Assembly (NCBI GenBank): GCA_036405135.1
Contig: DASWYF010000013.1
Location: 248,001 to 312,000 of the forward strand
Reading direction: 5' to 3'
Length of the DNA: 64,000 nt
DNA from: Verrucomicrobiia bacterium
Lineage (GTDB): Bacteria > Verrucomicrobiota > Verrucomicrobiia > Limisphaerales > JAEYXS01
How positions within the stretch are numbered: position 1 is the stretch's first letter; every line of letters begins with the position of its first letter. Positions 1-64,000 of this stretch are shown here, one piece after another. The notes beneath the pieces were generated by a model. It was not told where the DNA came from and did no database searches. It was given only the letters and a program-made list of their open reading frames with translations. A program made the position numbers and the translations under genes.

Positions 1-30
1 ATCCAGCCGCTGAGATAACCTTTTTTATTT

Positions 31-63
31 AACCACAGATGGACACAGAGAAACACGGATGGA
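31..63. repeat. 10-bp tandem repeat, three degenerate units
   Basis: Three consecutive 10-bp units read CACAGATGGA, CACAGAGAAA and CACGGATGGA. The same three-unit pattern recurs at 50386-50415, with CGCAG in place of CACAG. It lies just before the first gene. It resembles dispersed chromosomal repeats of some environmental bacteria; I infer host-derived intergenic sequence, with no evidence for a function. Confidence 0.6.
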
Positions 64-81
64 AATGGATAAGGATAAGCG

Positions 82-357
82 ATGAGTGTGCATGTGGTGC
101 CAAATAACGATGACCGGCAGCATTCGGCGGTGAGTTGCTGGTGTGATCCGAAGATTGAATACCTCGATCCTGAGAATGGAATGCCTTATGAGAAAGGCCC
201 GCTAGTGACGCATAATTCAATGGATTGCAGGGAGTCAGTGGAGCGGTTATTAAAAGAGGGTGTGGACAAAGATAAGGACTGGGCCTGTGTGTCAGTTGAA
301 GACGGGGTGTATGATGAGAGCCATCGGTTTCCGATGGAGATGAAAGCGGAGAGTTGA
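82..357 (+). CDS. hypothetical protein (91 aa) upstream of terminase genes
   Basis: I do not recognise this 91-residue protein. It is acidic and soluble, with no membrane segment. It contains scattered cysteines (SCWCDP near residue 20, MDCRES near 48, DWACVS near 68) that could bind metal or be incidental. It begins the plus-strand run that continues with the terminase genes, so a packaging or early virion role is possible by position only. The ATG was chosen because it is the first in frame; a purine-rich stretch (GGATAAGG) lies upstream. Confidence 0.55.
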   Translation: MSVHVVPNNDDRQHSAVSCWCDPKIEYLDPENGMPYEKGPLVTHNSMDCRESVERLLKEGVDKDKDWACVSVEDGVYDESHRFPMEMKAES

Positions 358-405
358 ACCGCGAACTGGTTGCACCAGAGGCCAACACTAACTACGCGAA
401 CGAGT

Positions 406-648
406 ATGGGCAGAGGAAAAAAGATTTTTGATTCGGTGGATATGGTGGATACGTCGGGGTTTACCTCGGGTAAGACGAAGACGTTTTTTGATCTGCATTT
501 TGGGCCGTTGGAGGAGGCGTTGCCGGTCGTTGATGTGGGCGGGTTGAAGATCGAGAGAAATCCCTATATGCCGAAAGACGGTTTTATGGTGGTGAGCGGG
601 ACGGGTGAGGTGGTGATAGGTAAGTTGAGACAGGATGGACAGGATTGA
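406..648 (+). CDS. hypothetical protein (80 aa)
   Basis: Small protein of unknown function. The segment DTSGFTSGKTKTFF is glycine- and serine-rich and looks superficially like a P-loop, but GFTSGKT lacks the normal Walker A spacing and the protein is too short to be a NTPase. An in-frame TTG at 370 would add twelve residues; I prefer the ATG because the extension (HQRPTLTTRTS) looks untranslated. It lies between the first small gene and the probable terminase small subunit, on the same strand. Confidence 0.5.
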   Translation: MGRGKKIFDSVDMVDTSGFTSGKTKTFFDLHFGPLEEALPVVDVGGLKIERNPYMPKDGFMVVSGTGEVVIGKLRQDGQD

Positions 649-708
649 CGAGATGGACTGAAGCGAGGACGAGGACGAGATTGATGGCGGGAGGAGAGAG
701 CAGGAATT

Positions 709-1929
709 GTGGCGGGCAAGAATGATGGAGACAGGACAGAAAATCTTTTTGATGCGAAAGTAAAGAAGCCAGTAGCGGCGGTGCCGCTGCCGGTTGTGGC
801 TGCATCTGCGCCGGTCGGCGACAAGCGACTGGCGGAGTATTTTCCTCCGGGTGTGCGCGAGCCATGGCGGGTGGAGCGGTTTGATCTGCTGGCCGCTGAG
901 TTTGAACTGGAGGAGGGGGAGGTGCCGTCCTGGCACGAAGTCATTCACACGTTCGCGCGTACGTGGTTGATCGTGCGCCGTCTTTATGGCGTGCAGCCGG
1001 TGTTGCTGCCGATGAATGCGAGTGCGGGGGATTACAAGCTCTCCACCATGGCAGAATTGCGGGAGGAGTTAGGTATCTCACAGGACCAGTTAAGGCAGGA
1101 AATTTTGGCGGGAGTGCAGCTTTGGAAGAAGTTCAAGGTGCAGGCGACCGCGCCGGTGGTGGTGGAAGCCAAGCCGCCGGATCAGCCGGTGAATACGCTG
1201 CTGGCGGAAGAACAGATGCTCGAGAGGCATGGTTTTCCCGACCGCATGTTCACGGTGAAGGACCGCAAGCCGGAGGAGAATAGGACGGAGAAGATTTGGT
1301 TTGCGGGAAAGGTTTCGCCATGGCGACCGATGTTGGAGCATCCGGTGGCGGGTGAGATCGCCCGGGAGGCGTTGCAGTGCCTGCTCCTGCAAAAGCGGGT
1401 GGAAGAGAAGATGTATGAGGCGGAGCCTTTGACGCTCGAATACGACAAGGCGAAGAACGAAAAGACCCGCTTGCTGGAGCAGTATAACAAATTGGTGGAG
1501 TCACTGAACAACCTGATGCCGTTCGCCAAGATGGTGGCGCACTCGCAGGACCAGCGGAGCATCCTCAACCTGATCATACAGGGCTGCCAGCAATACTATG
1601 CCGATGGTGAAAACACGATCCTCGATGGCATGAACACGGGGATGGAGATCGAGTGTTTGTTGCGCATGAGCCAGCAGATGCCAGATCCGCGTTATCGGGC
1701 GGACATCGTGGTGATGGTGAACTCGGCACGGGCGGGACTGTTCAATCCGAAATGGACATCGACCATATCGCATCGTTCGTTGAAACGGGTGCAGGAAGCC
1801 TGGCGGGAAACTTACAAGATGCTCGCCAAGGGCGATGAGATTCCGGACCTGTTGAGCGATGATCCGAAGGCGGGTGAGTATCATGACCTCGCCATGGGTG
1901 AAGCGCCGAAGAAAGAAGTGAAGGACTAG
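709..1929 (+). CDS. putative terminase small subunit or packaging protein
   Basis: A 406-residue protein directly upstream of the large terminase, the usual place for the DNA-recognition subunit. Residues about 105-135 (MAELREELGISQDQLRQEILAG) could form a helix-turn-helix. The C-terminal half is charged and predicted helical, with coiled-coil-like stretches around EYDKAKNEKTRLLEQYNKLVES. This is larger than typical small terminases (150-200 residues), so identity rests mainly on position. GTG start with a GGAGGAGAG ribosome site about 10 bases upstream. It could instead be an unrelated early structural protein. Confidence 0.45.
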   Translation: MAGKNDGDRTENLFDAKVKKPVAAVPLPVVAASAPVGDKRLAEYFPPGVREPWRVERFDLLAAEFELEEGEVPSWHEVIHTFARTWLIVRRLYGVQPVLLPMNASAGDYKLSTMAELREELGISQDQLRQEILAGVQLWKKFKVQATAPVVVEAKPPDQPVNTLLAEEQMLERHGFPDRMFTVKDRKPEENRTEKIWFAGKVSPWRPMLEHPVAGEIAREALQCLLLQKRVEEKMYEAEPLTLEYDKAKNEKTRLLEQYNKLVESLNNLMPFAKMVAHSQDQRSILNLIIQGCQQYYADGENTILDGMNTGMEIECLLRMSQQMPDPRYRADIVVMVNSARAGLFNPKWTSTISHRSLKRVQEAWRETYKMLAKGDEIPDLLSDDPKAGEYHDLAMGEAPKKEVKD

Positions 1930-1958
1930 CCGGTAGGGGGAGGAGATCCAGAGGATGA

Positions 1959-3809
1959 GTGCCTGATATTTATGTGCCCGCCATTCCAGCGCGACTGAAG
2001 TTGACGCAGGGAATGGTGGAAGATTTTTTGTGTGACCCGGTGATGGCGGCCAAGGTGCTGCTGGGATATGATCTGGATGTATTCCAGCGCGTGCGCCTAC
2101 GCTATTACTGGTGGGTGGCGGACGTCATCGACGAGTCCGGCTTCAGCACGGGCAAGACGCTGGTGGACTGGATCTACATCCAGTTGCGTTGCATCCTGAT
2201 CACGCACTTCAGCGGCAAGACGCACTGGGCGTCCATCTATTATCCCAACTTCGGTACCGGCAAGCGGTCTTTCTGGGAATACTACTCCAGCACGACTTCC
2301 CCGATCTTCCGGGCGCAACTGGGCAAACTGGATGACGGATTGAGCAGCAACAAGCGGGAGAAAAAGACAAGCGAGGGGGCGGACTGTTTCACCGCTTACT
2401 ATATGTGCGGGGCGAAGGCGTTGCTGCCGGCACCTGATTTCAAGGGTGATGCGAAAGGACAGGCGAGCTTGCGCATCAATACCTTGCTGGTGGAAGAGTG
2501 GCCACACATCGACGCGATGAGCGATGGTATCGACCGACAGCTCATTGGCCGCAGCACGCGGGAGAATTACAACAAGGAGCATCCGATCTGGTGCAATCAC
2601 CGTACGTTCACGGCTCCGGCCAAGCCATCCTCGCACATCTCGACCAAGCGCGTGCGCGTGCATGAGAAGAAGGTCGAGCAGGGCAATACGGATTACGCCG
2701 TGTTGCGCATGAACTACAAGGACTGGAGCCATCGGCCCTGCCACACGGGCAAGAGTTTCCGGGAGGAGTTCTGCGACATGAAGGCCATCAACCACATGAA
2801 GGCCAATCTGCCGGTGGTGGAATTCTTGGGTGAAGGTCTGGGCGTGCGGGACATCGACGGCCGCGGCTGGTATTCCGATGAAGTGATCAATCCCTGCATC
2901 AAAGCGGGGACGGCACTGGGGTTGATGCCCGTGGTGAGCCGGTCGAGCGATACATGGGATTCAGCGCATACGTTTTATTTTCTCGGCGTAGATCCAGCTC
3001 CGGCACAGGGACAGAAGAGCGATGACGGGGCGATGATGATCTTGCGAGCCAGGCCAAAGCAGGTGCGACTGGCACCGCCGACACGCCTAGGGGAAGAAGT
3101 GGTTTATCCTCGGGAAATCAGCGGTTGGGATATCGCGCCGATCTGGGCGAAGAAAGTGCGTTCGGCGCGGGCGGATGAGTGGAGCGGGATCATCCACAAA
3201 GAACACAAATCATGGCGGTTCACAAAGATCATGATGGATTATGGCGGCGGTGGCCAGTGGGTGTGGCCGCATCTCAAGGCGATCGACCAGTTGATCGACG
3301 GGCAGAAGGTGGAATGCCGTCCCATAGCGACCGTGTATGACCATGATGTGCAAAGCAGCATCGCAGACTTGGTGCTGTTGATGTGCTATCGAGGGGATGT
3401 GGAGTTGCGTCGCAAGTGGCCGGAATTGTCCGGTGACGATAATCTGGTGGATGTGCTGCATGGACAATTGCGGGACGCGATGCTGCTGGAACAGCTGCCT
3501 TTAATCGCAGAAAAAAAGGAATGGGATGAGTCGGAGTTGAAGAAGCTGACGCCACCCCAATTGGAATTGTTGGAGACGCTGGGCATCCTGCTGGACGAGT
3601 TCGGGCTGGTGGTGGTGGCGACCGATGAGGAGGGCAATTACATCACCACGTCCCGCGGGGCCAAGCAGTATTCCACCAAGGACAAGAAGGATTTTGTCAG
3701 CGCGCTTTACATGGCACTGGGAGGGTTTTCCATCTGGCTGGCCGGTCTGCAATTCAACGGAAACAACGGTGGCCGGGGCGGTGGATTTGGGGGAGCCAAG
3801 CGGACTTGA
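1959..3809 (+). CDS. terL: terminase large subunit (packaging ATPase-nuclease)
   Basis: Motor that translocates phage DNA into the prohead and cuts it. An ATPase-type P-loop SGFSTGKT occupies residues 60-67, a hydrophobic Walker B-like strand with acidic pair (INTLLVEEW) lies at 173-181, and a C-terminal RNase H-like nuclease is suggested by FLGVDPAP (Asp345), the later MMDYGG strand and DDNLVDVLHGQLRDA. The 616-residue length is normal. The P-loop is divergent, so assignment rests on combined motif order and on the portal gene downstream. GTG start; an ATG four bases earlier runs at once into a stop. Its stop codon overlaps the first regulatory box pair. Confidence 0.75.
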   Translation: MPDIYVPAIPARLKLTQGMVEDFLCDPVMAAKVLLGYDLDVFQRVRLRYYWWVADVIDESGFSTGKTLVDWIYIQLRCILITHFSGKTHWASIYYPNFGTGKRSFWEYYSSTTSPIFRAQLGKLDDGLSSNKREKKTSEGADCFTAYYMCGAKALLPAPDFKGDAKGQASLRINTLLVEEWPHIDAMSDGIDRQLIGRSTRENYNKEHPIWCNHRTFTAPAKPSSHISTKRVRVHEKKVEQGNTDYAVLRMNYKDWSHRPCHTGKSFREEFCDMKAINHMKANLPVVEFLGEGLGVRDIDGRGWYSDEVINPCIKAGTALGLMPVVSRSSDTWDSAHTFYFLGVDPAPAQGQKSDDGAMMILRARPKQVRLAPPTRLGEEVVYPREISGWDIAPIWAKKVRSARADEWSGIIHKEHKSWRFTKIMMDYGGGGQWVWPHLKAIDQLIDGQKVECRPIATVYDHDVQSSIADLVLLMCYRGDVELRRKWPELSGDDNLVDVLHGQLRDAMLLEQLPLIAEKKEWDESELKKLTPPQLELLETLGILLDEFGLVVVATDEEGNYITTSRGAKQYSTKDKKDFVSALYMALGGFSIWLAGLQFNGNNGGRGGGFGGAKRT

Positions 3810-3844
3810 CCATAAAATATGGAGTTCCATTAGAAATGGTTGAC
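3806..3844 (+). promoter_or_regulatory. paired 13-bp operator-like boxes before the portal gene
   Basis: Box CCATAAAATATGG at 3810-3822 follows TTGAC. A second box, CCATTAGAAATGG, at 3827-3839 is 17 bp away centre to centre and is followed by another TTGAC at 3840-3844. Both boxes are inverted repeats (CCAT...ATGG). The terL stop codon lies inside the first TTGAC. No good -10 hexamer follows at 16-18 bp, so this may be a repressor site rather than a simple promoter. Confidence 0.7.
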
Positions 3845-3894
3845 GGTGCGGGGGATTTGTGGTGCTTTGGTAGAGGGGAGACGGCAACGCATTT

Positions 3895-5289
3895 ATGGCT
3901 CCCAAGAAAACCGGCCCCGAACCATCTCCATTCAGTGAGAGCCGGATGTTGGATGCAATCTCGGTCCTGATCCAAGCAGGGGGCAATCGTCCGATGCCGG
4001 TGATGCCGATCGCGCATGGCCGCAACCGAACGCTGTGCGGGGTAGGAGCGGGGGACAAGACGATCACTTTCAAGGGGCTGGACCGCAAGTTTTCCCCGAA
4101 CAGTGTGGAGGAAAGCATCGTGCTGGCGCGTGACTGGAGTGAACGCGTGCCGTTGCTCAACCTGATCGTGGAGACGAAGATCTCCTTCTGGGATTATGGT
4201 TTTGCGGTGGTGCCGGAGACGCCGGGTGAGGATTGGGACAAATGGTGGCGGGCGAATGGCCGTCGCGTCTGCGAGTTCAAAGACGAGGTGTGGGAGGACT
4301 GGATGCGGGTGGATACGGGGGTGATGTTCTGGAACACGGAGGAAGACTGGGGACCGCTGACGTTGCGGGCGGAGCAGTGCGAATACTCGGATGCGTTCGG
4401 CAAGCCCAAGCTGAAGTTCCGGCATGGCCTGTCCGAGAAACAGATCCGCGAATTGAAGGCGGACAAGCGGCGTTTTGAGGGTGGCAAGGTGGAACTGAGG
4501 AACACCGCCGAAGAGGGATTCGAAGTCTGGAAACGGCAGCGCAAGGGTGAAGGCTTTGGCAAGCCGCGTCTGCACGGGCTGTTCGATGCGTGCGCGACCT
4601 ATGACAGTCTGGAGAAGGGGGAGAATCTGTTGGGATTGCTGCACCGCCTGGTGCAACGGCATCACCGGCTGGGTTATGAGATCACCAATGGTGTGTATGC
4701 CGGTACCAGCAACCAGCATTGGGATCTGAAGCGGTGGCAGGACATCGAGAAATTTTTCAAAAACCTGTTCGGAGTGGTGGAGACGAGCGGCAACCATGAT
4801 CACAAGATCGAATTCATCACGGCACCGACCGAGTATTACAAAGAGGACAAGTGGAAGGGCATCATCCGGCGCATGCTGGACTGGGCCGGACCGATAGGCT
4901 GGGCGATGTTCAAGGATACGTTGTCCTCGAACATGATCGCGATGGCAGAACCGCTGGCCGTCCTCGAGCGGGAAAAACTGCGGTGGATCCTGATGCGCGT
5001 GCTGCAGGAGGGGTTCAAAGCGCCGCCGTGCAAGATCACTTGGAACAGCCAGTGTTTCCGGGATGCGCGAATCGCGGCGGAGCTGATGAAGTTCGGTGTC
5101 TCGAGCGGAGCGGTTTCCATCCCGACCTATCATGAGTATATGGGCGTGGATACGGACAAGGAACGTCTGCGCAAAAAGAAGGACCATGAGGAGAAGGACA
5201 TCTGGCGTCCGGTCTATGATGCGGCACATGGCGATCCGGAAGGACGTCCGGCGGGGACAGCAGATGCGGATCGCAATTCCGGCAAGTGA
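3895..5289 (+). CDS. putative portal protein
   Basis: A 464-residue protein immediately after the large terminase, where the portal ring protein normally lies. The sequence has the mixed helical, tryptophan-rich character of portals, e.g. LLNLIVETKISFWDYGFAVVPE near residue 95 and a central SLEKGENLLGLLHRLVQRH. The C-terminal part (YHEYMGVDTDKERLRKKKDHEE, read in two pieces) resembles the charged clip or crown tail of DUF935/Mu gp29-type portals. It would form the dodecameric DNA channel. No catalytic motif. Position is stronger evidence than sequence. ATG with GAGGGGAG upstream. Confidence 0.6.
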   Translation: MAPKKTGPEPSPFSESRMLDAISVLIQAGGNRPMPVMPIAHGRNRTLCGVGAGDKTITFKGLDRKFSPNSVEESIVLARDWSERVPLLNLIVETKISFWDYGFAVVPETPGEDWDKWWRANGRRVCEFKDEVWEDWMRVDTGVMFWNTEEDWGPLTLRAEQCEYSDAFGKPKLKFRHGLSEKQIRELKADKRRFEGGKVELRNTAEEGFEVWKRQRKGEGFGKPRLHGLFDACATYDSLEKGENLLGLLHRLVQRHHRLGYEITNGVYAGTSNQHWDLKRWQDIEKFFKNLFGVVETSGNHDHKIEFITAPTEYYKEDKWKGIIRRMLDWAGPIGWAMFKDTLSSNMIAMAEPLAVLEREKLRWILMRVLQEGFKAPPCKITWNSQCFRDARIAAELMKFGVSSGAVSIPTYHEYMGVDTDKERLRKKKDHEEKDIWRPVYDAAHGDPEGRPAGTADADRNSGK

Positions 5290-5331
5290 TTTTGATTTAG
5301 GCGGAAAAGGGGGAGGAGGAGACAGGGTTAG

Positions 5332-8300
5332 ATGGCCAGTTTAAAAGCGACAACAGGAACAAAGTTCACCTCTGCACAGGCGGCGCAGAATCCAAACGAC
5401 CTCATGAGGCGGGTGGAGGTGGATGAGTTGTTGGCGGGCAAAGCTTCAGCCGAACAGGACTGGAGCTATCTGGACATCTATGATTTCGAATCGGGCATCA
5501 AGAATGTCTTCCCTAATTACGTCCAAGATTCCGCAACGGTCACCTGGTCGGAAACTTTGGGGGTTCGGCGGGCGTCCGTGCGCGTGGCGGATGAAGGCGG
5601 GTTAAGTGTATCGGAAGCGGGGCTGGCGGTCGTTTTCGGTACGGGAGCCAATGACGTGGCGCGAGGGAATCATACCCATGCGCAGTTGCATGCGGCTCTC
5701 ACCTTGGCAGCGAGCCAGACGCTGGCGATGAGCCTTAACGGGCAGGAACTGACCGCCGACCTGCGTTTTGTAGCGGAAGGTTTGAGCGTCAGTGACAGCG
5801 GTGTGCGGCTGGTCTTTGGTGGTGGCCACAACGAAGTGGCACGAGGCGACCACACGCATGAAGGTCTGCATGCGGCCTTGACGCTGACGGCGAGTCAATC
5901 GCTGACGATGAGTCTGAGCGGGCAGGAACTTTCCGCCGCTTTGCGGGTGGCTGCGAACGGGGCATTGCTGATCGCTGAAAGCGGTGTGAGTGTCGCCTTT
6001 GGCACGGGCCATTATCAGGTGGCGCGAGGTGATCATACCCATGCGGGGTTGGATCAAGTTCATGCGCCGTTGACGCTGGCGGCGAGCCAGACGCTGGCGA
6101 TGAGCCTGGCAGGGCAGGAACTGACGGCGAGTGTGCGGCTTGCTTCAGGTGGTGGGCTGGGTGCGAATGAAAGCGGGGTGCGCGTGATGCTGCCGGAAGG
6201 CAGTGGCTTGTCGCTGAACAATTACGGACTGTCCGTGCTGTTCGGTACCGGGGCGAATGCCGTGGCGCGAGGAAATCATACCCATGCGCAGTTGCACGCG
6301 GCCTTGACGCTGGCTCCCAGTGCGTCTCTGTCGATGAGCCTGACGGGGCAGCAGTTGACGGCGGGATTGAAGATCGCGGCGGATGGTGCCTTGGCGGTGG
6401 GTGAGAGCGGTGTCGGGGTGATTTTCGGAACGGGCCATGATGAGGCGGCCAGAGGCGACCACACGCATGAAGGGTTGCATGCGGCGGTGACGGTGGCGAA
6501 CAGCAACTCGCTGACCTTGAGCCTGAATGTGCAGGCGTTGACGGGTGCTGTGCGGCTCAGCAATTCACCGAGTCCGGGTGAGGGGCTGCTACGTTCCACC
6601 TCGTCGGGTTTGGTAGTGGTGCTGGGTGAGAGCGGCACACAGGCGGCGCGAGGTGACCATACGCACAGTTCGGCTTCGGATGTGCTGGGCGGTTTCATGT
6701 CGGCAGCCGACAAGGCGAAACTGGACAGCCTCAGCAATCTGGAAGTGCAGGACACGGCCTCTTTGCAGCTCGTCTATGAGAGCGGGGTGTTGAACGGGGT
6801 GGTGCGGCATGGTGCAGGACTGGACATCACCGAGGCGGGGCTGGTGTGGTCGCCGGGACTGGAAGATTCCTCCACGGTGAGGTTGAGGTACCAGACGAAC
6901 AAGCTGAAGGCAGAAATCCTCTTCGGTGCGGGCCTGATGATCGGAGAGAGCGGGTTGCAAGTGAATCCGGCCTATATCACGTCGTCCAATCTGCAACTGG
7001 CGGATACGGCCCCGCCGACATTGGTGGTGGGCCAAGTGCCCGCGGTGGGAGTTTCCACGCGGGCGATGCGGGCCGATGCGAAACCCGGTCTGCCGGGACT
7101 GGCCACCAGTGCGGCGCATGGCTTCCAAGACATGGAAGACAAACGCCGTTGGGATTTCAGCCACATCGGCGGATTCAATGGAGCGGTGACCGGCATCGAG
7201 ATCGACTGCCAGCGGGAGCTGATCTACTTCATCGGTGACTTCACCAAGTATGGGAATGTGGGGATCACGCGCATCGCGGCGGTGAAATTCAACGGCATGC
7301 TGGATCCGCTGTTCGCGCCCGCAGACAGTTTCGGATCGCGACCGGGCCATATCAAGCTGCACAGCAGCGGCGACATCTTGGTGGGTGGCGCGACCGGAAA
7401 GATCTCCTATCGCGGCGGCTCGGCGCAATGGTTGCACCGGTTGGACCGCAAAGCGAACCCGGTGAGCGGGTTTGCCTCACCGCCGACCATCGCCTTTTCC
7501 GGGGGCGACCAGATGCTTTCCCTTGCGCCCTTGAGTGACGGCACGATCATCGCCCAGAGCTGGGAAACGGTGCGGCACATGACGGCGATGGGTGCCACGA
7601 TGACGACAAAGAACGGTACGGCGAACGTGCATCACGCGGTCGCGGACGGTACCGCCGTCTATCTGATGAGCCGCCGGGCCTCCGTGTTCAACAGTGTCAC
7701 CAATCCGCGGGCGATCAAGAAGCTGGATTATTCTGCCGGGAGCGGGGCGGTCTTCAGCGGCTGGACCACGGGGGCGGGTGTGGGGGGTGAAGCCAATGCG
7801 GCCTATGCGATCCTGTCGCCCAAGGGTGATTTCCTCATCGCCGCCAACTCGTTGACCTCGGAGAACGGCGGCGGCAGCAGTTATGCGTGGAACGGCGGGA
7901 GTCCGACGAAGCACACGGGGCTTTACAAGATCCGCAAGGACGGCAGTGAAGCTCCAGACTGGAACATAGACATGGTGGTGCAGACGGACTGGCCGCGTCC
8001 GTTGGCAGTGGACAGCCATGGGAGGGTGTATTTCACGGGCGACATCACGTCCATCAATGGAACTGCGGTCACGCCATGGCGGTTGTATCGCGTGAATGCG
8101 AACGGTGGCGGCCTCGTTGAGTTCGCTGGATTCAACGGGCAGGTGCATGACGCCAAGCTGGTGGGCGATGATCATCTGGTCGTGGCGGGTGCCTTCACCC
8201 AATACGGCATCCTGCCGGCAGCCCGTGTATTGTTCATGGATGCGGATGGGCGGGCCACGCCCTGCATCCCGGTGTGCAAGCCGACGAAGTTCGAGAAGCG

Positions 8301-9846
8301 GAGCATCACGGCAGCCAGTGCGCCCACGGAACTGGAGATGGTCTGCGGCAAACGGTTTCTGGCGGTCGAGTTCGACGTGGCTGCGCCGGTGTATGCACCC
8401 TACATCCACAAGGTGGTCGTCAGCCGCGACCATGTCAGCGATGGGGAGAGCGTGCTGATGCAGTTCGACATGCCCGGCAGCACGGAGGTGACGATCGAGA
8501 TCTACGACAACGTGATCAGCGGTCTGCCGTTGCTCAGTTTCGCGGGCAAGTCCGGAGCGGTGCCGTTGTTCTGTGAGATCCGTTTCGAGCCCGATACCAA
8601 GACCTGGCGGCTGATGTCCCTGGGTTATCTGGCCGACGCCGGTGGTGATTATGTGGCGAAGGCCGGCGACACGATGTCCGGGCATCTGACGTTGAGCGGC
8701 AACCCGGTGAGCGGATTGCATGCGGTGCCGAAGCAGTATGCCGATCTGAAACTCGCGCTGACCGGCGGGACATTGAGCGGTCCGTTGACCTTCAGCGGCA
8801 CCACGCATGGCGGCCTCGCGTTGGTGAACCTGACCTTGGCGGAACGGGATGCGCTGGCAGTCAAGCCGGTGGGTTGCACGATCTGGAACTCGACCAACGG
8901 GCGGATGGAAGTCTGGAACGGCAGCGTCTGGCAGAACTTCGCCCTCTCCACCGCCGCCTATGCCCTTTACAAGGAAAACGGTGCGGGAGCTGAACTGTAT
9001 GCGCTGGGGGCGAACTCGGTCGCGTTAGGTGCGTATGGACAGGCGACGGGTGAGGCGTCGATCGTGTTCGGTTCCAACCTGTATATGGCGGCGAACGGGG
9101 CCACTGGAGCAAGGAGTTTTGCCGGAGCGGGCAGCAGCCTGACCGCCTCGGGCATCAACTCGGTGGCGCTGGGTGGATTCACGAACCAGTCGCTGGGCAG
9201 CAACTGCGTGGTGCTGGGCGGGAACGGGAATGCGAATTACGGCCAGAACAGCGGCATGGTGGGTGGCCTTGGAAACACCCTAGCGGCCCCGCAAGGGGCG
9301 ATCATCGGTGGCATCTACAACTTTGCGTTCTCCAGCGACTCGAGATGCGGTGTGGTGCTGGGCGGGGTGGGTGCATGGGCTGACCAATTCGGCGAGATCA
9401 CCTCGGCCAATGTGCTGAACGAAGGGGCTTTGTGGTGGCAGGGAATCAGTGCGCAGAACTCCAGCATCACGATAACAGGGAAAACCGCGGATGCCACCCC
9501 GACCCAGATCGGGCCGCATGAGTATCGTGCCCGCCAAGCCATCATCTTCCGCCGTCCGGCCAGCGTCTGGAAAATGAGAGGGGAGATCATCGCCCGCACG
9601 GCGGACATTGTGAAGATATGGGAACTGTCGTTCGCGATGAAATGCGCCGGGAGCATCGCGGGAACCGTGATGCTGGGCACGCCGACGGTCACGCCCATGG
9701 TGGAGGAGGCCGGTTCGGAAGACTGGGAAGTCGGGCTGACGATCAAAGGCACCACGGGCGAACTGGAAATCACCGTCACGGGTGCGGCAGCGACGGACAT
9801 CTCGTGGGCGGGTGTCATCCAGATCCTGAAGCACTGGAGATATTGA
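5332..9846 (+). CDS. large composite tail fibre or adhesin (1504 aa)
   Basis: Host-contact structural protein built from several repeat types. Residues about 110-445 hold six copies of a G(D/N)HTH motif spaced roughly 60-80 residues apart (near 112, 172, 232, 312, 375 and 440); HxH motifs of this kind coordinate metal in trimeric fibres such as T4 gp37. Residues about 600-970 resemble a beta-propeller of delta-60-like repeats (LIYFIGDFTKYG, HLVVAGAFTQYG). Near 1110 comes AGDTMSGHLTLSG, typical of phage fibres, and about 1223-1326 has YadA-head-like repeats (NSVALGAYGQATG, NSVALGGFTNQS). It sits between the portal and a glycosyltransferase, earlier than usual for a fibre gene. Confidence 0.8.
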   Translation: MASLKATTGTKFTSAQAAQNPNDLMRRVEVDELLAGKASAEQDWSYLDIYDFESGIKNVFPNYVQDSATVTWSETLGVRRASVRVADEGGLSVSEAGLAVVFGTGANDVARGNHTHAQLHAALTLAASQTLAMSLNGQELTADLRFVAEGLSVSDSGVRLVFGGGHNEVARGDHTHEGLHAALTLTASQSLTMSLSGQELSAALRVAANGALLIAESGVSVAFGTGHYQVARGDHTHAGLDQVHAPLTLAASQTLAMSLAGQELTASVRLASGGGLGANESGVRVMLPEGSGLSLNNYGLSVLFGTGANAVARGNHTHAQLHAALTLAPSASLSMSLTGQQLTAGLKIAADGALAVGESGVGVIFGTGHDEAARGDHTHEGLHAAVTVANSNSLTLSLNVQALTGAVRLSNSPSPGEGLLRSTSSGLVVVLGESGTQAARGDHTHSSASDVLGGFMSAADKAKLDSLSNLEVQDTASLQLVYESGVLNGVVRHGAGLDITEAGLVWSPGLEDSSTVRLRYQTNKLKAEILFGAGLMIGESGLQVNPAYITSSNLQLADTAPPTLVVGQVPAVGVSTRAMRADAKPGLPGLATSAAHGFQDMEDKRRWDFSHIGGFNGAVTGIEIDCQRELIYFIGDFTKYGNVGITRIAAVKFNGMLDPLFAPADSFGSRPGHIKLHSSGDILVGGATGKISYRGGSAQWLHRLDRKANPVSGFASPPTIAFSGGDQMLSLAPLSDGTIIAQSWETVRHMTAMGATMTTKNGTANVHHAVADGTAVYLMSRRASVFNSVTNPRAIKKLDYSAGSGAVFSGWTTGAGVGGEANAAYAILSPKGDFLIAANSLTSENGGGSSYAWNGGSPTKHTGLYKIRKDGSEAPDWNIDMVVQTDWPRPLAVDSHGRVYFTGDITSINGTAVTPWRLYRVNANGGGLVEFAGFNGQVHDAKLVGDDHLVVAGAFTQYGILPAARVLFMDADGRATPCIPVCKPTKFEKRSITAASAPTELEMVCGKRFLAVEFDVAAPVYAPYIHKVVVSRDHVSDGESVLMQFDMPGSTEVTIEIYDNVISGLPLLSFAGKSGAVPLFCEIRFEPDTKTWRLMSLGYLADAGGDYVAKAGDTMSGHLTLSGNPVSGLHAVPKQYADLKLALTGGTLSGPLTFSGTTHGGLALVNLTLAERDALAVKPVGCTIWNSTNGRMEVWNGSVWQNFALSTAAYALYKENGAGAELYALGANSVALGAYGQATGEASIVFGSNLYMAANGATGARSFAGAGSSLTASGINSVALGGFTNQSLGSNCVVLGGNGNANYGQNSGMVGGLGNTLAAPQGAIIGGIYNFAFSSDSRCGVVLGGVGAWADQFGEITSANVLNEGALWWQGISAQNSSITITGKTADATPTQIGPHEYRARQAIIFRRPASVWKMRGEIIARTADIVKIWELSFAMKCAGSIAGTVMLGTPTVTPMVEEAGSEDWEVGLTIKGTTGELEITVTGAAATDISWAGVIQILKHWRY

Positions 9847-9847
9847 G

Positions 9848-11329
9848 ATGTTGAAAGTCCTAAAAGGGAGGCTGGTGCAAAAGGTGGCCAACACAAGCCG
9901 CAAGCTGTGGGAGCCATACACGATCGAGAATCCCCCGGGTGTGCAGGTCATCGTCTCCGCGTATAACTGTGCGCCGATGCTGCCGAGGTTTTTGCAATCG
10001 CTCGAGCGGGCGATGCGGGGATTTCGCTGGGTGTTTCTGGCGGCAGATGACGGAAGCGCGGATGAGACGTACGCAGTGTTGAAAGCGTATGTGAAGACGC
10101 AATGCACGGCGGATGAACACAAGCTGCAGCGGTTCAAAAAAGCGGCGAATGTCAGCGTGGCCAAGAATCGTGTCGTGCGGATGGGCTTTCCGTACCGGGA
10201 AAAATATCCAGCCATCGCGCTCTGTGATGCGGACGACGAGGTGGGCGAGCAGCGGATCAGCGGTTTGCTCGAGATCGCGTTGAGGGAAGGCAGTCTTTCC
10301 TTGGCCGGGGATTTCCTGCGCGAGCGAGGGGGTGAGCGGATCTTGCACAAGGCGGCGGCCCTGACTTATGGACCGCCGATGACGTTGTTCCATGAGGCGT
10401 TGCTGCCGTGGGATGGAACGCTCTTCGATGAGACGTTTCACAACCATGGGGATTGGGCACAGCAGGCGGAGTGGCGTTCGCGGGGAATCTTTACGCGGCT
10501 GGTGGACGGGTTGATCACCAACATTCATGTCTATCATCCGCTCTCGGTCAGCAACAACCTGACGGAAACGCAGATCACGCGCCGGGCGGAAAAGCTCGAG
10601 GGGTTCAAAGCGCAACTGGAAAAGAGGAAGCTGATCAGCTTTTGCACGACGTGCATGGGGCGTTTGCATCATCTCAAGCAGACGCTGCTGGCCAACATGG
10701 AAGTGTGCCGTGATATGCCAGATGTGGAGTTCTGCCTGGTGAACTATAATTCCCAAGATGGCATGGATGCATGGGTGAAGACGGAACTGGGCGAACAGCT
10801 CAAGAGCGGTCGTCTGCGTTATGTGCATACCATGAAGCCGAAGCAGTTCAAGATGGGAGTGGCGAAAAACATGGCCCATGTCCTAGGGACGGGAATGTTT
10901 CTGGTGAACGTGGATGCAGACAATTTCCTCACGCCAGAGTATGTGCAGGCGTTGCGATCGGAGATCGCGGCGGGTGGAGAAGTGATCCACTTCCCGAGTG
11001 ACGACCGAGCGTGGGGTGGGGGCTTTGGCCGGGTGGCGGTCCGGGCCGATCTGTTCCGGGCGGTGGGCGGTTACGATGAGGAACACAGCGGGTGGGGGGC
11101 GGAAGACTGGGATCTGGTGCAGAGGGCGCAACGGATGTCGCGCCGAGCACTGCGCCTGTTAGATCCGCACGTCCTCAGCTACATCGATCATGACGATGAG
11201 GAGCGGCTGAAGCACATGGATGTGAAGAACAAGCACGCGAACAACAAGCGGTGGCACAAGTATTTCATCGCCCGGCTGGAGCGGGGCGAACTGGTGGTGA
11301 ACAAGGGGAAGCAGATAGGCGTGATATGA
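9848..11329 (+). CDS. two-domain family 2-type glycosyltransferase
   Basis: Probably transfers sugars from nucleotide-sugars to a virion or cell-surface acceptor. Domain A (residues about 32-230) has a GT-A fold start VQVIVSAYN, an acidic DDGS at 67-70 and DADD at 127-130, matching the DxD region. Domain B (about 262-440) starts ISFCTTCMGR, has NVDAD at 354-358 and GWGAEDWDL near 415-423, typical of chondroitin-polymerase-like galactosyltransferase domains. The ATG lies one base after the fibre stop codon, so fibre and enzyme are likely co-translated, suggesting the fibre as a possible acceptor (inference). Confidence 0.8.
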   Translation: MLKVLKGRLVQKVANTSRKLWEPYTIENPPGVQVIVSAYNCAPMLPRFLQSLERAMRGFRWVFLAADDGSADETYAVLKAYVKTQCTADEHKLQRFKKAANVSVAKNRVVRMGFPYREKYPAIALCDADDEVGEQRISGLLEIALREGSLSLAGDFLRERGGERILHKAAALTYGPPMTLFHEALLPWDGTLFDETFHNHGDWAQQAEWRSRGIFTRLVDGLITNIHVYHPLSVSNNLTETQITRRAEKLEGFKAQLEKRKLISFCTTCMGRLHHLKQTLLANMEVCRDMPDVEFCLVNYNSQDGMDAWVKTELGEQLKSGRLRYVHTMKPKQFKMGVAKNMAHVLGTGMFLVNVDADNFLTPEYVQALRSEIAAGGEVIHFPSDDRAWGGGFGRVAVRADLFRAVGGYDEEHSGWGAEDWDLVQRAQRMSRRALRLLDPHVLSYIDHDDEERLKHMDVKNKHANNKRWHKYFIARLERGELVVNKGKQIGVI

Positions 11330-11721
11330 ATGAGACAGCAGCAGTTGGGATAGCGGGTAAAACAGCGGAGCATCTGGTGGATAAGGATACGAAGTATATG
11401 CTTATCTATGGGGCAGTGATGCTGTTCATCGTGCTGGCAGTTTTGATCTCTTTTATGGTGCGCTACTTCATCAGCGACCGGGCGGGGCTGATCGCGGATA
11501 TGCGGAAGGATCGGGAGCGATATGAGATGACGCTGATTACGATCAATGAGAAGCAGGCCAACCAGATCACAGCCCAACTCAAGATGCAGGAGCAAAGCAA
11601 CCAAGTGTTGCAGACCTGTGCCACCGTGTTAGCAGAATCTAACATCCTGATCCGAGAGTATAATGACCTCATGCGGAAGCAGCTTTACGAAACCCGCCAC
11701 CGTAAGGGTGAAGGGGAATGA
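11326..11721 (+). CDS. single-span membrane protein with coiled coil (holin or spanin candidate)
   Basis: A 131-residue protein with one strong transmembrane helix at residues 25-48 (YMLIYGAVMLFIVLAVLISF) followed by a charged helical tail rich in Gln, Glu and Arg that looks coiled-coil. This layout fits an inner-membrane spanin or a pinholin-like protein, but no family motif is visible. The start is set at the ATG that overlaps the preceding glycosyltransferase stop (ATGA); earlier in-frame starts lie inside that gene. It is close to two further membrane proteins, which may form a lysis or membrane module. Confidence 0.6.
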   Translation: MNETAAVGIAGKTAEHLVDKDTKYMLIYGAVMLFIVLAVLISFMVRYFISDRAGLIADMRKDRERYEMTLITINEKQANQITAQLKMQEQSNQVLQTCATVLAESNILIREYNDLMRKQLYETRHRKGEGE

Positions 11722-11725
11722 GAAT

Positions 11726-11755
11726 CCATACAAAATAGTTGACCACAGAATATGG
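11726..11755 (+). promoter_or_regulatory. paired 13-bp operator-like boxes
   Basis: CCATACAAAATAG at 11726-11738 and CCACAGAATATGG at 11743-11755, centres 17 bp apart, with TTGAC at 11739-11743 between them. The arrangement equals the pairs at 13366 and 33129. It lies just after the membrane protein gene and 40 bp before the next start codon. Confidence 0.7.
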
Positions 11756-11794
11756 CGTGGCATCGTGGCGACGGGGGAGGAGAGCAGACAGGTT

Positions 11795-12508
11795 ATGAAA
11801 TTCATGCGGGTTCTTCTGGTGGCATCCCTCTCGACCGTGGTGGCGTCTTCAGCTTTTGCGGGCAGTCTTTTCGGACCGAAGCAGAAGATCGAGCAGACCA
11901 ACCAGAAGGCGGTGGAGGATGTGCAATCGACGGCGGCGGAGAAATTGAACCGGGTCATCACGGGGGAGAAGACGCCGGTGCGTCCGGTGGTGCCGATGCC
12001 CCAGGCGAATGTCACGCTCCGTGGTGATGGCAACATCTACCTTGCGCCGGAGAATCGTGCGCCGGAGAGAAGCACGGACGAGATCTATGAGGAGTTTCTG
12101 GAGCGCAAGCGGATCCGCGAGGAGTTCGAGCGATACAAGAGCGCCGGGATGGGAACGTACCGGGAGGAGGTCAGTTACCAATCGAATTCAGGTGCCGGTG
12201 CCACCAGCAACAAGGAGTCGAGCGAGTATCAGAAGTGGAGCATCCCCCTAGGTTGGAACCTCATCCTTCTTGGTATCGGTGCCTGTCTGCTGCTGTTTGT
12301 GTTCAACCGGTTGAGGAATACGAGTGCGGCGTTCAACCAGTTGTATCTGGCCTCGGACGGAATCATCGGCAACTGGATCAAACAGGCGAGAGAGCGGGCA
12401 CAGACTACCGGAGATCCAGCGGAGATGAACCGTTTGAACGCGGAGATGGTGGACATGGAATCGGCCCGCGGCAAGCTGCTGACGGAAAAGACCAAGTTAA
12501 AACCCTAA
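11795..12508 (+). CDS. secreted or membrane-anchored protein with signal peptide
   Basis: A 237-residue protein with a clear signal peptide (MKFMRVLLVASLSTVVASS, cleavage likely after AFA at residue 23-24), a long charged helical middle region and a transmembrane helix at about 152-172 (GWNLILLGIGACLLLFVFN), followed by a short charged tail. Function unknown. A role in the envelope, such as lysis or superinfection control, is an inference from topology. The chosen ATG has GGGGGAGGAGAG upstream. An operator-like box pair immediately precedes it, so it may start its own transcript. Confidence 0.6.
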   Translation: MKFMRVLLVASLSTVVASSAFAGSLFGPKQKIEQTNQKAVEDVQSTAAEKLNRVITGEKTPVRPVVPMPQANVTLRGDGNIYLAPENRAPERSTDEIYEEFLERKRIREEFERYKSAGMGTYREEVSYQSNSGAGATSNKESSEYQKWSIPLGWNLILLGIGACLLLFVFNRLRNTSAAFNQLYLASDGIIGNWIKQARERAQTTGDPAEMNRLNAEMVDMESARGKLLTEKTKLKP

Positions 12509-12514
12509 GTTGTC

Positions 12515-13360
12515 ATGAACAAGAAGACAGGGAAAACAGCCTTCTTATTCGGCTCGGTCGTATTGGCGGGTTCGTGGTCGGTCATCTATTTCAATGGCCA
12601 GACCTTCGAGCCCAATGCCACGCGTGGGTATGTGGAGTTCGCGTGTGCGCACACGATGCCGGTCGTGAATGAGTTCGGCTGCATGCTGCATCCGGCGGTG
12701 ATCGCCCGGTCTTATCAGACCATGCTGCACCAGCAGTTCAATCTGAACCACCAGATGCGTTTCTGGGACAAGGAAAACATCACGAACGACCGGATGCTGG
12801 GCACGATCGTGGCGGTGGACTTTCCGTCGATGCCGGAGGGCGGGTGGAAGATTGCGAAGACCAAGGAGGAAGCGCCAGGCATCCGCGGAGTGGCGAGCAT
12901 GAGCCTGATCGCGCATGGGGTGGACAAGATCGTGGGGGAACACAAGACCGGAAAGAAGGAACGTACGGTCAGCATCGAGATGCTGTTCGATGAACTGGAG
13001 AGCGGCTTTGTGGTGATGGGGGTGGACGTGCCCGCCAACTTGCGGCAGGACACACCGCAGGACATCTGGGCGCAGAACATGGTGTATATCCCATGGGCGA
13101 AAGCGCCGGAAGAGTTGCAGAAGCTGTGGACGGGCAAGCGCATCAAGGGGCGCTGGAAGAATCAGGAAGTGCGCCTGCTGTGCGGTGGCATCGACAACTC
13201 GGTGCATTTCGCCGGGTTGGGACTGGTGGACAAAGGCTTTGAAAAAGAGGCTTGTGTGAAGGCGATGCTGGCCGGTTCCGAGGAGGCAGATCCGGCGGAT
13301 ATATTTGAAGCGCAGATGGATTCCATGCTGGACCTGGTGAAGGAAAATCTCGCTGCGTAA
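12515..13360 (+). CDS. unknown virion-module protein; possible prohead protease
   Basis: A 281-residue protein placed directly before a scaffold-like gene, a decoration gene and the major capsid gene, the canonical slot for the capsid maturation protease. Two features fit loosely: a histidine in SLIAHGVDKIVGEH near residue 135-148, and VSIEMLFDELESGFVV near 155-170, resembling the VS(I/V)E strand in phage head proteases. No catalytic set can be proven by eye. The N-terminus has a weak hydrophobic segment (FLFGSVVLAGSWSVIYF) that would be unusual for a protease, leaving a membrane-associated protein as the alternative. Confidence 0.4.
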   Translation: MNKKTGKTAFLFGSVVLAGSWSVIYFNGQTFEPNATRGYVEFACAHTMPVVNEFGCMLHPAVIARSYQTMLHQQFNLNHQMRFWDKENITNDRMLGTIVAVDFPSMPEGGWKIAKTKEEAPGIRGVASMSLIAHGVDKIVGEHKTGKKERTVSIEMLFDELESGFVVMGVDVPANLRQDTPQDIWAQNMVYIPWAKAPEELQKLWTGKRIKGRWKNQEVRLLCGGIDNSVHFAGLGLVDKGFEKEACVKAMLAGSEEADPADIFEAQMDSMLDLVKENLAA

Positions 13361-13365
13361 AAATT

Positions 13366-13395
13366 CTATAAAAAATAGTTGACTATATAAAATAG
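13366..13395 (+). promoter_or_regulatory. paired 13-bp operator-like boxes before the scaffold-capsid genes
   Basis: CTATAAAAAATAG at 13366-13378 and CTATATAAAATAG at 13383-13395 are both perfect CTAT...ATAG inverted repeats, centres 17 bp apart. TTGAC at 13379-13383 lies between. It is the only AT-rich stretch in this part of the late operon and precedes the scaffold, decoration and capsid genes. Confidence 0.75.
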
Positions 13396-13453
13396 ATATA
13401 GCAAACATAGCGACGTTCAAAAGAAGCAGGGGAGGCTTCGGAAGAAAAGGGTT

Positions 13454-14149
13454 ATGAACCACGACATCTCCTGGCTTAAAAAGTTTTTCAAGAAGCAGCA
13501 AGACCTCATCGCTTCTGCTCCCACCACGATCTCCGCAAAGCTCAAGGAAGCTTTGAACAAGCAGAGCGGCCAGATGGCCACGGTGCTGGCTGGCATGCCG
13601 GCGGATGACAAAACCGAAAGCATGACCGGGGAAATCGCCTTGGTGATCTGCGGCGGCATGGCGGAGTTGCTGGAGCAACAGAACGCCACGCTGCTCGGGT
13701 TCGACGGTGAAGTGGATAACCGCGTGAAGGTAGTGCTGGCCGGTCGCATCGACAAGGGTGAACTGATCGAGAAGGCCACGCACGAGAGCCTGATCGAAGC
13801 CGCGAAGAAATCGGGAGCTGCCGAGGAAGCGGGCAAGCAGGAGATCTACGGCAAAAATCGCCAAGCCATCGTGCTGGCGGGCATCGCCGGGACCGAAGAC
13901 CTCGCGATCTTGGGCCTGCCGAAAGAAGGTTTTCAGACGGCGGTGGATACGGCCAAGAAGCGCCATGGCGAGATCAAGGCGCTGAAGGTGGAGCTGCCGG
14001 TGGCGCAGATGTCCCGTCTGTTGTGGGGCACAGAGGAGGCATGGGGTTCGCAGTTCGAACTCATCAAGTGTGCGGCGGGCAAACCGGGGAATCCTTTCCC
14101 CGCACCGAAGCCCGGCGAAGGCGACAAGGGTGCTTATCCGCCGATGTAA
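13454..14149 (+). CDS. putative capsid scaffold protein
   Basis: A 231-residue, alanine- and lysine-rich, mostly helical soluble protein lying between the protease candidate and the decoration and capsid genes. Composition and position fit a scaffolding protein that guides prohead assembly. The C-terminus (GKPGNPFPAPKPGEGDKGAYPPM) is a proline-glycine tail. No motif proves the role. ATG preceded by GGGGAGGC about 25 bases upstream and by AGAAAAGGG immediately upstream. Transcription may begin at the box pair about 60 bp before. Confidence 0.5.
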   Translation: MNHDISWLKKFFKKQQDLIASAPTTISAKLKEALNKQSGQMATVLAGMPADDKTESMTGEIALVICGGMAELLEQQNATLLGFDGEVDNRVKVVLAGRIDKGELIEKATHESLIEAAKKSGAAEEAGKQEIYGKNRQAIVLAGIAGTEDLAILGLPKEGFQTAVDTAKKRHGEIKALKVELPVAQMSRLLWGTEEAWGSQFELIKCAAGKPGNPFPAPKPGEGDKGAYPPM

Positions 14150-14185
14150 AAATTTCAGGGGAGCAAAAAACAATACTGAGATTTT

Positions 14186-14677
14186 ATGCCAGCGAACGAA
14201 AATAAAGCGACCCAAGGTTTTCAAATCACCCGTGAGTATCACGGTAATCCCCGCTCCCTGCGTATGGAGATCGCGGCGATTATCGGCCAGGCGGTGATGG
14301 CGGATGCCACCGATCCGACGAAGGGTATCGTGGCGAGCGGCCGTTTCGAAGGCTTCCTCACCCGTCCCGTGGTGGATGGCGCGCCCGCCTTGTCGGACAT
14401 CGTGTTTCCGGGCCGCGGGCCATTGCCTTTTACCATGGGGCATGAGGCGCAAGTGGTGCTCGCCGATGAAGTCGAGATGGAAGGCGAGGACTACATCGTG
14501 GAATCCGGCACTGGTGCGCTCGCGGCGGTCAGCGCTGTGGGCAAGAAGATCACGCCCTATCAGGGCAAATGGCGCGAGACGCAAAGCGGCGAAGTGCCGT
14601 TCTTCGTGGTGCAGGCGGTCCTGACGTCGCTGGATTCCGAAAACAGTTTCCGCATCCGGGCGACCGCCATCCGCTAA
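14186..14677 (+). CDS. putative head decoration protein
   Basis: A 163-residue beta-rich protein (DYIVESGTGALAAVSAVGKKI; FVVQAVLTSLDSENSFRIRA) just before the major capsid gene. This is where lambda gpD-like stabilising proteins that bind the outside of the capsid are normally encoded. No diagnostic motif, so the call is positional. It could instead be a minor head component. Confidence 0.5.
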   Translation: MPANENKATQGFQITREYHGNPRSLRMEIAAIIGQAVMADATDPTKGIVASGRFEGFLTRPVVDGAPALSDIVFPGRGPLPFTMGHEAQVVLADEVEMEGEDYIVESGTGALAAVSAVGKKITPYQGKWRETQSGEVPFFVVQAVLTSLDSENSFRIRATAIR

Positions 14678-14741
14678 GCCAAACCTGTTCCGACTAGACA
14701 CACCAATTTAATCAATCTGGGGAGGTTGAATAAGCAAGGGT

Positions 14742-15863
14742 ATGAACGCTCAACTGAAAAACATCCTCACCAGTCTCCAGAAACGCCCGATTTTGCTTTG
14801 CGGCACACGGGTAGATGGCAGCGATTTGCATACCTCTGTGGATGCGAAGTTCGCCGCCATGCTCGCTTCCAATGTCACGGAAGCACAACAGCTCGAAATG
14901 ATCCGCGGTGCGTGGAAAAGCGAGACTGTCCGCGAGCAGCTTTGCGGCATCCGCCTCGAGCAAACGCAGAACTACGTCTATGCCACGCTGGGTTGGGCGA
15001 GCATGTTCTACGGGCTGGAGGAATTGGGACCTTCTGACCGGGCCTATTTCCAGAACAACACCAAGCAGGAAACGGCGGTTTACTACATCGCAAATGGTGG
15101 CAAGCCCCGCAAGAGCGAGGTCATCCCGGTGCAGGATGAATTCGCGGTGCCGATGCGCTTCCTGACAACGGAGCGCGTGGGCTACCAGATCGAAGACATC
15201 AACAACGGCATCATCCGCGACGCCGCACTGGCCACGCTCGATGTGGCCTATGACCGCCGCCGCAAGATCGATTCGCTGGCGTTCGCGAACTTGACGCAGG
15301 TTTACGGCGACTTCGTCACGACGGGCAAGAAGTCGCTGCGCACGTATCTGGCGCACAGCGGCATCCATCAAAGTGCTTTGCCGACATCGAACGACATCAC
15401 GGTGCCCGACACCACAAACAGCACGAAGTTCCGCTTCGAAGTGTTCGATTCCATCCTTGAATACTGCGACCGCCTGGCGGGCGCGTTCAAGGACGGTGAT
15501 CTCCGCCCGACCGGCAATATCCGAGTGCCGTCCACGGATACGACGCATCTGCTCAAGCAGGTGTCCTACACGGGCAATGCGAACAACCGCCTGCCGGAAT
15601 CGGTCCGTCAGAATTATTTGCAGGTGTCCCACGGTAACGTGGACTGGACGCTCATCCCGGACAACACGATCCCGAGCGGCAAGTGCTACCCGGAATTGAA
15701 CAAGAAGGTGGGCAAGATCTATTCCAAGCCCGCCTTGGAGCATGAGTTCATGAAGACGGATCTGGAGAACAACTGGGAAGAGCGCTGGGAGCGGTTCCCG
15801 CATGGCAGCTACATCCCGGAAGTCAACCGTCTGCACGCTTTGCGAGTCACCTACAAGAGCTAA
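14742..15863 (+). CDS. putative major capsid protein
   Basis: A 373-residue protein whose size, position and mixed alpha-beta composition fit an HK97-fold capsid subunit. A helical N-terminal region is followed by features such as VQDEFAVPMRFLTTERVGYQIED (in two parts) near residues 128-150 and RDAALATLDVAYDRRRKIDSL near 157-178, resembling the spine helix and neighbouring strands. The gene has a strong GGGGAGG site 20 bases upstream and is followed by a perfect 11-bp stem-loop, fitting a highly expressed virion gene. Confidence 0.65.
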   Translation: MNAQLKNILTSLQKRPILLCGTRVDGSDLHTSVDAKFAAMLASNVTEAQQLEMIRGAWKSETVREQLCGIRLEQTQNYVYATLGWASMFYGLEELGPSDRAYFQNNTKQETAVYYIANGGKPRKSEVIPVQDEFAVPMRFLTTERVGYQIEDINNGIIRDAALATLDVAYDRRRKIDSLAFANLTQVYGDFVTTGKKSLRTYLAHSGIHQSALPTSNDITVPDTTNSTKFRFEVFDSILEYCDRLAGAFKDGDLRPTGNIRVPSTDTTHLLKQVSYTGNANNRLPESVRQNYLQVSHGNVDWTLIPDNTIPSGKCYPELNKKVGKIYSKPALEHEFMKTDLENNWEERWERFPHGSYIPEVNRLHALRVTYKS

Positions 15864-15891
15864 GGAGTCGTCAGTCAACTGCGGGTGTGAC

Positions 15892-15919
15892 GGGGCTGCC
15901 GTGGTGCAACGGCAGCCCC
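15892..15919 (+). terminator. stem-loop after the capsid gene
   Basis: A perfect 11-bp stem (GGGGCTGCCGT with ACGGCAGCCCC) closes a 6-base loop. No U-tract follows, so it may be a partial terminator or a 3' stabiliser that raises capsid mRNA relative to the tail genes. Confidence 0.6.
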
Positions 15920-15946
15920 TGATACCGGCAAACCAAATAAACTGCC

Positions 15947-16777
15947 ATGAGTAAATATGCTTTAACAGCGGTCGCGGCCAAGCGCCGTGGCATCGCCGCC
16001 AAGGCCACGCTGGCCTTGGAATTCCGGGTCAAGGTTTCGTCCCTGCCGGTGCAGAAGGTTGCCGAGATCCACTTCCCGGTGACGAACAGCGGCGTGATGG
16101 AGACAGAAGCCGCGGGTGTGGCGACGCTGGCGGAAACGCCTGCCGACCTTCAGTGCTTCGTGCGTGGCCAGCTTGAATCGCTGGTGAACACGGTGGTAGT
16201 GCTGAATGTGGTGGATGCCGACAACGGCAATACCACGGCCACGGCGACCTTTGCGCCGCCGTCTTGGGTGAACGACCAGAGCAAAGATTTCCCCGAAGGT
16301 TATGCGGTGGATTTCGTCACCAACAACGGCAAGAAGGTGAAGTCCATCACGGGCTTCGCTTCCGTGACGGGCGGTGACACGGGCAGCAAGCTTGCCATCG
16401 CAATGCTGCCGGACTTGGAGAGCTTCCGGGTGGTGGGTTCCTGCACGGAACGTGATTTCACTACGAAGGCCCGCAGCTCAGAGCATATCCCTGGTGAGGA
16501 GGATGGTTCCAAGCATGTGAAGCGCGGTCGCTCCGAGCCAGGTGAACTGACGGTGAGCCAGAAGTATGTCAGCTACGCCGATGGATTGGGTCGCATCGCT
16601 GGTCGTTCGGTGACGGCGATGCTCGAGGTGGAGAAGGAAGGCAAGGTCACCACGGAGCGTCTGGTCTTCGGCAACTGGGTGCCGACCACGAAGCCGAGCG
16701 CGGGCGATGGTAACGACCATGCCACGAAGCAGGCGGCGGGCAAGTATGAACTGTTTTTGGCATTCTTCGCGTCATAA
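15947..16777 (+). CDS. putative major tail tube protein
   Basis: A 276-residue beta-rich protein directly after the capsid gene. It contains TTKARSSEHIPGEEDGSKHV near residue 174 and GELTVSQKYVSYADGLGRIAG near 200-220, which resemble the middle region of siphovirus tail tube subunits. It would polymerise around the tape measure into the tail shaft. It is followed by a strong intrinsic terminator, as expected for an abundant virion protein. Another structural role remains possible. Confidence 0.5.
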   Translation: MSKYALTAVAAKRRGIAAKATLALEFRVKVSSLPVQKVAEIHFPVTNSGVMETEAAGVATLAETPADLQCFVRGQLESLVNTVVVLNVVDADNGNTTATATFAPPSWVNDQSKDFPEGYAVDFVTNNGKKVKSITGFASVTGGDTGSKLAIAMLPDLESFRVVGSCTERDFTTKARSSEHIPGEEDGSKHVKRGRSEPGELTVSQKYVSYADGLGRIAGRSVTAMLEVEKEGKVTTERLVFGNWVPTTKPSAGDGNDHATKQAAGKYELFLAFFAS

Positions 16778-16814
16778 CGAAGTGGGCTGCGGCTAGAGCC
16801 GCTGAGGATGGGAA

Positions 16815-16847
16815 CGGCGGCAAGCGGAAGTTTGCCGCCGTTTTTTT
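16815..16847 (+). terminator. intrinsic terminator
   Basis: A 9-bp stem, CGGCGGCAA with TTGCCGCCG, is followed directly by seven T residues. It ends the capsid-tail tube block. Confidence 0.85.
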
Positions 16848-16851
16848 CGTT

Positions 16852-16876
16852 TAGCCAAAGATGAACACAGATTAGG
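16852..16876. repeat. degenerate copy of the CACAGAT-type repeat
   Basis: AGCCAAAGATGAACACAGATTAGG matches the host-like repeat family at 31-63 only in part. It fills the short gap between the terminator and the next ribosome site. Confidence 0.35.
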
Positions 16877-16888
16877 GAAGGTTGAAAT

Positions 16889-17428
16889 ATGATCAGCAGC
16901 AGCGACATCAAAACATTTCTTTCGGTATTAACGGGGAGTGCGGGCAATTCCACGGCGCAAGCGAATCCCAACAATTCACGGGGCAAGTATATCTCCACGT
17001 CGGAGTGGGCGGGTGCGGTCCTGCATGATCTGTTTCCGGTGGTGACGGGGCGGCAGAATGCGGCGGAGGTGGTGAAGTATCGCTGCATCTTTGTGAAGAA
17101 CACGCACGCGACTTTGACACTGACGGATCTGCGGGTGCATCTGAAAGACGCAGTGCCGAACGGGGTGGACTTTGCCATCGGGCTGGATCCAGCGGGGGTG
17201 GTGGCGCATGGCGCGAGCAGTGCGCAGGCGGCGCAGATCGCGACGGAGAACGATGCTCCGGCAGGGGTGACCTTCAGCGTGCCAGCGGATGACACCAACG
17301 GACTGGCGATCGGGGATCTCGCGCCGAACTATTGTCGCGCGATCTGGGTGCGGTTGACGGCGACGGATTCGGCGCCGGTGAATGCGGATGGGGTGACGCT
17401 GGGATTTCTTGGGGATACGGCGGAATGA
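16889..17428 (+). CDS. putative virion structural protein
   Basis: A 179-residue protein with an N-terminal polar segment (SGNSTAQANPNNSRGKYIS) and a C-terminal beta-rich domain with alternating hydrophobic strands (YRCIFVKNTHATLTLTDLRVHL; AIWVRLTATDSAPVNADGVTL), suggestive of an Ig-like or jelly-roll virion module. No enzyme motif. It opens the block of fibre and baseplate-type proteins after the terminator. Confidence 0.5.
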   Translation: MISSSDIKTFLSVLTGSAGNSTAQANPNNSRGKYISTSEWAGAVLHDLFPVVTGRQNAAEVVKYRCIFVKNTHATLTLTDLRVHLKDAVPNGVDFAIGLDPAGVVAHGASSAQAAQIATENDAPAGVTFSVPADDTNGLAIGDLAPNYCRAIWVRLTATDSAPVNADGVTLGFLGDTAE

Positions 17429-17467
17429 TAAGGGTTGGGAAACATCGTCCAGATAAGGGAAAAGTTA

Positions 17468-17494
17468 GGGACCGGGTGGAACCGGTCCTTACCA
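17468..17494. repeat. 27-bp palindromic repeat, copy 1
   Basis: Contains the hairpin GGACCGG...CCGGTCC and the tail TTACC. The entire 27 bp is identical to 42680-42706, 25 kb away. It resembles a REP-like element of bacterial chromosomes and occupies an intergenic gap. Confidence 0.75.
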
Positions 17495-17508
17495 GCGCAT
17501 GATAAGAT

Positions 17509-18273
17509 ATGGATGCGTTTAAGAATTTTGCTTGGGGTGAAGTTGCATCTAGTTACGGTGCATCTGATACCAGTATTGATCTGGTGCCGGGGTGGGACTT
17601 GCCTGCGGTGCCGTTCAACGCGGTGTGGTATAACCGGACTGATTTTCCGGGAGTGAGGACTGATCCGTATAAGGAAATTGTGCGGGTGACGGCCATTGTT
17701 GGAAACACGCTTACGATCACGCGAGCGCAAGAGGGGACATTGGCGAGTGCAAAAAACTTGTCGGGCAAGACATATGAACTCATCGCGCCTTTGACGGCGA
17801 AATCGTTGAACGAGGATATCAAGGTGGTGCAGACGGTGGATGGAAGTACGACTTCGAGTTTCTCGATCGCGGGATCCACGACCGCAAACAGAATCGTAAC
17901 CGATGGGTCTCAGCCTCAGTCGAATGAAGGAGTTCAAATTGCAGCCACGCCATCTTTCCAGCCTAAAAGCCTGTCTAACTTTCTTGAGTTTACCGTCAAT
18001 GGAAACTGCTCCATGACAACCATTGGAACTCCAAGTTTTTCCTTGTTCAAAGATTCTGATGCGGGGGCTTCGGATGCGCGTTCTTTAAACTCAAATCCTT
18101 CCGCCAACTACATCAGTCTAATTTCTATCTTTTGGAGAGTGCCGGTTACATCGTTAAGCGCCCAGGTGTGGAAGTTGCGGGCAGGTCCGGATAATTCCGG
18201 AACGCTGAACATCAATCCCGGTCTTTGGGGAAGTAACAAACTTCAATTCATTGTGCGGGAGGTGTTGCCGTGA
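17509..18273 (+). CDS. putative tail fibre or baseplate-associated protein
   Basis: A 254-residue protein. Its first 95 residues (GWDLPAVPFNAVWYNRTDFPG, then EIVRVTAIVGNTLTITRAQEGT) match a small domain seen at the N-terminus of many phage fibre or baseplate proteins, where it probably mediates attachment. The rest is serine- and threonine-rich and beta-prone, compatible with a receptor-binding or carrier domain. Stop overlaps the next gene's start by four bases. Confidence 0.5.
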   Translation: MDAFKNFAWGEVASSYGASDTSIDLVPGWDLPAVPFNAVWYNRTDFPGVRTDPYKEIVRVTAIVGNTLTITRAQEGTLASAKNLSGKTYELIAPLTAKSLNEDIKVVQTVDGSTTSSFSIAGSTTANRIVTDGSQPQSNEGVQIAATPSFQPKSLSNFLEFTVNGNCSMTTIGTPSFSLFKDSDAGASDARSLNSNPSANYISLISIFWRVPVTSLSAQVWKLRAGPDNSGTLNINPGLWGSNKLQFIVREVLP

Positions 18274-18794
18274 AGTATGTGAGATTAACTGCGGGTGGGG
18301 TGGTGGATCTGTGGTGCAGCCAACCAGACACGCAATGTCCGATCACCGCGCCGGACCATGTGATGGATGGCTGGCGTCAGCCATTGGAAGAGGGCGGGGA
18401 GTGGCGGTCGCCGGTGAAGTCTATGGAAGATCTCTTTCAGCGGCTGGCGGAACGTCGCTGGGAGGAGGAGACGCGGGGGTGTGTCATCACGTTGGCAGAT
18501 ACGAGGGTGATGATGATGGATACCTCGCGGGAGAACCGGAGCAACATGATGAGCCATTACACGGCGGCGCGGGATGAACTGGTGAAAGCGGCCACGTATT
18601 GGAAGATGCTGGATGGGTGGGCGCTGATGAACCTTGATGAGTTCCGCCAAGTCATCCAGCAGACACACGCTTACGTGCAGAACTGTTTTGCGCGTGAAGG
18701 CGAATTGCAGATGGCCATCGCGGCGGCGGGGGAAGAGACGGAAGCGGTTGAAGCAATGATCGAGGCGTTCTGGCCGGAGGCGGAGGAAGAATGA
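18270..18794 (+). CDS. hypothetical protein, DUF4376-like fibre companion
   Basis: A 174-residue protein translated from a GTG overlapping the preceding fibre gene stop. The central part, RRWEEETRGCVITLADTRV followed by a helical MMSHYTAARDELVKA segment, resembles the C-terminal domain found in tail fibre assembly or fibre-tip proteins (family DUF4376). The tail is acidic. Tight overlap with both neighbours points to a coupled three-gene unit. Confidence 0.45.
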   Translation: MKYVRLTAGGVVDLWCSQPDTQCPITAPDHVMDGWRQPLEEGGEWRSPVKSMEDLFQRLAERRWEEETRGCVITLADTRVMMMDTSRENRSNMMSHYTAARDELVKAATYWKMLDGWALMNLDEFRQVIQQTHAYVQNCFAREGELQMAIAAAGEETEAVEAMIEAFWPEAEEE

Positions 18795-19531
18795 TCTTAG
18801 GTGCGTCCAGTCTAGGGAGTGTGGCGTTGGGTGGTGTCCTTGGGGCGAAGGTCCGCATCAGCAAGGATGTGCAAATCGTTTGTGCGGTGAGGCAGGCAGT
18901 GGAGATGGAGCGTGAGGTGGTGGCGGGAGTGCGTGCGTTGATCAGTCAGGAGCGGGAGATAGTTAGTGATGTGCGGGTGGTGGTACCGGCGGAGAAGGAA
19001 ATCGTTTGTGGGGTGAGGGCAGAGGTTGGAGTGGAGCGAGAGATTGTTACCAGTGTGCGGCAGGTTGTGGCGATTGAGCGGGAGATCGTTTGTACGGTGC
19101 TGGCGTTAGTGAGTCAGGAGCGAGATTTGTTAGTTGGAGTGAGGAGTTTGGTGGGGCGTGACGTGGCGGTGCACTGCGATGTGCGCTCGGCAGTCGCGGT
19201 GGAACGTGAGGTGTTAGTGGCGGTGAGATCCACGGTGCAGCAAGAGCGGGTGGTGCTGGTGATGACGCGAGGCGCGGTGACGCTGAATCGTGAGATCGTG
19301 GTGGCGGTGAGAAAGTTGGTCGGGATCGACCGGGTGATCCTGTGCGATGTCATGGCGGGAGATCCGCCGGTAGTCATCCTGATCGGGAACCAGAAAGGGC
19401 AGAGCAGCCAGGCTGGTGCCGCCACGGTGCGCGCCGTGGTGGTGATGGGGAAGGCGAGTGGTGGAGTGAAGATTTCAGGCGGGAGAGCCAGTGCCCGGGT
19501 GTCGGGCATGACGGGAAAGGCAACGATTTAA
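18791..19531 (+). CDS. protein made of eleven 14-residue repeats
   Basis: Unrecognised 246-residue protein. After a short N-terminus, residues 27-180 form eleven consecutive 14-residue units with pattern (R/K)E(I/V)VxxVRxxVxxE, e.g. REIVCTVLALVSQE and REVLVAVRSTVQQE, with no gaps. The regular alternation of charged and Val/Ile positions would suit a beta-solenoid or a helical rod. The last 50 residues are glycine-, serine- and alanine-rich (GNQKGQSSQAGAATV). It overlaps the upstream gene by four bases and sits in the fibre region, so a virion spike or spacer is a reasonable inference. Confidence 0.65.
   Translation: MILGASSLGSVALGGVLGAKVRISKDVQIVCAVRQAVEMEREVVAGVRALISQEREIVSDVRVVVPAEKEIVCGVRAEVGVEREIVTSVRQVVAIEREIVCTVLALVSQERDLLVGVRSLVGRDVAVHCDVRSAVAVEREVLVAVRSTVQQERVVLVMTRGAVTLNREIVVAVRKLVGIDRVILCDVMAGDPPVVILIGNQKGQSSQAGAATVRAVVVMGKASGGVKISGGRASARVSGMTGKATI
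18869..19330 (+). repeat. eleven in-frame 42-bp coding repeats
   Basis: The repeats are conserved at protein level but diverged in DNA, which argues for old duplication with selection on the protein pattern rather than recent slippage. Confidence 0.8.
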
Positions 19532-19532
19532 T

Positions 19533-20405
19533 ATGGACTCAAACAGCACACTAGACTTTACCATGAAGGTTGGCGACCGCCTGCCGGCAGTCGAAGCCGA
19601 GCTCGCCATCAATGAGAGCGGGGTGAACGGCGGCATGGTGCAGGAAGTGAAATTCGTCTGGCGGCGTCAGGGTCATGAAACCCTGATGGAAGGGACGGCG
19701 GACAAGCTGCAGGAGAATCCGCTGAAGGTGCGTTATGAATGGAAGGTGAACGAGCCGGGCGGTGTGGGAGAATATCAGGGCGAGTGGAAAGTGAAGTTCA
19801 ATGATGATCGCGTGATGACGTTCCGCAACGGGCCAGAGGGCGACCAATTCATCCGTTTCGCCGTCTTGAGAGGAGTGGCGGTGGAAGCGAATGTGACGCC
19901 GATCGACAGTCTCTATGACATGATCCGTCACCTCGCAGGCGACCTGTTCCCGCCGTTCATGTATAAGGACATCGCCTTGCGAACGGCGGTGCAAACGATG
20001 ATCAGCATCAACAAACTGAAAGGTTATTCCCTGACTGCTGACCGCACGGCCATCACGCCGAAGATAGAGAATGGCGATCATCTGGGCCGGTTGCTTTACC
20101 ACACGGTGAAGAGTTTTGTGGATCCCGAGTTTGATGCCTACTCCTACCGGATGCGCTCGATGTCGGAAAGTTTCGGCGGTCGGCGCACGTTCATCCGGGA
20201 ACTGAAGGAGATCCTGCACAAGATGGAAAACGGCTCCATGTTCGGCGGGAGCAAACAGAACCTCGGCACCTGGCTGGTGACGGTGTGCGGCATGGATGTA
20301 TATAGCGCAGGGTTGGTGGAGATGCCGAAGCTGAGCATCCCGGCCACGACGACAGTATTCTCCAGTTGCTGCCACTGCTGCATGAGAGACGGGTTGTGGA
20401 ACTAA
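19533..20405 (+). CDS. putative baseplate-type structural protein
   Basis: A 290-residue protein. Its first 100 residues (DFTMKVGDRLPAVEAEL ... PGGVGEYQGEWKVKFNDDRV) resemble the Ig-like N-terminal domain of BppU-type baseplate proteins, which attach receptor-binding tips. The rest is mainly helical and ends in a cysteine-rich tail (SSCCHCCMRDG). It starts just after the repeat protein and lies five bases before the next gene, consistent with one transcript. Confidence 0.45.
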   Translation: MDSNSTLDFTMKVGDRLPAVEAELAINESGVNGGMVQEVKFVWRRQGHETLMEGTADKLQENPLKVRYEWKVNEPGGVGEYQGEWKVKFNDDRVMTFRNGPEGDQFIRFAVLRGVAVEANVTPIDSLYDMIRHLAGDLFPPFMYKDIALRTAVQTMISINKLKGYSLTADRTAITPKIENGDHLGRLLYHTVKSFVDPEFDAYSYRMRSMSESFGGRRTFIRELKEILHKMENGSMFGGSKQNLGTWLVTVCGMDVYSAGLVEMPKLSIPATTTVFSSCCHCCMRDGLWN

Positions 20406-20409
20406 AGCT

Positions 20410-21324
20410 ATGAGTAACAGCGTTGTATTCACCTTGCTGGAAGCGAAAGTCGCGCTCTACCGGTTGGATGCGGAAGGCCAGCCGTTACTGGCCTATCCGG
20501 TCTGGAGGCTTTCCTCTGCGGAACGATTGCAGATGGTGCAAACGCCGATCGAGGTCGAGACGTGGCCGACCGGCCGGGAGAATCCGCATGTGCGTCTGAC
20601 GGGGATGCGGCATGACATCGATATCGGGCGAGTGTGGGAACTGAACCGGAGCCAGCCATTGGATCTGCCGCTGGATCTGGACGGCCGCTACGTGCTGGTG
20701 ATCGGTTGGACGGAGGAGGGCAAGCGACCGGTGTGGCACTCGAAGACGTACTATGGGGTGACGGAGAAGCGCCGGGAGATAGACCAACGAGCAGAGCGGG
20801 GTGCATTGAAGCCGGACAACGGTTTTCATTTCCGGGCAGAATCCATGGTGCCGAACGGTGGGGCAGGCATCTTCAATTTTCCCGAGCCGACGCTGCCGCC
20901 ATTGTATGTGCAGTGGGTCAATGGGTCAGAGAGCCTGCGGCTGTTCGAGTACAATCCGACGACGAAGACATTCAGCGAAAGCCAGACCGGACTGGCGACG
21001 GGCCGGGCGAGCATCGGCAATGCGCCGTTCAACGTACAGATCCAAAGCACGCAAGCGTGGTGGGTGGCAGACGGGGTGCTGACCTGTCACGATCTGGTGG
21101 AGGATGCGGGTATCGCGCCCAGCGAGAAGCCACGGCTGGAGTTCTGGCGTGGAACGCGAAGACTGGCGACCGTGGGCAAGGCGGGCTTGGTGCGGGTATT
21201 CGAGCTGACGGAGGCGACGCCTTCAGCCAGCGCGAGCAAGTTCCAATTCCTTGCGGCAGGCTCGACGCTGGCGGCGACGCTGGGCGAGGAAGGCTTGACG
21301 GCGAATTCCATCGCAGAAATCTGA
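20410..21324 (+). CDS. hypothetical virion protein (304 aa)
   Basis: Not recognised. Beta-rich throughout, with tryptophan-containing strands (YPVWRLSSAERL; YVLVIGWTEEGKRPVWHSKTYYGV; PPLYVQWVNGSESLRLFEYN) that suggest carbohydrate-binding or Ig-like modules. It is the last gene before an operator-like box pair and rlpA. Position at the end of the fibre cluster suggests a tail accessory protein. Confidence 0.45.
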   Translation: MSNSVVFTLLEAKVALYRLDAEGQPLLAYPVWRLSSAERLQMVQTPIEVETWPTGRENPHVRLTGMRHDIDIGRVWELNRSQPLDLPLDLDGRYVLVIGWTEEGKRPVWHSKTYYGVTEKRREIDQRAERGALKPDNGFHFRAESMVPNGGAGIFNFPEPTLPPLYVQWVNGSESLRLFEYNPTTKTFSESQTGLATGRASIGNAPFNVQIQSTQAWWVADGVLTCHDLVEDAGIAPSEKPRLEFWRGTRRLATVGKAGLVRVFELTEATPSASASKFQFLAAGSTLAATLGEEGLTANSIAEI

Positions 21325-21363
21325 CACGCCGCCGTTTTAGCAGACGGTTTCCTCTTGTTGATT

Positions 21364-21393
21364 CCATAAAAAATAGTAGCCTATATAAAAGTG
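21364..21393 (+). promoter_or_regulatory. paired boxes overlapping the rlpA start
   Basis: CCATAAAAAATAG at 21364-21376 and a weaker CTATATAAAAGTG at 21381-21393, 17 bp apart. The linker is TAGC, without TTGAC. The second box includes the proposed GTG start codon. Confidence 0.6.
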
Positions 21394-21735
21394 AAATTGA
21401 TTTTCACCATCATGCTGTTGCTGGCTGGCTGCCTAAATGGGGCAGTTCCGTCTGTGGGTCTGGCCTCGTGGTATGGTGAGGATCATCGCGGCAAGCTGAT
21501 GGCGAACGGTCGTCCGTTCAACCCGGATGCGATGACCTGTGCGAGCTGGCATTATCCTTTGGGAACGCGACTGAAAGTGAGGTCGGGAACGCGACAGGTC
21601 ATCGTGACGGTGACCGATCGCGGGCCGAACAGGCGTTTCAAGAAACGCATCATCGATCTGAGCCGGGCGTCCTTTGCCCGACTGGCTCCGTTGAGCCGAG
21701 GCTTGACCCAAGTGAACGTGGAGAGACTGCCATGA
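21391..21735 (+). CDS. RlpA-like lipoprotein, double-psi beta-barrel (cell-wall lysis candidate)
   Basis: A 114-residue RlpA family protein; bacterial RlpA is a septal lytic transglycosylase acting on denuded peptidoglycan. Residues 1-14 form a lipoprotein signal with lipobox LAGC. The core has ASWYGEDHRGKLMANGRPF at 25-43, YPLGTRLKV at 55-63 and VTVTDRGPNRRFKKRIIDLS at 72-91, including the conserved Asp76. The family's SPOR domain is absent. In a phage this could act in lysis or in wall entry. No Shine-Dalgarno precedes the GTG; ATG at 21412 is the alternative. Confidence 0.8.
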   Translation: MKLIFTIMLLLAGCLNGAVPSVGLASWYGEDHRGKLMANGRPFNPDAMTCASWHYPLGTRLKVRSGTRQVIVTVTDRGPNRRFKKRIIDLSRASFARLAPLSRGLTQVNVERLP

Positions 21736-22139
21736 TACCCAGCCGGATCGGATTCATCCAAGCGCGTCAGCCTATGCACGTCGAGCAGAAGGGTGTGGAG
21801 ATCGTGGTGACGTGGACGGATAACACGGGGTTGAGTTACAATCCGGGAACGGGCGGATACACGGGTGAAGGGGCGCCTAAGCGGGCGAATGTGAAAGGGT
21901 TGGTCCATTTTGTGACGGCACGTTCGGTCTTGCGGCAGTTTGAAGAGATCCAAGGCGGAGACATCATCTTGGATACTTGGGGCAAGCTGGCGTGTGAGGG
22001 GCATCAAGAGATCAAGCTGACGATCGACGGCGAGATCTGGGTGATGAAGGAGCTTTCGAACAAAGCGGCGGCGATGTGGGATACGTTGCGGGGTGATGGG
22101 AAAGGGTATCGCACCTATTTGCTCAGGCGCGAGACATGA
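21732..22139 (+). CDS. putative head-tail connector or head completion protein
   Basis: A 135-residue protein whose position before the tail terminator- and chaperone-type genes fits a head completion or neck protein. It is beta-rich with DNTGLSYNPGTGGYTGEGAP near residue 30, then GDIILDTWGKLACEGHQEI and a C-terminal helix. Overlaps rlpA and the next gene by four bases each. No specific motif. Confidence 0.4.
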   Translation: MIPSRIGFIQARQPMHVEQKGVEIVVTWTDNTGLSYNPGTGGYTGEGAPKRANVKGLVHFVTARSVLRQFEEIQGGDIILDTWGKLACEGHQEIKLTIDGEIWVMKELSNKAAAMWDTLRGDGKGYRTYLLRRET

Positions 22140-22873
22140 TCAAGAGCAACGTCAAAGCGGTGATCCGCCGGCTGGAGAATTTTCAGAGCGGGTTTCCGGC
22201 GGCGGTGGAGCGGACGATCAATCCGAAGGCGTGGCAGCAGGCGCTGGGACGGCATGCGAGGATGGCGATGGAAGCCGTGGCTTTGCCGCATGAGATGCGA
22301 TTTTTGCCGGGGATAGAAAGCACGCTGGTGGGCAAGTCGGTGGCGAAGGGTGTGGTCTGGCAGTTATCGAATCCAGATCCCGCGGGCGGGACAGTGCCGG
22401 ATCTGGAAGAGGCACGGTCATTGGTGAAGGGCGGGCATTTCCGCAAGGGCAACCGGGCGCAGGCGGCGGAGATGCAACGGAGAAGCCAGCAGGTGGAACG
22501 GGTGCGGCTGGCGGTGCGGGAGTTTGTGGCAGCGCCGGAGAGTGAAGGCGGCAAACGGCGCAAGGCGATCGACGCGGGGTTGACGGATGAAGAACTGGCC
22601 GACCGGCTGGAATGGATCATGGGCATCCATCCGGGGCAGAAGGCAAAGCATCGGACGGACAAGATGGAATCGGCAGGTGACAGCCTGCAAGCGGCGGTGG
22701 AGCGGTGGATGATGGAGCAGTATGGCGGGGAAGGGTTGACGCCGGACCGGGCGAAGGTGCTGTTTCAGGCGGTGGCACTGGTATGGCGGCAGTTCTATCT
22801 GGATGCGTTACCGGTGAGATTGCGGCAGGAACTGCGGAAGTTGTGGAAAGATGCGGGCGAAACACTTTTATAA
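22136..22873 (+). CDS. hypothetical protein (245 aa) in connector region
   Basis: Helical, arginine- and alanine-rich protein of unknown function. Its place between connector- and terminator-type genes and its basic start (MIKSNVKAVIRRLENF) resemble HK97 gp10-like neck proteins, though it is longer than those (about 150 residues). No enzyme signature visible. Confidence 0.4.
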   Translation: MIKSNVKAVIRRLENFQSGFPAAVERTINPKAWQQALGRHARMAMEAVALPHEMRFLPGIESTLVGKSVAKGVVWQLSNPDPAGGTVPDLEEARSLVKGGHFRKGNRAQAAEMQRRSQQVERVRLAVREFVAAPESEGGKRRKAIDAGLTDEELADRLEWIMGIHPGQKAKHRTDKMESAGDSLQAAVERWMMEQYGGEGLTPDRAKVLFQAVALVWRQFYLDALPVRLRQELRKLWKDAGETLL

Positions 22874-22879
22874 GCGGAC

Positions 22880-23380
22880 ATGTCATTAAACGCGAACAGC
22901 ATCAGTGCGGAGCAGGTGGAAAGCTCGAGCAAAACCATTCTGGCGGAATGGTTGAGCCGTTGGTTCACCGGGCAGAGCCAGGTGTTGAGTGGCAAGGAAA
23001 TCCAGTTTCCGCTGGCGGAAGTGGAGTTCGACCAAGGGCCTTCGCAATCGCCCCCGAGCAGCAAGACATTGATCCGGGTGCGGGCAGTGAGTCTGTGGGA
23101 TGAGTCCATGGACAGCGAGCAGGGGCGGGTGAAGCATGATCATGTGCGGATGATCTTCGTGGCGAAAGCATCGGGTGAAAAAGCGCGGGAGCGTTCGCAG
23201 AAGGTCGGGGAATTGCTGCACTGGTTGTTGAACAACCCCTCGGCCACGGTGGATCTGGCGGAGAAGGGCATCTTCGATATCGACCCGATGAAGGCAGAGC
23301 CGCTGGCCAGCACGGATCATTACCAATACATGGTGCAGGCGAAGATGTGTTTGCAGTATGAGGTGGTGTTCCGCACCTAG
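22880..23380 (+). CDS. putative tail terminator-like protein
   Basis: A 166-residue protein two genes before the tape measure. The alternating beta-alpha pattern (TLIRVRAVSLWDES; DHVRMIFVAKASGEKARERSQKVGELLHWLL in two parts) resembles small minor tail proteins of the lambda gpU type that cap the finished tail. Call is from position and fold impression only. Confidence 0.4.
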   Translation: MSLNANSISAEQVESSSKTILAEWLSRWFTGQSQVLSGKEIQFPLAEVEFDQGPSQSPPSSKTLIRVRAVSLWDESMDSEQGRVKHDHVRMIFVAKASGEKARERSQKVGELLHWLLNNPSATVDLAEKGIFDIDPMKAEPLASTDHYQYMVQAKMCLQYEVVFRT

Positions 23381-23409
23381 AATTTCAGGGGAGAAGCGAG
23401 CGGGATTTT

Positions 23410-23880
23410 ATGAAGAAGAAAGCGCCGAATACAAAAGAGCCAGAGTTAAAAGTGATCAGCATCGCGAGCATCGATGATCTGGACAAAATGTTGCGCGAGC
23501 CGATCCATGTGAAGTTTCCTTTGGGCGGCGGGCTGGTGGACATCGAATGCTTCCGGTTGAGGCCGGTGGAAGCGCAGCAGATCGAGCGCATCTTGAACGG
23601 AGCGTTGCCGCCGTTGGTGGATGATGGCGATGGGAAGAGCCACTACGACATCACCGATCCTGAATACCTGGACAGGAAGGCAAAGGCGCAGAACGAAGCG
23701 CGGGCGCTGACGGTCTATCTCGCGTGCCCATTATATCAGGCAAAGTTTCCGGGGTTGAAATCGCCGCAGGAAATCGCGGAGAAGGTGAACAGCCTGCTGA
23801 CGGAAGAAGTGCTGCGGCTTATCGCCAACACGGTATCCTCGGAGAATGGACTGGTGCCGAGGATGGCGAATTTTTTTTAG
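23410..23880 (+). CDS. tail assembly chaperone, short form (G-like)
   Basis: A 156-residue protein directly upstream of the tape measure, matching the lambda G position. It is soluble and mixed alpha-beta, ending MANFF at a run of eight T residues. It would coat the tape measure during tail assembly. The gene ends at a perfect slippery heptamer, and the -1 frame stays open for another 99 codons, so a second, longer product is expected. Confidence 0.75.
   Translation: MKKKAPNTKEPELKVISIASIDDLDKMLREPIHVKFPLGGGLVDIECFRLRPVEAQQIERILNGALPPLVDDGDGKSHYDITDPEYLDRKAKAQNEARALTVYLACPLYQAKFPGLKSPQEIAEKVNSLLTEEVLRLIANTVSSENGLVPRMANFF
23871..23877 (+). other. programmed -1 frameshift site (T TTT TTT)
   Basis: The zero frame reads AAT TTT TTT TAG, so T TTT TTT allows tandem slippage and the stop lies immediately afterwards. 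After slipping, reading continues TTA GAC GGC. Position, direction and frame match the G-GT frameshift of siphovirus tail chaperones. Confidence 0.85.
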
Positions 23881-24176
23881 ACGGCCGCCTGCCGAAAATA
23901 CTCAAGGACTGGCAGCCTGCTAAAGAAGAGTGGTCGGACGGATTGCCTGCGCCGGACTGGGAATACTCCGAGATGGAGACGGCGAAGGCATTCGGCATTT
24001 CGTGGACGGAATGGAAAACACTGCCGGTGCATGACCGGGCGAGGATGCTGGCCCATGAGATCGAAGCATCCAAGCGAGAATGGTATCGTTACGAGAAGCA
24101 GAAGGAGAAGCAGGACGGGCAGAAGGACGGGGACAATGACAGTTACCGCTCCATGCGTGAGAGGTTCGGCTGGTAG
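23877..24176 (+). CDS. T-domain of tail assembly chaperone made by -1 frameshift (GT-like fusion)
   Basis: This segment has no good independent start. Read after the slip it gives LDGRLPKILKDW and then about 90 more residues, ending RSMRERFGW. It adds about 99 residues to the 156-residue chaperone, for a fusion of about 255 residues. Residues include AFGISWTEWKTLPVHDRARMLAHE (read in parts), a helical, tryptophan-containing region, then a lysine-glutamine-rich charged tail, as in GT proteins that bind tape measure and recruit tail tube subunits. It is 35 bases before the tape measure start. Confidence 0.8.
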   Translation, partial: LDGRLPKILKDWQPAKEEWSDGLPAPDWEYSEMETAKAFGISWTEWKTLPVHDRARMLAHEIEASKREWYRYEKQKEKQDGQKDGDNDSYRSMRERFGW

Positions 24177-24211
24177 TGTGTGGTGATGGTGGGAGGGGAT
24201 TCTGAGGATAT

Positions 24212-27200
24212 GTGGGTGCGCAGTTACTGGAAAAGCTGACATTTGAGGTCGAGTTACCGAGGACCACGGGAGGGTTCAAAGGTTTACTGGAAGAATTGCG
24301 GGCGATCGACACGGCCCTTGCAAGTCTCCAGATGCGTTTTAGCGGACTGTCCCAGCCGGGATTCTTCCGCAAGAGCGCCCGTCAGATCGAAAAGGAACTG
24401 AAGGCATTCCAGCAGACGATCTCGAAATCTTCTCCGCAGGACATCGGCAAGTATCTGGGCTTCGATGATCAGACCCTTAAGAATTTCTTTGGCAAGGCGG
24501 AGGTGGCGCGGGCGGGTTACTTCAAGAATTCACGGGCGGCGGCGGGTGAGTTCGCCAAGCTGAGCAAGGAAGCGAGCAAGAATGCGGATGTCACGGCCCA
24601 AGCCTTCGCCAGTTTTTTGAACGGTGGCACTGGGCGGGTGGCGGGCCAGATACCGGTCGCGGCAGTCGCTGAAATCAAGACGGCGCAGGTGAACGGAATC
24701 GTGCCGTTGATCGTGCCTGCCAGCCAGGTCAAAGCGGTGCTGGAAGGGGCGGTGACATTGACCATTCCCGCCAGTGCGGTGCAGGGCGTGGCGAAGGGTG
24801 GCACCGCAGGAGCGGCTGCTTCAGGTGCAGGTGTGACGGCGACCGGCGGAAAGGTTCCGAAAGCGGGCAAGAGCAACAGCCCGTCTGCTGCGGAGATCGA
24901 ACGCTTCACCACGACGAACAAGAAGGGCACGACGACCGCCATCACCAAGGCGTTGAATCCGTTTGATACGGAAACAGTCGTCACAAATCCGAAGGGAGGA
25001 GAGACAGTCATCCGGCGGCAGCAACGCGGTAAGGAACTGGTGCAGGGCGTGAACGACCGGCTGGCGGAAACGCGATCGCGGATGGGGCAGGAAATGGATT
25101 CTGGTTTCACCGGCAGGCGTTCGGCGGATCTCAAGAGGCGGGCGGATCTGCTGACCAAGGCGGCGGCGGATGTCGAAGCCATCCTCAATGACAGCAAGAA
25201 AGATCTCGAGGCCATCAAGCAGAAGCGGGTGGTGCGGCAGCTAGAGAACCGGGTGGGCAGCTTGAAAGCGCAGGCGGCGAAGGCGCAAGAGCAGTCGGCC
25301 CAAGCGGCATTGGCCGAGGCGACCACGGCAGCGAAGGCGATGGCTCCGGTCTACCGGGCAGGTGAACGTACGCGCAAGCAGATCGAAAAGGACCGGCTGA
25401 AAACCGAGGCCGCGGATGAGAAGGCGAAGGAAGCTTTGCGCAACCAGCAGAACACGGTGCTGCATGGGGCGACGTCGCAGGCGTTGATGGATGGGGCGCT
25501 GACTTACGGATATACGCAGAAATCGCAGACACAAAGGACGCGGGTTTCGAACAAAGGAAATCCGATCAATGTGGTTTCCACCGTGATGGAGAAGGAGGAG
25601 GGCGGGAAGAAGCTGACGAAGACGCTGGTGCAGGAATACGACCAAGCGGGCAAGCTGCTGAAGACCAGTCTCACCGACACCACGAAGGCGTTGAAGGATG
25701 TGCACGACTCGGCCAGTGCGGCGGGCCGTGGGTTTGTGCAGAACACAGCGAACGTGACGTTGTGGGCGGCGAGCGTGGCCACGCTGTACGGTTCACTGAA
25801 TCTGCTGAAGACCAGCCTCAGCAGTGTGATCGATATCGGATTGCAGACGGCGCGACTCGACCAGGTGTTCCAAGGCGTGGGTGGTTCGGCCCGGCAGTTG
25901 CGGGATGATGTGCTGCGACTGGCGGCAGCGGAGGGAAGATCTTCGGAAGAAGCCATCCAGAGCGCGATATCGTGGAGCCGTCTAGGATTGACGCGGGCAC
26001 AGGTGAATGAAGCGGTGCGTGTTTCCCTGATCGCGGCGAACGTGGCGGAACTGGATGCGGCGGAGGCGACGAACCGGTTGCAGGCGATCTACATGGCGTA
26101 TGGCCTGACGGTCGGACAGTTGGCCGGTGTGCTGGGCCAGTTGAACGAAGTTTCCAATACGTTCAACGTCACCAACCGTGATCTCCTCGATGGTATCTCG
26201 AAGACGGTGGGTGTGGCGAAACAGGCGGGACTCGGACTGAGTGAACTTATCGGCATCGTGGGTGCGACGGCGGGTTCCACGGGGCAGAGCGGTGCGAACA
26301 TCGGTAACGCGGTGAAGTCCATCATCACCCAGCTCTCCAATCCGGACATCCAGAAATTCCTGCGTCATGAATTCAAACTGGAGACGACGGAGAGCGGCGG
26401 GTCGGAACTGAAGAACATGAGCAAGGTGCTGGCCGACCTGTTCGTGTCCTACCAGAAGATGACGGACATCGAGCGGCAATGGCTGCTGGTAAAAGTGGCG
26501 GGCCGTCACCAGTCCAGCCGCATGGCGTCCATGCTGGATTCCTACATCCGGGCGCAGACGCTGGCGATCAACGCGCAGTTGAACCTGAACAGCGCCGAGG
26601 AGGAAAACGCCAAGATCAAATCCACATTGGCGGCGCAGTTGAAAAACATCTCGACGGAATGGGACCGGCTCATCTCCAAGCAGGGCGAGAACGGAGCGGT
26701 GCGGATGATGAGCGAGATGGCGCAAGCCTTCAGCAATGTGCTTTCCGTTCTGAACAGTGATTTCGGCAGCAAGGCATTGACGGCCATCGCCGTGCTGCTG
26801 GCGGTCATCACGGCGCGTTTGATCCTGACGGCGGTGAACATGATGAGAGCAGGGACGGCCACGGGTTATATGGCCACCACGGCGCGCCAACTCGCGGGAG
26901 CGTATCAGCAATTGAATGCCGTGATGGACCTGACCATCGCCCGGTTGCACGCCTCGCCGGGGTTGTGGGGGCGGATGAAAGCCTCCGCACTGTCGGCGAT
27001 CGGAGCGATCAAAGGTGCGTTTTTGTTCATGTGGAAATCATTGCAGGTGGCACTGGTGGGATTCATCACGATGCTGCCGCAGATGGCGGTATTCGCGGCG
27101 GGATTGTGGGCGTGGAACCGGGGGATGGATGCGATCGGCAGAAGCAGCGAGGCGGCAGAGCGCAAGCTGGCGGGCTTCAATGCCGAGGCAGAGCGGGCGG

Positions 27201-28912
27201 CCAGTGCGGCCGCGGCGGCTGCACAAGCGGCGCGACTCTATGACACGGCGCAACGGGCACTGCCGGCGATGCGTTCCGAGAAAGAACAGATCCGGCTGGT
27301 GAAGCAACTCGGGGATGTGGGTTTATCCAAGTCGGACCAAATCAAAGTCATGGATTCGTTACGTTCGGGTGACACGCCTGCGGCCAATGCCGTGCTGGAG
27401 AAGGAACGGGTGGAATGGATCGAGCGGGCGGTGGAAGAAAGGCAGAAAGAGTATGAGGCCATCCAGAAGAACATCCAGTTGGCGGAAGAGGAAGTGGACC
27501 GTTTAAGGGGCAGCTTTTTGCCGGATGCGAACCTGATCAAAGAATGGGAATCGCGTCTCGAGGAGATGCGCAACAAGGGAGTGAAGGCGGCTTTGGACAT
27601 CAGCCGCGGGCTGGATGATTCGCTCGAGCAGTATCACGCGAACGATGCGCAGAGCCAGGCGAACTTGGAACGGCACAAGATGATCTTGCAAGGCATCGCG
27701 GAGATCTATCGCGAGATCGGTTCGATGACGCCGATGGGCAAGCATATGCTCGATGTCCAGAGCCTGGAGTCGCAGGTGGGCTATCTCGAGAGACTGGCGC
27801 CGAAGCTGGAGAGCCAACGGGCGGGGCTCATCGAGGATCTGCAACGGAAGCGGCGTGAGCAGAACAACAAGGAGGCCGAGGAGAAACGCAACGAGGCGAT
27901 GCGCATCCGGGAAGAAGGCATGCGGGTTCCGTACGGCATGCCCGCCTACATGTCGCAGAGAATCAGCCAGCTTGAACGTGAGGCATTCAACCTCGAGGCC
28001 CCGACGAATCGTGGCATCGCGGGCAATGCGGGTTATCAGCAACTCTTGAAGCTGCAGCGGCAGGTGGAAGACGACCTGAAAGCCAAGCGCACGGAACTGG
28101 AGGGAGTGAAAGCGCAGGAAGAACAGGCCCGTCAGCGGACGCGGCTGAACCTCGCCACGCAAGGAGCCAAGGCGGAGGCGTCCCAGTTCGATGTGGGCGA
28201 CAATGAAGCGGAGAAGTTGCGGGCGCGAGAGGCTGGCTTGCGGCGGCTGATCCAGCAAAAGGAAAAAACTTTTGAGGCGATGCGTCCGATCGAGGAGCAG
28301 GAACGGAACATCGCGGGATTGTTGCAGCACCAGTTGGACCTTCAGGAATTGCTCATCGAGAAAGAACGGATGAAGCATCAGCTCACCCGGGATGAAGCGC
28401 AGTTTTTGAAGGAGCGGAACAAAGAGGCGCAGAGGGCTTTGGCGATGGCGGGACCGGAGGACATGTTGCGCCGGTTGGGGGCATCGCAACTGGTGCGCGG
28501 CGGGATGGATGCGGGCAAGTGGTTCTCACTGGATCCGAAGATGCGCGAAACCATCCAGCAAATGTTCCCGCAATTCTCGTTCGAGTTCCGGGAGATGCGC
28601 AAAGCGAGGCAGGCATTGGGTGGACCGAAGCCCGCGGGTGAACTGGAGAAAGACATCGACGCCCTCGACAAAGACCGCCGCCGTTGGCTGGGGCGACTGA
28701 AGCCCAAAGATGGAGATCCAGCACCGAACCTGCCGGACGAAACGAACCGGCTGGCATTGGAATTCAGGAACCTCGGCAAAGGCGTCTCGGCTTTCGCGGA
28801 AACGGTGAGCAACGCGGTAGCGAAGATAGACGCGGCCATCGCCGGCATGAAGCCGGGAGGCGGAGGTGGGTTGAACCGTCCGCGTCAGGCAATGGGAGGA
28901 GTGGTCGGATAA
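24212..28912 (+). CDS. tail tape measure protein
   Basis: A 1566-residue protein that sets tail length and helps DNA cross the envelope. It follows the frameshifted chaperone pair, is by far the longest tail gene, and is dominated by alanine-, lysine- and glutamine-rich coiled-coil segments (residues about 270-480 and 1010-1450). Residues about 560-830 resemble the TP901-type tape measure core (e.g. GLSELIGIVGATAGSTGQSG). A hydrophobic block near 925-970 (GAFLFMWKSLQVALVGFITM) could insert into the membrane. GTG start with GGGAGGGG upstream. Confidence 0.85.
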   Translation: MGAQLLEKLTFEVELPRTTGGFKGLLEELRAIDTALASLQMRFSGLSQPGFFRKSARQIEKELKAFQQTISKSSPQDIGKYLGFDDQTLKNFFGKAEVARAGYFKNSRAAAGEFAKLSKEASKNADVTAQAFASFLNGGTGRVAGQIPVAAVAEIKTAQVNGIVPLIVPASQVKAVLEGAVTLTIPASAVQGVAKGGTAGAAASGAGVTATGGKVPKAGKSNSPSAAEIERFTTTNKKGTTTAITKALNPFDTETVVTNPKGGETVIRRQQRGKELVQGVNDRLAETRSRMGQEMDSGFTGRRSADLKRRADLLTKAAADVEAILNDSKKDLEAIKQKRVVRQLENRVGSLKAQAAKAQEQSAQAALAEATTAAKAMAPVYRAGERTRKQIEKDRLKTEAADEKAKEALRNQQNTVLHGATSQALMDGALTYGYTQKSQTQRTRVSNKGNPINVVSTVMEKEEGGKKLTKTLVQEYDQAGKLLKTSLTDTTKALKDVHDSASAAGRGFVQNTANVTLWAASVATLYGSLNLLKTSLSSVIDIGLQTARLDQVFQGVGGSARQLRDDVLRLAAAEGRSSEEAIQSAISWSRLGLTRAQVNEAVRVSLIAANVAELDAAEATNRLQAIYMAYGLTVGQLAGVLGQLNEVSNTFNVTNRDLLDGISKTVGVAKQAGLGLSELIGIVGATAGSTGQSGANIGNAVKSIITQLSNPDIQKFLRHEFKLETTESGGSELKNMSKVLADLFVSYQKMTDIERQWLLVKVAGRHQSSRMASMLDSYIRAQTLAINAQLNLNSAEEENAKIKSTLAAQLKNISTEWDRLISKQGENGAVRMMSEMAQAFSNVLSVLNSDFGSKALTAIAVLLAVITARLILTAVNMMRAGTATGYMATTARQLAGAYQQLNAVMDLTIARLHASPGLWGRMKASALSAIGAIKGAFLFMWKSLQVALVGFITMLPQMAVFAAGLWAWNRGMDAIGRSSEAAERKLAGFNAEAERAASAAAAAAQAARLYDTAQRALPAMRSEKEQIRLVKQLGDVGLSKSDQIKVMDSLRSGDTPAANAVLEKERVEWIERAVEERQKEYEAIQKNIQLAEEEVDRLRGSFLPDANLIKEWESRLEEMRNKGVKAALDISRGLDDSLEQYHANDAQSQANLERHKMILQGIAEIYREIGSMTPMGKHMLDVQSLESQVGYLERLAPKLESQRAGLIEDLQRKRREQNNKEAEEKRNEAMRIREEGMRVPYGMPAYMSQRISQLEREAFNLEAPTNRGIAGNAGYQQLLKLQRQVEDDLKAKRTELEGVKAQEEQARQRTRLNLATQGAKAEASQFDVGDNEAEKLRAREAGLRRLIQQKEKTFEAMRPIEEQERNIAGLLQHQLDLQELLIEKERMKHQLTRDEAQFLKERNKEAQRALAMAGPEDMLRRLGASQLVRGGMDAGKWFSLDPKMRETIQQMFPQFSFEFREMRKARQALGGPKPAGELEKDIDALDKDRRRWLGRLKPKDGDPAPNLPDETNRLALEFRNLGKGVSAFAETVSNAVAKIDAAIAGMKPGGGGGLNRPRQAMGGVVG

Positions 28913-28945
28913 ATTTTTTAGCGGGGGAGCGGGACAGGCAAATAC

Positions 28946-31900
28946 ATGGCGAGCCACGAGTTTTATTACAACGGAATCGCGCTGCACGAACTGGGGCTGG
29001 TGACCTTGCTCGAGCAGCGCACGGCCTATACTCCAGACGATGCGCCGCAACGCGAGCGGGTGGACCTGACGGTGCGCATCAATATTCAGGAGGCTTCGTA
29101 TGCCGACAATTACGCGATGATCAGCCGGGTGCGTGAGGCATTGCGGACGGCCAACGCAGTTTTCCTGTGGAAGAATGAGAACGGGAAAGAGACGTTGAAC
29201 CGGACGGTGACGGTGACGAAGCACAACCTGCCGGAAGATCCGAACGCGAACGGTGTGCGGATGCAGACGTTGCAGTTCGATTGCTTTTACATCCGGCATG
29301 ATGTGGCGGGCAGTGTGATGACGGCCACGCTGACGGTGGGTGAATTGAATTCCTCCCTCGGCAAGATCACGGACTGGCAAGAAGCACTGACGACGGAGCG
29401 GCGCAACAACATGCGCTCCACCCGGGAAAGAACCAGCATCAGCGTACGTGTGCGGGGATTCATCGCGGGTGACACGACGTTGGGAGTGGAGGCACGCAGG
29501 ACGGCGATGCTGGCCTTGAAGAATACTTTGATCGCCCGGTGCAACAACAAGGAAGGGCGGTTGGTCTATGGCGGATTCGACCGGGTGGTGCGAGTCACGG
29601 AGTTCAGTGCGGATGTGAACCAGGCGGTGAACCACATCGAGTGGAGCCTAGCGGCGGATTGCACGATCTTTCCGAATGAAGCGGACTACGTGCTGGCTGA
29701 TTATCAGTTGATGATCCGTGACGAAGGGGCGGACAAAATACTGGTGGTGACGGGCAAGGTGCAGTCGCATTCCCTCGAGGCGGCGCAGACAAGAATCACG
29801 CAGATCGTGAATGCGGCGGTACCGGGGAATGGTTTTTCTTTGCAACGGGAGGTGAGACGGGAAGATGCACCGTCCACAATCTTTGCCGATGTGGACGGGG
29901 AGACGTTCGCGGGAATCAGTTTCATGCGTGAGTATCGCCTGCCACTGGCAAACACGCTCAGTTTGAAGCGGCCAGATCAGGATGCGGTATCGTTCGGTGA
30001 CGTGACGGGCTGGCGGGAAGTGATGGCGCATGAGCGCTTCGGGGTGCAGAAGGACAACATCCAGCGCACGATGATCAAAGTGTCAGCGCGGGGTGTGAGA
30101 TATACCGACACGGGCAACGGGCTGGAAGTCAGACGGGCGGCCTTGCAGGCGGTGAAGACCTCCATGCAGACGGAGTTCAACCGGCCCAAAGTGACATTGA
30201 AGCATGGTGACTTTGAGCGAGAAGTTCGGCCCTTGGATTTCACCGCGGACATCGGAGCCGAGGCGCGTTTTCTCACCTGGGAGATGAGCTTTGAATTCGC
30301 CCTCGCCCCCGATGAGACAGATTACGCACTGGTGGAATACCGTGTGCGTGAACGGGATGGCGGAGCAGACAAGCTGTTGAGCCTGACGGGACGCATCCAA
30401 GCGAACAGTGAAGCGAAAGCGCGTACGCGGCTCGCGCAGATCCGCAGCAGTGTGCTGTCCTCGCGTTCCTACAGTGCCGGACTGGTCGATACCGAGGAGG
30501 ATGAAGTGTCCTTTGGCAATTCCACCACGGGCACAGACTTCATCGACCTGAACTTCACGCAAGAGTTTCGCAAGCCGCTGGCGCATACGCTGGCGTGGAC
30601 ACCGTTGAACGGACAGGCGGTGACGCTGGGGCAGATCACGGGCTGGAGCGAGGGGTTGACGACCGAGAGATTCGCCAGCCACAAGGACGAGCGGCGCAGT
30701 GTGATGGTGGGGGTGCAGGTGACGGGGCAATACTTCACGGATGCCACACAATCCCTGACGGTGCGGCGGGCGGATTTGCAGGCGAAGAAAGATGCCTGGC
30801 TGGCGGCATTCGAGGCGAAGAACGGCAGGCTGGTGAACGGCAGCTTCGACCGCATCGTGCGCTGTCTGGATTTCCGTCCGGAGATAGACCATGCGAACAA
30901 GGTGCTGACGTGGAGCTTGAACGCCGAGTATTGCCGATTTCCTAATGAAGCGAACTTCACGACGGTGGAGTATCGCGTCACGGAGCGGGATGACGGGGCG
31001 GACAAGATGCTGACATTGCGTGGCCGTATCGAGGCGAACGATGAGGCGAAGGCGCGGACGCGCTTCGGCGAGTTGAAGACGGCGACCTTGCAGGCGCGCA
31101 GTTACGAAAGCAGCCGGATCGTGCAGGAGGAAGTGGAACCGTCCTTCGGGGTGGGCAGCGGTGAGGCGACGACCTTCCTTGAACTGACGTTCACCTGTGA
31201 GTACCGGAAGCAACTGGACAATGAAGCGAAGTTCACGCCGGAAGGCGGCGAGACAGCCGACCAGATCGTGTTGGGAAAAGTCACGGGGATGAGTTACGTC
31301 TACCAGTCGGAGAGATATTCCAAGCTGCGCAAGAACCGTTCGTATGCCGGAGGTGTGATCCGCTTGAGCGGAGTGTTTCTGGCGGATGCGACGCAGCCGC
31401 TCGAGAGCCGCAACGAACAGTTGATCAACCTGCAAAAGGCATGGATCGCCAAGGTGAACAAAGCGCAGGGGACGTTGGTGCATGGAAGCCTGACACAAGT
31501 GGTGCGGGTGACAAACTTTGATGCACAGATCGATCATGCGGTGAAGGCGTTGAACTGGTCGCTCAACGGCGAGTTCAGCCTGTTCCCGAACGAAGCCGGT
31601 TATGCCCTGGTGGAATATACGCTGACGACGCGGAAGGAAAAGGAGAGCGGTCAGACCGTGTTCGTGTTCAATGGCCGCATCGGTGCGCAGACGAAAGCAG
31701 CCGCCGAGGGCAAGCTGAACACGTTGCGAACGGCGGTGCTGGACGGGAAGCTGGATCATGTGCTGTTGCGATCGGAAGCCACCCCCAGCCAGATCGAAGC
31801 GGATACGGATGGTGCAGCCTTCACGGAACTGACGTTCTCGGAAGAATATGTGGTGGGGCAGTCAGACATCGTGCGTTGGCGGATGAGCCTGCGCACGCGG

Positions 31901-33109
31901 GAGGAACTGGGTTCGGGCATGCGGAGACTCAGCTACTCCGGCACTGTGACGGCGCGTGGTGATGATTTCGAGAAGGCAAAGACCGCGGCCTTCAGCAAGG
32001 CGCGTGCGTTGGGTGATGAGAAACATCCGTTCAAACTGGATGAGGAACTGACGCCGGAAGACCAACTCACCACCACGGGTGGCGAGCGGCTGGTGACGGT
32101 GCAATTCTCCTTCGATTACCGCGTGCGGCTGGCCCGCATGTATCTTGAGCTGACTTCGGAAACCTCACTGGACACCTTCGGAGAGAACACGGACAGCGTG
32201 AATGGTTTTGTGGTGGCCGAGACGGAAGAGGCGGCGGTTGAATGTTACAATGCCAATGTGAAAGCGGCCTTCGAGGGCAAGCTCGTCAAATCGGAACGCC
32301 TGTCCAAGCGGAACGAGAAGCTGCAAAAGAAGAACGGTGAGGAACTGGTGCCGAACGAGTTCGAGAGCCAGTTCACACGTTTCGATTTTTCCTTCACGGT
32401 CCATCGCGAAAAAGCGATCGGTGAGGTGGCGATGAAATATGAGATCCAAGTGCGCGATGACGACAACCGCAACCGACGCACCTACACGGTGAGCGGATCG
32501 GTGGTCGCTCCGGGGACGCAGACCAGTGCGGCGGGCGGAGTGTTGCGGGCGAATGGAAAGAAGACGACGGGTGAGAAGGCCATCCATGATTTTCTCAATG
32601 CCATGGCAGCCATGCTGGGCACCAGGCAGGGCCTTGAACTGAAAGAAGAGAAGGAACGATTCATCGGCAATCCGGCCAGCCCTTCCGGCGTGATCGAAAA
32701 GAGCATCCGCACCACGTTTTCGGCGACCTATGAGAAGGTGATGACGGCGGAAGCCAAGGTGCTGTTCTGCCGGGTGAGCGTGCGCAACCGTCATTCGGGC
32801 AAGCGGTGGATAGCGCATGGCATCCCGGACGGGAGATCCATCATGCAAGAGTGCGGCATCGCCGAGGGGCGTCGCACCGTGACGGGTGAAGTGGTGGCCA
32901 CGAGCGAAGCGGCAGCAGATGCGTGGATCGGAGAGCAGCGGGTGTTGTTGAACGGGGCGTATGAAGATCCGCCGGAGATCGGGACGGACTACGACTTCCT
33001 GCCGGGATCGGCGGGAGTGGTGACGGGCGAAGGGCAGAACTGGTGCTGGGTGGCGAAGAGCTTCACCTTCACGGAAACCCTGCCGGATTTCGATTATCCC
33101 GGCAATTAA
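28946..33109 (+). CDS. large tail protein with tandem ~212-residue domains
   Basis: A 1387-residue protein after the tape measure, where distal tail or tail-tip proteins are encoded. The first 130 residues (HEFYYNGIALHELGLVTLLEQ in two parts) resemble a distal tail-type N-terminus. Then a domain of about 212 residues repeats at least four times, each opening with a version of LG(K/Q)(I/V)TGW...ER (near residues 138, 350, 561 and 776) and containing FPNEA or an equivalent. Two or three more divergent copies may follow. No protease or lysozyme motif. It probably forms a multi-domain tail tip or shaft decoration. Confidence 0.7.
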   Translation: MASHEFYYNGIALHELGLVTLLEQRTAYTPDDAPQRERVDLTVRINIQEASYADNYAMISRVREALRTANAVFLWKNENGKETLNRTVTVTKHNLPEDPNANGVRMQTLQFDCFYIRHDVAGSVMTATLTVGELNSSLGKITDWQEALTTERRNNMRSTRERTSISVRVRGFIAGDTTLGVEARRTAMLALKNTLIARCNNKEGRLVYGGFDRVVRVTEFSADVNQAVNHIEWSLAADCTIFPNEADYVLADYQLMIRDEGADKILVVTGKVQSHSLEAAQTRITQIVNAAVPGNGFSLQREVRREDAPSTIFADVDGETFAGISFMREYRLPLANTLSLKRPDQDAVSFGDVTGWREVMAHERFGVQKDNIQRTMIKVSARGVRYTDTGNGLEVRRAALQAVKTSMQTEFNRPKVTLKHGDFEREVRPLDFTADIGAEARFLTWEMSFEFALAPDETDYALVEYRVRERDGGADKLLSLTGRIQANSEAKARTRLAQIRSSVLSSRSYSAGLVDTEEDEVSFGNSTTGTDFIDLNFTQEFRKPLAHTLAWTPLNGQAVTLGQITGWSEGLTTERFASHKDERRSVMVGVQVTGQYFTDATQSLTVRRADLQAKKDAWLAAFEAKNGRLVNGSFDRIVRCLDFRPEIDHANKVLTWSLNAEYCRFPNEANFTTVEYRVTERDDGADKMLTLRGRIEANDEAKARTRFGELKTATLQARSYESSRIVQEEVEPSFGVGSGEATTFLELTFTCEYRKQLDNEAKFTPEGGETADQIVLGKVTGMSYVYQSERYSKLRKNRSYAGGVIRLSGVFLADATQPLESRNEQLINLQKAWIAKVNKAQGTLVHGSLTQVVRVTNFDAQIDHAVKALNWSLNGEFSLFPNEAGYALVEYTLTTRKEKESGQTVFVFNGRIGAQTKAAAEGKLNTLRTAVLDGKLDHVLLRSEATPSQIEADTDGAAFTELTFSEEYVVGQSDIVRWRMSLRTREELGSGMRRLSYSGTVTARGDDFEKAKTAAFSKARALGDEKHPFKLDEELTPEDQLTTTGGERLVTVQFSFDYRVRLARMYLELTSETSLDTFGENTDSVNGFVVAETEEAAVECYNANVKAAFEGKLVKSERLSKRNEKLQKKNGEELVPNEFESQFTRFDFSFTVHREKAIGEVAMKYEIQVRDDDNRNRRTYTVSGSVVAPGTQTSAAGGVLRANGKKTTGEKAIHDFLNAMAAMLGTRQGLELKEEKERFIGNPASPSGVIEKSIRTTFSATYEKVMTAEAKVLFCRVSVRNRHSGKRWIAHGIPDGRSIMQECGIAEGRRTVTGEVVATSEAAADAWIGEQRVLLNGAYEDPPEIGTDYDFLPGSAGVVTGEGQNWCWVAKSFTFTETLPDFDYPGN

Positions 33110-33128
33110 CGAAATTATTGCAAATATT

Positions 33129-33158
33129 CTATAAAAAATAGTTGACCATAAAATATGG
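33129..33158 (+). promoter_or_regulatory. paired 13-bp operator-like boxes before glycosyltransferase cluster
   Basis: CTATAAAAAATAG at 33129-33141 and CCATAAAATATGG at 33146-33158, centres 17 bp apart, with TTGAC at 33142-33146. This is the clearest example, carrying one perfect copy of each box type. TAACCT at 33164 is a poor -10 candidate 16 bp after the hexamer. Confidence 0.75.
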
Positions 33159-33255
33159 ATAGATAACCTACTTGCGTTACTAATCAGTGATGTGCCGGGG
33201 GGCGGAAACCTCCCCATCGCCTCCCGGCCTCTGATTGTTTTTCTGCCCTGAGATT

Positions 33256-34575
33256 ATGACCATGAAGTTACTTATCGTTGGAGATTCCCCGACCAAGCAA
33301 ACAGGTTTCAGCCGGGTAGTGGAGAACATCGCCAAGCGTTTAAAAGTCACCGCCAAAAGCATCGACATCTGGGGCATCAATCATCAGGGGGTTCCGCACG
33401 ATTTTCCTTATCGCATCTGGCCAGCGACATTGAACGGGCCGGTCTGGTATTCGGAACCCAACCTCAAGGGTTTGCTGAACGTGCTGGCGGGTGGTGATTT
33501 CACGCACGTCTTGGTGGTGCAGGATTCGTTCGCTTTTCCCAAATGGTTTGCCGATGCCTTCGCACAAATCTGTGGGCACCGCAAGATCCGCAGCTTGTAT
33601 TACATCCCGGTGGATGCCTCGCTGGATCCGAACTGGCTGGAGCTGGCACGGGTGGTGGACTGGCCGGTGGCATACACGCACTACGGGCGCATGGAGATAT
33701 TGAAGGCGGCGGCGATGGCGATGGAGCCGTGGGAGTATCAGACACTGGAGCAACGGTTGAAGGTGTTGCCGCATGGTGTGGACCGCTCCATCTATTTCCC
33801 GTTGCCGGACCGGGAGAAGATCCGCAAGCAAGTGCTGCCGAACCTGCCGGAGGGGGATGTGGTGCTGATGAATGTGAACGCGAACCAGCGCCGGAAAGAC
33901 CCGGTGCGTTCACTGGAGATTTTGGCGGAACTGTTGCGCATGGGTGAGCGTGTGCGTCTGGTGATGCACATGCCACCTGTGGGGCATGACGAGCTGGACC
34001 TGCCGTGTGCCGGGGCGCAACTCGGATTGCGTTACGGGGAGGACTGGCTGGTGACGGACATGCTTTTCAAGGGGACGATGCGGACCGGGACGGAGGAGGA
34101 GTTGAACAAGATCTACAACATGGGCGACATCCTTATCAGCAGCACGCTGGGTGAGGGGTTTGGCCTGACGACGATCGAAGCCTTGGCGACCGGGATGCCA
34201 GTGGCACTCCCGAACCATACGGCCTGCACGGAGATCGTGAATACGCTGGCAGGAATGGGCACGGTCCAAGATCCGGCCAGTGCGCAAGCGTGTCTGTTCC
34301 CAACGGAAGAACATACGGTGATGTTGCCATGGGACAATGCGCGGATGCGCCGCCGAGCGGATGTGAAGGGTGCGGCCTTGGTGATCCAAGAGATGATCCG
34401 AAGCGGGGAATACAAGAAGCGTCAGCGTCTCAGCAAGAAGGCGGCTGCCTGGTTGAGCTGGGACCGGGTGGTGCCGGAGTTCCGTGATCTGTTGATGAGC
34501 GCGCCGCCTGCTCCAGTTCCCGCCCCGGTGAAGAAAGAAGAGGCCCTTGATGGGGGACAGCCAGTGGCAAAATAA
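33256..34575 (+). CDS. GT4-type glycosyltransferase
   Basis: A 439-residue GT-B fold enzyme. The N-terminal domain begins MTMKLLIVGDSPTKQTGFS. The C-terminal domain has the nucleotide-sugar site: VLPHGVDRSIYFPL near 165, LMNVNANQRRKDP near 195, then LISSTLGEGFGLTTIEALAT near 290, containing the EX7E-like motif of GT4 enzymes (E-G-F-G-L...E). The acceptor is unknown; virion or host-surface glycan are candidates. ATG at 33256 chosen over an in-frame TTG at 33235. An operator-like box pair lies 100 bp upstream. Starts a three-gene plus-strand block. Confidence 0.8.
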   Translation: MTMKLLIVGDSPTKQTGFSRVVENIAKRLKVTAKSIDIWGINHQGVPHDFPYRIWPATLNGPVWYSEPNLKGLLNVLAGGDFTHVLVVQDSFAFPKWFADAFAQICGHRKIRSLYYIPVDASLDPNWLELARVVDWPVAYTHYGRMEILKAAAMAMEPWEYQTLEQRLKVLPHGVDRSIYFPLPDREKIRKQVLPNLPEGDVVLMNVNANQRRKDPVRSLEILAELLRMGERVRLVMHMPPVGHDELDLPCAGAQLGLRYGEDWLVTDMLFKGTMRTGTEEELNKIYNMGDILISSTLGEGFGLTTIEALATGMPVALPNHTACTEIVNTLAGMGTVQDPASAQACLFPTEEHTVMLPWDNARMRRRADVKGAALVIQEMIRSGEYKKRQRLSKKAAAWLSWDRVVPEFRDLLMSAPPAPVPAPVKKEEALDGGQPVAK

Positions 34576-34587
34576 CCGAAGCACACT

Positions 34588-35295
34588 ATGAGTGAATTAG
34601 TGGTCAAGATTTCGGGGGCGAAAGGTTCCGGTCGCACGCATCTGCAAATGGCATTGGCCGAAGTTTTGCAGGCTTACGGGCATCAGGTAAACCTGCGGGA
34701 GAACGGCAAGGAGTTGAAGTATGCGAGGAATGCTCCCGGTGTGCTTCAGCGGGCGATCAATATCGAAGTGAACGATGAGGATGTGGTGCAGGTAAATCCC
34801 GAGCATCTACTGTTCCCGGAATTATGGGCCAAGCCCAAGGTGAAGCTGACGAAGGATGAAGTGGGTTTACTGGGGAATATCTGGATGGAGTCTTTCCGTG
34901 GAGTTTCCTTGATGGTCAAGCCGCTCGCAGTCTTTGCAGCGGCGAGAGCTTCGCTGATCAAGGGGCAGCAAGTTTGCATCGTGCTTCCGGTCAAAGGATG
35001 GCAAGGGAAGAAATGGGAGAAGGTGCTGGATAAACTGCTCGTGGGTGCGGAGAAAGTTGTTCCGCCGCCAAAGGTAGAAAAGTTTTCCGTCACCTACAAG
35101 CTGGCCAATGGCAGTGTCGTGCGTTTGTTGTCCCGGAAAGCGGTGGTGGATGATCATGCTGCTGCCGGTATGCGCTTCAATTGCATCGTGGAGATTGCAC
35201 CGAAGTCTACGAATCATTTGACAGCGCGGATGACCGCTCCCTCCCCGCATCGCGATCACGCGGTGTTCCGTAACAAGCACATCACGGCCTTTTGA
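34588..35295 (+). CDS. small P-loop protein
   Basis: A 235-residue protein with a P-loop near the start, GAKGSGRT at residues 10-17, followed by a helix (HLQMALAEVLQAYGHQV), as in nucleotide kinases and other P-loop NTPases. No clear Walker B. The middle has LIKGQQVCIVLPVKGWQGKKW. It resembles in style the two short P-loop proteins at 50419 and 51108. It lies between two glycosyltransferases, so a role in sugar-nucleotide supply is possible but not shown. Confidence 0.5.
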   Translation: MSELVVKISGAKGSGRTHLQMALAEVLQAYGHQVNLRENGKELKYARNAPGVLQRAINIEVNDEDVVQVNPEHLLFPELWAKPKVKLTKDEVGLLGNIWMESFRGVSLMVKPLAVFAAARASLIKGQQVCIVLPVKGWQGKKWEKVLDKLLVGAEKVVPPPKVEKFSVTYKLANGSVVRLLSRKAVVDDHAAAGMRFNCIVEIAPKSTNHLTARMTAPSPHRDHAVFRNKHITAF

Positions 35296-35301
35296 TTTTT
35301 T

Positions 35302-36591
35302 ATGAAGCCAGTCAAATACATCATCGTGTTGCGTACGGTGGATCGTGCGCCGGAAGCAGAGAACTATCTGTTCAAAACGCTTGCCAACCTTGAGCGTGCG
35401 GGCTTGTTCCGGTCCAGCATCCCATTCCAACTCGTGATTTTCTCTGACAGGGAAGCGGGGGGTGCATTTCAAGCAGAATTAGCCGACTGGCGGTTAAAAT
35501 ATCCCGACCTGATCACCGTGGAGAAATCGGACAAGCGCTTGACGCCCAATCAGAATGCGGCATGGGCTCTGCATCATGCGTCCATCCAACCTGCCCAGTG
35601 GGTGTTATTCCTCGAGGATGACGTGGACTTCTGCGCTGATTTCTTGGAGAGCGTGGATGTGTGGCGGCGCAGGGTGGAGCATCCGGACATCAAACTGTAT
35701 TCGCTGTGCGCCGCCTATGAGGGGGTGCGTCTGGCGCAGGTGGTGTGGGAATATCCGGTGAAGGATTTCTACGGCACGCAAGCCTACCTGTTGCGGCATG
35801 ACGTGGCGGTGGATCTAGCGGAGTTCCTGTCGAAGAAGCCGAAGTGGAAGGGCAAAGACAAGGGGCACGATATGCTGCTCAAGGAATGGGCGGGCAAGAA
35901 GGCGCGGTTTGTGGCGGCAGCGCCGAACTTCATCCAGCATATCGGCAAGCAGTCCTCACTGCATCTGGGCCGCTTCCATGACTATCCATCATGGCCGGGG
36001 CAGGATTGGAGTTTCCTGCGGGAAGCCGCGGGCAATTCGATGTTCACGGTGGAGGAGCAACAGTCGCGTCCGTTCTCTGATGCGCTGGCGAAGGCACTGG
36101 TGCAATCTTTCCCGAAGGACAAGCCGGTGCATGATCTCGGGTGTTCGCTGGGCCATTACGTGAAGGCGTTGCGTGAGGGCGGGCTGGATGCGCATGGTTA
36201 TGAAGGCACGCCGGGTATCAGCGCGCATGCGGTGGTGCCGGTGAACTGGGCGGAGCTTTCTTCGCCGATGCATCCGGGTAACTACGGCAACCTGGTCGGT
36301 TCGGTCCTGTGTCTTGAGGTGGCGGAACATATCCCGGCGGAACGGGCGGACGTGTTCTTGAAAAACGTGGCGGAGTTCTGTGTCCCGGGCGGCAAGCTGG
36401 TCCTCTCATGGGCGGTGAAGGGACAGGGTGGCCGTCGCCATGTGAACGAGCAGAACTGGGACCATGTGCTGCCGACGATGCGCAAGCATGGCTTCGTGTA
36501 TCAGCGGGGCGAGGCGTTGGAGCTGCGCAAGGTGGCGGGCGCGCAGGTGAAGTGGTTCGCGCAGAGCCTCTACGTGTTCACGAAGGTCTAA
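35302..36591 (+). CDS. glycosyltransferase-methyltransferase fusion
   Basis: A 429-residue two-domain protein. Residues 1-250 resemble a GT-A glycosyltransferase, with WVLFLEDDVDF at 100-110 holding an acidic metal-site motif, and FIQHIGKQSSLH near 210-221, typical of such enzymes. Residues about 270-429 form a class I methyltransferase: motif I VHDLGCSLGHYVKAL at 276-290, VLCLEVAEHIPAE near 335, and a C-terminal WFAQSLYVFTKV strand. It could add and then methylate a terminal sugar. Six bases after the P-loop gene and followed by a terminator. Confidence 0.75.
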   Translation: MKPVKYIIVLRTVDRAPEAENYLFKTLANLERAGLFRSSIPFQLVIFSDREAGGAFQAELADWRLKYPDLITVEKSDKRLTPNQNAAWALHHASIQPAQWVLFLEDDVDFCADFLESVDVWRRRVEHPDIKLYSLCAAYEGVRLAQVVWEYPVKDFYGTQAYLLRHDVAVDLAEFLSKKPKWKGKDKGHDMLLKEWAGKKARFVAAAPNFIQHIGKQSSLHLGRFHDYPSWPGQDWSFLREAAGNSMFTVEEQQSRPFSDALAKALVQSFPKDKPVHDLGCSLGHYVKALREGGLDAHGYEGTPGISAHAVVPVNWAELSSPMHPGNYGNLVGSVLCLEVAEHIPAERADVFLKNVAEFCVPGGKLVLSWAVKGQGGRRHVNEQNWDHVLPTMRKHGFVYQRGEALELRKVAGAQVKWFAQSLYVFTKV

Positions 36592-36611
36592 GAATCTGGA
36601 TTATCCAAGGG

Positions 36612-36649
36612 CGGCAGGCGGAAGAGACACCGCCTGCCGTTTCCTTTTT
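36612..36649 (+). terminator. intrinsic terminator after the late genes
   Basis: A perfect 10-bp stem, CGGCAGGCGG with CCGCCTGCCG, is followed by TTTCCTTTTT. It separates the virion-glycosylation block from the agmatine deiminase gene. Confidence 0.8.
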
Positions 36650-36689
36650 AAATGGTGCGAAAGTGTGGAAGCTGGGTAGGCTGCGGTAT

Positions 36690-37733
36690 ATGTTGTTACC
36701 GTCACAACTTGGTTATCGCATGCCCGCGGAATGGGAACCTCACGCGGGGACATGGTTTACCTGGCCGCGGCCAGAGGGTATCAGTTTTCCTGACAAATAT
36801 GATACGGTGCCGCCGGTGTATGCGGCTTTGATCCGGCAGTTGGTGTTGGTGGAAGATGTGCATATCAATGTGTGGCACGCCGAGATGGAGGGATGGGTGC
36901 GTGAGTTGCTGGGCAAGAATGCGGTGCCGTTGGAGCGGGTTCACTTCCATCATTTCCCGGCCTACGAGCCATGGTGCCGGGATCATGGGCCGATCTTCCT
37001 TGTGCGGGAGCAGGGTGGCAAACATGAGCGTGCCGTGGTGGACTGGGCTTATAATGCGTGGGGTGGCAAGTATCCGCCGTTTGATCTGGATGATGCCGTG
37101 CCCCAGCAGGTGGCGAAGTTACGCAGTTTGCCGCTCTTCTCGCCGGGTATCGTGATGGAGGGTGGCGCGTTGGATGTGAATGGCAAGGGGACGTTATTGA
37201 CGACGGAAGCGTGCCTTTTAAATCCGAATCGCAATCCTGACCTGACCAAGGAACAGATAGAGCAATACCTGAAAGATTATCTTGGGGTGACGAACATCCT
37301 GTGGCTGGGTGACGGGATCGTGGGCGATGATACGGACGGGCATGTGGATGACCTGACACGTTTCGTGAATGCGAACACGGTGGTGACGATCGTGGAAGAA
37401 GATCCACGGGATGAGAACTATCACCTGCTGCAGGAGAATCTGAAGCGCCTGCGCACGATGCGGGATCAGGATGGAGAGTTGTTACGGGTGGTAGAGCTGC
37501 CGATGCCGGGCCGGATTGAGCATGAAGGGCAGCGGCTGCCGGCCAGCTATGCGAACTTCTATATCGCCAATGGCATTGTGCTGGTGCCGACGTATCGCTC
37601 GGCAAATGACCGGAAGGCGTTGAGGATTTTGCAGGAGAATTTCCCAGGCCGGAAAGTGATCGGGGTGGATTCGACAGAGTTGATCTGGGGATTGGGTTCG
37701 TTTCATTGCATCAGCCAGCAGGAGCCGGTTTAA
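36690..37733 (+). CDS. aguA: agmatine deiminase (peptidyl-arginine deiminase family)
   Basis: Hydrolyses agmatine to N-carbamoylputrescine and ammonia, a step to putrescine. The 347-residue length is normal for the family. It has the typical start YRMPAEWEPHAGTWFTWP at residues 9-26, RDHGP at 97-101, EGGALDV at 157-163, DDTDGHVDD at 213-221 with a catalytic His, and nucleophile Cys340 in GSFHCISQQEP at 336-346. All key residues look intact. The ATG was chosen because homologous proteins begin just before this motif. It stands alone between terminators among phage genes, so it looks like cargo (a moron). Confidence 0.85.
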   Translation: MLLPSQLGYRMPAEWEPHAGTWFTWPRPEGISFPDKYDTVPPVYAALIRQLVLVEDVHINVWHAEMEGWVRELLGKNAVPLERVHFHHFPAYEPWCRDHGPIFLVREQGGKHERAVVDWAYNAWGGKYPPFDLDDAVPQQVAKLRSLPLFSPGIVMEGGALDVNGKGTLLTTEACLLNPNRNPDLTKEQIEQYLKDYLGVTNILWLGDGIVGDDTDGHVDDLTRFVNANTVVTIVEEDPRDENYHLLQENLKRLRTMRDQDGELLRVVELPMPGRIEHEGQRLPASYANFYIANGIVLVPTYRSANDRKALRILQENFPGRKVIGVDSTELIWGLGSFHCISQQEPV

Positions 37734-37918
37734 CTTTTTAGACTGTATTTCTATCAATTTTGCTTTTTGCGTAATGCAATGAATAAACTGCTCAAGTTTG
37801 CAATCTAAGCTGCCGATGAGCTGAAAAATACCAGTTATCAAGTATTTGAGACTGGCGAGATTCATGCTTTATTATGAACGAAATGACCTGAAAAAGGTCG
37901 AAATGCAGTGGAAAGATT

Positions 37919-37951
37919 GCATTTGACTATTTGTCAATGCTGTATCATAAG
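37919..37951 (+). promoter_or_regulatory. candidate promoter within an inverted repeat
   Basis: GCATTTGAC and GTCAATGC form an inverted repeat (37919-37940) containing TTGACT at 37923. TATCAT at 37943 is a poor -10 with a short spacer. Could be an operator-promoter for the two small genes downstream. Confidence 0.35.
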
Positions 37952-37987
37952 TGCGAGCGCAGTCGGGGGAGTTCGTAAAGGGATTAT

Positions 37988-38020
37988 GACTACAGCTCGC
38001 GTAAGTTGTAGTCGATTTTT
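37988..38020 (+). terminator. possible attenuator or terminator hairpin
   Basis: Stem GACTACA with TGTAGTC (extendable by a G-T and a C-G pair), then GATTTTT. It lies upstream of the small gene at 38073, so it could attenuate transcription from the region before it. Confidence 0.5.
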
Positions 38021-38072
38021 ACGTACGCGATTGCGATAAAACGAAACGAAACGAACGAATAGAGAGACACGT

Positions 38073-38279
38073 ATGCCGTCGCCATCATCAGAACGAATTG
38101 AGCTCAAGGTGCTTAGGGTTGCATCAACCGAAGTGCTTGGGCAGACGAAGCCGTTAGAGGTGGTGCCTTGCAGATTTAGTAATGCGAAGGGTGATCTGAA
38201 AGATGTGGACCACGTCGGCGATATCCGCCGTATGGCCGGTGCGAGTGCTGTCAGCTTCAAGGCTAATATCCGGGGCTGA
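38073..38279 (+). CDS. small hypothetical protein (68 aa)
   Basis: Not recognised. Mixed charge, no membrane segment, no motif. ATG preceded by GAGAGACAC. It is the first of two small plus-strand genes that converge on the minus-strand methyltransferase-helicase gene. Confidence 0.45.
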   Translation: MPSPSSERIELKVLRVASTEVLGQTKPLEVVPCRFSNAKGDLKDVDHVGDIRRMAGASAVSFKANIRG

Positions 38280-38329
38280 TACGCAACTCTATGTCATTCA
38301 AGATCCTCTACAACGAGGAGGGTGGTGCT

Positions 38330-38848
38330 ATGTCCAATCTGGTCAGCATCGCTGTCTACGTTGATGCATTCGCGGAAGGGCTTGGTATGAAGGAGCTTCG
38401 CATTGATCCTCGAGGGATGAATGCGGTTGCTGCTGCTTTGACCCGTCCAGATTTTCCTCATGCGGATGGTCTGGACAAGGCCAGCCCCTTTAAGAAAGCT
38501 GCAAATTTCTTTGTATGGTTTGTGGCTGAGAAGCCTATCGTAGATGAACTGCCTGATGATGTGATAGGGGCTGACATCAAGAGCATTTCCAATTACCAGA
38601 ACGTGATATTTGCCTATCAGATGGCCATCGACTGTCTGCATGGGGCAAAACTTTACCGTAAGGAAAACGGAGAAGAGGTTGAGATCACCCTCTCGAACAA
38701 GATCAAGGTATCGCGCCACTTTTTTGGTGATTTTGTGGAAGCCTTTTCAGCGGCCAACCCGCAGCAACATTTCAAAGTCGTGTCGTTGTTGTTTGAACAG
38801 CTCTGTTACAAGGTTAATCCGCAGGCAGCCTACCCGGAAATCATTTAA
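38330..38848 (+). CDS. hypothetical protein (172 aa)
   Basis: Unrecognised soluble, helical protein. An earlier in-frame ATG at 38291 exists, but the chosen ATG has a strong GAGGAGGGTGG site five bases upstream. Sequence includes FFVWFVAEKPIVDELPDDV near 60-80 and a C-terminal helical FGDFVEAFSAANPQQHFKVV. Followed by a perfect intrinsic terminator. Cargo status, next to the agmatine deiminase, is inferred from position only. Confidence 0.6.
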   Translation: MSNLVSIAVYVDAFAEGLGMKELRIDPRGMNAVAAALTRPDFPHADGLDKASPFKKAANFFVWFVAEKPIVDELPDDVIGADIKSISNYQNVIFAYQMAIDCLHGAKLYRKENGEEVEITLSNKIKVSRHFFGDFVEAFSAANPQQHFKVVSLLFEQLCYKVNPQAAYPEII

Positions 38849-38865
38849 GATTTTAAGGAACGAGA

Positions 38866-38896
38866 GCCCGGCAGGGAATCCCTGCCGGGCTTTTTT
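38866..38896 (+). terminator. intrinsic terminator
   Basis: Perfect 11-bp stem GCCCGGCAGGG with CCCTGCCGGGC, loop AAT, followed by six T residues. It ends the plus-strand arm nine bases before the stop of the convergent minus-strand gene. Confidence 0.9.
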
Positions 38897-38904
38897 GTTT
38901 GCTG

Positions 38905-41900
38905 CTACCGTTGGGCGGTCCAGAGTTTGCGTTTCCAATCGGGGATCTGGGAGGTAGCGCCGCGTTGGAAGCGCGGCATCACGCGTTCGGTGCTGGCGGC
39001 GTAAGGCAACGCTGCGATGGTTTCCGAGGTGAGCGGTGCAAGGAGCGGGGTGCCTTGTTTGAAGAGCTTGGCAGCCTCTTCCAGCGCGGCCTTGAGCCGT
39101 GGCCATTGGGCCTGAATGGATTCCTCGGGGATGGCGCGGGAATGCTGGTCATAATTCTCGATCGCTTCCTGCGCGATCTCCCAAAGGCTGACTTCCCGCG
39201 GATGGGTGGGAAGCAGTTGACCGTCCAGCACCAAGCTGGAGGCATCGTTCTTCTCATTGGACAATTCATCCGCCCGCAGTTCGATCGAGCCGTCACAGAT
39301 GATCTTCCAGATGTTCACGTCCTTCGGTGAGGGCAGACGCCAGATGCGATCGGGCATCTGCTTCATCTTGTCCGACTCCCAAGTGTAGGTGAGGATGATC
39401 ATGTTCGGGCAAAGGAACCAGTTGTGACCTTCAGCCAAGGCAAAGCTGGAGAGATTCACGGCGATGCCGCTCGAGACACCCTGCTTGAACTGCTGGCTGA
39501 TGGGTTTGCGTTTGGCTGGTGACTTGTCGCCATCGAGGAGGCAGAAGGGCACGCCTGCCTCTTTCAGCAACCGGGCGAGAGTGAGCAGGGGTTCCTTGAA
39601 GAAGCTGGCCACCACCACCTGTTCGCCGCGGGAGATGATCTGCTGGATGAGATTGAGAGCGCAGCCAATCTTGGGAGTGAACTCATTGGTGGAGCGATAG
39701 AGTTTTCCACCTTTGTCGTTTTCAACGAAGCGAAGTTTCTCGCTGGTCGGAGCGGCTGCGGCCATTCGCAAGGCACTCATGCGACCACCGGGATCGGCAC
39801 GGCCATTGGAATTCAGGTAGCGTGCGCCGAGGTGGTATTCGTAAACCTCCTTTTGCATGGAGCCGAAGGGAACGCGGATGATGCTCTCGTGTTTCTTCAC
39901 CATGTCCTCGCCGATGTCTGCCTTCAGGCGGCGGAGGATGATCGGGCCAAACAATTTCCAGAGTCCGTGAACATTGCAGACCTGTGGGGACAGGCGGTTG
40001 TAGGCATTGCGGCCTTCCTCCTCGGCGGTGAGGTTACGTTCGGCGATGAGATAGGTCTTGGAGAAGTCCATCTTGTCATCCTCGGTGCCGGCATACGGCC
40101 AGCGGGCATGCGCTTCCTTCTCGCCGCCGCACACCCACCAGAGCAACCAGAAGATCTGCGACAACCGGCCTTTGATAGGGGTGGCACTGAGGACGATGCG
40201 ATAGGCCGGTCGCAGATTAAGAACGCCCGTGGCCAGCTCGGTTTCAAAGCCGCCTTGCAAACGGGTGCCTTCATCCACCACGACACAGGCAAAGCAATCC
40301 CGCACCAGGTCGGAGAGTTTCGGGGAATAGGTGCAGGTGATGCCTTGGCGTTCGCTGCCGAGCGTGGCCAGCCATTCGTTCCGAATGCTGCTGCAGAAGC
40401 GAAATTTAATGTGCCACTGCTGCTGGCTGCTGAGGAGATGCCAGCGTTTGCAATCAGAGGATTTGGGGTCGATATCGCCGCGTTCAATGCCAGTGTTCCA
40501 TTCGGTGATAACATCGGCGAGGGAGAGATTGAGCGCGGCCATCCATTCATCCGGTCCTTTGCCATCGTGATCGGGAATCTCTTTCACCCCGTTCATACCA
40601 AGCTGGTGATAGCTGGTGATGTAGAAACCGTTCGGCAGCGTGCGCTTGCCGGTGTGTGGATCCACTTGGGAGAGGCGATAGAAATCGTCCTGAGTCTCGA
40701 GGAAGGTGACGCGGATGCGGAAGTTTTCCCAGCCTTCATCCCCGCTGATCGCATCGTGCAGGTCACCGGGAGCGGTGATTAGAACGGCAGCATCAGGGAC
40801 AATCTCTTCGCTGGTGGAGTGCCAGCCCACTTTCAACAAGGCCCACAGGAATGTGGCCCATGTTTTCCCCAAGCCGGTATCCCATGCTTTCAGGATGCCG
40901 TGGTGCATGGTGGCGCGACAAAGATCTTGTGTCTGGAAATTCTTGGGTTTGATGCTGCGACCGACACGGGCAAGCAGTCCGTTGATGTCGGCGACCAAGC
41001 TGCCGAAGCGATCGAGCATTGCGGCGAATTTTTCCGGCTGCACTTCGGCTACATCGGGAACGGAAGGAATGATGAAGTGTTGAACGAGCAACTGGATGGA
41101 AAATGTTTCCTCGATCGGATCGTTGATCTCGGCGGCGGTGAGGTCGCTGCCAGGTTGACGCAGGCGGTCATCAACAAACACGCGCTCTGTCCCATGTTCA
41201 TCCGTGATGAAGAAGAAGAGTTCGGAGCCGCTGTATTCAATCAATTCGTGGATGCCGGAGTTGTTGTAGCGGTTGCCGGTACGCTTCACCACGTAGGTCC
41301 GAGTGGAGATGCGGTAGTGTGCGCCACGCAGGAAGATGGTGGTGCCGGGCACACGCATGTCCTCCTTGCATTCGATGGAGTCCTGTTCATCCAGATAGCC
41401 GAGGCGCTGGATCTCGGGCAGAGGACGGAGCGGGGCGCGATTGGCGTGGTATTGCGTGACGGCCGCCTTCACTGCCGCCTGCAACTGGGGCTGCACGCGC
41501 CAGACACCGCCGAAGGCGGCGTGTTCCAATGCCTGACGGTCGGAACGCTTCAGCACCAACTGCATGGGGAGTTTGCCCTGCAACTCGTGAAGCGTGGAGG
41601 CGAGTTCTTTGTCCACGCGGCCATCAAACTGTTCGTAGAGAGACAGAGCGGTGCAGATGCGGCCGCTGGGTTCCATCCAAAGATTGAACGGAGAGGGTGA
41701 TTGTCCTTTCAGGCGGCGAGACTCTTCTGCCACGGCTTCCCACCAGAGCTTTTGCTGCTGGCCTTTGGAGTCAAAGGAACTGCCTATCTCTGCGCCGAGA
41801 TGGGCGGCGCGGATCTGATGGACCGGCAGCGTGGCGGGAACGGCATCGAAATGAACGTCGAATTGAAGGCCGCTCTTGTGTGAGCGGGCGAAGTAGAGAA

Positions 41901-42624
41901 CCACCGTGGAGAAAGTTTCATCCTCCTTGGCGAACTGGAAATCATCCGTGCCGGTCATCGGGTTTCCGGGGAAGGTGAGCATGGCATAGATATGCTGCTT
42001 CAACGCGGAGTGGGGGGCATTGCTGGAGTAGATGAGCCGGGCAATGGTGGCGGCATTCGCGATGATGAATCCCTCGCCCCGAGACTGCATGAGGTGCAGG
42101 GCGATCATCATGGTGGCGACGGTGGAATCAATGCATTCCGCCGGCACGCGTCCGTCGTGCTGTTGAAAGGCTTCAGCGACCGCCCGCACGTCCGAGTCTG
42201 CCAGCGCCATGAGAGGTTCGCGATACCACCACAAATCCCAAGGGGGATTCAGCGCGAAGCAATCGAAGGAAGCGGACAGATGATTGAAGTGATGCCAGGT
42301 GCGGGTCAGATCGCCGGTGATCTTGTGCGTGGTGTTGGTGCCTTCAAACTTGGTGATCTCGGGTGGGCGGCGTAGGGCGCGAGGGTCGATGTCCAGACCG
42401 AGCAGATAGCGCGTGTGTTTCGGATGAGCAGCGGCGTAGAGCAGGCTGCCGTTGCCACAATTCAGATCCACCACGGCGGTGCGGTTGACCGGCAGCGCAG
42501 AGGCGAGCAACTGGCCGAAGGCGGCGGGAGTGTGGAACTGGGCCTGCCCTTTCTCGGCGGCATTGCGAGCGGAGTCCAGAACTTCCTGTAGGCAGGCGGG
42601 ATTGATGGAGGTGCGTTGTTCCAT
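38905..42624 (-). CDS. DNA methyltransferase-SNF2 helicase fusion (antirestriction candidate)
   Basis: A 1239-residue protein. The N-terminal third is an N6-adenine-type methyltransferase: SAM motif VVDLNCGNGSLLY at 51-63 and catalytic NPPW at 126-129. The C-terminal half is an SNF2-like helicase: TGLGKT at 583-588, VVVDEGTRLQ at 781-790, LSATPIKGR at 812-820, QVVVASFF near 1035 and DRIWRLPSPKDV near 1130. DEGT replaces the usual DEAH/DEGH. Coupling both domains recalls P1 DarB, injected to protect phage DNA from type I restriction. A phage DNA-modification role is inferred; a defence or replication role is possible. Confidence 0.8.
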   Translation of the reverse strand: MEQRTSINPACLQEVLDSARNAAEKGQAQFHTPAAFGQLLASALPVNRTAVVDLNCGNGSLLYAAAHPKHTRYLLGLDIDPRALRRPPEITKFEGTNTTHKITGDLTRTWHHFNHLSASFDCFALNPPWDLWWYREPLMALADSDVRAVAEAFQQHDGRVPAECIDSTVATMMIALHLMQSRGEGFIIANAATIARLIYSSNAPHSALKQHIYAMLTFPGNPMTGTDDFQFAKEDETFSTVVLYFARSHKSGLQFDVHFDAVPATLPVHQIRAAHLGAEIGSSFDSKGQQQKLWWEAVAEESRRLKGQSPSPFNLWMEPSGRICTALSLYEQFDGRVDKELASTLHELQGKLPMQLVLKRSDRQALEHAAFGGVWRVQPQLQAAVKAAVTQYHANRAPLRPLPEIQRLGYLDEQDSIECKEDMRVPGTTIFLRGAHYRISTRTYVVKRTGNRYNNSGIHELIEYSGSELFFFITDEHGTERVFVDDRLRQPGSDLTAAEINDPIEETFSIQLLVQHFIIPSVPDVAEVQPEKFAAMLDRFGSLVADINGLLARVGRSIKPKNFQTQDLCRATMHHGILKAWDTGLGKTWATFLWALLKVGWHSTSEEIVPDAAVLITAPGDLHDAISGDEGWENFRIRVTFLETQDDFYRLSQVDPHTGKRTLPNGFYITSYHQLGMNGVKEIPDHDGKGPDEWMAALNLSLADVITEWNTGIERGDIDPKSSDCKRWHLLSSQQQWHIKFRFCSSIRNEWLATLGSERQGITCTYSPKLSDLVRDCFACVVVDEGTRLQGGFETELATGVLNLRPAYRIVLSATPIKGRLSQIFWLLWWVCGGEKEAHARWPYAGTEDDKMDFSKTYLIAERNLTAEEEGRNAYNRLSPQVCNVHGLWKLFGPIILRRLKADIGEDMVKKHESIIRVPFGSMQKEVYEYHLGARYLNSNGRADPGGRMSALRMAAAAPTSEKLRFVENDKGGKLYRSTNEFTPKIGCALNLIQQIISRGEQVVVASFFKEPLLTLARLLKEAGVPFCLLDGDKSPAKRKPISQQFKQGVSSGIAVNLSSFALAEGHNWFLCPNMIILTYTWESDKMKQMPDRIWRLPSPKDVNIWKIICDGSIELRADELSNEKNDASSLVLDGQLLPTHPREVSLWEIAQEAIENYDQHSRAIPEESIQAQWPRLKAALEEAAKLFKQGTPLLAPLTSETIAALPYAASTERVMPRFQRGATSQIPDWKRKLWTAQR

Positions 42625-42679
42625 AGTGGGAAAAGAGTTTCGGGTTTCGAGTCTAAGGTTTCAGGTCTGGGGAGATGCA

Positions 42680-42706
42680 AGGGACCGGGTGGAACCGGTC
42701 CTTACC
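42680..42706. repeat. 27-bp palindromic repeat, copy 2
   Basis: Identical over 27 bp to 17468-17494. It lies upstream of the minus-strand methyltransferase-helicase gene, next to a second related hairpin. Confidence 0.75.
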
Positions 42707-42717
42707 GGAAATAAAAA

Positions 42718-42737
42718 GCGCCGGGTGGTACCGGCGC
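42718..42737. repeat. related palindrome
   Basis: GCGCCGG...CCGGCGC with core GTGGTA; the GGGTGG(A/T)ACCGG core is shared with the 27-bp repeat just before it. Confidence 0.55.
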
Positions 42738-42769
42738 CGGTCAGTTCGAGATGAGGGAAAGGTTAACGG

Positions 42770-42958
42770 TCAGGATTTTTTGGGCAGGGAAGGGATGCGC
42801 TCCCAGTGGGAGCAGGGCTGCCACTCGGGAGAGTTAAGGCCGATCTTCACGCACAATTCCGAGGCGGTGAAGCCGGTGACGCGGGCTTTTTCTCCCTTGG
42901 AGTTCTGCACTGTGGGCTGTTCGCCCAGCAGGGTGGAATTGATTTCGTTGGGGAGCAT
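42770..42958 (-). CDS. small hypothetical protein (62 aa)
   Basis: Unknown. Polar, with two cysteines (SELCVKIG; WQPCSHWE). The ATG is four bases after the stop of the upstream ASCH-type gene, so it is likely translated from the same message. Followed by the palindromic repeat pair. Confidence 0.5.
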   Translation of the reverse strand: MLPNEINSTLLGEQPTVQNSKGEKARVTGFTASELCVKIGLNSPEWQPCSHWERIPSLPKKS

Positions 42959-42962
42959 AGGA

Positions 42963-43985
42963 TCAGACTTTTTTGAAATCGATCACCCAAACCCATGGGT
43001 TTGCTTTCCATGAGTCGAGGCCGTTGATGTGTTCCCAGAGGAGGGCGTAGCAGGCACGATGGACGCAGTCTTTTATGCGTTCCTCTTCAAGATAGTATTG
43101 GGCATACTCCAATGCCTGATAGGTCACGTGGGCATCCCAAGGATTGCGCGGGAAACCATTGGCGAGAATGCCTTCATTAAACTCCGTCTCGCAGGCGTAA
43201 GCGGTGAGGCCGTCTGCCTCCAGTGGTTTCTGGCACGCAGAGCAATAGAGGTAGGCGCTATCTTTTTCGCCGTCATCGCGGTGCCAATCCCATTTCTCCT
43301 CAGGAGGTTTTTTCTTAATCTCTTCGAGGGCGCATGCCTTGCAGTATTCCTCGGAGCAGGTTGTGCCGTTCGTGTCGCTCTCGATGTAGTAGATCGGTTT
43401 GCCGACAAACTTCTTTACGAGGGGGAGGCAGAGGCTTTTGGCCAGATCCAACGTGACGCCTTCGGCTTTGGCGTCCGCCTCGGAGATGTCCTGCAACCGT
43501 TCAGCACGGATGTTCACGATCTCCAGCGTGATCCGGGAGAGATTACGGGGCATGAAGCGGGCGAGCCGCTTGTGCCAGGTGACGGTGGATGCGCCGTTTT
43601 CGTGGATGGATTTCTTGAATGACTTGGGCGGATCAAAAAGGACTTCGTCCGAGTCGGCGACGAATTGCCATTTGGTCTTGCCGGTCTTGGTCTTGACACC
43701 GTGGACCTGCTGCCAGTGGCCGTAGCGGTAGTGCTCTTCGCGCACCCAAAGTTTGTCTCCGGGTTTGCCGTAGGGGCACGCCTCGATCGCCCAGCGTGCG
43801 CTTCCTTGCCCTGGAAACGCCCGGTAAGTTGCCTGCACTTCCAGTCCTTTGGTGGCATGACCTATATGCATGACGCCAAGTTCTGTGTAGTCGGATGATT
43901 GAATCTTCCCGAGCCGACGAGTGTTTGTTTTGAGGTCATCCAAGACGGCCAGCGCCATGGATCTGCTGAAGGAGATGGAGTTCAT
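42963..43985 (-). CDS. ASCH/PUA-like phage protein with zinc-ribbon insert
   Basis: A 340-residue protein. The N-terminus ISFSRSMALAVLDDLKTNTRR followed by GKPGDKLWVREEH near 75-88 and RFMPRNLSRITLEIVNIRAERLQDISEADA (in parts) near 140-175 matches a widespread phage family with an ASCH (RNA-binding PUA-like) fold, often labelled morphogenetic protein without proof. An insert carries cysteine pairs (CSEEYCKAC, CSACQK) that could bind zinc. The ATG at 43985 is preferred over a GTG inside the upstream repeat. Role unknown; RNA or modified-base binding is plausible. Confidence 0.65.
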   Translation of the reverse strand: MNSISFSRSMALAVLDDLKTNTRRLGKIQSSDYTELGVMHIGHATKGLEVQATYRAFPGQGSARWAIEACPYGKPGDKLWVREEHYRYGHWQQVHGVKTKTGKTKWQFVADSDEVLFDPPKSFKKSIHENGASTVTWHKRLARFMPRNLSRITLEIVNIRAERLQDISEADAKAEGVTLDLAKSLCLPLVKKFVGKPIYYIESDTNGTTCSEEYCKACALEEIKKKPPEEKWDWHRDDGEKDSAYLYCSACQKPLEADGLTAYACETEFNEGILANGFPRNPWDAHVTYQALEYAQYYLEEERIKDCVHRACYALLWEHINGLDSWKANPWVWVIDFKKV

Positions 43986-43991
43986 ATTTTT

Positions 43992-44037
43992 AACCACAGA
44001 CTAGTTGCACTAGGGGCAGACACAGATTTTCACAGGT
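43992..44037. repeat. degenerate CACAGAT-type repeat
   Basis: AACCACAGAC ... GACACAGATT ... CACAGGTG: three CACAG units at irregular spacing between two minus-strand genes, related to 31-63. Confidence 0.5.
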
Positions 44038-44428
44038 GAGGTGCTTTGATGATGGATGAGGTGATGATATCTTCCACGCGTTCGAGGCGGAGCCGGGCGA
44101 GGCAGAAGACAGCGCCGTGGGGTTTGTTATCTTGGGTGCCTCGTGAATAGGTGATCGCGAATTGTTGTTTCCAACTTTCCCATGTAGCCGCCAAGGGAAA
44201 CACGCGCATCAGGGTTTGCGCGGTGGTGCGGTGGTCGCCCCGCACCCATTCGGAATGAACAGGGCTATCAACGTAGCAGTGCCACCCACCGTAGAATGTC
44301 TGATCGAAATAACGGACAGATATTCGGATGGCCCTGACTGCTTCGCGTGGCTCGGCCATAATCGCTTGCAGGTAGCGGGCCTGTCGCAGTTGCCTGAATG
44401 ATTGGGGCTTAGTGGTGGTGGCAGACAT
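44030..44428 (-). CDS. hypothetical protein (132 aa)
   Basis: Not recognised. Basic and soluble with aromatic stretch VRYFDQTFYGGWHCYVDS near residue 38. Part of the minus-strand run of unknown early genes; five bases after the next upstream gene. Confidence 0.5.
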   Translation of the reverse strand: MSATTTKPQSFRQLRQARYLQAIMAEPREAVRAIRISVRYFDQTFYGGWHCYVDSPVHSEWVRGDHRTTAQTLMRVFPLAATWESWKQQFAITYSRGTQDNKPHGAVFCLARLRLERVEDIITSSIIKAPHL

Positions 44429-44433
44429 ACGCT

Positions 44434-45009
44434 TTATTCCGGGAGGGTTTCGAGGTAGTCGATGAGTTCTTCGAGGGTGGTGGGTTCGAGAGATTCGGTG
44501 CCAACTGGGTTTGTGCAGTTCTTGTCGCGGTAAAGCTGGCGATAGAGATCGAACGGGATCTCGCCGCCGGGTCTGGCATCTGCGGGGAACCAGGTGAGGG
44601 TGATAATCTCGTTATCTTCCGAGTGTTTGGTCAGGTAAAAAACCAAGGAGCCATTTTCGTGCTGGATGTGAGGGTCCAGCACACCGGATTCCACGAATGG
44701 TTTCAGTTCTGCGGGCATGCCGATGGCGTCCATCTTGGTGAAGATGTCGGCGAAGCGGGTGGCGGATTGGGAGGGGTGTTCGGGATTGAACACGGGTTGG
44801 ACGAGTCCACGTTCGATGGTGGTTTCGATCACGTTGCTTTCCGTCACGGTCTGGCCAAGGAACGGGTGAGTAGCGACGTAGCGGATGTGGTGGATCTTCC
44901 CGGAGAGATCGGTGGTGGTGAGGACGTCGGTGACGGTGTGGTTGCATCGGTCTTTGCGGCTCAGCGGAATGAACGTGGTGCCGGGCAGGAATTTGTGGAT
45001 TGTTTTCAT
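44434..45009 (-). CDS. hypothetical protein (191 aa)
   Basis: Not recognised. Mixed alpha-beta and acidic, with no motif. C-terminus acidic (EPTTLEELIDYLETLPE). A palindromic repeat lies upstream of its start. Confidence 0.5.
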   Translation of the reverse strand: MKTIHKFLPGTTFIPLSRKDRCNHTVTDVLTTTDLSGKIHHIRYVATHPFLGQTVTESNVIETTIERGLVQPVFNPEHPSQSATRFADIFTKMDAIGMPAELKPFVESGVLDPHIQHENGSLVFYLTKHSEDNEIITLTWFPADARPGGEIPFDLYRQLYRDKNCTNPVGTESLEPTTLEELIDYLETLPE

Positions 45010-45021
45010 GGGGAATTAGCA

Positions 45022-45047
45022 AGGGCGGAGGAGCACCTCCGCCCTAC
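45022..45047. repeat. palindromic repeat
   Basis: Perfect stem GGGCGGAGG with CCTCCGCCC around AGCA, then TACC. The TACC tail is shared with the 27-bp repeats at 17468 and 42680. No T-run, so REP-like rather than a terminator. Confidence 0.6.
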
Positions 45048-45060
45048 CGTGGATAGTGGT

Positions 45061-45450
45061 TTACTTGGTGTGCTGGGCTTCGAGGAACCACTTGCCGAGC
45101 TTGGCGGCTTTGAACATTTCCTTGATGAGGTAATCGGGGAATCCGGGGCAACCCATGCCGAGGGCGACGGCGGTGAGATCCTTGCGGAGCGCCCAGTCCA
45201 AGGTTTGGATGTCGCTCATGTCGGCGGGCTGGCCGTTGAAGAGGGAGTAGAGCATGGAGCGGATCTTGTAGCTCTGGCCGCTCTGATGACGACAGGCTTC
45301 GATGAGGCGGTTCAATGCCTCAATGCCAGCGAGTGCGGCCGCTTTCGATTCGGTCTGGCATTCGCGGACGCCTTTGAAGAACTCTTGCAGGACGGCTTGG
45401 TCTTCAGCGGCTTTCTTGGTGGGGTTTTCTGCTTGGATGGTGGTGCACAT
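45061..45450 (-). CDS. hypothetical protein (129 aa)
   Basis: Not recognised. Helical and alanine-rich, with FKGVRECQTESKAAALAG near the start and SLFNGQPADMSDIQTLDWALRK in the middle. Phage-typical small early gene by position. Confidence 0.5.
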   Translation of the reverse strand: MCTTIQAENPTKKAAEDQAVLQEFFKGVRECQTESKAAALAGIEALNRLIEACRHQSGQSYKIRSMLYSLFNGQPADMSDIQTLDWALRKDLTAVALGMGCPGFPDYLIKEMFKAAKLGKWFLEAQHTK

Positions 45451-45471
45451 AGGATGTTTTTGGGATGGGGT

Positions 45472-45915
45472 TTAGGGTTGATGGTTTTGGGTTTCAGTTT
45501 GGGGTTCGTGCTGTTCGGTGAAGCGTTCGCGATACTCTTTGACGGCTTGCTCTAAGGTGGGATGACGTTGGGAGAAGCCGCCTTCACGAGTCTTGCGCGG
45601 GTGAAAGAGGAAGCGGATGCAAGGGCCGCGTTCCTCGGAGATCTGCACGCGGATGCAATGATCGTGCGCGAGAAAGACGAGGTTCGTCAGGTTGTTGAAG
45701 TCGAACGTGGAGAAGTTCTGACGTTGCACGTTCACGGCCACGTAGTATTCGTGCGACCACTCCACCTTGCGGATATCGCCGGGGAAGTGGTGAAGGCCAT
45801 TGAAGAGATCATCGAGCAGGACGGCCACGCGAAGGCCGGTCGGTGAAATTTCTTTTGCGCCGTTGGCTTTCAGGAATTTGCTGGCGGCTTCGGTGCGTTC
45901 GGGTGAGATGGGCAT
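45472..45915 (-). CDS. hypothetical protein (147 aa)
   Basis: Not recognised. Contains LAHDHCIRVQISEERGPCIRF near the middle and a polar Gln/Thr/His tail. The downstream gap holds a TTTCGGGTTT-like low-complexity stretch. Confidence 0.5.
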   Translation of the reverse strand: MPISPERTEAASKFLKANGAKEISPTGLRVAVLLDDLFNGLHHFPGDIRKVEWSHEYYVAVNVQRQNFSTFDFNNLTNLVFLAHDHCIRVQISEERGPCIRFLFHPRKTREGGFSQRHPTLEQAVKEYRERFTEQHEPQTETQNHQP

Positions 45916-45952
45916 AAAGTTTTGTTTCGAGTTTCTTGTTTTTGGTTTCGGG

Positions 45953-46723
45953 TTAGCGGTGGAGTTCGACGAGCATGGTGCGGATGTCGGTGCCGGATTC
46001 GCGGAAGGTCTTGGCGGGAATCTCTTCGGCGTGGCCGTGTTGCTCTACGAGCTTGCGAAAGCCGTGGTGACGTTCGTCAGTGCGCCATGTCCAGCCGGGA
46101 GCGGTGATGGCCACCAAGCGGCCATGTGGGGCGAGAAGATTGAATGCGCGATAGACATGCTCAATGTCCTGACCGTTGCGGAAAGGCGGGTTCATGATGA
46201 TGCGATCGAAACGGAGGTTTCGGTCCAGCTTCATGAAGTCGGTGCCGAGCCAGTTGATGACGGGGCCAAACTTTTTGAGCAGGATCTGCTGCCGCTTGGC
46301 ATCCAGTTCACACACGCCAATGCTCAAGCGGGTGGGGCACTGTTCCATGATGGCCGCGATGATGGAGCCTTCACCGGCGCTGGGTTCCAAGACGGTGTGT
46401 TCCGGCATGATTCCCGCTTGCATCACCATGCGCTCGGCGAGATCCGCCGGAGTGGCGAAGAACTGGGTGAGTTTCTTTTCGTCCACGGCGCGCTCCACCA
46501 GGCCGAACATGATGGCGTCTTGGATGGCATCGGCGGGGTCTTCATCGAAGATGTGGGCCTTCTTCTTGGTGTTCCACTTGCCGCCGAGGTTGGTGAGGAT
46601 TTTGTTCACCTGCTCGTAGATGTTGCGATCGAGACCGCCTTCCGGGAGGAAGAGGCTGGTGCCTTCGCAACGGCATCGTTTCAGGATTTCGAGGATGTGA
46701 GGTTGGATGGTGATGGTGGACAT
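45953..46723 (-). CDS. N6-adenine-type DNA methyltransferase
   Basis: A 256-residue class I methyltransferase. SAM motif I LEPSAGEGSI at 112-121 and catalytic NPPF at 178-181 are intact. The N-terminal 90 residues (LGGKWNTKKKAHIFD) form an additional domain, perhaps for DNA contact. No target-recognition domain is obvious. With two further methyltransferase genes on this strand it suggests extensive modification of phage DNA against host restriction. Confidence 0.75.
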   Translation of the reverse strand: MSTITIQPHILEILKRCRCEGTSLFLPEGGLDRNIYEQVNKILTNLGGKWNTKKKAHIFDEDPADAIQDAIMFGLVERAVDEKKLTQFFATPADLAERMVMQAGIMPEHTVLEPSAGEGSIIAAIMEQCPTRLSIGVCELDAKRQQILLKKFGPVINWLGTDFMKLDRNLRFDRIIMNPPFRNGQDIEHVYRAFNLLAPHGRLVAITAPGWTWRTDERHHGFRKLVEQHGHAEEIPAKTFRESGTDIRTMLVELHR

Positions 46724-46729
46724 GATTGG

Positions 46730-47176
46730 TTATTTGGTTTCGGTTGACGGTTGAGTGGACAAAGTGGCGAGTGATGCATGGATCTCGCTGGCGGCAAAAT
46801 CCATGAAGTGAGTGCCATCGGTGTAGCAGAGGATGCCGACATCAAGTGGCACGACGGGCGCTTTGTAATGAGCACTCTTTTCCAGCTTGGTCTGGATCTC
46901 TGGGGAGTTTGCGCCTATCTCTTTGTAGCCATCGGAGCCGCGTCCGTAGGAGAAAAGCCAAATCTTGCTGCGCCCTGCACCTTCCTTCTTGAACCAATGT
47001 TTCACTACTTCGGGGATGACATCGGCGAGGATGGGCACAGGAACTGGATCGCCATTCCAAAACGGTATGCAGGCTTGGCAGACTTCGCCCGCCACCGCTA
47101 AAGATTTTCGGATCAGAATGACGCAGCACTTGGGGCAGACTGCGGGGAGGGAGTTGGTTTCGGTGATAGTATTCAT
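46730..47176 (-). CDS. zinc-ribbon hypothetical protein (148 aa)
   Basis: Two CxxC pairs near the N-terminus (CPKC near residue 15 and CQAC near 34) form a likely zinc ribbon; the rest is not recognised. The ATG overlaps the upstream gene stop by four bases. A nucleic-acid or protein-binding role is possible. Confidence 0.5.
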   Translation of the reverse strand: MNTITETNSLPAVCPKCCVILIRKSLAVAGEVCQACIPFWNGDPVPVPILADVIPEVVKHWFKKEGAGRSKIWLFSYGRGSDGYKEIGANSPEIQTKLEKSAHYKAPVVPLDVGILCYTDGTHFMDFAASEIHASLATLSTQPSTETK

Positions 47177-47694
47177 TTGCGGAATTTGTATTTGGGATGT
47201 ATCCAGCGTTTTTTGCCGGCGCGTGGATCTTCCCAAGCGCGGATAGATTTGAAGGTGTCGCGGGGCAAACGCTTATCGCCAATCAACTGAAGTTGCCGGC
47301 GGATGCGAAGCTGATGCCAAGGGGACTGGTGATAAACGGTGATGGTGTGGATCGCTCCAAGGAGAAATACAGGATCGCGCGGGATTTGGATCTCTGGATG
47401 GTTCCAATAGCGGAGCAGACCTTGGCGGGTGATGGGCGGCAGTTCATTTACCTTTGCCCTTGCCCTGCGCCAATTGACTGCCCAGCGTTCGCGCCAATCC
47501 TGATTGAATTGGGCGCAGTGCTTCTCAAGTGAGTCCACTCGCTCTTCAGCGGAGGTATGGGTGACCAGTTCAGGGAAGAGAGCATACTTGTCCTTCTCTT
47601 TGGCAACTGCCCTGCGGGCGGCCGCCATGCGTTGGGGAGAACGCTCCAGCTTGTAACCTTCCGCCTTGGAGTAGGGGCACTTCGTGAATCTCAT
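47173..47694 (-). CDS. hypothetical basic protein (173 aa)
   Basis: Arginine- and lysine-rich with tryptophans (RERWAVNWRRARAKVNE; RLPRDTFKSIRAWEDPRAGKK), suggesting nucleic-acid binding. No family recognised. Overlaps both neighbours by four bases, so tightly coupled to the zinc-ribbon gene. Confidence 0.5.
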   Translation of the reverse strand: MRFTKCPYSKAEGYKLERSPQRMAAARRAVAKEKDKYALFPELVTHTSAEERVDSLEKHCAQFNQDWRERWAVNWRRARAKVNELPPITRQGLLRYWNHPEIQIPRDPVFLLGAIHTITVYHQSPWHQLRIRRQLQLIGDKRLPRDTFKSIRAWEDPRAGKKRWIHPKYKFRK

Positions 47695-48221
47695 GCCGTG
47701 AGGAGTTCGCGTGGGGTGCAGTGGTGACTGGTGGCGAGGTCTTTCAGGTGGTTCAGTCCCAGGTGTGAAACGAAGGCGGCGACCTTCTGGCGATCGAGGG
47801 TTTGCACGCGCTTCCAGATGTCGCGGTAGAAGTCGTCGTCGCGTGCTTCGATATCAAAGCCTTTGGTGTGGCGCAGGAGGTTGAGGAGGTGTGGGAAATC
47901 CTTCTTCAGGATGGTCCAGCTTTCCCAGTAGTAGTTCCCGCCAGCGCCGTAACTGGTGTAGCGGATCTTGCGCTTGGATTTGCCGAGGATGAGACGTTTG
48001 CGACTGGACTGGATGCGGACGGGGTAGTCCACACCTTCCATCGTGCGTGCGTCAATGAACGTGCTGCCGCTCAGGAGTTCAAAGGTGCAGCCCATGTCAT
48101 CCACCCCGGGAATACTGAGGTGGATGTCGATTTCAAAGTGGGTGCAGTTGCCGGTGCAGTGGGGTTCGGCATAGCCGAGGTTAAGGCGCGGCGACCAGTT
48201 AATGAGCAGAGATTTTTTCAT
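47691..48221 (-). CDS. hypothetical protein (176 aa)
   Basis: Beta-rich N-terminal half (CTHFEIDIHLSIPGVDD; RKRLILGKSKRKIRYTSYG) and a helical C-terminal half. Not recognised. Coupled to the gene downstream and five bases from the cytosine methyltransferase stop. Confidence 0.5.
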   Translation of the reverse strand: MKKSLLINWSPRLNLGYAEPHCTGNCTHFEIDIHLSIPGVDDMGCTFELLSGSTFIDARTMEGVDYPVRIQSSRKRLILGKSKRKIRYTSYGAGGNYYWESWTILKKDFPHLLNLLRHTKGFDIEARDDDFYRDIWKRVQTLDRQKVAAFVSHLGLNHLKDLATSHHCTPRELLTA

Positions 48222-48226
48222 GGTAG

Positions 48227-50368
48227 CTACTCAGCGAAAGACATCTCGCAGAGGGCGGAGACGTCGGGGTTTTGGGTGAGGACGGCGTAGACGAGGGCGC
48301 GAGCGGTGTTGCGAGGGACGGCGTTGCCGATCTGCTTCACTACTTCGGTCTTGGTGCCGCTGAACTTGTAGTTGCGCGGGAAACCCTGCGCGAGTTGCAG
48401 TTCATGCGGCTGGAGCATCCGCCAGCGGAGACGGATGCGGAAGATGCGCCCGGCGATCTCCACGCAAGGGACAACCAGTGCGAAGCGTTCCTTGCAGGTG
48501 ATGGTATCGAGCGGGTCAGCGACAGGCTGGCCGGTGGCGGTGTTGTAGAACTTGACGACGAAGGGTTTCAGTTCGGTGCCTTCAGGAACGGTGATGTGGA
48601 TCTGCTCGCCCAGTTCCGTCTCAATGATGGAGATGGCACCGGCGCAAGCCACGGCGGGCACTGGCTCGGTAGATGGACGCAAGACGCTGCCGCTTTGCTG
48701 GCCGAGCACGAAGGTGGTCATCTCCGGTTGCGCGATGGACATGGAGCCGCGTTCACCGCAGACGGCTTTCATCGGTTCATCCGGACGATGAGCGCGAATG
48801 CCACCGCTATTGCCATGCGCTGTCTCGATCAAGAGAGGTTCGAGTTCTGGCTTGGCAAAACCGTGAGTGGGTGAGCCGACGATGGAGTGCATCGGCTGGC
48901 GGGTGGTCTGGCATCGCGGGCTCTGGCCTTCACGTTCGCCGAAGGCGGTGGGGACGATGACGCCATCATACAAGCCATGATGTGCGCCGCTGGTGTTGAC
49001 GGCCGTCAGAGGTCCGTTGATCGACTTGGCGGAGGCTTTCACCTGGTCGGGTGACGTGCCGCGAAGCTCGACCAAAGTAGGTTCCGCCACGCAATGACGT
49101 TGCTTGGTGGTGCCGGTGGTGAGGGGATCGGTATCAGGTGCGGTGCCATTGCCGTTCGATTGCTGGTCGATCGTGACGATGATGGGGCGGACGATCGCTT
49201 CACCGCGTGATTCGCAGGTAAGGGTTTTGAGCGGCTGATCAACCGAGTGAACGCGGTTTAAGCCGGATTCTTTCGGCAGGATGTAAGGGCGGATGCCGAA
49301 CTTCAGCAGTCCGTTGTAGATGCGGGCGATGGTCTTCGGTGAGAGGGGTAAGCCGTTGTATTGCTTCTTGCCGGGCATCTCATCGAGGTAACGGCCTTCG
49401 AGCGACCAATCAATGCACTCGGCGGCAGAGCGCCATGGACGCAGCTTCGGTGCGGTGCTGGCGAAGAGGTCGGGTGAGTCCGCACTTTGACGGGCGAGGA
49501 TTTCCTCCATCGGTGCATTCGTGCGGTTGGGCCAGACGATCTTGAGATTGCCACGGACAGCTTGCACGAAGAGGCGCTGACGGGTGGTGGGATCGTTGTA
49601 ATCGGCACAGCAGATGAGTTTCCACGCGACCTTGTAGCCGAGGGATTCGAGCATTCCTTTCCAAGCGAGGAAGGTCTTGCCCTTGTAACGGGGATCGGGA
49701 ATCCAGACGTTGCACATCTTCTCCTGCTTCGTCTTCGGGCAGTGCTTCATCCAAAGCTGACGGAGTGAAGGTGCGCGTTTGGTTTTCTTGCGATTAGCCT
49801 TCTTCCATTTGGCGCGATAGGAATTGATCGTCTGCTCGTTGGTCTTCTCAGACCATTCGGTGAGAGACAACGACGGCCACTTCACTTTCTCCATGCGGCG
49901 GACTTTCATGAGCGGTCCCCATTCGAGGAACTCGGGCACGTTCTCCACGAGGATGATGCGGGGCTGCAATGCCTCGGCCCAGCGGGTGACGCAATGGGCG
50001 GTGGCGCGGGACTGTTCGTTCATGGGCTTGCCGCCCCGTGCCCGCGAGTGATGCGTGCATTCAGGCGAGGCCCAGAGGACGTCCAGTTCACCGAGCTTGT
50101 AGAGGGAGCGGGGATTGATGTCGTCCACGCCGGTGCAGTAGTGACGGTCCTTGGGATGGTTCTTGCGGATGGTGCGGATGGCGACCTTCCAGTGATTGAT
50201 GTGCGTGCTCTCGGGATCGTACTGGGCAGCGCGCATGGCTTCCTTCGCGCCATTGGAGGTGCCGCCTCCGCCGCAGAAGAGATCCACGAAGCGGAGCGTC
50301 TTGCGCTTGGGTGTGTGCCTGGTGCAAAGAGCGCGGGCAGATGGAGCGGGAAGGTCTAGGGTTTGCAT
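48227..50368 (-). CDS. C5-cytosine DNA methyltransferase
   Basis: A 713-residue enzyme methylating cytosine C5. Motif I FVDLFCGGGG at 27-36, catalytic motif IV SPECTHHSR at 101-109 (Cys104; the usual PC pair is EC here), ENV at 142-144, a QRLF-type motif VIII near 265 and a C-terminal motif X (GNAVPRNTARALVYAV). The long region between about 300 and 640 is larger than in simple enzymes and probably includes target recognition. All catalytic motifs look intact. Part of the modification gene set. Confidence 0.85.
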   Translation of the reverse strand: MQTLDLPAPSARALCTRHTPKRKTLRFVDLFCGGGGTSNGAKEAMRAAQYDPESTHINHWKVAIRTIRKNHPKDRHYCTGVDDINPRSLYKLGELDVLWASPECTHHSRARGGKPMNEQSRATAHCVTRWAEALQPRIILVENVPEFLEWGPLMKVRRMEKVKWPSLSLTEWSEKTNEQTINSYRAKWKKANRKKTKRAPSLRQLWMKHCPKTKQEKMCNVWIPDPRYKGKTFLAWKGMLESLGYKVAWKLICCADYNDPTTRQRLFVQAVRGNLKIVWPNRTNAPMEEILARQSADSPDLFASTAPKLRPWRSAAECIDWSLEGRYLDEMPGKKQYNGLPLSPKTIARIYNGLLKFGIRPYILPKESGLNRVHSVDQPLKTLTCESRGEAIVRPIIVTIDQQSNGNGTAPDTDPLTTGTTKQRHCVAEPTLVELRGTSPDQVKASAKSINGPLTAVNTSGAHHGLYDGVIVPTAFGEREGQSPRCQTTRQPMHSIVGSPTHGFAKPELEPLLIETAHGNSGGIRAHRPDEPMKAVCGERGSMSIAQPEMTTFVLGQQSGSVLRPSTEPVPAVACAGAISIIETELGEQIHITVPEGTELKPFVVKFYNTATGQPVADPLDTITCKERFALVVPCVEIAGRIFRIRLRWRMLQPHELQLAQGFPRNYKFSGTKTEVVKQIGNAVPRNTARALVYAVLTQNPDVSALCEMSFAE

Positions 50369-50385
50369 GGGGAGAGGGGGTTAAC

Positions 50386-50415
50386 CGCAGATGGACGCAG
50401 ATAAACGCAGATGAG
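50386..50415. repeat. 10-bp tandem repeat, three units
   Basis: CGCAGATGGA, CGCAGATAAA and CGCAGATGAG; same period and unit order as at 31-63. Confidence 0.7.
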
Positions 50416-50418
50416 GGA

Positions 50419-50823
50419 TCAGCCGAGGTGGATGATGTTGAGCTGGGTGGACGCGTAGCCGCAGACGCGGACTAATCGAACCAAGTCATCAGCGTGGTAT
50501 CTTTCGGAGACAATGATGATGTGGTGGAAATTTAGCTGGAGCTTGCGGAGGACTTTTTGAAATGGAACGCGCCGACCTTGGTGAGGTGAAAGAGGAGTGT
50601 TTGAGGCGCTTAAATCTACCAAGCCTACATTCAATTTTTTAGGGAGTTTGGTTAAGCTCCCGTATAAATTCGCCGCCAGTGTGCTTTTGCCTGAACCTAT
50701 TTCACCGGAGATGATGGTGATGGTGGCCTGATCTTTCCGCATCGAGCGCGTGATGGTGAGTTTCGCGTCTGTAGCGTTGAGATTGTGGGCGCGTAGGAGG
50801 GAGAGGGGTGAGGTGGTTTTCAT
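50419..50823 (-). CDS. small P-loop protein, paralogue A (134 aa)
   Basis: Walker A GEIGSGKST at 40-48 within ATITIISGEIGSGKSTLA. Downstream FHHIIIVSERYHADDLVRL ends in STQLNIIHLG. The protein at 51108 shares order and wording, so they are paralogues. At this size it is a minimal P-loop fold without lid or obvious Walker B. Overlaps the next upstream gene by four bases. Function unknown; regulatory NTP binding or a role with DNA-modification genes is speculative. Confidence 0.6.
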   Translation of the reverse strand: MKTTSPLSLLRAHNLNATDAKLTITRSMRKDQATITIISGEIGSGKSTLAANLYGSLTKLPKKLNVGLVDLSASNTPLSPHQGRRVPFQKVLRKLQLNFHHIIIVSERYHADDLVRLVRVCGYASTQLNIIHLG

Positions 50824-51059
50824 GGTGTGGCGATGAAGGGTTGAAGTTGTGGGACGTTCTTCGTGGGGATCGCGGAAGGTGTGAACTCATACGCGACATA
50901 CGCATGGTTGGAGTGGCGGATGCGCGAGCCATCCGCCAGTTCGTCCATGCCGCAGGGGATGGCACCGATGAACAGATCGCGGACCGGAGGACGGAACCAC
51001 TGCTTCATGCGGAGGCGGCGGAGTTTGAGACGCTTCTTGCGGGTGAGGGGTTTGTTCAT
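50820..51059 (-). CDS. small basic hypothetical protein (79 aa)
   Basis: Very basic start (NKPLTRKKRLKLRRLRMKQW) suggests nucleic-acid binding; remainder not recognised. It separates the two P-loop paralogues and overlaps the downstream one. Confidence 0.5.
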   Translation of the reverse strand: MNKPLTRKKRLKLRRLRMKQWFRPPVRDLFIGAIPCGMDELADGSRIRHSNHAYVAYEFTPSAIPTKNVPQLQPFIATP

Positions 51060-51107
51060 GGGGAGAGAGGGTTAAACCGCTAAATACGCGGAATACACGA
51101 ACGGGGT

Positions 51108-51482
51108 TTAGGTGAGATTGATGACGTTGATCTGCGTGTTCTTATGGCAACGCCGGCGGATTAGCTCCATGAACTCACCGCCCATGGGTTCAATCACCAA
51201 TATGAGGTGATGGAAATTGCGCTGGATACGTTTGAGATATTTGCGTGTCTCTACCGCACGAAATGAATGGTTGGCGTCATCAATGACTACTGCGCGAGTA
51301 CGGGAATCTCCGTATGTCAGAGCGTCATATAATTTCTTCGCCAGTGTGGACTTGCCGCAGCCCATCCTCCCGGTGATGAAGGTAATAGTGGCGGGAAACT
51401 GGTCCTTTTTTAATCGTCTGCAAACTGTGTCGCTGTGTTTGAAATTATGGTGATGAGTCCAGAAAAATGGGCTTTTTTTCAT
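51108..51482 (-). CDS. small P-loop protein, paralogue B (124 aa)
   Basis: Walker A GRMGCGKST at 38-46, preceded by KKDQFPATITFI as in paralogue A. Then FHHLILVIEPMGGEFMELI and TQINVINLT. The start was placed at MKKSPFF since upstream codons overlap another gene's reading and look unlike protein. Function unknown. Confidence 0.6.
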   Translation of the reverse strand: MKKSPFFWTHHHNFKHSDTVCRRLKKDQFPATITFITGRMGCGKSTLAKKLYDALTYGDSRTRAVVIDDANHSFRAVETRKYLKRIQRNFHHLILVIEPMGGEFMELIRRRCHKNTQINVINLT

Positions 51483-51525
51483 AGTGGTGTGCTTACTCAG
51501 GTTTGAGGATGGCCTTGGCGATTTG

Positions 51526-52392
51526 TTAGCCGTTGAGAGGAGGTGGTTCGGAGAGATGGAGAGCTTCACGGAGAAGCTTCCAAGCGATTTCTCGTTTGGC
51601 TGTTTCCTTCTTGGACATGTATTCCGACTGGTAGGGCAATCCGCCGCCACCCCATTCCGCCTTCATGAAGGGAGCGGCCAAGGTGCCCATGGCCTTGAGG
51701 GCGGTTTCGAGCTGGGCGATGCGCTGGTGCTGCTGGAGGACGTAGGTGGGGATCAGTGCATCGAAGAGGTGATAAAAATCGTCTGCCCGTTTGATGATGT
51801 ACCAAGCTGGGGAACTGAATGCTTCTTCGATTTTGTCATGGGAGATCAGTTGCTCCACATCAAGGCACGCTTGGCGATGTGTCGGTGATAATTCGTTCCA
51901 GTTGATTTCCTCTTTCAATTCTTCAATGACTTCCTCCATGATTTTCCGTAGCTGCGTGTCCCGCGCCTCTTTGCTCCAAAAGAAATCCGAATCTGGTGTG
52001 CCATTGTGGATGTCGTAATGGATGACATACACGGTGGGATTTTTATCGGTGGAGGTGAGGTCTTGGATCAGCGGGACGAAGTCTTCCAAGATGAGTTGCA
52101 TCGTCTGGTCGCGGGCGGTCTTGCAATCGTCGTCGTAGCCTTCGTGCGGCTTGGGCAGGAGGCGTGCGCCGAGATCCACGACGCGTTTCACCAAATCGAA
52201 GCGGTGCGTGGTCTTGTCGCAGTTCGGGCAGAGGACGGTCTTGAAACCGTCGATCGTGACGCAGCAGAGGAACTGCGGGTGCATGTCCACATGGCAGATG
52301 TAGCAGCGGCAGTGTTCGTCCTTGGGATGTTCCGCGAGGCAGTAGGAGCATTGCGGGATGGGCTCCGGTTCGGTGAGGGCAGGTGTGGTCAT
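51526..52392 (-). CDS. zinc-binding hypothetical protein (288 aa)
   Basis: Residues 15-65 hold several cysteine-histidine clusters (CSYCLAEH, CRCYICHVDMH, CPNCDKTTH), consistent with one or two zinc fingers of RING or treble-clef type. The rest is helical and acidic (IMEEVIEELKEEINWNE), ending in a basic helix. Could mediate protein-protein or nucleic-acid contacts. Family not recognised. Confidence 0.55.
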   Translation of the reverse strand: MTTPALTEPEPIPQCSYCLAEHPKDEHCRCYICHVDMHPQFLCCVTIDGFKTVLCPNCDKTTHRFDLVKRVVDLGARLLPKPHEGYDDDCKTARDQTMQLILEDFVPLIQDLTSTDKNPTVYVIHYDIHNGTPDSDFFWSKEARDTQLRKIMEEVIEELKEEINWNELSPTHRQACLDVEQLISHDKIEEAFSSPAWYIIKRADDFYHLFDALIPTYVLQQHQRIAQLETALKAMGTLAAPFMKAEWGGGGLPYQSEYMSKKETAKREIAWKLLREALHLSEPPPLNG

Positions 52393-52404
52393 AGTAGGGG
52401 TGAG

Positions 52405-52824
52405 TTACTTGAGGTTGCAGATGCAGTGGTGACGGTTGAGGACTTCGGCCATGCGTTCGCAGATGGCCTGGCCGAAGCAGTAAATCATGGTGACTTTCCG
52501 CCCTTGGATCGTCTGGTCGGCATACATCCAGAAGATCTTGCACTCGTGAAACCGGCGGAAGAGATGGGAGAAGCTGGACCCGTTATCCAATACGACCTGA
52601 TGGCCGACTGGGTTGGGGAACTCAGCGAAAATGATGCTGAACTGCTTGCCCATGTCCCGAAGCGGGGCGTCACCGATCAGCATGATGGCGAGTCCGGGAT
52701 CGGGAATGGCTGCATCCGCATCTTTGACCATGCATAAGCGGTCCCTGCTATGCCGACAGGCGGTCAGGTAGAGGGTCGCAACGCAGGGCAGCTCATCGGA
52801 TTTATAAGAAGCGGTTGGTTTCAT
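52405..52824 (-). CDS. hypothetical protein (139 aa), first gene of leftward operon
   Basis: Not recognised. Cysteine-containing alpha-beta protein (VLNRHHCICNLK at its end). The start was set at the internal ATG followed by KPTASYK. Its start codon is six bases from a box pair, so its expression, and that of genes downstream, may be repressor-controlled. Confidence 0.5.
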   Translation of the reverse strand: MKPTASYKSDELPCVATLYLTACRHSRDRLCMVKDADAAIPDPGLAIMLIGDAPLRDMGKQFSIIFAEFPNPVGHQVVLDNGSSFSHLFRRFHECKIFWMYADQTIQGRKVTMIYCFGQAICERMAEVLNRHHCICNLK

Positions 52825-52829
52825 GGTAT

Positions 52830-52859
52830 CAGTTTTAAATGGTTGACCATAAAATATGG
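52830..52859. promoter_or_regulatory. paired 13-bp operator-like boxes
   Basis: CAGTTTTAAATGG at 52830-52842 and CCATAAAATATGG at 52847-52859, centres 17 bp apart, with TTGAC at 52843-52847. It sits between the minus-strand gene start and the small plus-strand frame. Confidence 0.65.
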
Positions 52860-52893
52860 AAAAAACAGGCAAGCGAAACTGCCCGAGAGGAGA

Positions 52894-53046
52894 ATGAACA
52901 AAGCGGGAAATGAAGACGCGAGAGTTCTGGGATGGTGCAATCCATGCCTCAGACTACATTATTCCATAAAAAATAGTAAAACTAAATTTTATGGAGAAGT
53001 AACCGAACATATCCGAATCAGTTCCGGGAGGTGTGCAGTTGTTTGA
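52894..53046 (+). CDS. possible small plus-strand gene (50 aa)
   Basis: Short frame with a strong GAGAGGAG site four bases before ATG, 35 bp after the box pair at 52830. No recognised product. A second box pair lies inside it and its end overlaps the convergent minus gene. Could be an early regulatory peptide or a chance frame. Confidence 0.3.
   Translation: MNKAGNEDARVLGWCNPCLRLHYSIKNSKTKFYGEVTEHIRISSGRCAVV
52964..52994. promoter_or_regulatory. second box pair in the 52.8-53.0 kb gap
   Basis: CCATAAAAAATAG at 52964-52976 and CTAAATTTTATGG at 52982-52994, centres 18 bp apart, without TTGAC in the linker. Confidence 0.6.
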
Positions 53047-53266
53047 AGGTGCGCAGGTCATCACCGGCCTGTTTCAATTCCTGTTTGACCTGGGCGAGTT
53101 CATCCAGCAGCGCCTTGGTGTGGCCTTCCTCGAGGCGGTCCACCAGAGACTGGCGGGCGGCGGTGAGGGCGGCGATGCGTTCTTCGGTGAGCCGGATGTT
53201 CTCTGTGTTAGAGGGCACTCCGGTGAAGATAACGGCAAGCACACCAAGGGGCAAGCGGATGAGCAT
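53018..53266 (-). CDS. small protein with N-terminal hydrophobic segment and coiled coil (82 aa)
   Basis: Residues 1-18 (MLIRLPLGVLAVIFTGVP) look like a signal or membrane anchor. Residues 25-78 form a charged helix (RIAALTAARQSLVDRLEEGH; DELAQVKQELKQAGDDL) with coiled-coil character. Topology recalls a small spanin or envelope protein. Adjacent to a 63-residue gene, two bases apart. Confidence 0.5.
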   Translation of the reverse strand: MLIRLPLGVLAVIFTGVPSNTENIRLTEERIAALTAARQSLVDRLEEGHTKALLDELAQVKQELKQAGDDLRTFKQLHTSRN

Positions 53267-53268
53267 GG

Positions 53269-53460
53269 TCAGTTGGAGGTTAGGTTGGTTGGTGGGAGGG
53301 GCAGACGGGCCTGCGCCTGATCGGCAGCGGCCTTGTCCGCCTTTTGCATCTCCAGTTCGCGGGAGATACGTTCGCCATCCGCCGTGGTGCCAATCCCGAG
53401 ATTGAAAGAGGCGGTGGTGAAGGCGAATTCCGGTATGTGAATGAGTTTCTTGTTGTTCAT
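53269..53460 (-). CDS. small hypothetical protein (63 aa)
   Basis: Not recognised. Polar with an alanine-rich middle (QKADKAAADQAQARL). Lies three bases downstream of the AAA+ gene and likely in the same message. Confidence 0.45.
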   Translation of the reverse strand: MNNKKLIHIPEFAFTTASFNLGIGTTADGERISRELEMQKADKAAADQAQARLPLPPTNLTSN

Positions 53461-53463
53461 AGG

Positions 53464-54099
53464 TCAGGCGGCGATGTCATAGCGTTGCATATCAAGGAAA
53501 CTGGAGGCATCGGCCAACGCTGCCCGCACGTTGCCCTTGGTGGCGTCGGCGATCTTGGAAGCGGTATCAGCAGGGATATTCCGTCGCATGAGCAATTGGG
53601 TCACTTCATCCAAGGCGGGTGCTTCGAAATGCCAGACTTTGAAGCGTGATTGATACTGCGATTGCAGTTCTTCAACGGGTTTGTTGGTCGTGCCGAGGAT
53701 GATCGTGCGGCGAGGCAGGTAGTCCAGAAAAGTGCGCATCTGATTGCAGGCGACGTCCGGAGTGCCATCCAGTTCATCGATGAGCTTCACAGAGAAGTCC
53801 CCGAACATGGGCAGGTGGTAGCGATCGTTCGTCCAGCGTCGCGCGACATCCACGGTCAGGCTGGAACCGTTGAGGTTTTCCACGCCGCCGGGATAAGGGG
53901 CGATGAGATAGGCAACTTGTTTGGCCAGTCCAGATTTTCCGATGCCGGGAGGACCGACGAAGAGGTGGCATTTCTCAAAAGGAAGCAGTTTGTCCGTAGC
54001 GGCGGGATCAGACTGATACTCTTTCACCTTATGGCCCATGATGTGGGCGATGCGGCGAGTGAGGCCAATCCAGTCATTGATATCAGAGGGTGGGTTCAT
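53464..54099 (-). CDS. AAA+ ATPase, clamp-loader or RuvB-like
   Basis: A 211-residue AAA+ module: Walker A GPPGIGKS at 49-56, Walker B VKLIDELD at 104-111, sensor 1 GTTN at 136-139, and a C-terminal helical lid (RNIPADTASKIADATKGNVR). It lacks the extra domains of clamp loaders. It could remodel or load a replication or recombination complex. It follows the recombinase gene by 13 bases. It is the best candidate for a replication-related enzyme in the window. Confidence 0.7.
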   Translation of the reverse strand: MNPPSDINDWIGLTRRIAHIMGHKVKEYQSDPAATDKLLPFEKCHLFVGPPGIGKSGLAKQVAYLIAPYPGGVENLNGSSLTVDVARRWTNDRYHLPMFGDFSVKLIDELDGTPDVACNQMRTFLDYLPRRTIILGTTNKPVEELQSQYQSRFKVWHFEAPALDEVTQLLMRRNIPADTASKIADATKGNVRAALADASSFLDMQRYDIAA

Positions 54100-54112
54100 A
54101 TACGTCTAAAAT

Positions 54113-54967
54113 TCAGTCGATATTCTGTTCATCGTTCAGAGGCTTCTTCTTCAGGACTTCGGCGGTGTGCTTGGACTCCAGCACCTTCTTCACATTGGCG
54201 GTCTGCCAGCCGCCGACTACGCCCGTCTTGGTGGGGACTTGGCGTTGGTTGAGCCAGGTGGCTACGCGGTTGTAATTGGCATTGGCTTCGGTCATGCGCT
54301 GGGCCATCTCACGGATCCAATATTGTTCGGTAGGATCGTCGGTGAGCTTGGTGCCCTTCGGCCATGCCATGATGGGTTTGCCTTCGCCATTCGTGCCGGT
54401 CTGGATCTTGGTGACCGAGCGGCCTTCGGCATCGACGGGACGGAAACCGTAGGGGATGGTGCCGATGACTTCGTTATCCTTGAATTTCTTGCTGAGACGG
54501 TCGGTGATGCGCGTGCGGATCATATCGCGCTCGAACTCGGCGAAGTGAGCGAGCAGGGCGAACATGAGACGACCGACTGGGCCGCCAGTGGAAACGGCAT
54601 CGCCACCGAGATCCACGATGTGCAAGGTGATCTTCCGTTCGTCCAGCCATTGAAGCAACTGGAGCATATCCGTGGCTTTGCGGCCCAAGCGATCGAGCTT
54701 GGCGACCACGAGATGCTTCACCGGTTCTGGCGTCAGGCCGAGCTGGGGCGAGAAGCCGTGTTCCAAGGCGGAGAGAATGGAGCGTCCGCCATCGCGATCG
54801 GCGAAAGCGATGCCGCCAGAGGTTTCTTCATCGAAGAATTCCAATGAGGTGTGGGACACCAGCCCTTTCAGCATCAGGTAATTGGCTAGCTTGGCTTCCT
54901 GCACGTCCAGCGAGCCTTCCTGATGGCCGGTGGAGACACGGCGATAGAGAGCAGCGTAATCTTTCAT
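54113..54967 (-). CDS. serine recombinase (possible integrase)
   Basis: A 284-residue enzyme. The catalytic domain has YRRVSTGHQ with nucleophile Ser12, KLDRLGRK at 90-97, and GRLMFALLAHFAEFERDMIR near 130-148. A recombinase domain follows (GTIPYGFRPVDAEG; YNRVATWLNQRQVPTKTGVVGGW in parts). It ends before the zinc-ribbon and coiled-coil domains of large serine integrases, so it is intermediate between resolvases and integrases. It may integrate the phage, invert DNA or resolve multimers. No attachment site was identified. Confidence 0.8.
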   Translation of the reverse strand: MKDYAALYRRVSTGHQEGSLDVQEAKLANYLMLKGLVSHTSLEFFDEETSGGIAFADRDGGRSILSALEHGFSPQLGLTPEPVKHLVVAKLDRLGRKATDMLQLLQWLDERKITLHIVDLGGDAVSTGGPVGRLMFALLAHFAEFERDMIRTRITDRLSKKFKDNEVIGTIPYGFRPVDAEGRSVTKIQTGTNGEGKPIMAWPKGTKLTDDPTEQYWIREMAQRMTEANANYNRVATWLNQRQVPTKTGVVGGWQTANVKKVLESKHTAEVLKKKPLNDEQNID

Positions 54968-54979
54968 AGTGGCAAAGGG

Positions 54980-55336
54980 TTAGAAGGTGACGGGTTCAAC
55001 CAAGATGTATTCGTAGGCACGGTGCAGGAGCAGGAGATTGCGGTCCTGCAACCATTGCTCCTCTTCTGCCGACAAAGGACGGTATTTGCGGATGGCTGCG
55101 GCGTAATGCTCGGATTGCACTTCGAAGAACAAGGCGTAGCCGTCTTCAGCGGTGTGCATCACGCGTTCCACGCGATCGTTCATGGCCACGCCTTCGCTCA
55201 AGCTGAAGATGAGGCGGCCATCGCCATCCGTGAAATTCGTGAGGTCACTGTCGGGATGGAAGCCGAGGCTGATGCCTTTTTCCCACAGGCGGTCAATGAT
55301 GGCCGCGGCCTCGAGATAGAGAGGAGTATTTTTCAT
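54980..55336 (-). CDS. hypothetical protein (118 aa)
   Basis: Not recognised. Acidic, alpha-beta, with LYLEAAAIIDRLWEKGISLG at the start and YEYILVEPVTF at the end. Co-oriented between the RadC-like and recombinase genes. Confidence 0.5.
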   Translation of the reverse strand: MKNTPLYLEAAAIIDRLWEKGISLGFHPDSDLTNFTDGDGRLIFSLSEGVAMNDRVERVMHTAEDGYALFFEVQSEHYAAAIRKYRPLSAEEEQWLQDRNLLLLHRAYEYILVEPVTF

Positions 55337-55357
55337 AGTTATTGGGGGTTGGATGAC

Positions 55358-55921
55358 TCAGCAATAGAAATGGCCCAGTTCACGAAGAGACTGGTAATAC
55401 CTTGGGTTGCTCTGGCACACACCGGTCTGGCCGAGCACGACGTGGTCCAGCACATCGATCTTCAAAAACTGTCCGCCGCGGATCAGATCCCGCGTGACTC
55501 GGATATCGGCATCGGACGGGGTGGGATCGCCGCTGGGGTGATTGTGCATGAGTACGATCGCGGAGGCGCAAATCGTGAGGGCGTTTTGAAAAACTTCACG
55601 CGGATGGACGAGCAAGGTGTCCAGCGTGCCCTGGCCGATGATGCAATGGCCGATGGCGCGGCGCCGTGTGTTCAGAAAGATCGCCATGAGGTTTTCCACC
55701 GTGGGGCGATAGAAAGGACTGGTGTTGATGAAATCGCGGCAATATTCCGCCGCTGCTTCCGGATTATCCAAAGAGACAGATGAAACCTTGGCCAGTTGCT
55801 GCCGGATCGGGATGAGGCCGTATTCGACCACGCTGTAAAAAGAAGCTGGCCGCTGAGGAATGATGACTTCTTTGGGGATGGTTGGAACGCTGTCCCAGAA
55901 AGAGAGGGTGTGTTGTGTCAT
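55358..55921 (-). CDS. RadC-like JAMM (MPN) protein
   Basis: A 187-residue protein. Residues 126-139 (HNHPSGDPTPSDAD) are the zinc-binding JAMM motif of RadC proteins, with Glu76 likely completing the site. Role of RadC is disputed; in mobile elements it often sits with recombination or antirestriction genes. The N-terminal helix-hairpin-helix of chromosomal RadC is absent. Start set at MTQHTLS; an inverted repeat lies upstream. Confidence 0.75.
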   Translation of the reverse strand: MTQHTLSFWDSVPTIPKEVIIPQRPASFYSVVEYGLIPIRQQLAKVSSVSLDNPEAAAEYCRDFINTSPFYRPTVENLMAIFLNTRRRAIGHCIIGQGTLDTLLVHPREVFQNALTICASAIVLMHNHPSGDPTPSDADIRVTRDLIRGGQFLKIDVLDHVVLGQTGVCQSNPRYYQSLRELGHFYC

Positions 55922-55938
55922 GGGAAGAAAAGCGGAAT

Positions 55939-56005
55939 GCCCGGCCGGGAACGCCAAGGAGGTGGGCCAGAGGATGGCCACTGAAGAAACGTTTCCCGAC
56001 CGGGC
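55939..56005. repeat. long imperfect inverted repeat with nested hairpin
   Basis: Left arm GCCCGGCCGGGAACG (55939-55953) pairs with right arm CGTTTCCCGACCGGGC (55990-56005), one mismatch and one gap. A GGCCA...TGGCC stem is nested inside. It precedes the RadC-like gene on the minus strand. It may be a structured leader, a terminator or a protein site. Confidence 0.55.
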
Positions 56006-56025
56006 AAAAGTGTTAGGTTGTAACT

Positions 56026-56208
56026 ATGCCTCAGAAAAAGCAGACGGCGATGAAGAAATTACCGGATGGATACCAGTCCAGTTCGGAGTTGATCAATGGC
56101 GTGATGACGCTGGTAGGGCGGCGTCCAGACAAGGTGCCACCGATCTACATCGCCACCAAGGATGGATGGGAGGAGTATTATCCGCCCAAGAAAAAAGGGT
56201 GGAGTTAA
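56026..56208 (+). CDS. small plus-strand protein (60 aa) within minus-strand region
   Basis: Lys-rich, with IYIATKDGWEEYYPPKKKGWS at its end. The composition looks like a real protein, but no clear ribosome site precedes the ATG. It is the only plausible plus-strand gene in this stretch and overlaps the neighbour's end by four bases. Unknown function. Confidence 0.4.
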   Translation: MPQKKQTAMKKLPDGYQSSSELINGVMTLVGRRPDKVPPIYIATKDGWEEYYPPKKKGWS

Positions 56209-56519
56209 CGCCGTGTGCGCTGGACCTGTATTATGAGATCCATGGCCGCGTGAAAGTCCGCACCTGTCAAATTGCATTGGGCGATGAGGATGGCATCGCC
56301 TGACTTGCCGATGAGCAGGGCACGGAGGAGGTCGTCAACGGGATCTGGCTGACGCTCGCCGTTCACGTCCACAGCGATGCACAGATCCATGAAGTCCTCG
56401 CCACCCGTGCCGAGGTTAAACTCTTTCCAGAGGTAATAGCGTACGGCATCACTCGGCAGTCCGTTGAAGCCGGTAGTGATGGTATTTCCAGAACGGAAAT
56501 GGGCTTTGATGGTCAGCAT
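56205..56519 (-). CDS. hypothetical protein (104 aa)
   Basis: Not recognised. Alpha-beta, acidic middle (FMDLCIAVDVNGERQPDPVDD) and helical C-terminus. Tail-to-tail with the small plus-strand frame. Confidence 0.5.
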   Translation of the reverse strand: MLTIKAHFRSGNTITTGFNGLPSDAVRYYLWKEFNLGTGGEDFMDLCIAVDVNGERQPDPVDDLLRALLIGKSGDAILIAQCNLTGADFHAAMDLIIQVQRTRR

Positions 56520-56533
56520 AGCCTGGTCAGAAG

Positions 56534-57106
56534 TTAGAGGGTTGGTGTCGATTGGCCCACACTATTCGGAACGGCGATCCAATCGCCGGTGTAAGTGTAA
56601 TAGCCTTCTTGGTGTTTGATCTCTTCCTCCAGTTCCCATTGAGTCCAGAAGCCGTCATTATCTTCAAAGGCTTCATCGAGATCCTTGTTGCCACGCTCGC
56701 GGGCGATCTGTTCAGCGGCTTCCTTGGTAGCGGCGTATTGCTCGCCGCTGCCAAACATCCAGCCTTCATTCATACCCATGCCGGTGATGTCGCACTTGCG
56801 GGCGTAGCGTCCGCCTTCGGCCTCGGCGAGAGCGATGCGGGCGTCTTTCAGCCAGGCAGAGAGGATTTGATCGCCTTCCTGATTGGCCAGTTCCACCCGC
56901 AAGATCGCTTCCTTCAAACGCTGATACATCAGCGGCGCGGCCGCCATCATGGAGGCATCTGCGAAGGTGTCGCCATGCTTCTCAGCATTGGTGAAGACAT
57001 AGGCATTGCGCAGGCTGGCCAGCGTGGTGTCTTCACTGACCAACTGGTCGGTGCCACGCAAGGCGTACCATTGTCCGCCGGTGATATTGGGAGGGTTCGG
57101 GTTCAT
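56534..57106 (-). CDS. hypothetical protein (190 aa)
   Basis: Not recognised. Starts at MNPNPPNITGGQWYALRG, since upstream codons read through a hairpin region. Helical middle, then an acidic C-terminus with DNDGFWTQWELEEEIKHQ. Soluble. Confidence 0.5.
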   Translation of the reverse strand: MNPNPPNITGGQWYALRGTDQLVSEDTTLASLRNAYVFTNAEKHGDTFADASMMAAAPLMYQRLKEAILRVELANQEGDQILSAWLKDARIALAEAEGGRYARKCDITGMGMNEGWMFGSGEQYAATKEAAEQIARERGNKDLDEAFEDNDGFWTQWELEEEIKHQEGYYTYTGDWIAVPNSVGQSTPTL

Positions 57107-57173
57107 AAATTTTTGTGTAACGAAGGCAACCCAGAGGGAGAGGCTGGGCTGCTTTCGATACGCAAAGAGGAAA

Positions 57174-57222
57174 TGCCGCCGCAGATGCGCTAGAACAGCT
57201 AACGCACCGGCGGCGGCAACGG
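57174..57222. other. GC-rich stem-loop in intergenic gap
   Basis: GCCGCCG and CGGCGGC arms enclose a smaller GCG...CGC stem in the 123-bp gap between two minus-strand genes. It could slow or end transcription; no T-run on the minus strand. Confidence 0.4.
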
Positions 57223-57229
57223 AACCCAA

Positions 57230-58570
57230 TTAAATGTGTGCCGGCTGCGCAGACCCTGCGACCAGCACACCTGAATGATAACCGACCTGACGAAGCATGC
57301 GCTTCCAGGCCGGGACAGTTTCGATGTGTGTTTCCACCACTACTTGTCGAATCGGCTCCGATTCGGGTGGAGCTGGCGGTGGAACGATTTCGAGTGGCGC
57401 TGCAGGAGATGAAACCTCGTCGGTAATGGCCTCGATCGTGCCGTCCATCGTTTCTACCGATGGATCGGTGGTGCCTTCCGGTGACATGAGAGCGGCCGCA
57501 ATCTCCTCGGTGAGCAATTGGCCGATGGTGTGAGCGTGATATTCCTCGCGGTGGCAGCGTTCGGTGAGGATCTCCATGATGGCCATCGTCACGTCTTGCG
57601 GATCGGGCACGCCTGCATCGGTGGCCGCCTTCAAAAGACGTTCATCCAGATGCTGCTGGGCGAGCATGAATTTTTCCTCGGCCTCAGCGTGCAAACCTTC
57701 AGGGAAAGCGGTCAGTGCGTTCAGAAGTCGCTGCCAACCCTGCTTGAGCCGTTTGGAATCGGCATCCTTGCCGGTGATGGCGATAAGCTTTTCACTCACC
57801 TCCTTGATCTTGGGAGCCATGGCTGCTTTGGCATTCTCCACGTCTTGCATGAAGTGGTCCCAGCATTGATTGACACCTGCGACGGTCATCTCGTCCGTGA
57901 AGAGAGGGAAACCGTGGGTGGACGGGATGAATGGATTTTCATTGGCGAAAGCCACCACCTCGGACCAAGGCACGACGCCAAACTCATCTTGTGACAACGT
58001 GACGACGATGCCTTTGTTTTCGCTGGCCCATGCCACGGGAGAAGATCCACCGCCGATGCCGATGATGGAGTAAGCGGTCCGAACGGCATCCTTGCCCTCG
58101 GCAGCGGCCTCGAGGAGAGAAAAATGTAGATGATGATTTTGCACCGATGTGAGGCAGGTGCAGATGGCCGCGTATTTGACCTCATCCGGCAACGTGCGCT
58201 CGATGTGCGGCAGTTTGCCCGTGCCCAGTTTTTCAGCGATCGGTACCGGAGTGGAAACCGTGGGTGTTTCGGCGGTGGTGGTGGCCGTGCTGTTCGTCTT
58301 GAACTGAGGCAACCAGGTGCCGAGAAGCTGCTGCACATCGCCACCTTGGCTGTGATAGTGCAGGGTGAAATCGCGCAGGGCCTTCTCGGGATCGGAGAAA
58401 GTGACGCCTTCGCGATTGGCGAGGAACAGAAACATGTTCAACGACAATGCCGGCTGGACGTGTTCCTGCTTCGCCTTTTTCTTGGAAGCCGGTTTGACCG
58501 GTTCCGCCGGTGCAGATGCTGACGATGGCGTAGAAGCCGTGCCAGTCTGGCTAAGAGGGTTGAAGCGCAT
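57230..58570 (-). CDS. hypothetical protein (446 aa)
   Basis: Largest unknown on this arm. Low-complexity N-terminus rich in Ser, Ala, Pro and Lys, folded middle with MFLFLANREGVTFSDPEKALRD near 45 and AVRTAYSIIGIGGGSSPVAWA near 165, helical region at about 240-330, and a proline-rich C-terminus (LEIVPPPAPPESEPIRQV). No enzyme motif. Perhaps a DNA-binding or scaffold-type early protein. Confidence 0.5.
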   Translation of the reverse strand: MRFNPLSQTGTASTPSSASAPAEPVKPASKKKAKQEHVQPALSLNMFLFLANREGVTFSDPEKALRDFTLHYHSQGGDVQQLLGTWLPQFKTNSTATTTAETPTVSTPVPIAEKLGTGKLPHIERTLPDEVKYAAICTCLTSVQNHHLHFSLLEAAAEGKDAVRTAYSIIGIGGGSSPVAWASENKGIVVTLSQDEFGVVPWSEVVAFANENPFIPSTHGFPLFTDEMTVAGVNQCWDHFMQDVENAKAAMAPKIKEVSEKLIAITGKDADSKRLKQGWQRLLNALTAFPEGLHAEAEEKFMLAQQHLDERLLKAATDAGVPDPQDVTMAIMEILTERCHREEYHAHTIGQLLTEEIAAALMSPEGTTDPSVETMDGTIEAITDEVSSPAAPLEIVPPPAPPESEPIRQVVVETHIETVPAWKRMLRQVGYHSGVLVAGSAQPAHI

Positions 58571-58632
58571 AATGGTTTAGGTGGAGGAATCTCCTCCATT
58601 CAATGCCGGCGGAAGTGCCGACACTGAAGGGA

Positions 58633-58657
58633 GGAGGCGGCGATGTCTGCCGCCTCC
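58633..58657. other. intergenic stem-loop
   Basis: 9-bp stem GGAGGCGGC with GCCGCCTCC, loop GATGTCT, between the 58-residue and 446-residue genes. The T-rich side is on the plus strand. Confidence 0.5.
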
Positions 58658-58678
58658 GGTTTTCTCGCGTAGAAGCGA

Positions 58679-58855
58679 TTACGGCTTGATGTAAGCATTC
58701 AGGCCGATGGTGACGGGCTTGCCGTCCACAACAGCCTGACTGACGATGTTGCCGTGCGTGCTGGCCACCACGAGCGTCTTTTTGGATGCGCTGAGGGTGG
58801 GGGTTTGTAACGGAATGGTGATGACCAAGTTTTTGCCTTCGACTTTTGCCTGCAT
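58679..58855 (-). CDS. small hypothetical protein (58 aa)
   Basis: Starts MQAKVEGKNLVITIPLQTPT and is a compact beta-rich protein. The initiating ATG is preceded by GGAAAAAAC. Not recognised; in phages such small proteins often bind DNA or single-strand regions, but nothing here proves it. Confidence 0.5.
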   Translation of the reverse strand: MQAKVEGKNLVITIPLQTPTLSASKKTLVVASTHGNIVSQAVVDGKPVTIGLNAYIKP

Positions 58856-58911
58856 GTTTTTCCTTTTTTCGTTTCCTCCGCTGACACCATGCCAGCGGAA
58901 AAGTGGTGTGT

Positions 58912-59007
58912 TTAGCTGAGGGCCAGCCAAAACAAAATTGCGACGGCCAGACACATAGCGAGGGTTTCAATCCAAGTGTCCGGCTCATGGGTGCTGGGCG
59001 TTTTCAT
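58912..59007 (-). CDS. tiny membrane protein (31 aa)
   Basis: Short frame starting MKTPSTHEPDTWIETL and ending in one hydrophobic helix (AMCLAVAILFWLALS). A purine-rich GGAAATGATC lies 5-10 bases upstream. Strong amphipathic-to-hydrophobic pattern suggests a real membrane peptide; it might be a small regulator or a toxin-like peptide. Confidence 0.4.
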   Translation of the reverse strand: MKTPSTHEPDTWIETLAMCLAVAILFWLALS

Positions 59008-59116
59008 AGTGATCATTTCCGGGGAAATCCGAGAAAGCGTTTCTGCGGATCTCGGCTATGCGCCTTTCTGAAAAATTCCCGAGGTGCGGGCCGTAAGGGG
59101 GAAAAAGAAAACAAAA

Positions 59117-59150
59117 AAAGCCCCGACCACAGTGAAGTGGCCGGGGCTTT
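59117..59150. terminator. bidirectional intrinsic terminator
   Basis: AAAGCCCCG-A-CCAC pairs with GTGG-C-CGGGGCTTT; A-run on one side, T-run on the other. Works in principle on both strands. Confidence 0.75.
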
Positions 59151-59242
59151 TTAGCGGTTATTTGTTTACGGTCGCGGTCGTATCGTCACCTCCAGTTGAG
59201 GGTTCAACGGATGCTGCCAACGCAGATGTCCGCACAAATGGA

Positions 59243-59277
59243 AAAACCCCGGTCGTCACAAGGACGACCGGGGTTTT
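59243..59277 (-). terminator. intrinsic terminator after the 262-residue gene
   Basis: 15-bp stem AAAACCCCGGTCGTC with GACGACCGGGGTTTT around ACAAG. It lies 18 bases after the stop of the minus-strand gene and, with the hairpin at 59117, separates it from the genes to its left. Confidence 0.8.
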
Positions 59278-59294
59278 CTTGAATGGTTTTACGA

Positions 59295-60083
59295 CTAGGT
59301 TTTAGCCGTGAGGACTTGCACTTGCGGCGTGTGCAAGGCGTGATACCACGAAGTGATTTTGTCATCATCGAAACGACGTTCGGGCTTGTCGCCTTCCGTC
59401 ATATTATTTTCGATGGCATCGGCGGCGTCTTTCAGGCCGATGTGGAACTCCTTGGCCTTGTCCTCATCTTTGATGTAGGTCATCTCCGCCGTCACCACAG
59501 CGAGCAGTGCCGTGTGGTGGCCGTGCGCGAGAACTTCCTGTATCAGTTCGATGGCCTTTGCCTCGTCCATTTTCTTGGGGCCTTTCAAGCCTTCCAAGAT
59601 TTCCTTGAGCTTTTTCGCGGCCGTATGACCGCGCAGGTGCAGGTGGTTCGCCGCTTCGGCAATGGCCTTGTGCGTGAGATCGCCACCGACCTTGTTCGTG
59701 ATACTGGCGGCGATTTCTAAGCACTGAGCGGAGCAAAGGTCATAGTCCGCTTCCGTGATAAGACCGCCCTTCACGAAGCAATCGAAAGCCACACTGCAAG
59801 AAAGCGCGTGCGGGTTCGGCTTGGATTTCGTGAGGAATTCCCAGTATGCCGACAGGGACGTGTTACGTGCCACGGCCTGCTTGAGCTTCATTTCTTCCAG
59901 TTTCTCGCCGATGACGGCGAGCAACTTGCCAGTTTCCGGGAAAGCCGATTTGTGCCGTTCAGTGGCAGTCTTCGAGTCTTTCTCGATGTCGGCGGCCTTG
60001 CCTGCTTCCGCAGTCAAGAGGTCGATCGTGAGGCTCCGCAGGTGTGCGGCAGTAAGGATTACTTTGGATTCCGTTGTTTTCAC
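59295..60083 (-). CDS. hypothetical helical protein (262 aa)
   Basis: Not recognised. Lysine-, alanine- and glutamate-rich helices, e.g. AEAGKAADIEKDSKTATERH near residue 27 and TAAKKLKEILEGLKGPKKMD near 160-180. Own terminator pair downstream suggests an independent, perhaps abundant, transcript. Confidence 0.5.
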   Translation of the reverse strand: MKTTESKVILTAAHLRSLTIDLLTAEAGKAADIEKDSKTATERHKSAFPETGKLLAVIGEKLEEMKLKQAVARNTSLSAYWEFLTKSKPNPHALSCSVAFDCFVKGGLITEADYDLCSAQCLEIAASITNKVGGDLTHKAIAEAANHLHLRGHTAAKKLKEILEGLKGPKKMDEAKAIELIQEVLAHGHHTALLAVVTAEMTYIKDEDKAKEFHIGLKDAADAIENNMTEGDKPERRFDDDKITSWYHALHTPQVQVLTAKT

Positions 60084-60640
60084 TGTATTTTCGGGTGGGC
60101 TTTAACCCGCGCCCTTGGATTTGCAGCTTAATGCCGCAAACTTGCCGCCGGGAGGAATCATCCCGGCAAATTCGCATTTTGCTTTTCTCGCACCACTCCG
60201 ACTCGGAGCGGCCATCAGCTTCGCACTTGCGCCATTTCTGGCGTGCGCTGCTGGCGACCGCCCCGTTCGGGGTTGGTGCGGGACTCGGCAAAACGGACGT
60301 CATACAAACGTCCACGTCCGGGCAATACTGGAAACCCTTTTCAGAAGGATTGGGTGATTGCCCGGAGGTGGAGGCTAGCAGGATCGTGGCGTCTAAAAGA
60401 AAGAGACGCCGGCAGATTGGTGCGGCCTTGCGCCGCGCTTGGCATCCTCCCCGGACGCGCAACGCGCCCGCATGGCCGCACCGCTCTACTATTAACTACT
60501 CCCGCCGCGCAGACCCTACGCACACCGCCCGCGCTCCGACTCGGAGCGCAGGACGCGCCGCAAGGCCGCCCAGCTCTACATAATGAACTGCGCCGCGTGC
60601 GCAGACCCTCGCCCGCTGGCCTTCACCAATGAGGGCAAAC
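60084..60640. other. GC-rich region without a supported gene
   Basis: No convincing coding frame. It contains two CTCCGACTCGGAG palindromes (near 60195 and 60535) and the direct repeat pair at 60453-60609. Could be a noncoding RNA, a partition-like site or acquired DNA. Composition is visibly more GC-rich than the region beyond 62.3 kb. Confidence 0.5.
60453..60609. repeat. two imperfect direct repeats (~60 bp) spaced 98 bp
   Basis: Copy 1 (60453-60517) and copy 2 (60551-60609) share ordered blocks: GGACGCG, GGCCGC, GCTCTAC, CGCCGC-type, CAGACCCT. Confidence 0.55.
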
Positions 60641-60669
60641 AAAAAGGGCGGGAGCCGAAGCCCCCGCCC
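60641..60669 (-). terminator. intrinsic terminator of the sigma-like gene
   Basis: On the minus strand: stem GGGCGGGGGC with GCTCCCGCCC, TTCG loop, then TTTTT. Located 30 bases after the stop codon. Confidence 0.8.
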
Positions 60670-60698
60670 AATACCGCGCCCGCCGCGCTGGCTGGCCT

Positions 60699-62201
60699 TT
60701 AGCGAAGCCAGCCCGCCCGCCAGCCTTGCGACGCCTTACGCCATGAATCCTCTAACCCGCCGCGATGCTGGAGCAGCAAACGACGCGCTTGCATGGCCGA
60801 GGCAAAAGCCCGCCCGCGTTCATCGGTGACCCGCGCCCATTGGCCCGCCAGTGGCGATTGAACCCAGCAAGGGCGAACTTCGGCGCGCTCAGTGGCGCGC
60901 CGCGTGCAAGTGTAATCTCGCACCGTGCCGCCCTCGCCCGTGACGGCCAGCACCACGCCGCCAGATTCACGCCGTACAGCCTTCGCCGTGCCCGCAACAC
61001 CCTTGGCGAGCATGCCGGAAGCCAAGGCCCGTTGCGCCTTTATCAGCTTGCCCGCCCGCAACGCCGTTACCCGCGCCCTTGCCCGCAGGTGCTTCAACTC
61101 CGGCATACGTTCCCAATGATCTGTACAAGCATCGCCCAGCTTGGCCCACACTTGGCCCGATCTGAAGGACTCGACGGCAGCACGCCCGGAAGCGAAGCCA
61201 GAAAGCCGCGCCGCATCTGAGAGGGATTGACCGTGCAAGAGACGGACCAGCACCCGCGCCCGTTGCGCCGCCGTGCGCCGAGCTTGTGACGGTCCCGCGC
61301 CCTTGCCCTTGATGCTGCCAACCAGAACGGCCCAGACCCAACGGCAAGCCGTCTCCCTGGCGTTGTCCTTGGCAGACGGAGGACGTACCGCGGCCTGATT
61401 CGCCCACGTTTGCAAGCCCGCTTGCTCTACCTCTAATTGAACGTCCGAGAGGGGAACGAATTGGAGCTTGTCCACTTCGCTAGAACGGCCCGAGACGGGA
61501 GACGCGAACTCAACGAGAGACTTGTGAGCAGCACGCCAGCCGATACGCCAGAGCAGCTTGAGGAATCGCGACCTCTCCCAGTGTTCGGGGCGAACGCCCC
61601 GCTTGCTAGATACCTTGGCCCACATCGCGCTAACGGCATCGCTGGCCGCGTCCTGAATCGAAGTAGAGGACGGGCTTTTGCCGTACTTGCGCGTAAGGGA
61701 ACGGGCAGCACGGGCAGCACAACCGCCCCCGCCCCAAGTCGCGCTCTGCGCCTTGCTGAATCCCTCGCCCCCGGCCAGCTTCATTAGGCGAAGCCCTACC
61801 TCTTGCTCCTTCCGAATCTCTTCGGCAATCCATGGCCACCGCTCCTCTTGCTCTGCTTGCGCGATAGCGCCGCGCATCTCCTTATCTAGCCCCTCGCCCA
61901 CCGGGCGAGCTTGCTTGATTGGAACACGGCGAGGCGTGAGGCGATTGCTGGCCTGTAGTGCCTTCACTCCCGCCGAAGGCGCAACTTCTTCCCACTCGCC
62001 GGTAGGCGAGCGAAACGAAGCCGCGCCGCCGTCAACAACGATGCTACCGTCATCTATCCCGCGCCCTTGCCCCGCGCCCCCTGTAATGTCTCCTCCTACA
62101 CGGTGACCAAGTGTAGCCACGTCAGGAGGTAATAAACCCCAGTCCATGCGCTTCGGTGCTTCGTTCGTTGCGCCCGTCCATCCCATTGCTGTTAGCTTCA
62201 T
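60699..62201 (-). CDS. sigma-70-like regulatory protein (tentative)
   Basis: A 500-residue protein in a GC-rich island. A segment in the middle resembles an ECF-type sigma factor: IQDAASDAVSAMWAKV then RSRFLKLLWRIGWRAAHKSL (region 2-like), a spacer, and AQRARVLVRLLHGQSLSDAA followed by a second helix (region 4-like helix-turn-helix). Long N- and C-terminal extensions are alanine- and arginine-rich. It could redirect host polymerase to phage promoters or be a replication or regulatory protein. Start uncertain: in-frame starts at 62279 (GTG), 62231 and 62213 also exist. Confidence 0.4.
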   Translation of the reverse strand: MKLTAMGWTGATNEAPKRMDWGLLPPDVATLGHRVGGDITGGAGQGRGIDDGSIVVDGGAASFRSPTGEWEEVAPSAGVKALQASNRLTPRRVPIKQARPVGEGLDKEMRGAIAQAEQEERWPWIAEEIRKEQEVGLRLMKLAGGEGFSKAQSATWGGGGCAARAARSLTRKYGKSPSSTSIQDAASDAVSAMWAKVSSKRGVRPEHWERSRFLKLLWRIGWRAAHKSLVEFASPVSGRSSEVDKLQFVPLSDVQLEVEQAGLQTWANQAAVRPPSAKDNARETACRWVWAVLVGSIKGKGAGPSQARRTAAQRARVLVRLLHGQSLSDAARLSGFASGRAAVESFRSGQVWAKLGDACTDHWERMPELKHLRARARVTALRAGKLIKAQRALASGMLAKGVAGTAKAVRRESGGVVLAVTGEGGTVRDYTCTRRATERAEVRPCWVQSPLAGQWARVTDERGRAFASAMQARRLLLQHRGGLEDSWRKASQGWRAGWLR

Positions 62202-62279
62202 ACTGTTTGCCATCGGCAGTGCCCGCACCATGCAAGCAAAAGCTGCCAATGTCCTTTCAAGTGCCAGAATCGCGGACAC

Positions 62280-62624
62280 TTGCGAGTTACACCACCTGCG
62301 AACGCGGGTTTTTCTCGGTTTCGATTGCCCCGTAAGCCGCTGATAATAAGCCGGTTGGGCATTGTGTTTTTATGGGGTATTACGGCCAGTAGGGGGGTAG
62401 ATTTTGAGGAAAAAATCGCCCGTTTGCAGTTTGGGGGGTAGGTGGTGCTGACGCACAGATAAATTCGCTCGATCGGGAGCGCGGCGAGATCAAGATCAGC
62501 CACATTTTGAGCCGGGGGATGCAGGCGAGCTTTGGGCGCGGGCTCGGGCTGGGGTGTGGATCCCGGCCAGGCCCAGCCTCGATAATGGGGCGCGGGACAG
62601 GGCGTTACTTCATTGGAGTAAGGT
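62280..62624. other. intergenic stretch, nothing supported
   Basis: I see no convincing gene, only a minus frame that looks like antisense noise. Confidence 0.45.
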
Positions 62625-62935
62625 GGTAACAGATCTTGGAGCCGAGTTTAAAACGGTCCAATCTATATCTATATATCTATATATCAATGACTTATGAAAT
62701 AAATAAAGTAACACTGTTACCTCTGTTACCTCTGTTACCTAAATTTATGCAAGCAACGTGCTGCTGCTATCAAAGACAATTTAATGATCAACGGAACAGT
62801 GTTGTGCTAGCAGTGGTGGATAGAGGTATTTTGTTTGGGGACGTAACACTGGTAACAGCTATGCTTAACCTTCTCTAATTCAGATACTTGCGTGTTCCGT
62901 TGTCTGAGTAACAAGTAATCTGTCTGGTAACATTC
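62625..62935. other. iteron-like repeat region with AT-rich stretch (candidate origin)
   Basis: GTAACA or its complement occurs about nine times in 300 bp: GGTAACAG at 62625 and 62851; a palindrome GTAACACTGTTAC at 62708; three perfect 9-bp tandem copies of CTGTTACCT at 62714-62740; further copies at 62843, 62908 and 62927. An alternating AT tract with ATCTATAT units occupies 62661-62685. CAACGGAA also repeats (62787, 62950; inverse at 62895). Repeats next to an AT-rich unwinding tract resemble iteron origins. A frame running through it on the plus strand is not convincing. Confidence 0.55.
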
Positions 62936-63001
62936 TGCTAGCAGCGATCGCACAACGGAAACCGGAAGAAGTAAACGAATCTAAAAGGGCAGGGGCTAGG
63001 G

Positions 63002-63370
63002 TTAGTGTTTGCTGAGAATAGCGAGCAAGATGCCGAAGATGGCGATGGGTATGGCTAGAAAGAGGAAGGGTATGATGGTTGCGATGGTGATGCCGATGAT
63101 CACAGCGCCGCTGAAGTAGAATAGAAAAAGGACGGGCAGGATAAAGCAGACTGAGAGGATGACTTTCAGCCAGGTGGGTGAGTTCTTAATCTTTCGATTT
63201 AAGGTTTCATTGCGTTGGCATATGCTGCCAATGCCCACAATGCTCATAAAAATCAAAAGACCCCCGAGGATTTTCCAATCTGTCAGAAAGAAGAGACAGA
63301 GCCCGACAACCAGAATCCACCCTACCTCAGTGGAGGTGGCGATTGTCGGGCTCTGGTTCGTCTTATTCAT
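63002..63370 (-). CDS. multi-pass membrane protein (122 aa)
   Basis: About four or five hydrophobic helices: 16-30, 34-50, 68-86 and a long 88-118 block that may form two. Polar N-terminus (NKTNQSPTIATSTE). It overlaps the end of the repressor gene by eight bases, so both are probably expressed from the lysogenic promoter. That coupling suggests an immunity or superinfection-exclusion function. No family recognised. Confidence 0.6.
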   Translation of the reverse strand: MNKTNQSPTIATSTEVGWILVVGLCLFFLTDWKILGGLLIFMSIVGIGSICQRNETLNRKIKNSPTWLKVILSVCFILPVLFLFYFSGAVIIGITIATIIPFLFLAIPIAIFGILLAILSKH

Positions 63371-63791
63371 TCTTCGCGAACGACATCATGGCTTTGATGG
63401 CTTTGCGGATCTCTGGTGATTTCAGGGCCGCCAGTACTATCTTTTGGTCCTCGGCGCTCAGATCAGGTGACATCTGGAGTACCTGACTCATGAAGGAGGA
63501 GTTATTCTCTTTCAGAGTAGTGGTCTTGGGGTGGATGTCAAACTCATGGAAATCATTACCGAGTTGGAGGCGAATCCATGCTTGAATGAGTTCCAGATGT
63601 TTCTCCCGAGGGAGATGGAGTTTGCGTGATATTCTGTAGATAGTGGTCAGGGATATTTTTGACGGATCACTTTTGCCATTCGTTACTTCAATTTTCGAGA
63701 TGGTTTGGGGTGCGACTCCAACCAATAAGGAGAAGTCTTTTTGGGTTTTTTTACCACGGATGTCTCTGATCAGGTTTGCTAGTTGGCTCAT
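63363..63791 (-). CDS. XRE-family repressor (CI/Cro-like)
   Basis: A 142-residue regulator. The helix-turn-helix spans about residues 16-36 (TQKDFSLLVGVAPQTISKIE), typical of XRE proteins. The C-terminal 70 residues have no autoprotease motif. It is transcribed divergently from the gene at 63949, with operator-like boxes in between, the layout of a lysis-lysogeny switch. The box motif recurs through the genome, so this protein is the prime candidate to bind it. Confidence 0.8.
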   Translation of the reverse strand: MSQLANLIRDIRGKKTQKDFSLLVGVAPQTISKIEVTNGKSDPSKISLTTIYRISRKLHLPREKHLELIQAWIRLQLGNDFHEFDIHPKTTTLKENNSSFMSQVLQMSPDLSAEDQKIVLAALKSPEIRKAIKAMMSFAKNE

Positions 63792-63813
63792 ACATGGGGA
63801 CTTACCGGCCCTA

Positions 63814-63861
63814 ACACCGAGCGTAGTATTCTGTTTTTTATGGTAATGTCAAAAAAAATGG
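63814..63861 (-). promoter_or_regulatory. repressor promoter with flanking boxes
   Basis: On the minus strand: consensus TTGACA, 16-base spacer, AATACT. Boxes of the family flank the -35: a partial CCATTTTTTTTGA at 63849-63861 and CCATAAAAAACAG at 63831-63843. The predicted transcript starts about 20 bases before the repressor ATG. Confidence 0.65.
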
Positions 63862-63868
63862 AATTTCT

Positions 63869-63914
63869 TCGTAAAAATTATTTGACCATAAAATATGGAG
63901 ACTATATTTTGTAG
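63869..63914 (+). promoter_or_regulatory. divergent operator-promoter for the rightward gene
   Basis: Perfect CCATAAAATATGG at 63886-63898 and CTATATTTTGTAG at 63902-63914, centres 16 bp apart, with TTGACC at 63882-63887 and a degenerate third box before it. TATTTT at 63905 is a candidate -10 at 17 bp. Confidence 0.7.
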
Positions 63915-63948
63915 CGAACATGTTGGGGCGTAAACTCAGGAGATACGT

Positions 63949-64000
63949 ATGCATTGCCAAAGGAGACTGAAGAAAACAATGTTAACCATTCTTGAGGCTG
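63949..64000 (+). CDS. partial gene leaving the window (Cro/early regulator position)
   Basis: ATG with CAGGAG seven bases upstream, then CATTGCCAAAGGAGACTG; the visible residues are HCQRRLKKTMLTILEA. The frame is open to the window end. Position opposite the repressor suggests the first rightward early gene. Confidence 0.5.
   Translation, partial: MHCQRRLKKTMLTILEA

Follow-up and report, generated by a model that had tools for sequence, protein, structure and literature searches.

Paired near-palindromic boxes and a putative master repressor in an 87-kb tailed prophage of a Verrucomicrobiota genome

In the lambda-type CI/Cro switch, the repressor gene is divergent from a rightward transcription unit, several operators lie between the two, and the repressor regulates its own synthesis. 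In the Streptomyces phage phiC31, inverted-repeat operators (CIRs) bound by the phage repressor occur at many places in the genome. Phages of the L5/cluster A type rely on one immunity repressor with an N-terminal HTH, which has over twenty 13-bp sites distributed along the genome, both in promoters and in short gaps between genes; the orientation of these sites follows transcription, one of them lies upstream of the repressor's own gene, and they are asymmetric and bound by a monomer that has a second DNA-binding domain (PMC9283540, PMC6550527). In SPbeta, about ten dispersed intergenic 15-bp elements (SPBRE) in promoter regions are bound by the master repressor MrpR, which has a tyrosine-recombinase fold (PMC10516654).

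Here we describe a prophage of a Verrucomicrobiota genome in which one family of 13-bp boxes recurs in intergenic gaps and is densest beside the gene of a small XRE protein. From the arrangement of genes and boxes, we consider it probable that this XRE protein is a master repressor that controls itself, a rightward transcription unit and a set of dispersed units through a single operator family.

The prophage and its gene layout

The window, a 64,000-nucleotide stretch of DNA (C13:248001-312000) from a 5.8-Mb host genome, lies within an 87.4-kb region (C13:226111-313535) that is bracketed by a 23-bp att-like direct repeat (AAAAATAATTATAAAAATTATTT, copies at C13:226111 and 313513) and that extends past the window by about 22 kb to the left and 1.5 kb to the right. 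Genes were called with a simple codon-usage script, and start codons are those called; positions without a prefix are window positions. Structural genes, including a tape measure gene (Table 1), are read rightward from -21.6 to 38.8 kb of the window, while mostly leftward genes occupy 38.9 to 63.8 kb, and a tyrosine integrase ORF, with a weak but recognisable Pfam match, lies directly inside the right att-like copy. Other genes within the 87.4 kb encode a helicase, a resolvase, a RadC protein and methylases. With structural genes, an integrase and att-like repeats, the region is a tailed prophage.

Several further features of the region were recorded. A peptidyl-arginine deiminase gene (PAD_porph, E 2e-121; 36408-37733), which overlaps a methyltransferase-like ORF, may be a cargo gene, and two glycosyltransferase-like genes (9848-11329 and 33235-34575) lie amid the structural genes. 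Upstream of the early gene 60699-62279, a cluster of GTTACC/GGTAAC repeats (62625-62931) beside AT-rich runs is a candidate replication origin; a cluster of this kind is also found at the matching place of a syntenic prophage (G022:C27, about 28064-28460). Just beyond the right end of the prophage lie five consecutive tRNA genes (Arg, Asn, Pro, Ile and His; L018:3784-5555), between which tRNA-remnant-like stretches were noticed by eye.

Table 1. Genes, promoter-like sites and boxes in window coordinates (bits: score by a PWM trained on boxes outside the switch)
Feature	Position	Strand	Remarks
Terminase-like large protein	1959..3809	+	Query for relatives; called a terminase from motifs, without a family match
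Box pair (3810, 3827)	3810..3839	+	Begins one base after terminase-like ORF
Box pair (11726, 11743)	11726..11755	+	Upstream of likely start of ORF ending at 12508
Box pair (13366, 13383)	13366..13395	+	Before ORF 13454-14149
Box pair (21364, weak 21381)	21364..21393	+	After ORF 20410-21324
Tape measure protein	24212..28912	+	PhageMin_Tail, E 1.5e-23; marks region as tailed prophage
Box pair (33129, 33146)	33129..33158	+	Before ORF 33235-34575
Box pair (52830 weak on -, 52847 on +)	52830..52859	mixed	Upstream of leftward early gene
Box pair (52964 on +, 52982 on -)	52964..52994	mixed	Between leftward early genes
Membrane protein, 122 aa	63002..63370	-	Overlaps end of repressor gene; hydrophobic segments by eye; no Pfam match
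XRE/HTH_3 repressor candidate, 142 aa	63363..63791	-	Pfam HTH_3, E 3e-6; N-terminal HTH and helical C-terminal region
Leftward (repressor) promoter-like site, TTGACA-16-AATACT	63825..63852	-	-35 63852-63847, -10 63830-63825; 4% of shuffles score as high
Box CCATAAAAAACAG	63831..63843	-	17.2 bits; fills most of leftward promoter spacer
Box TCAAAAAAAATGG	63849..63861	+	12.8 bits; overlaps leftward -35
Very degenerate fifth box	63869..63881	+	5.2 bits; directly upstream of rightward -35
Rightward promoter-like site, TTGACC-17-TATTTT	63882..63910	+	-35 63882-63887, -10 63905-63910; 2% of shuffles score as high
Box CCATAAAATATGG	63886..63898	+	22.1 bits; in rightward promoter spacer
Box CTACAAAATATAG	63902..63914	-	19.4 bits; over rightward -10
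Start of rightward unit: 56-aa basic ORF, then 84-aa ORF	63949..64000, on to L018:1119; L018:1123-1377	+	

A box family in the intergenic gaps

The consensus of the box family, CYATAAAAWATRG, is 13 bp long and near-palindromic (CYATA-AAA-TATRG), and its A-tract gives it a direction. Boxes were first gathered by eye and by pattern; as an iterated PWM drifted to weak AT-rich sites, all later statistics were made either on the fixed consensus or with a PWM from which the boxes under study had been left out. The prophage contains 11 exact copies of the consensus and 18 copies with at most one mismatch, compared to 0 and 0.3, respectively, in second-order Markov copies, and neither kind occurs in 74 kb of flanking DNA. 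A longer form, TTGACCATAAAATATGGA, has four exact copies and, at up to one mismatch, is present only in this prophage, while seven of the nine genome-wide matches to the 18-mer form at up to three mismatches fall within it. Intergenic DNA is AT-rich and short motifs recur in it, but these counts, together with the empty flanks and the near absence of the boxes elsewhere in the host genome, refute both a chance occurrence of AT-rich motifs and a repeat of the whole host genome as explanations of the boxes.

Seventeen of the 18 boxes are intergenic, compared to 11% of the DNA (binomial p about 1e-15, treating paired boxes as independent). The lone non-intergenic box, at 52847, extends into the opening codons of an ORF whose called start is TTG; should translation in fact begin at the in-frame ATG, this box would be intergenic too. 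Most boxes come in pairs, six of them spaced at exactly 17 bp and nine within 16-18 bp, and most boxes match as dyads at 6-10 of 12 positions, where 3 are expected. An unsupervised search of the intergenic DNA found the same family again. The boxes have properties expected of dispersed repressor operators: a single site family, spread across the prophage and found essentially nowhere else, intergenic in position, and present in the regulatory region of the putative repressor itself. A separate repeat with a 10-bp period, CACAGATGAACACAGAT, is also scattered over many of the prophage's intergenic gaps (at about 16856, 44021 and 50386, among others) and is unrelated to the boxes.

In the rightward half, pairs lie before transcription units at C13 226273, 240262, 251810, 259726, 261366, 269364 and 281129, and single boxes are found at C13 230252 and 240335. 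The A-tract is in the transcribed orientation in all 16 boxes of the rightward structural region, partners included; the early, leftward half has two pairs, of mixed orientation. Given this placement in gaps upstream of transcription units, the orientation with transcription, and the concentration of boxes over the promoters of the repressor gene, we regard a function of the boxes in partition, in packaging or as chromatin-like sites, with no direct role in transcription, as very improbable, even though sites of that kind could likewise be dispersed, repeated and confined to the prophage.

Several boxes start 0-40 nt past an upstream stop codon, and most pairs end about 40-76 nt ahead of the next start. 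In a sigma-70 scan, which used approximate E. coli weights that may not fit this host, the -10 often fell inside the second box of the dispersed pairs; at the level of about 5% of shuffles, only the two switch promoters and the leftmost cassette stood out, and eight of 11 cassettes were not clearly above. Two general promoter layouts were considered and rejected: (i) TTGACC as a universal -35 at the boxes, as there is no consistent -10 behind TTGAC at most dispersed sites; and (ii) a uniform promoter in which the second box is the -10, a geometry that is suggestive but not above shuffles at most sites.

These observations bear on how a repressor might act at the dispersed pairs. A variant of the master repressor reading, different only in the mechanism at these sites, holds that the pairs are mainly stoperators, at which bound repressor would block elongating polymerase, and that true promoter operators exist only at the switch and perhaps at the leftmost pair. 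The short distance from stop codon to box, the scarcity of promoters clearly above chance and the single orientation of the rightward-region boxes, a rule that L5 sites also obey (PMC9283540, PMC6550527), are consistent with this variant. However, at most sites the distance from pair to next start is fairly constant, as if the pair overlapped a promoter, the early-half pairs have mixed orientation, and the promoter scores depend on E. coli-like weights from which the host consensus may differ. We thus view predominantly stoperator-like action as a serious possibility, though not as the expected one. Only tentatively, and with some doubt, do we suggest that an independently evolved form of stoperator-like silencing operates in Verrucomicrobiota phages, in which a small HTH repressor acting on paired, phase-locked near-palindromes in intergenic gaps would block elongation as well as initiation across 87 kb.

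A probable switch region at the right end

The densest cluster of boxes is flanked by the XRE gene on the left and, on the right, by two small rightward ORFs that face the integrase gene. This site, near 63.8 kb of the window and at the right end of the dormant 87-kb prophage, is best explained as its immunity (on/off) switch. A structure model of the XRE protein, built from one sequence (mean pLDDT 66), consists of the HTH and C-terminal helices, and a structure search with this single-sequence model gave no significant match. The gene for the 122-aa membrane protein that follows the XRE gene is possibly a superinfection-exclusion gene. Neither of the rightward ORFs, of 56 and 84 aa, has a Pfam match, in a scan that a short Cro-like protein could escape. 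The 84-aa ORF (L018:1121-1377) lies along its whole length antisense to the 3'-terminal part of the integrase ORF, and a syntenic prophage has a similar antisense layout (L060:5274-5606 versus 4271-5416). The assignment of this ORF as an excisionase found no support in a comparison with the small ORF at the same place in G022, to which its product has no detectable similarity.

A reading of the sequence alone had placed two promoter-like sites here, facing away from each other, and we located both where it had put them. By simple consensus counting, the region holds no more promoters than chance would provide (3 found, 2.5 expected); by a graded sigma-70 score, with the same approximate weights, each of the two beats base-shuffled copies of itself (Table 1). 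To avoid circularity when assigning boxes, a PWM trained on 19 boxes outside the switch was run on the 157-bp interval that separates the two genes. It found four boxes above 12 bits, compared to one such site in the remaining prophage (training sites excluded) and a mean of 0.07 in Markov copies of the switch, which bears out the earlier proposal that switch boxes and dispersed boxes are one family. At the very degenerate fifth box, TAAAAATTATTTGAC is two mismatches from TAAAAAATAGTTGAC of the dispersed pairs. An exact TAAAAATTATTTGAC is present both at 63872-63886, in the switch, and at L018:2524-2538, across the right att-like copy; this is probably chance in AT-rich DNA. The early promoter region beside the repressor operon (62280-63000) contains no strong box.

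The same sequence-only reading held that boxes bracket each -35. This is true of the leftward promoter, whose -35 is overlapped by the box at 63849, with the box at 63831 just downstream; at the rightward promoter, the upstream partner (63869) is the very degenerate one, and the strong boxes lie instead in the spacer and over the -10. From these positions, a protein bound at the switch boxes would block polymerase at both promoters, and this geometry makes autoregulation, the natural reading of the site, likely. The additional proposal of mutual exclusion, conversely, found no support, as it calls for a second, opposing regulator or for overlapping promoters: no Cro-like gene was recognised, 29 bp separate the two -35 hexamers, and both promoters are covered by boxes of one family, so that one protein would shut both.

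According to the master repressor reading, the XRE protein would bind the boxes, probably as dimers and usually at box pairs with a spacing of about 17 bp. When bound at the switch, it would limit its own synthesis and keep the rightward unit off, while from the pairs in the gaps of the structural half, and from one place in the early half, it would directly silence those units during lysogeny. If the repressor were lost, all box-bearing units would be released jointly. Since most boxes stand ahead of structural genes and in sense with them, their core CATAAAATA resembles a -10 and many early proteins have no family, the boxes could alternatively be sites for a phage activator or an alternative sigma factor acting on late genes, encoded by an unrecognised early gene, rather than for XRE. 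We consider this unlikely: at the switch the boxes occupy the position of a repressor, within the spacer and the -10 of the promoters, the leftward early half also contains two pairs, and the near-palindromic form of the boxes would suit a dimeric repressor. That the XRE protein itself binds them is suggested by the location of its gene beside the densest cluster, by comparison with the syntenic prophage, and by the fact that no other HTH regulator was recognised in the scanned prophage proteins; as many of these proteins have no family match, another prophage protein may conceivably bind the boxes.

Relatives and known systems

Searches with the terminase-like protein led to relatives in Verrucomicrobiota assemblies, and kinship with these, within the same order, is what places the host in the phylum. 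The syntenic prophage, at about 24-108 kb of G022:C27, has integrase, early and structural genes in common with ours, at 26-58% identity, but no XRE relative could be detected in it, and its box matches do not exceed background; its switch region encodes small proteins that, by eye, resemble ribbon-helix-helix proteins. The related prophages of G068, G090, G119 and a Spartobacteria contig, most of them partial pieces, likewise lack the boxes, and none of the close relatives sampled has both XRE and boxes. The G022 comparison fits the view that boxes and XRE go together, and with it the earlier proposal that ties the boxes to the repressor, the co-variation being drawn from this one absence. 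Two distant full-length XRE relatives (25-29% identity; G133:C394:12488-12877, L036, and G151:C727:10886-11278, L038) are chromosomal and lie beside epimerase-like genes; they are uninformative on boxes and indicate that the XRE family is not only viral. Among viral contigs, the box pattern has 10 matches, all single exact sites in AT-rich contigs and none in clusters, and the XRE, tape measure, early-protein and terminase queries found no relatives there; the terminase-like protein also had no match among phage records.

A full-text literature search found no description of a prophage operator system in Verrucomicrobiota. Phage-wide operators are already known from a few model phages. The system described here would be a further independent case, and such a case would point to a strategy that phages use repeatedly, in which the repressor silences structural genes directly. 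In addition, the motif of the paired sites could serve to recognise prophages of this type and to predict their immunity.

The system differs from the lambda switch in that no Cro-like second repressor was found and in that the operators reach beyond the immunity region. It resembles the phiC31 CIRs, by description rather than by sequence, in that operators of inverted-repeat form, here putative, recur along the genome of a phage. With SPbeta it shares a large prophage, dispersed elements in promoter regions and one master repressor, here putative; however, the motif differs, and the candidate is an HTH_3 protein of 142 aa rather than one with a tyrosine-recombinase fold. The similarity to L5 includes the 13-bp length of the sites, their intergenic placement, the presence of a site at the repressor's own promoter and the N-terminal HTH of the repressor, here a candidate. 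As to the L5 orientation rule, 16 of 16 boxes in the rightward region run with transcription, and orientation is mixed in the leftward region. Unlike L5 sites, the boxes are near-palindromic and mostly paired at about 17 bp, and the XRE protein showed no homology to cluster A repressors (no tblastn match among 50,697 phage records at E 0.01). By analogy, the XRE protein would thus work like the repressors of L5 and SPbeta and yet appear to belong to neither family, as it lacks those of their defining features that were tested.
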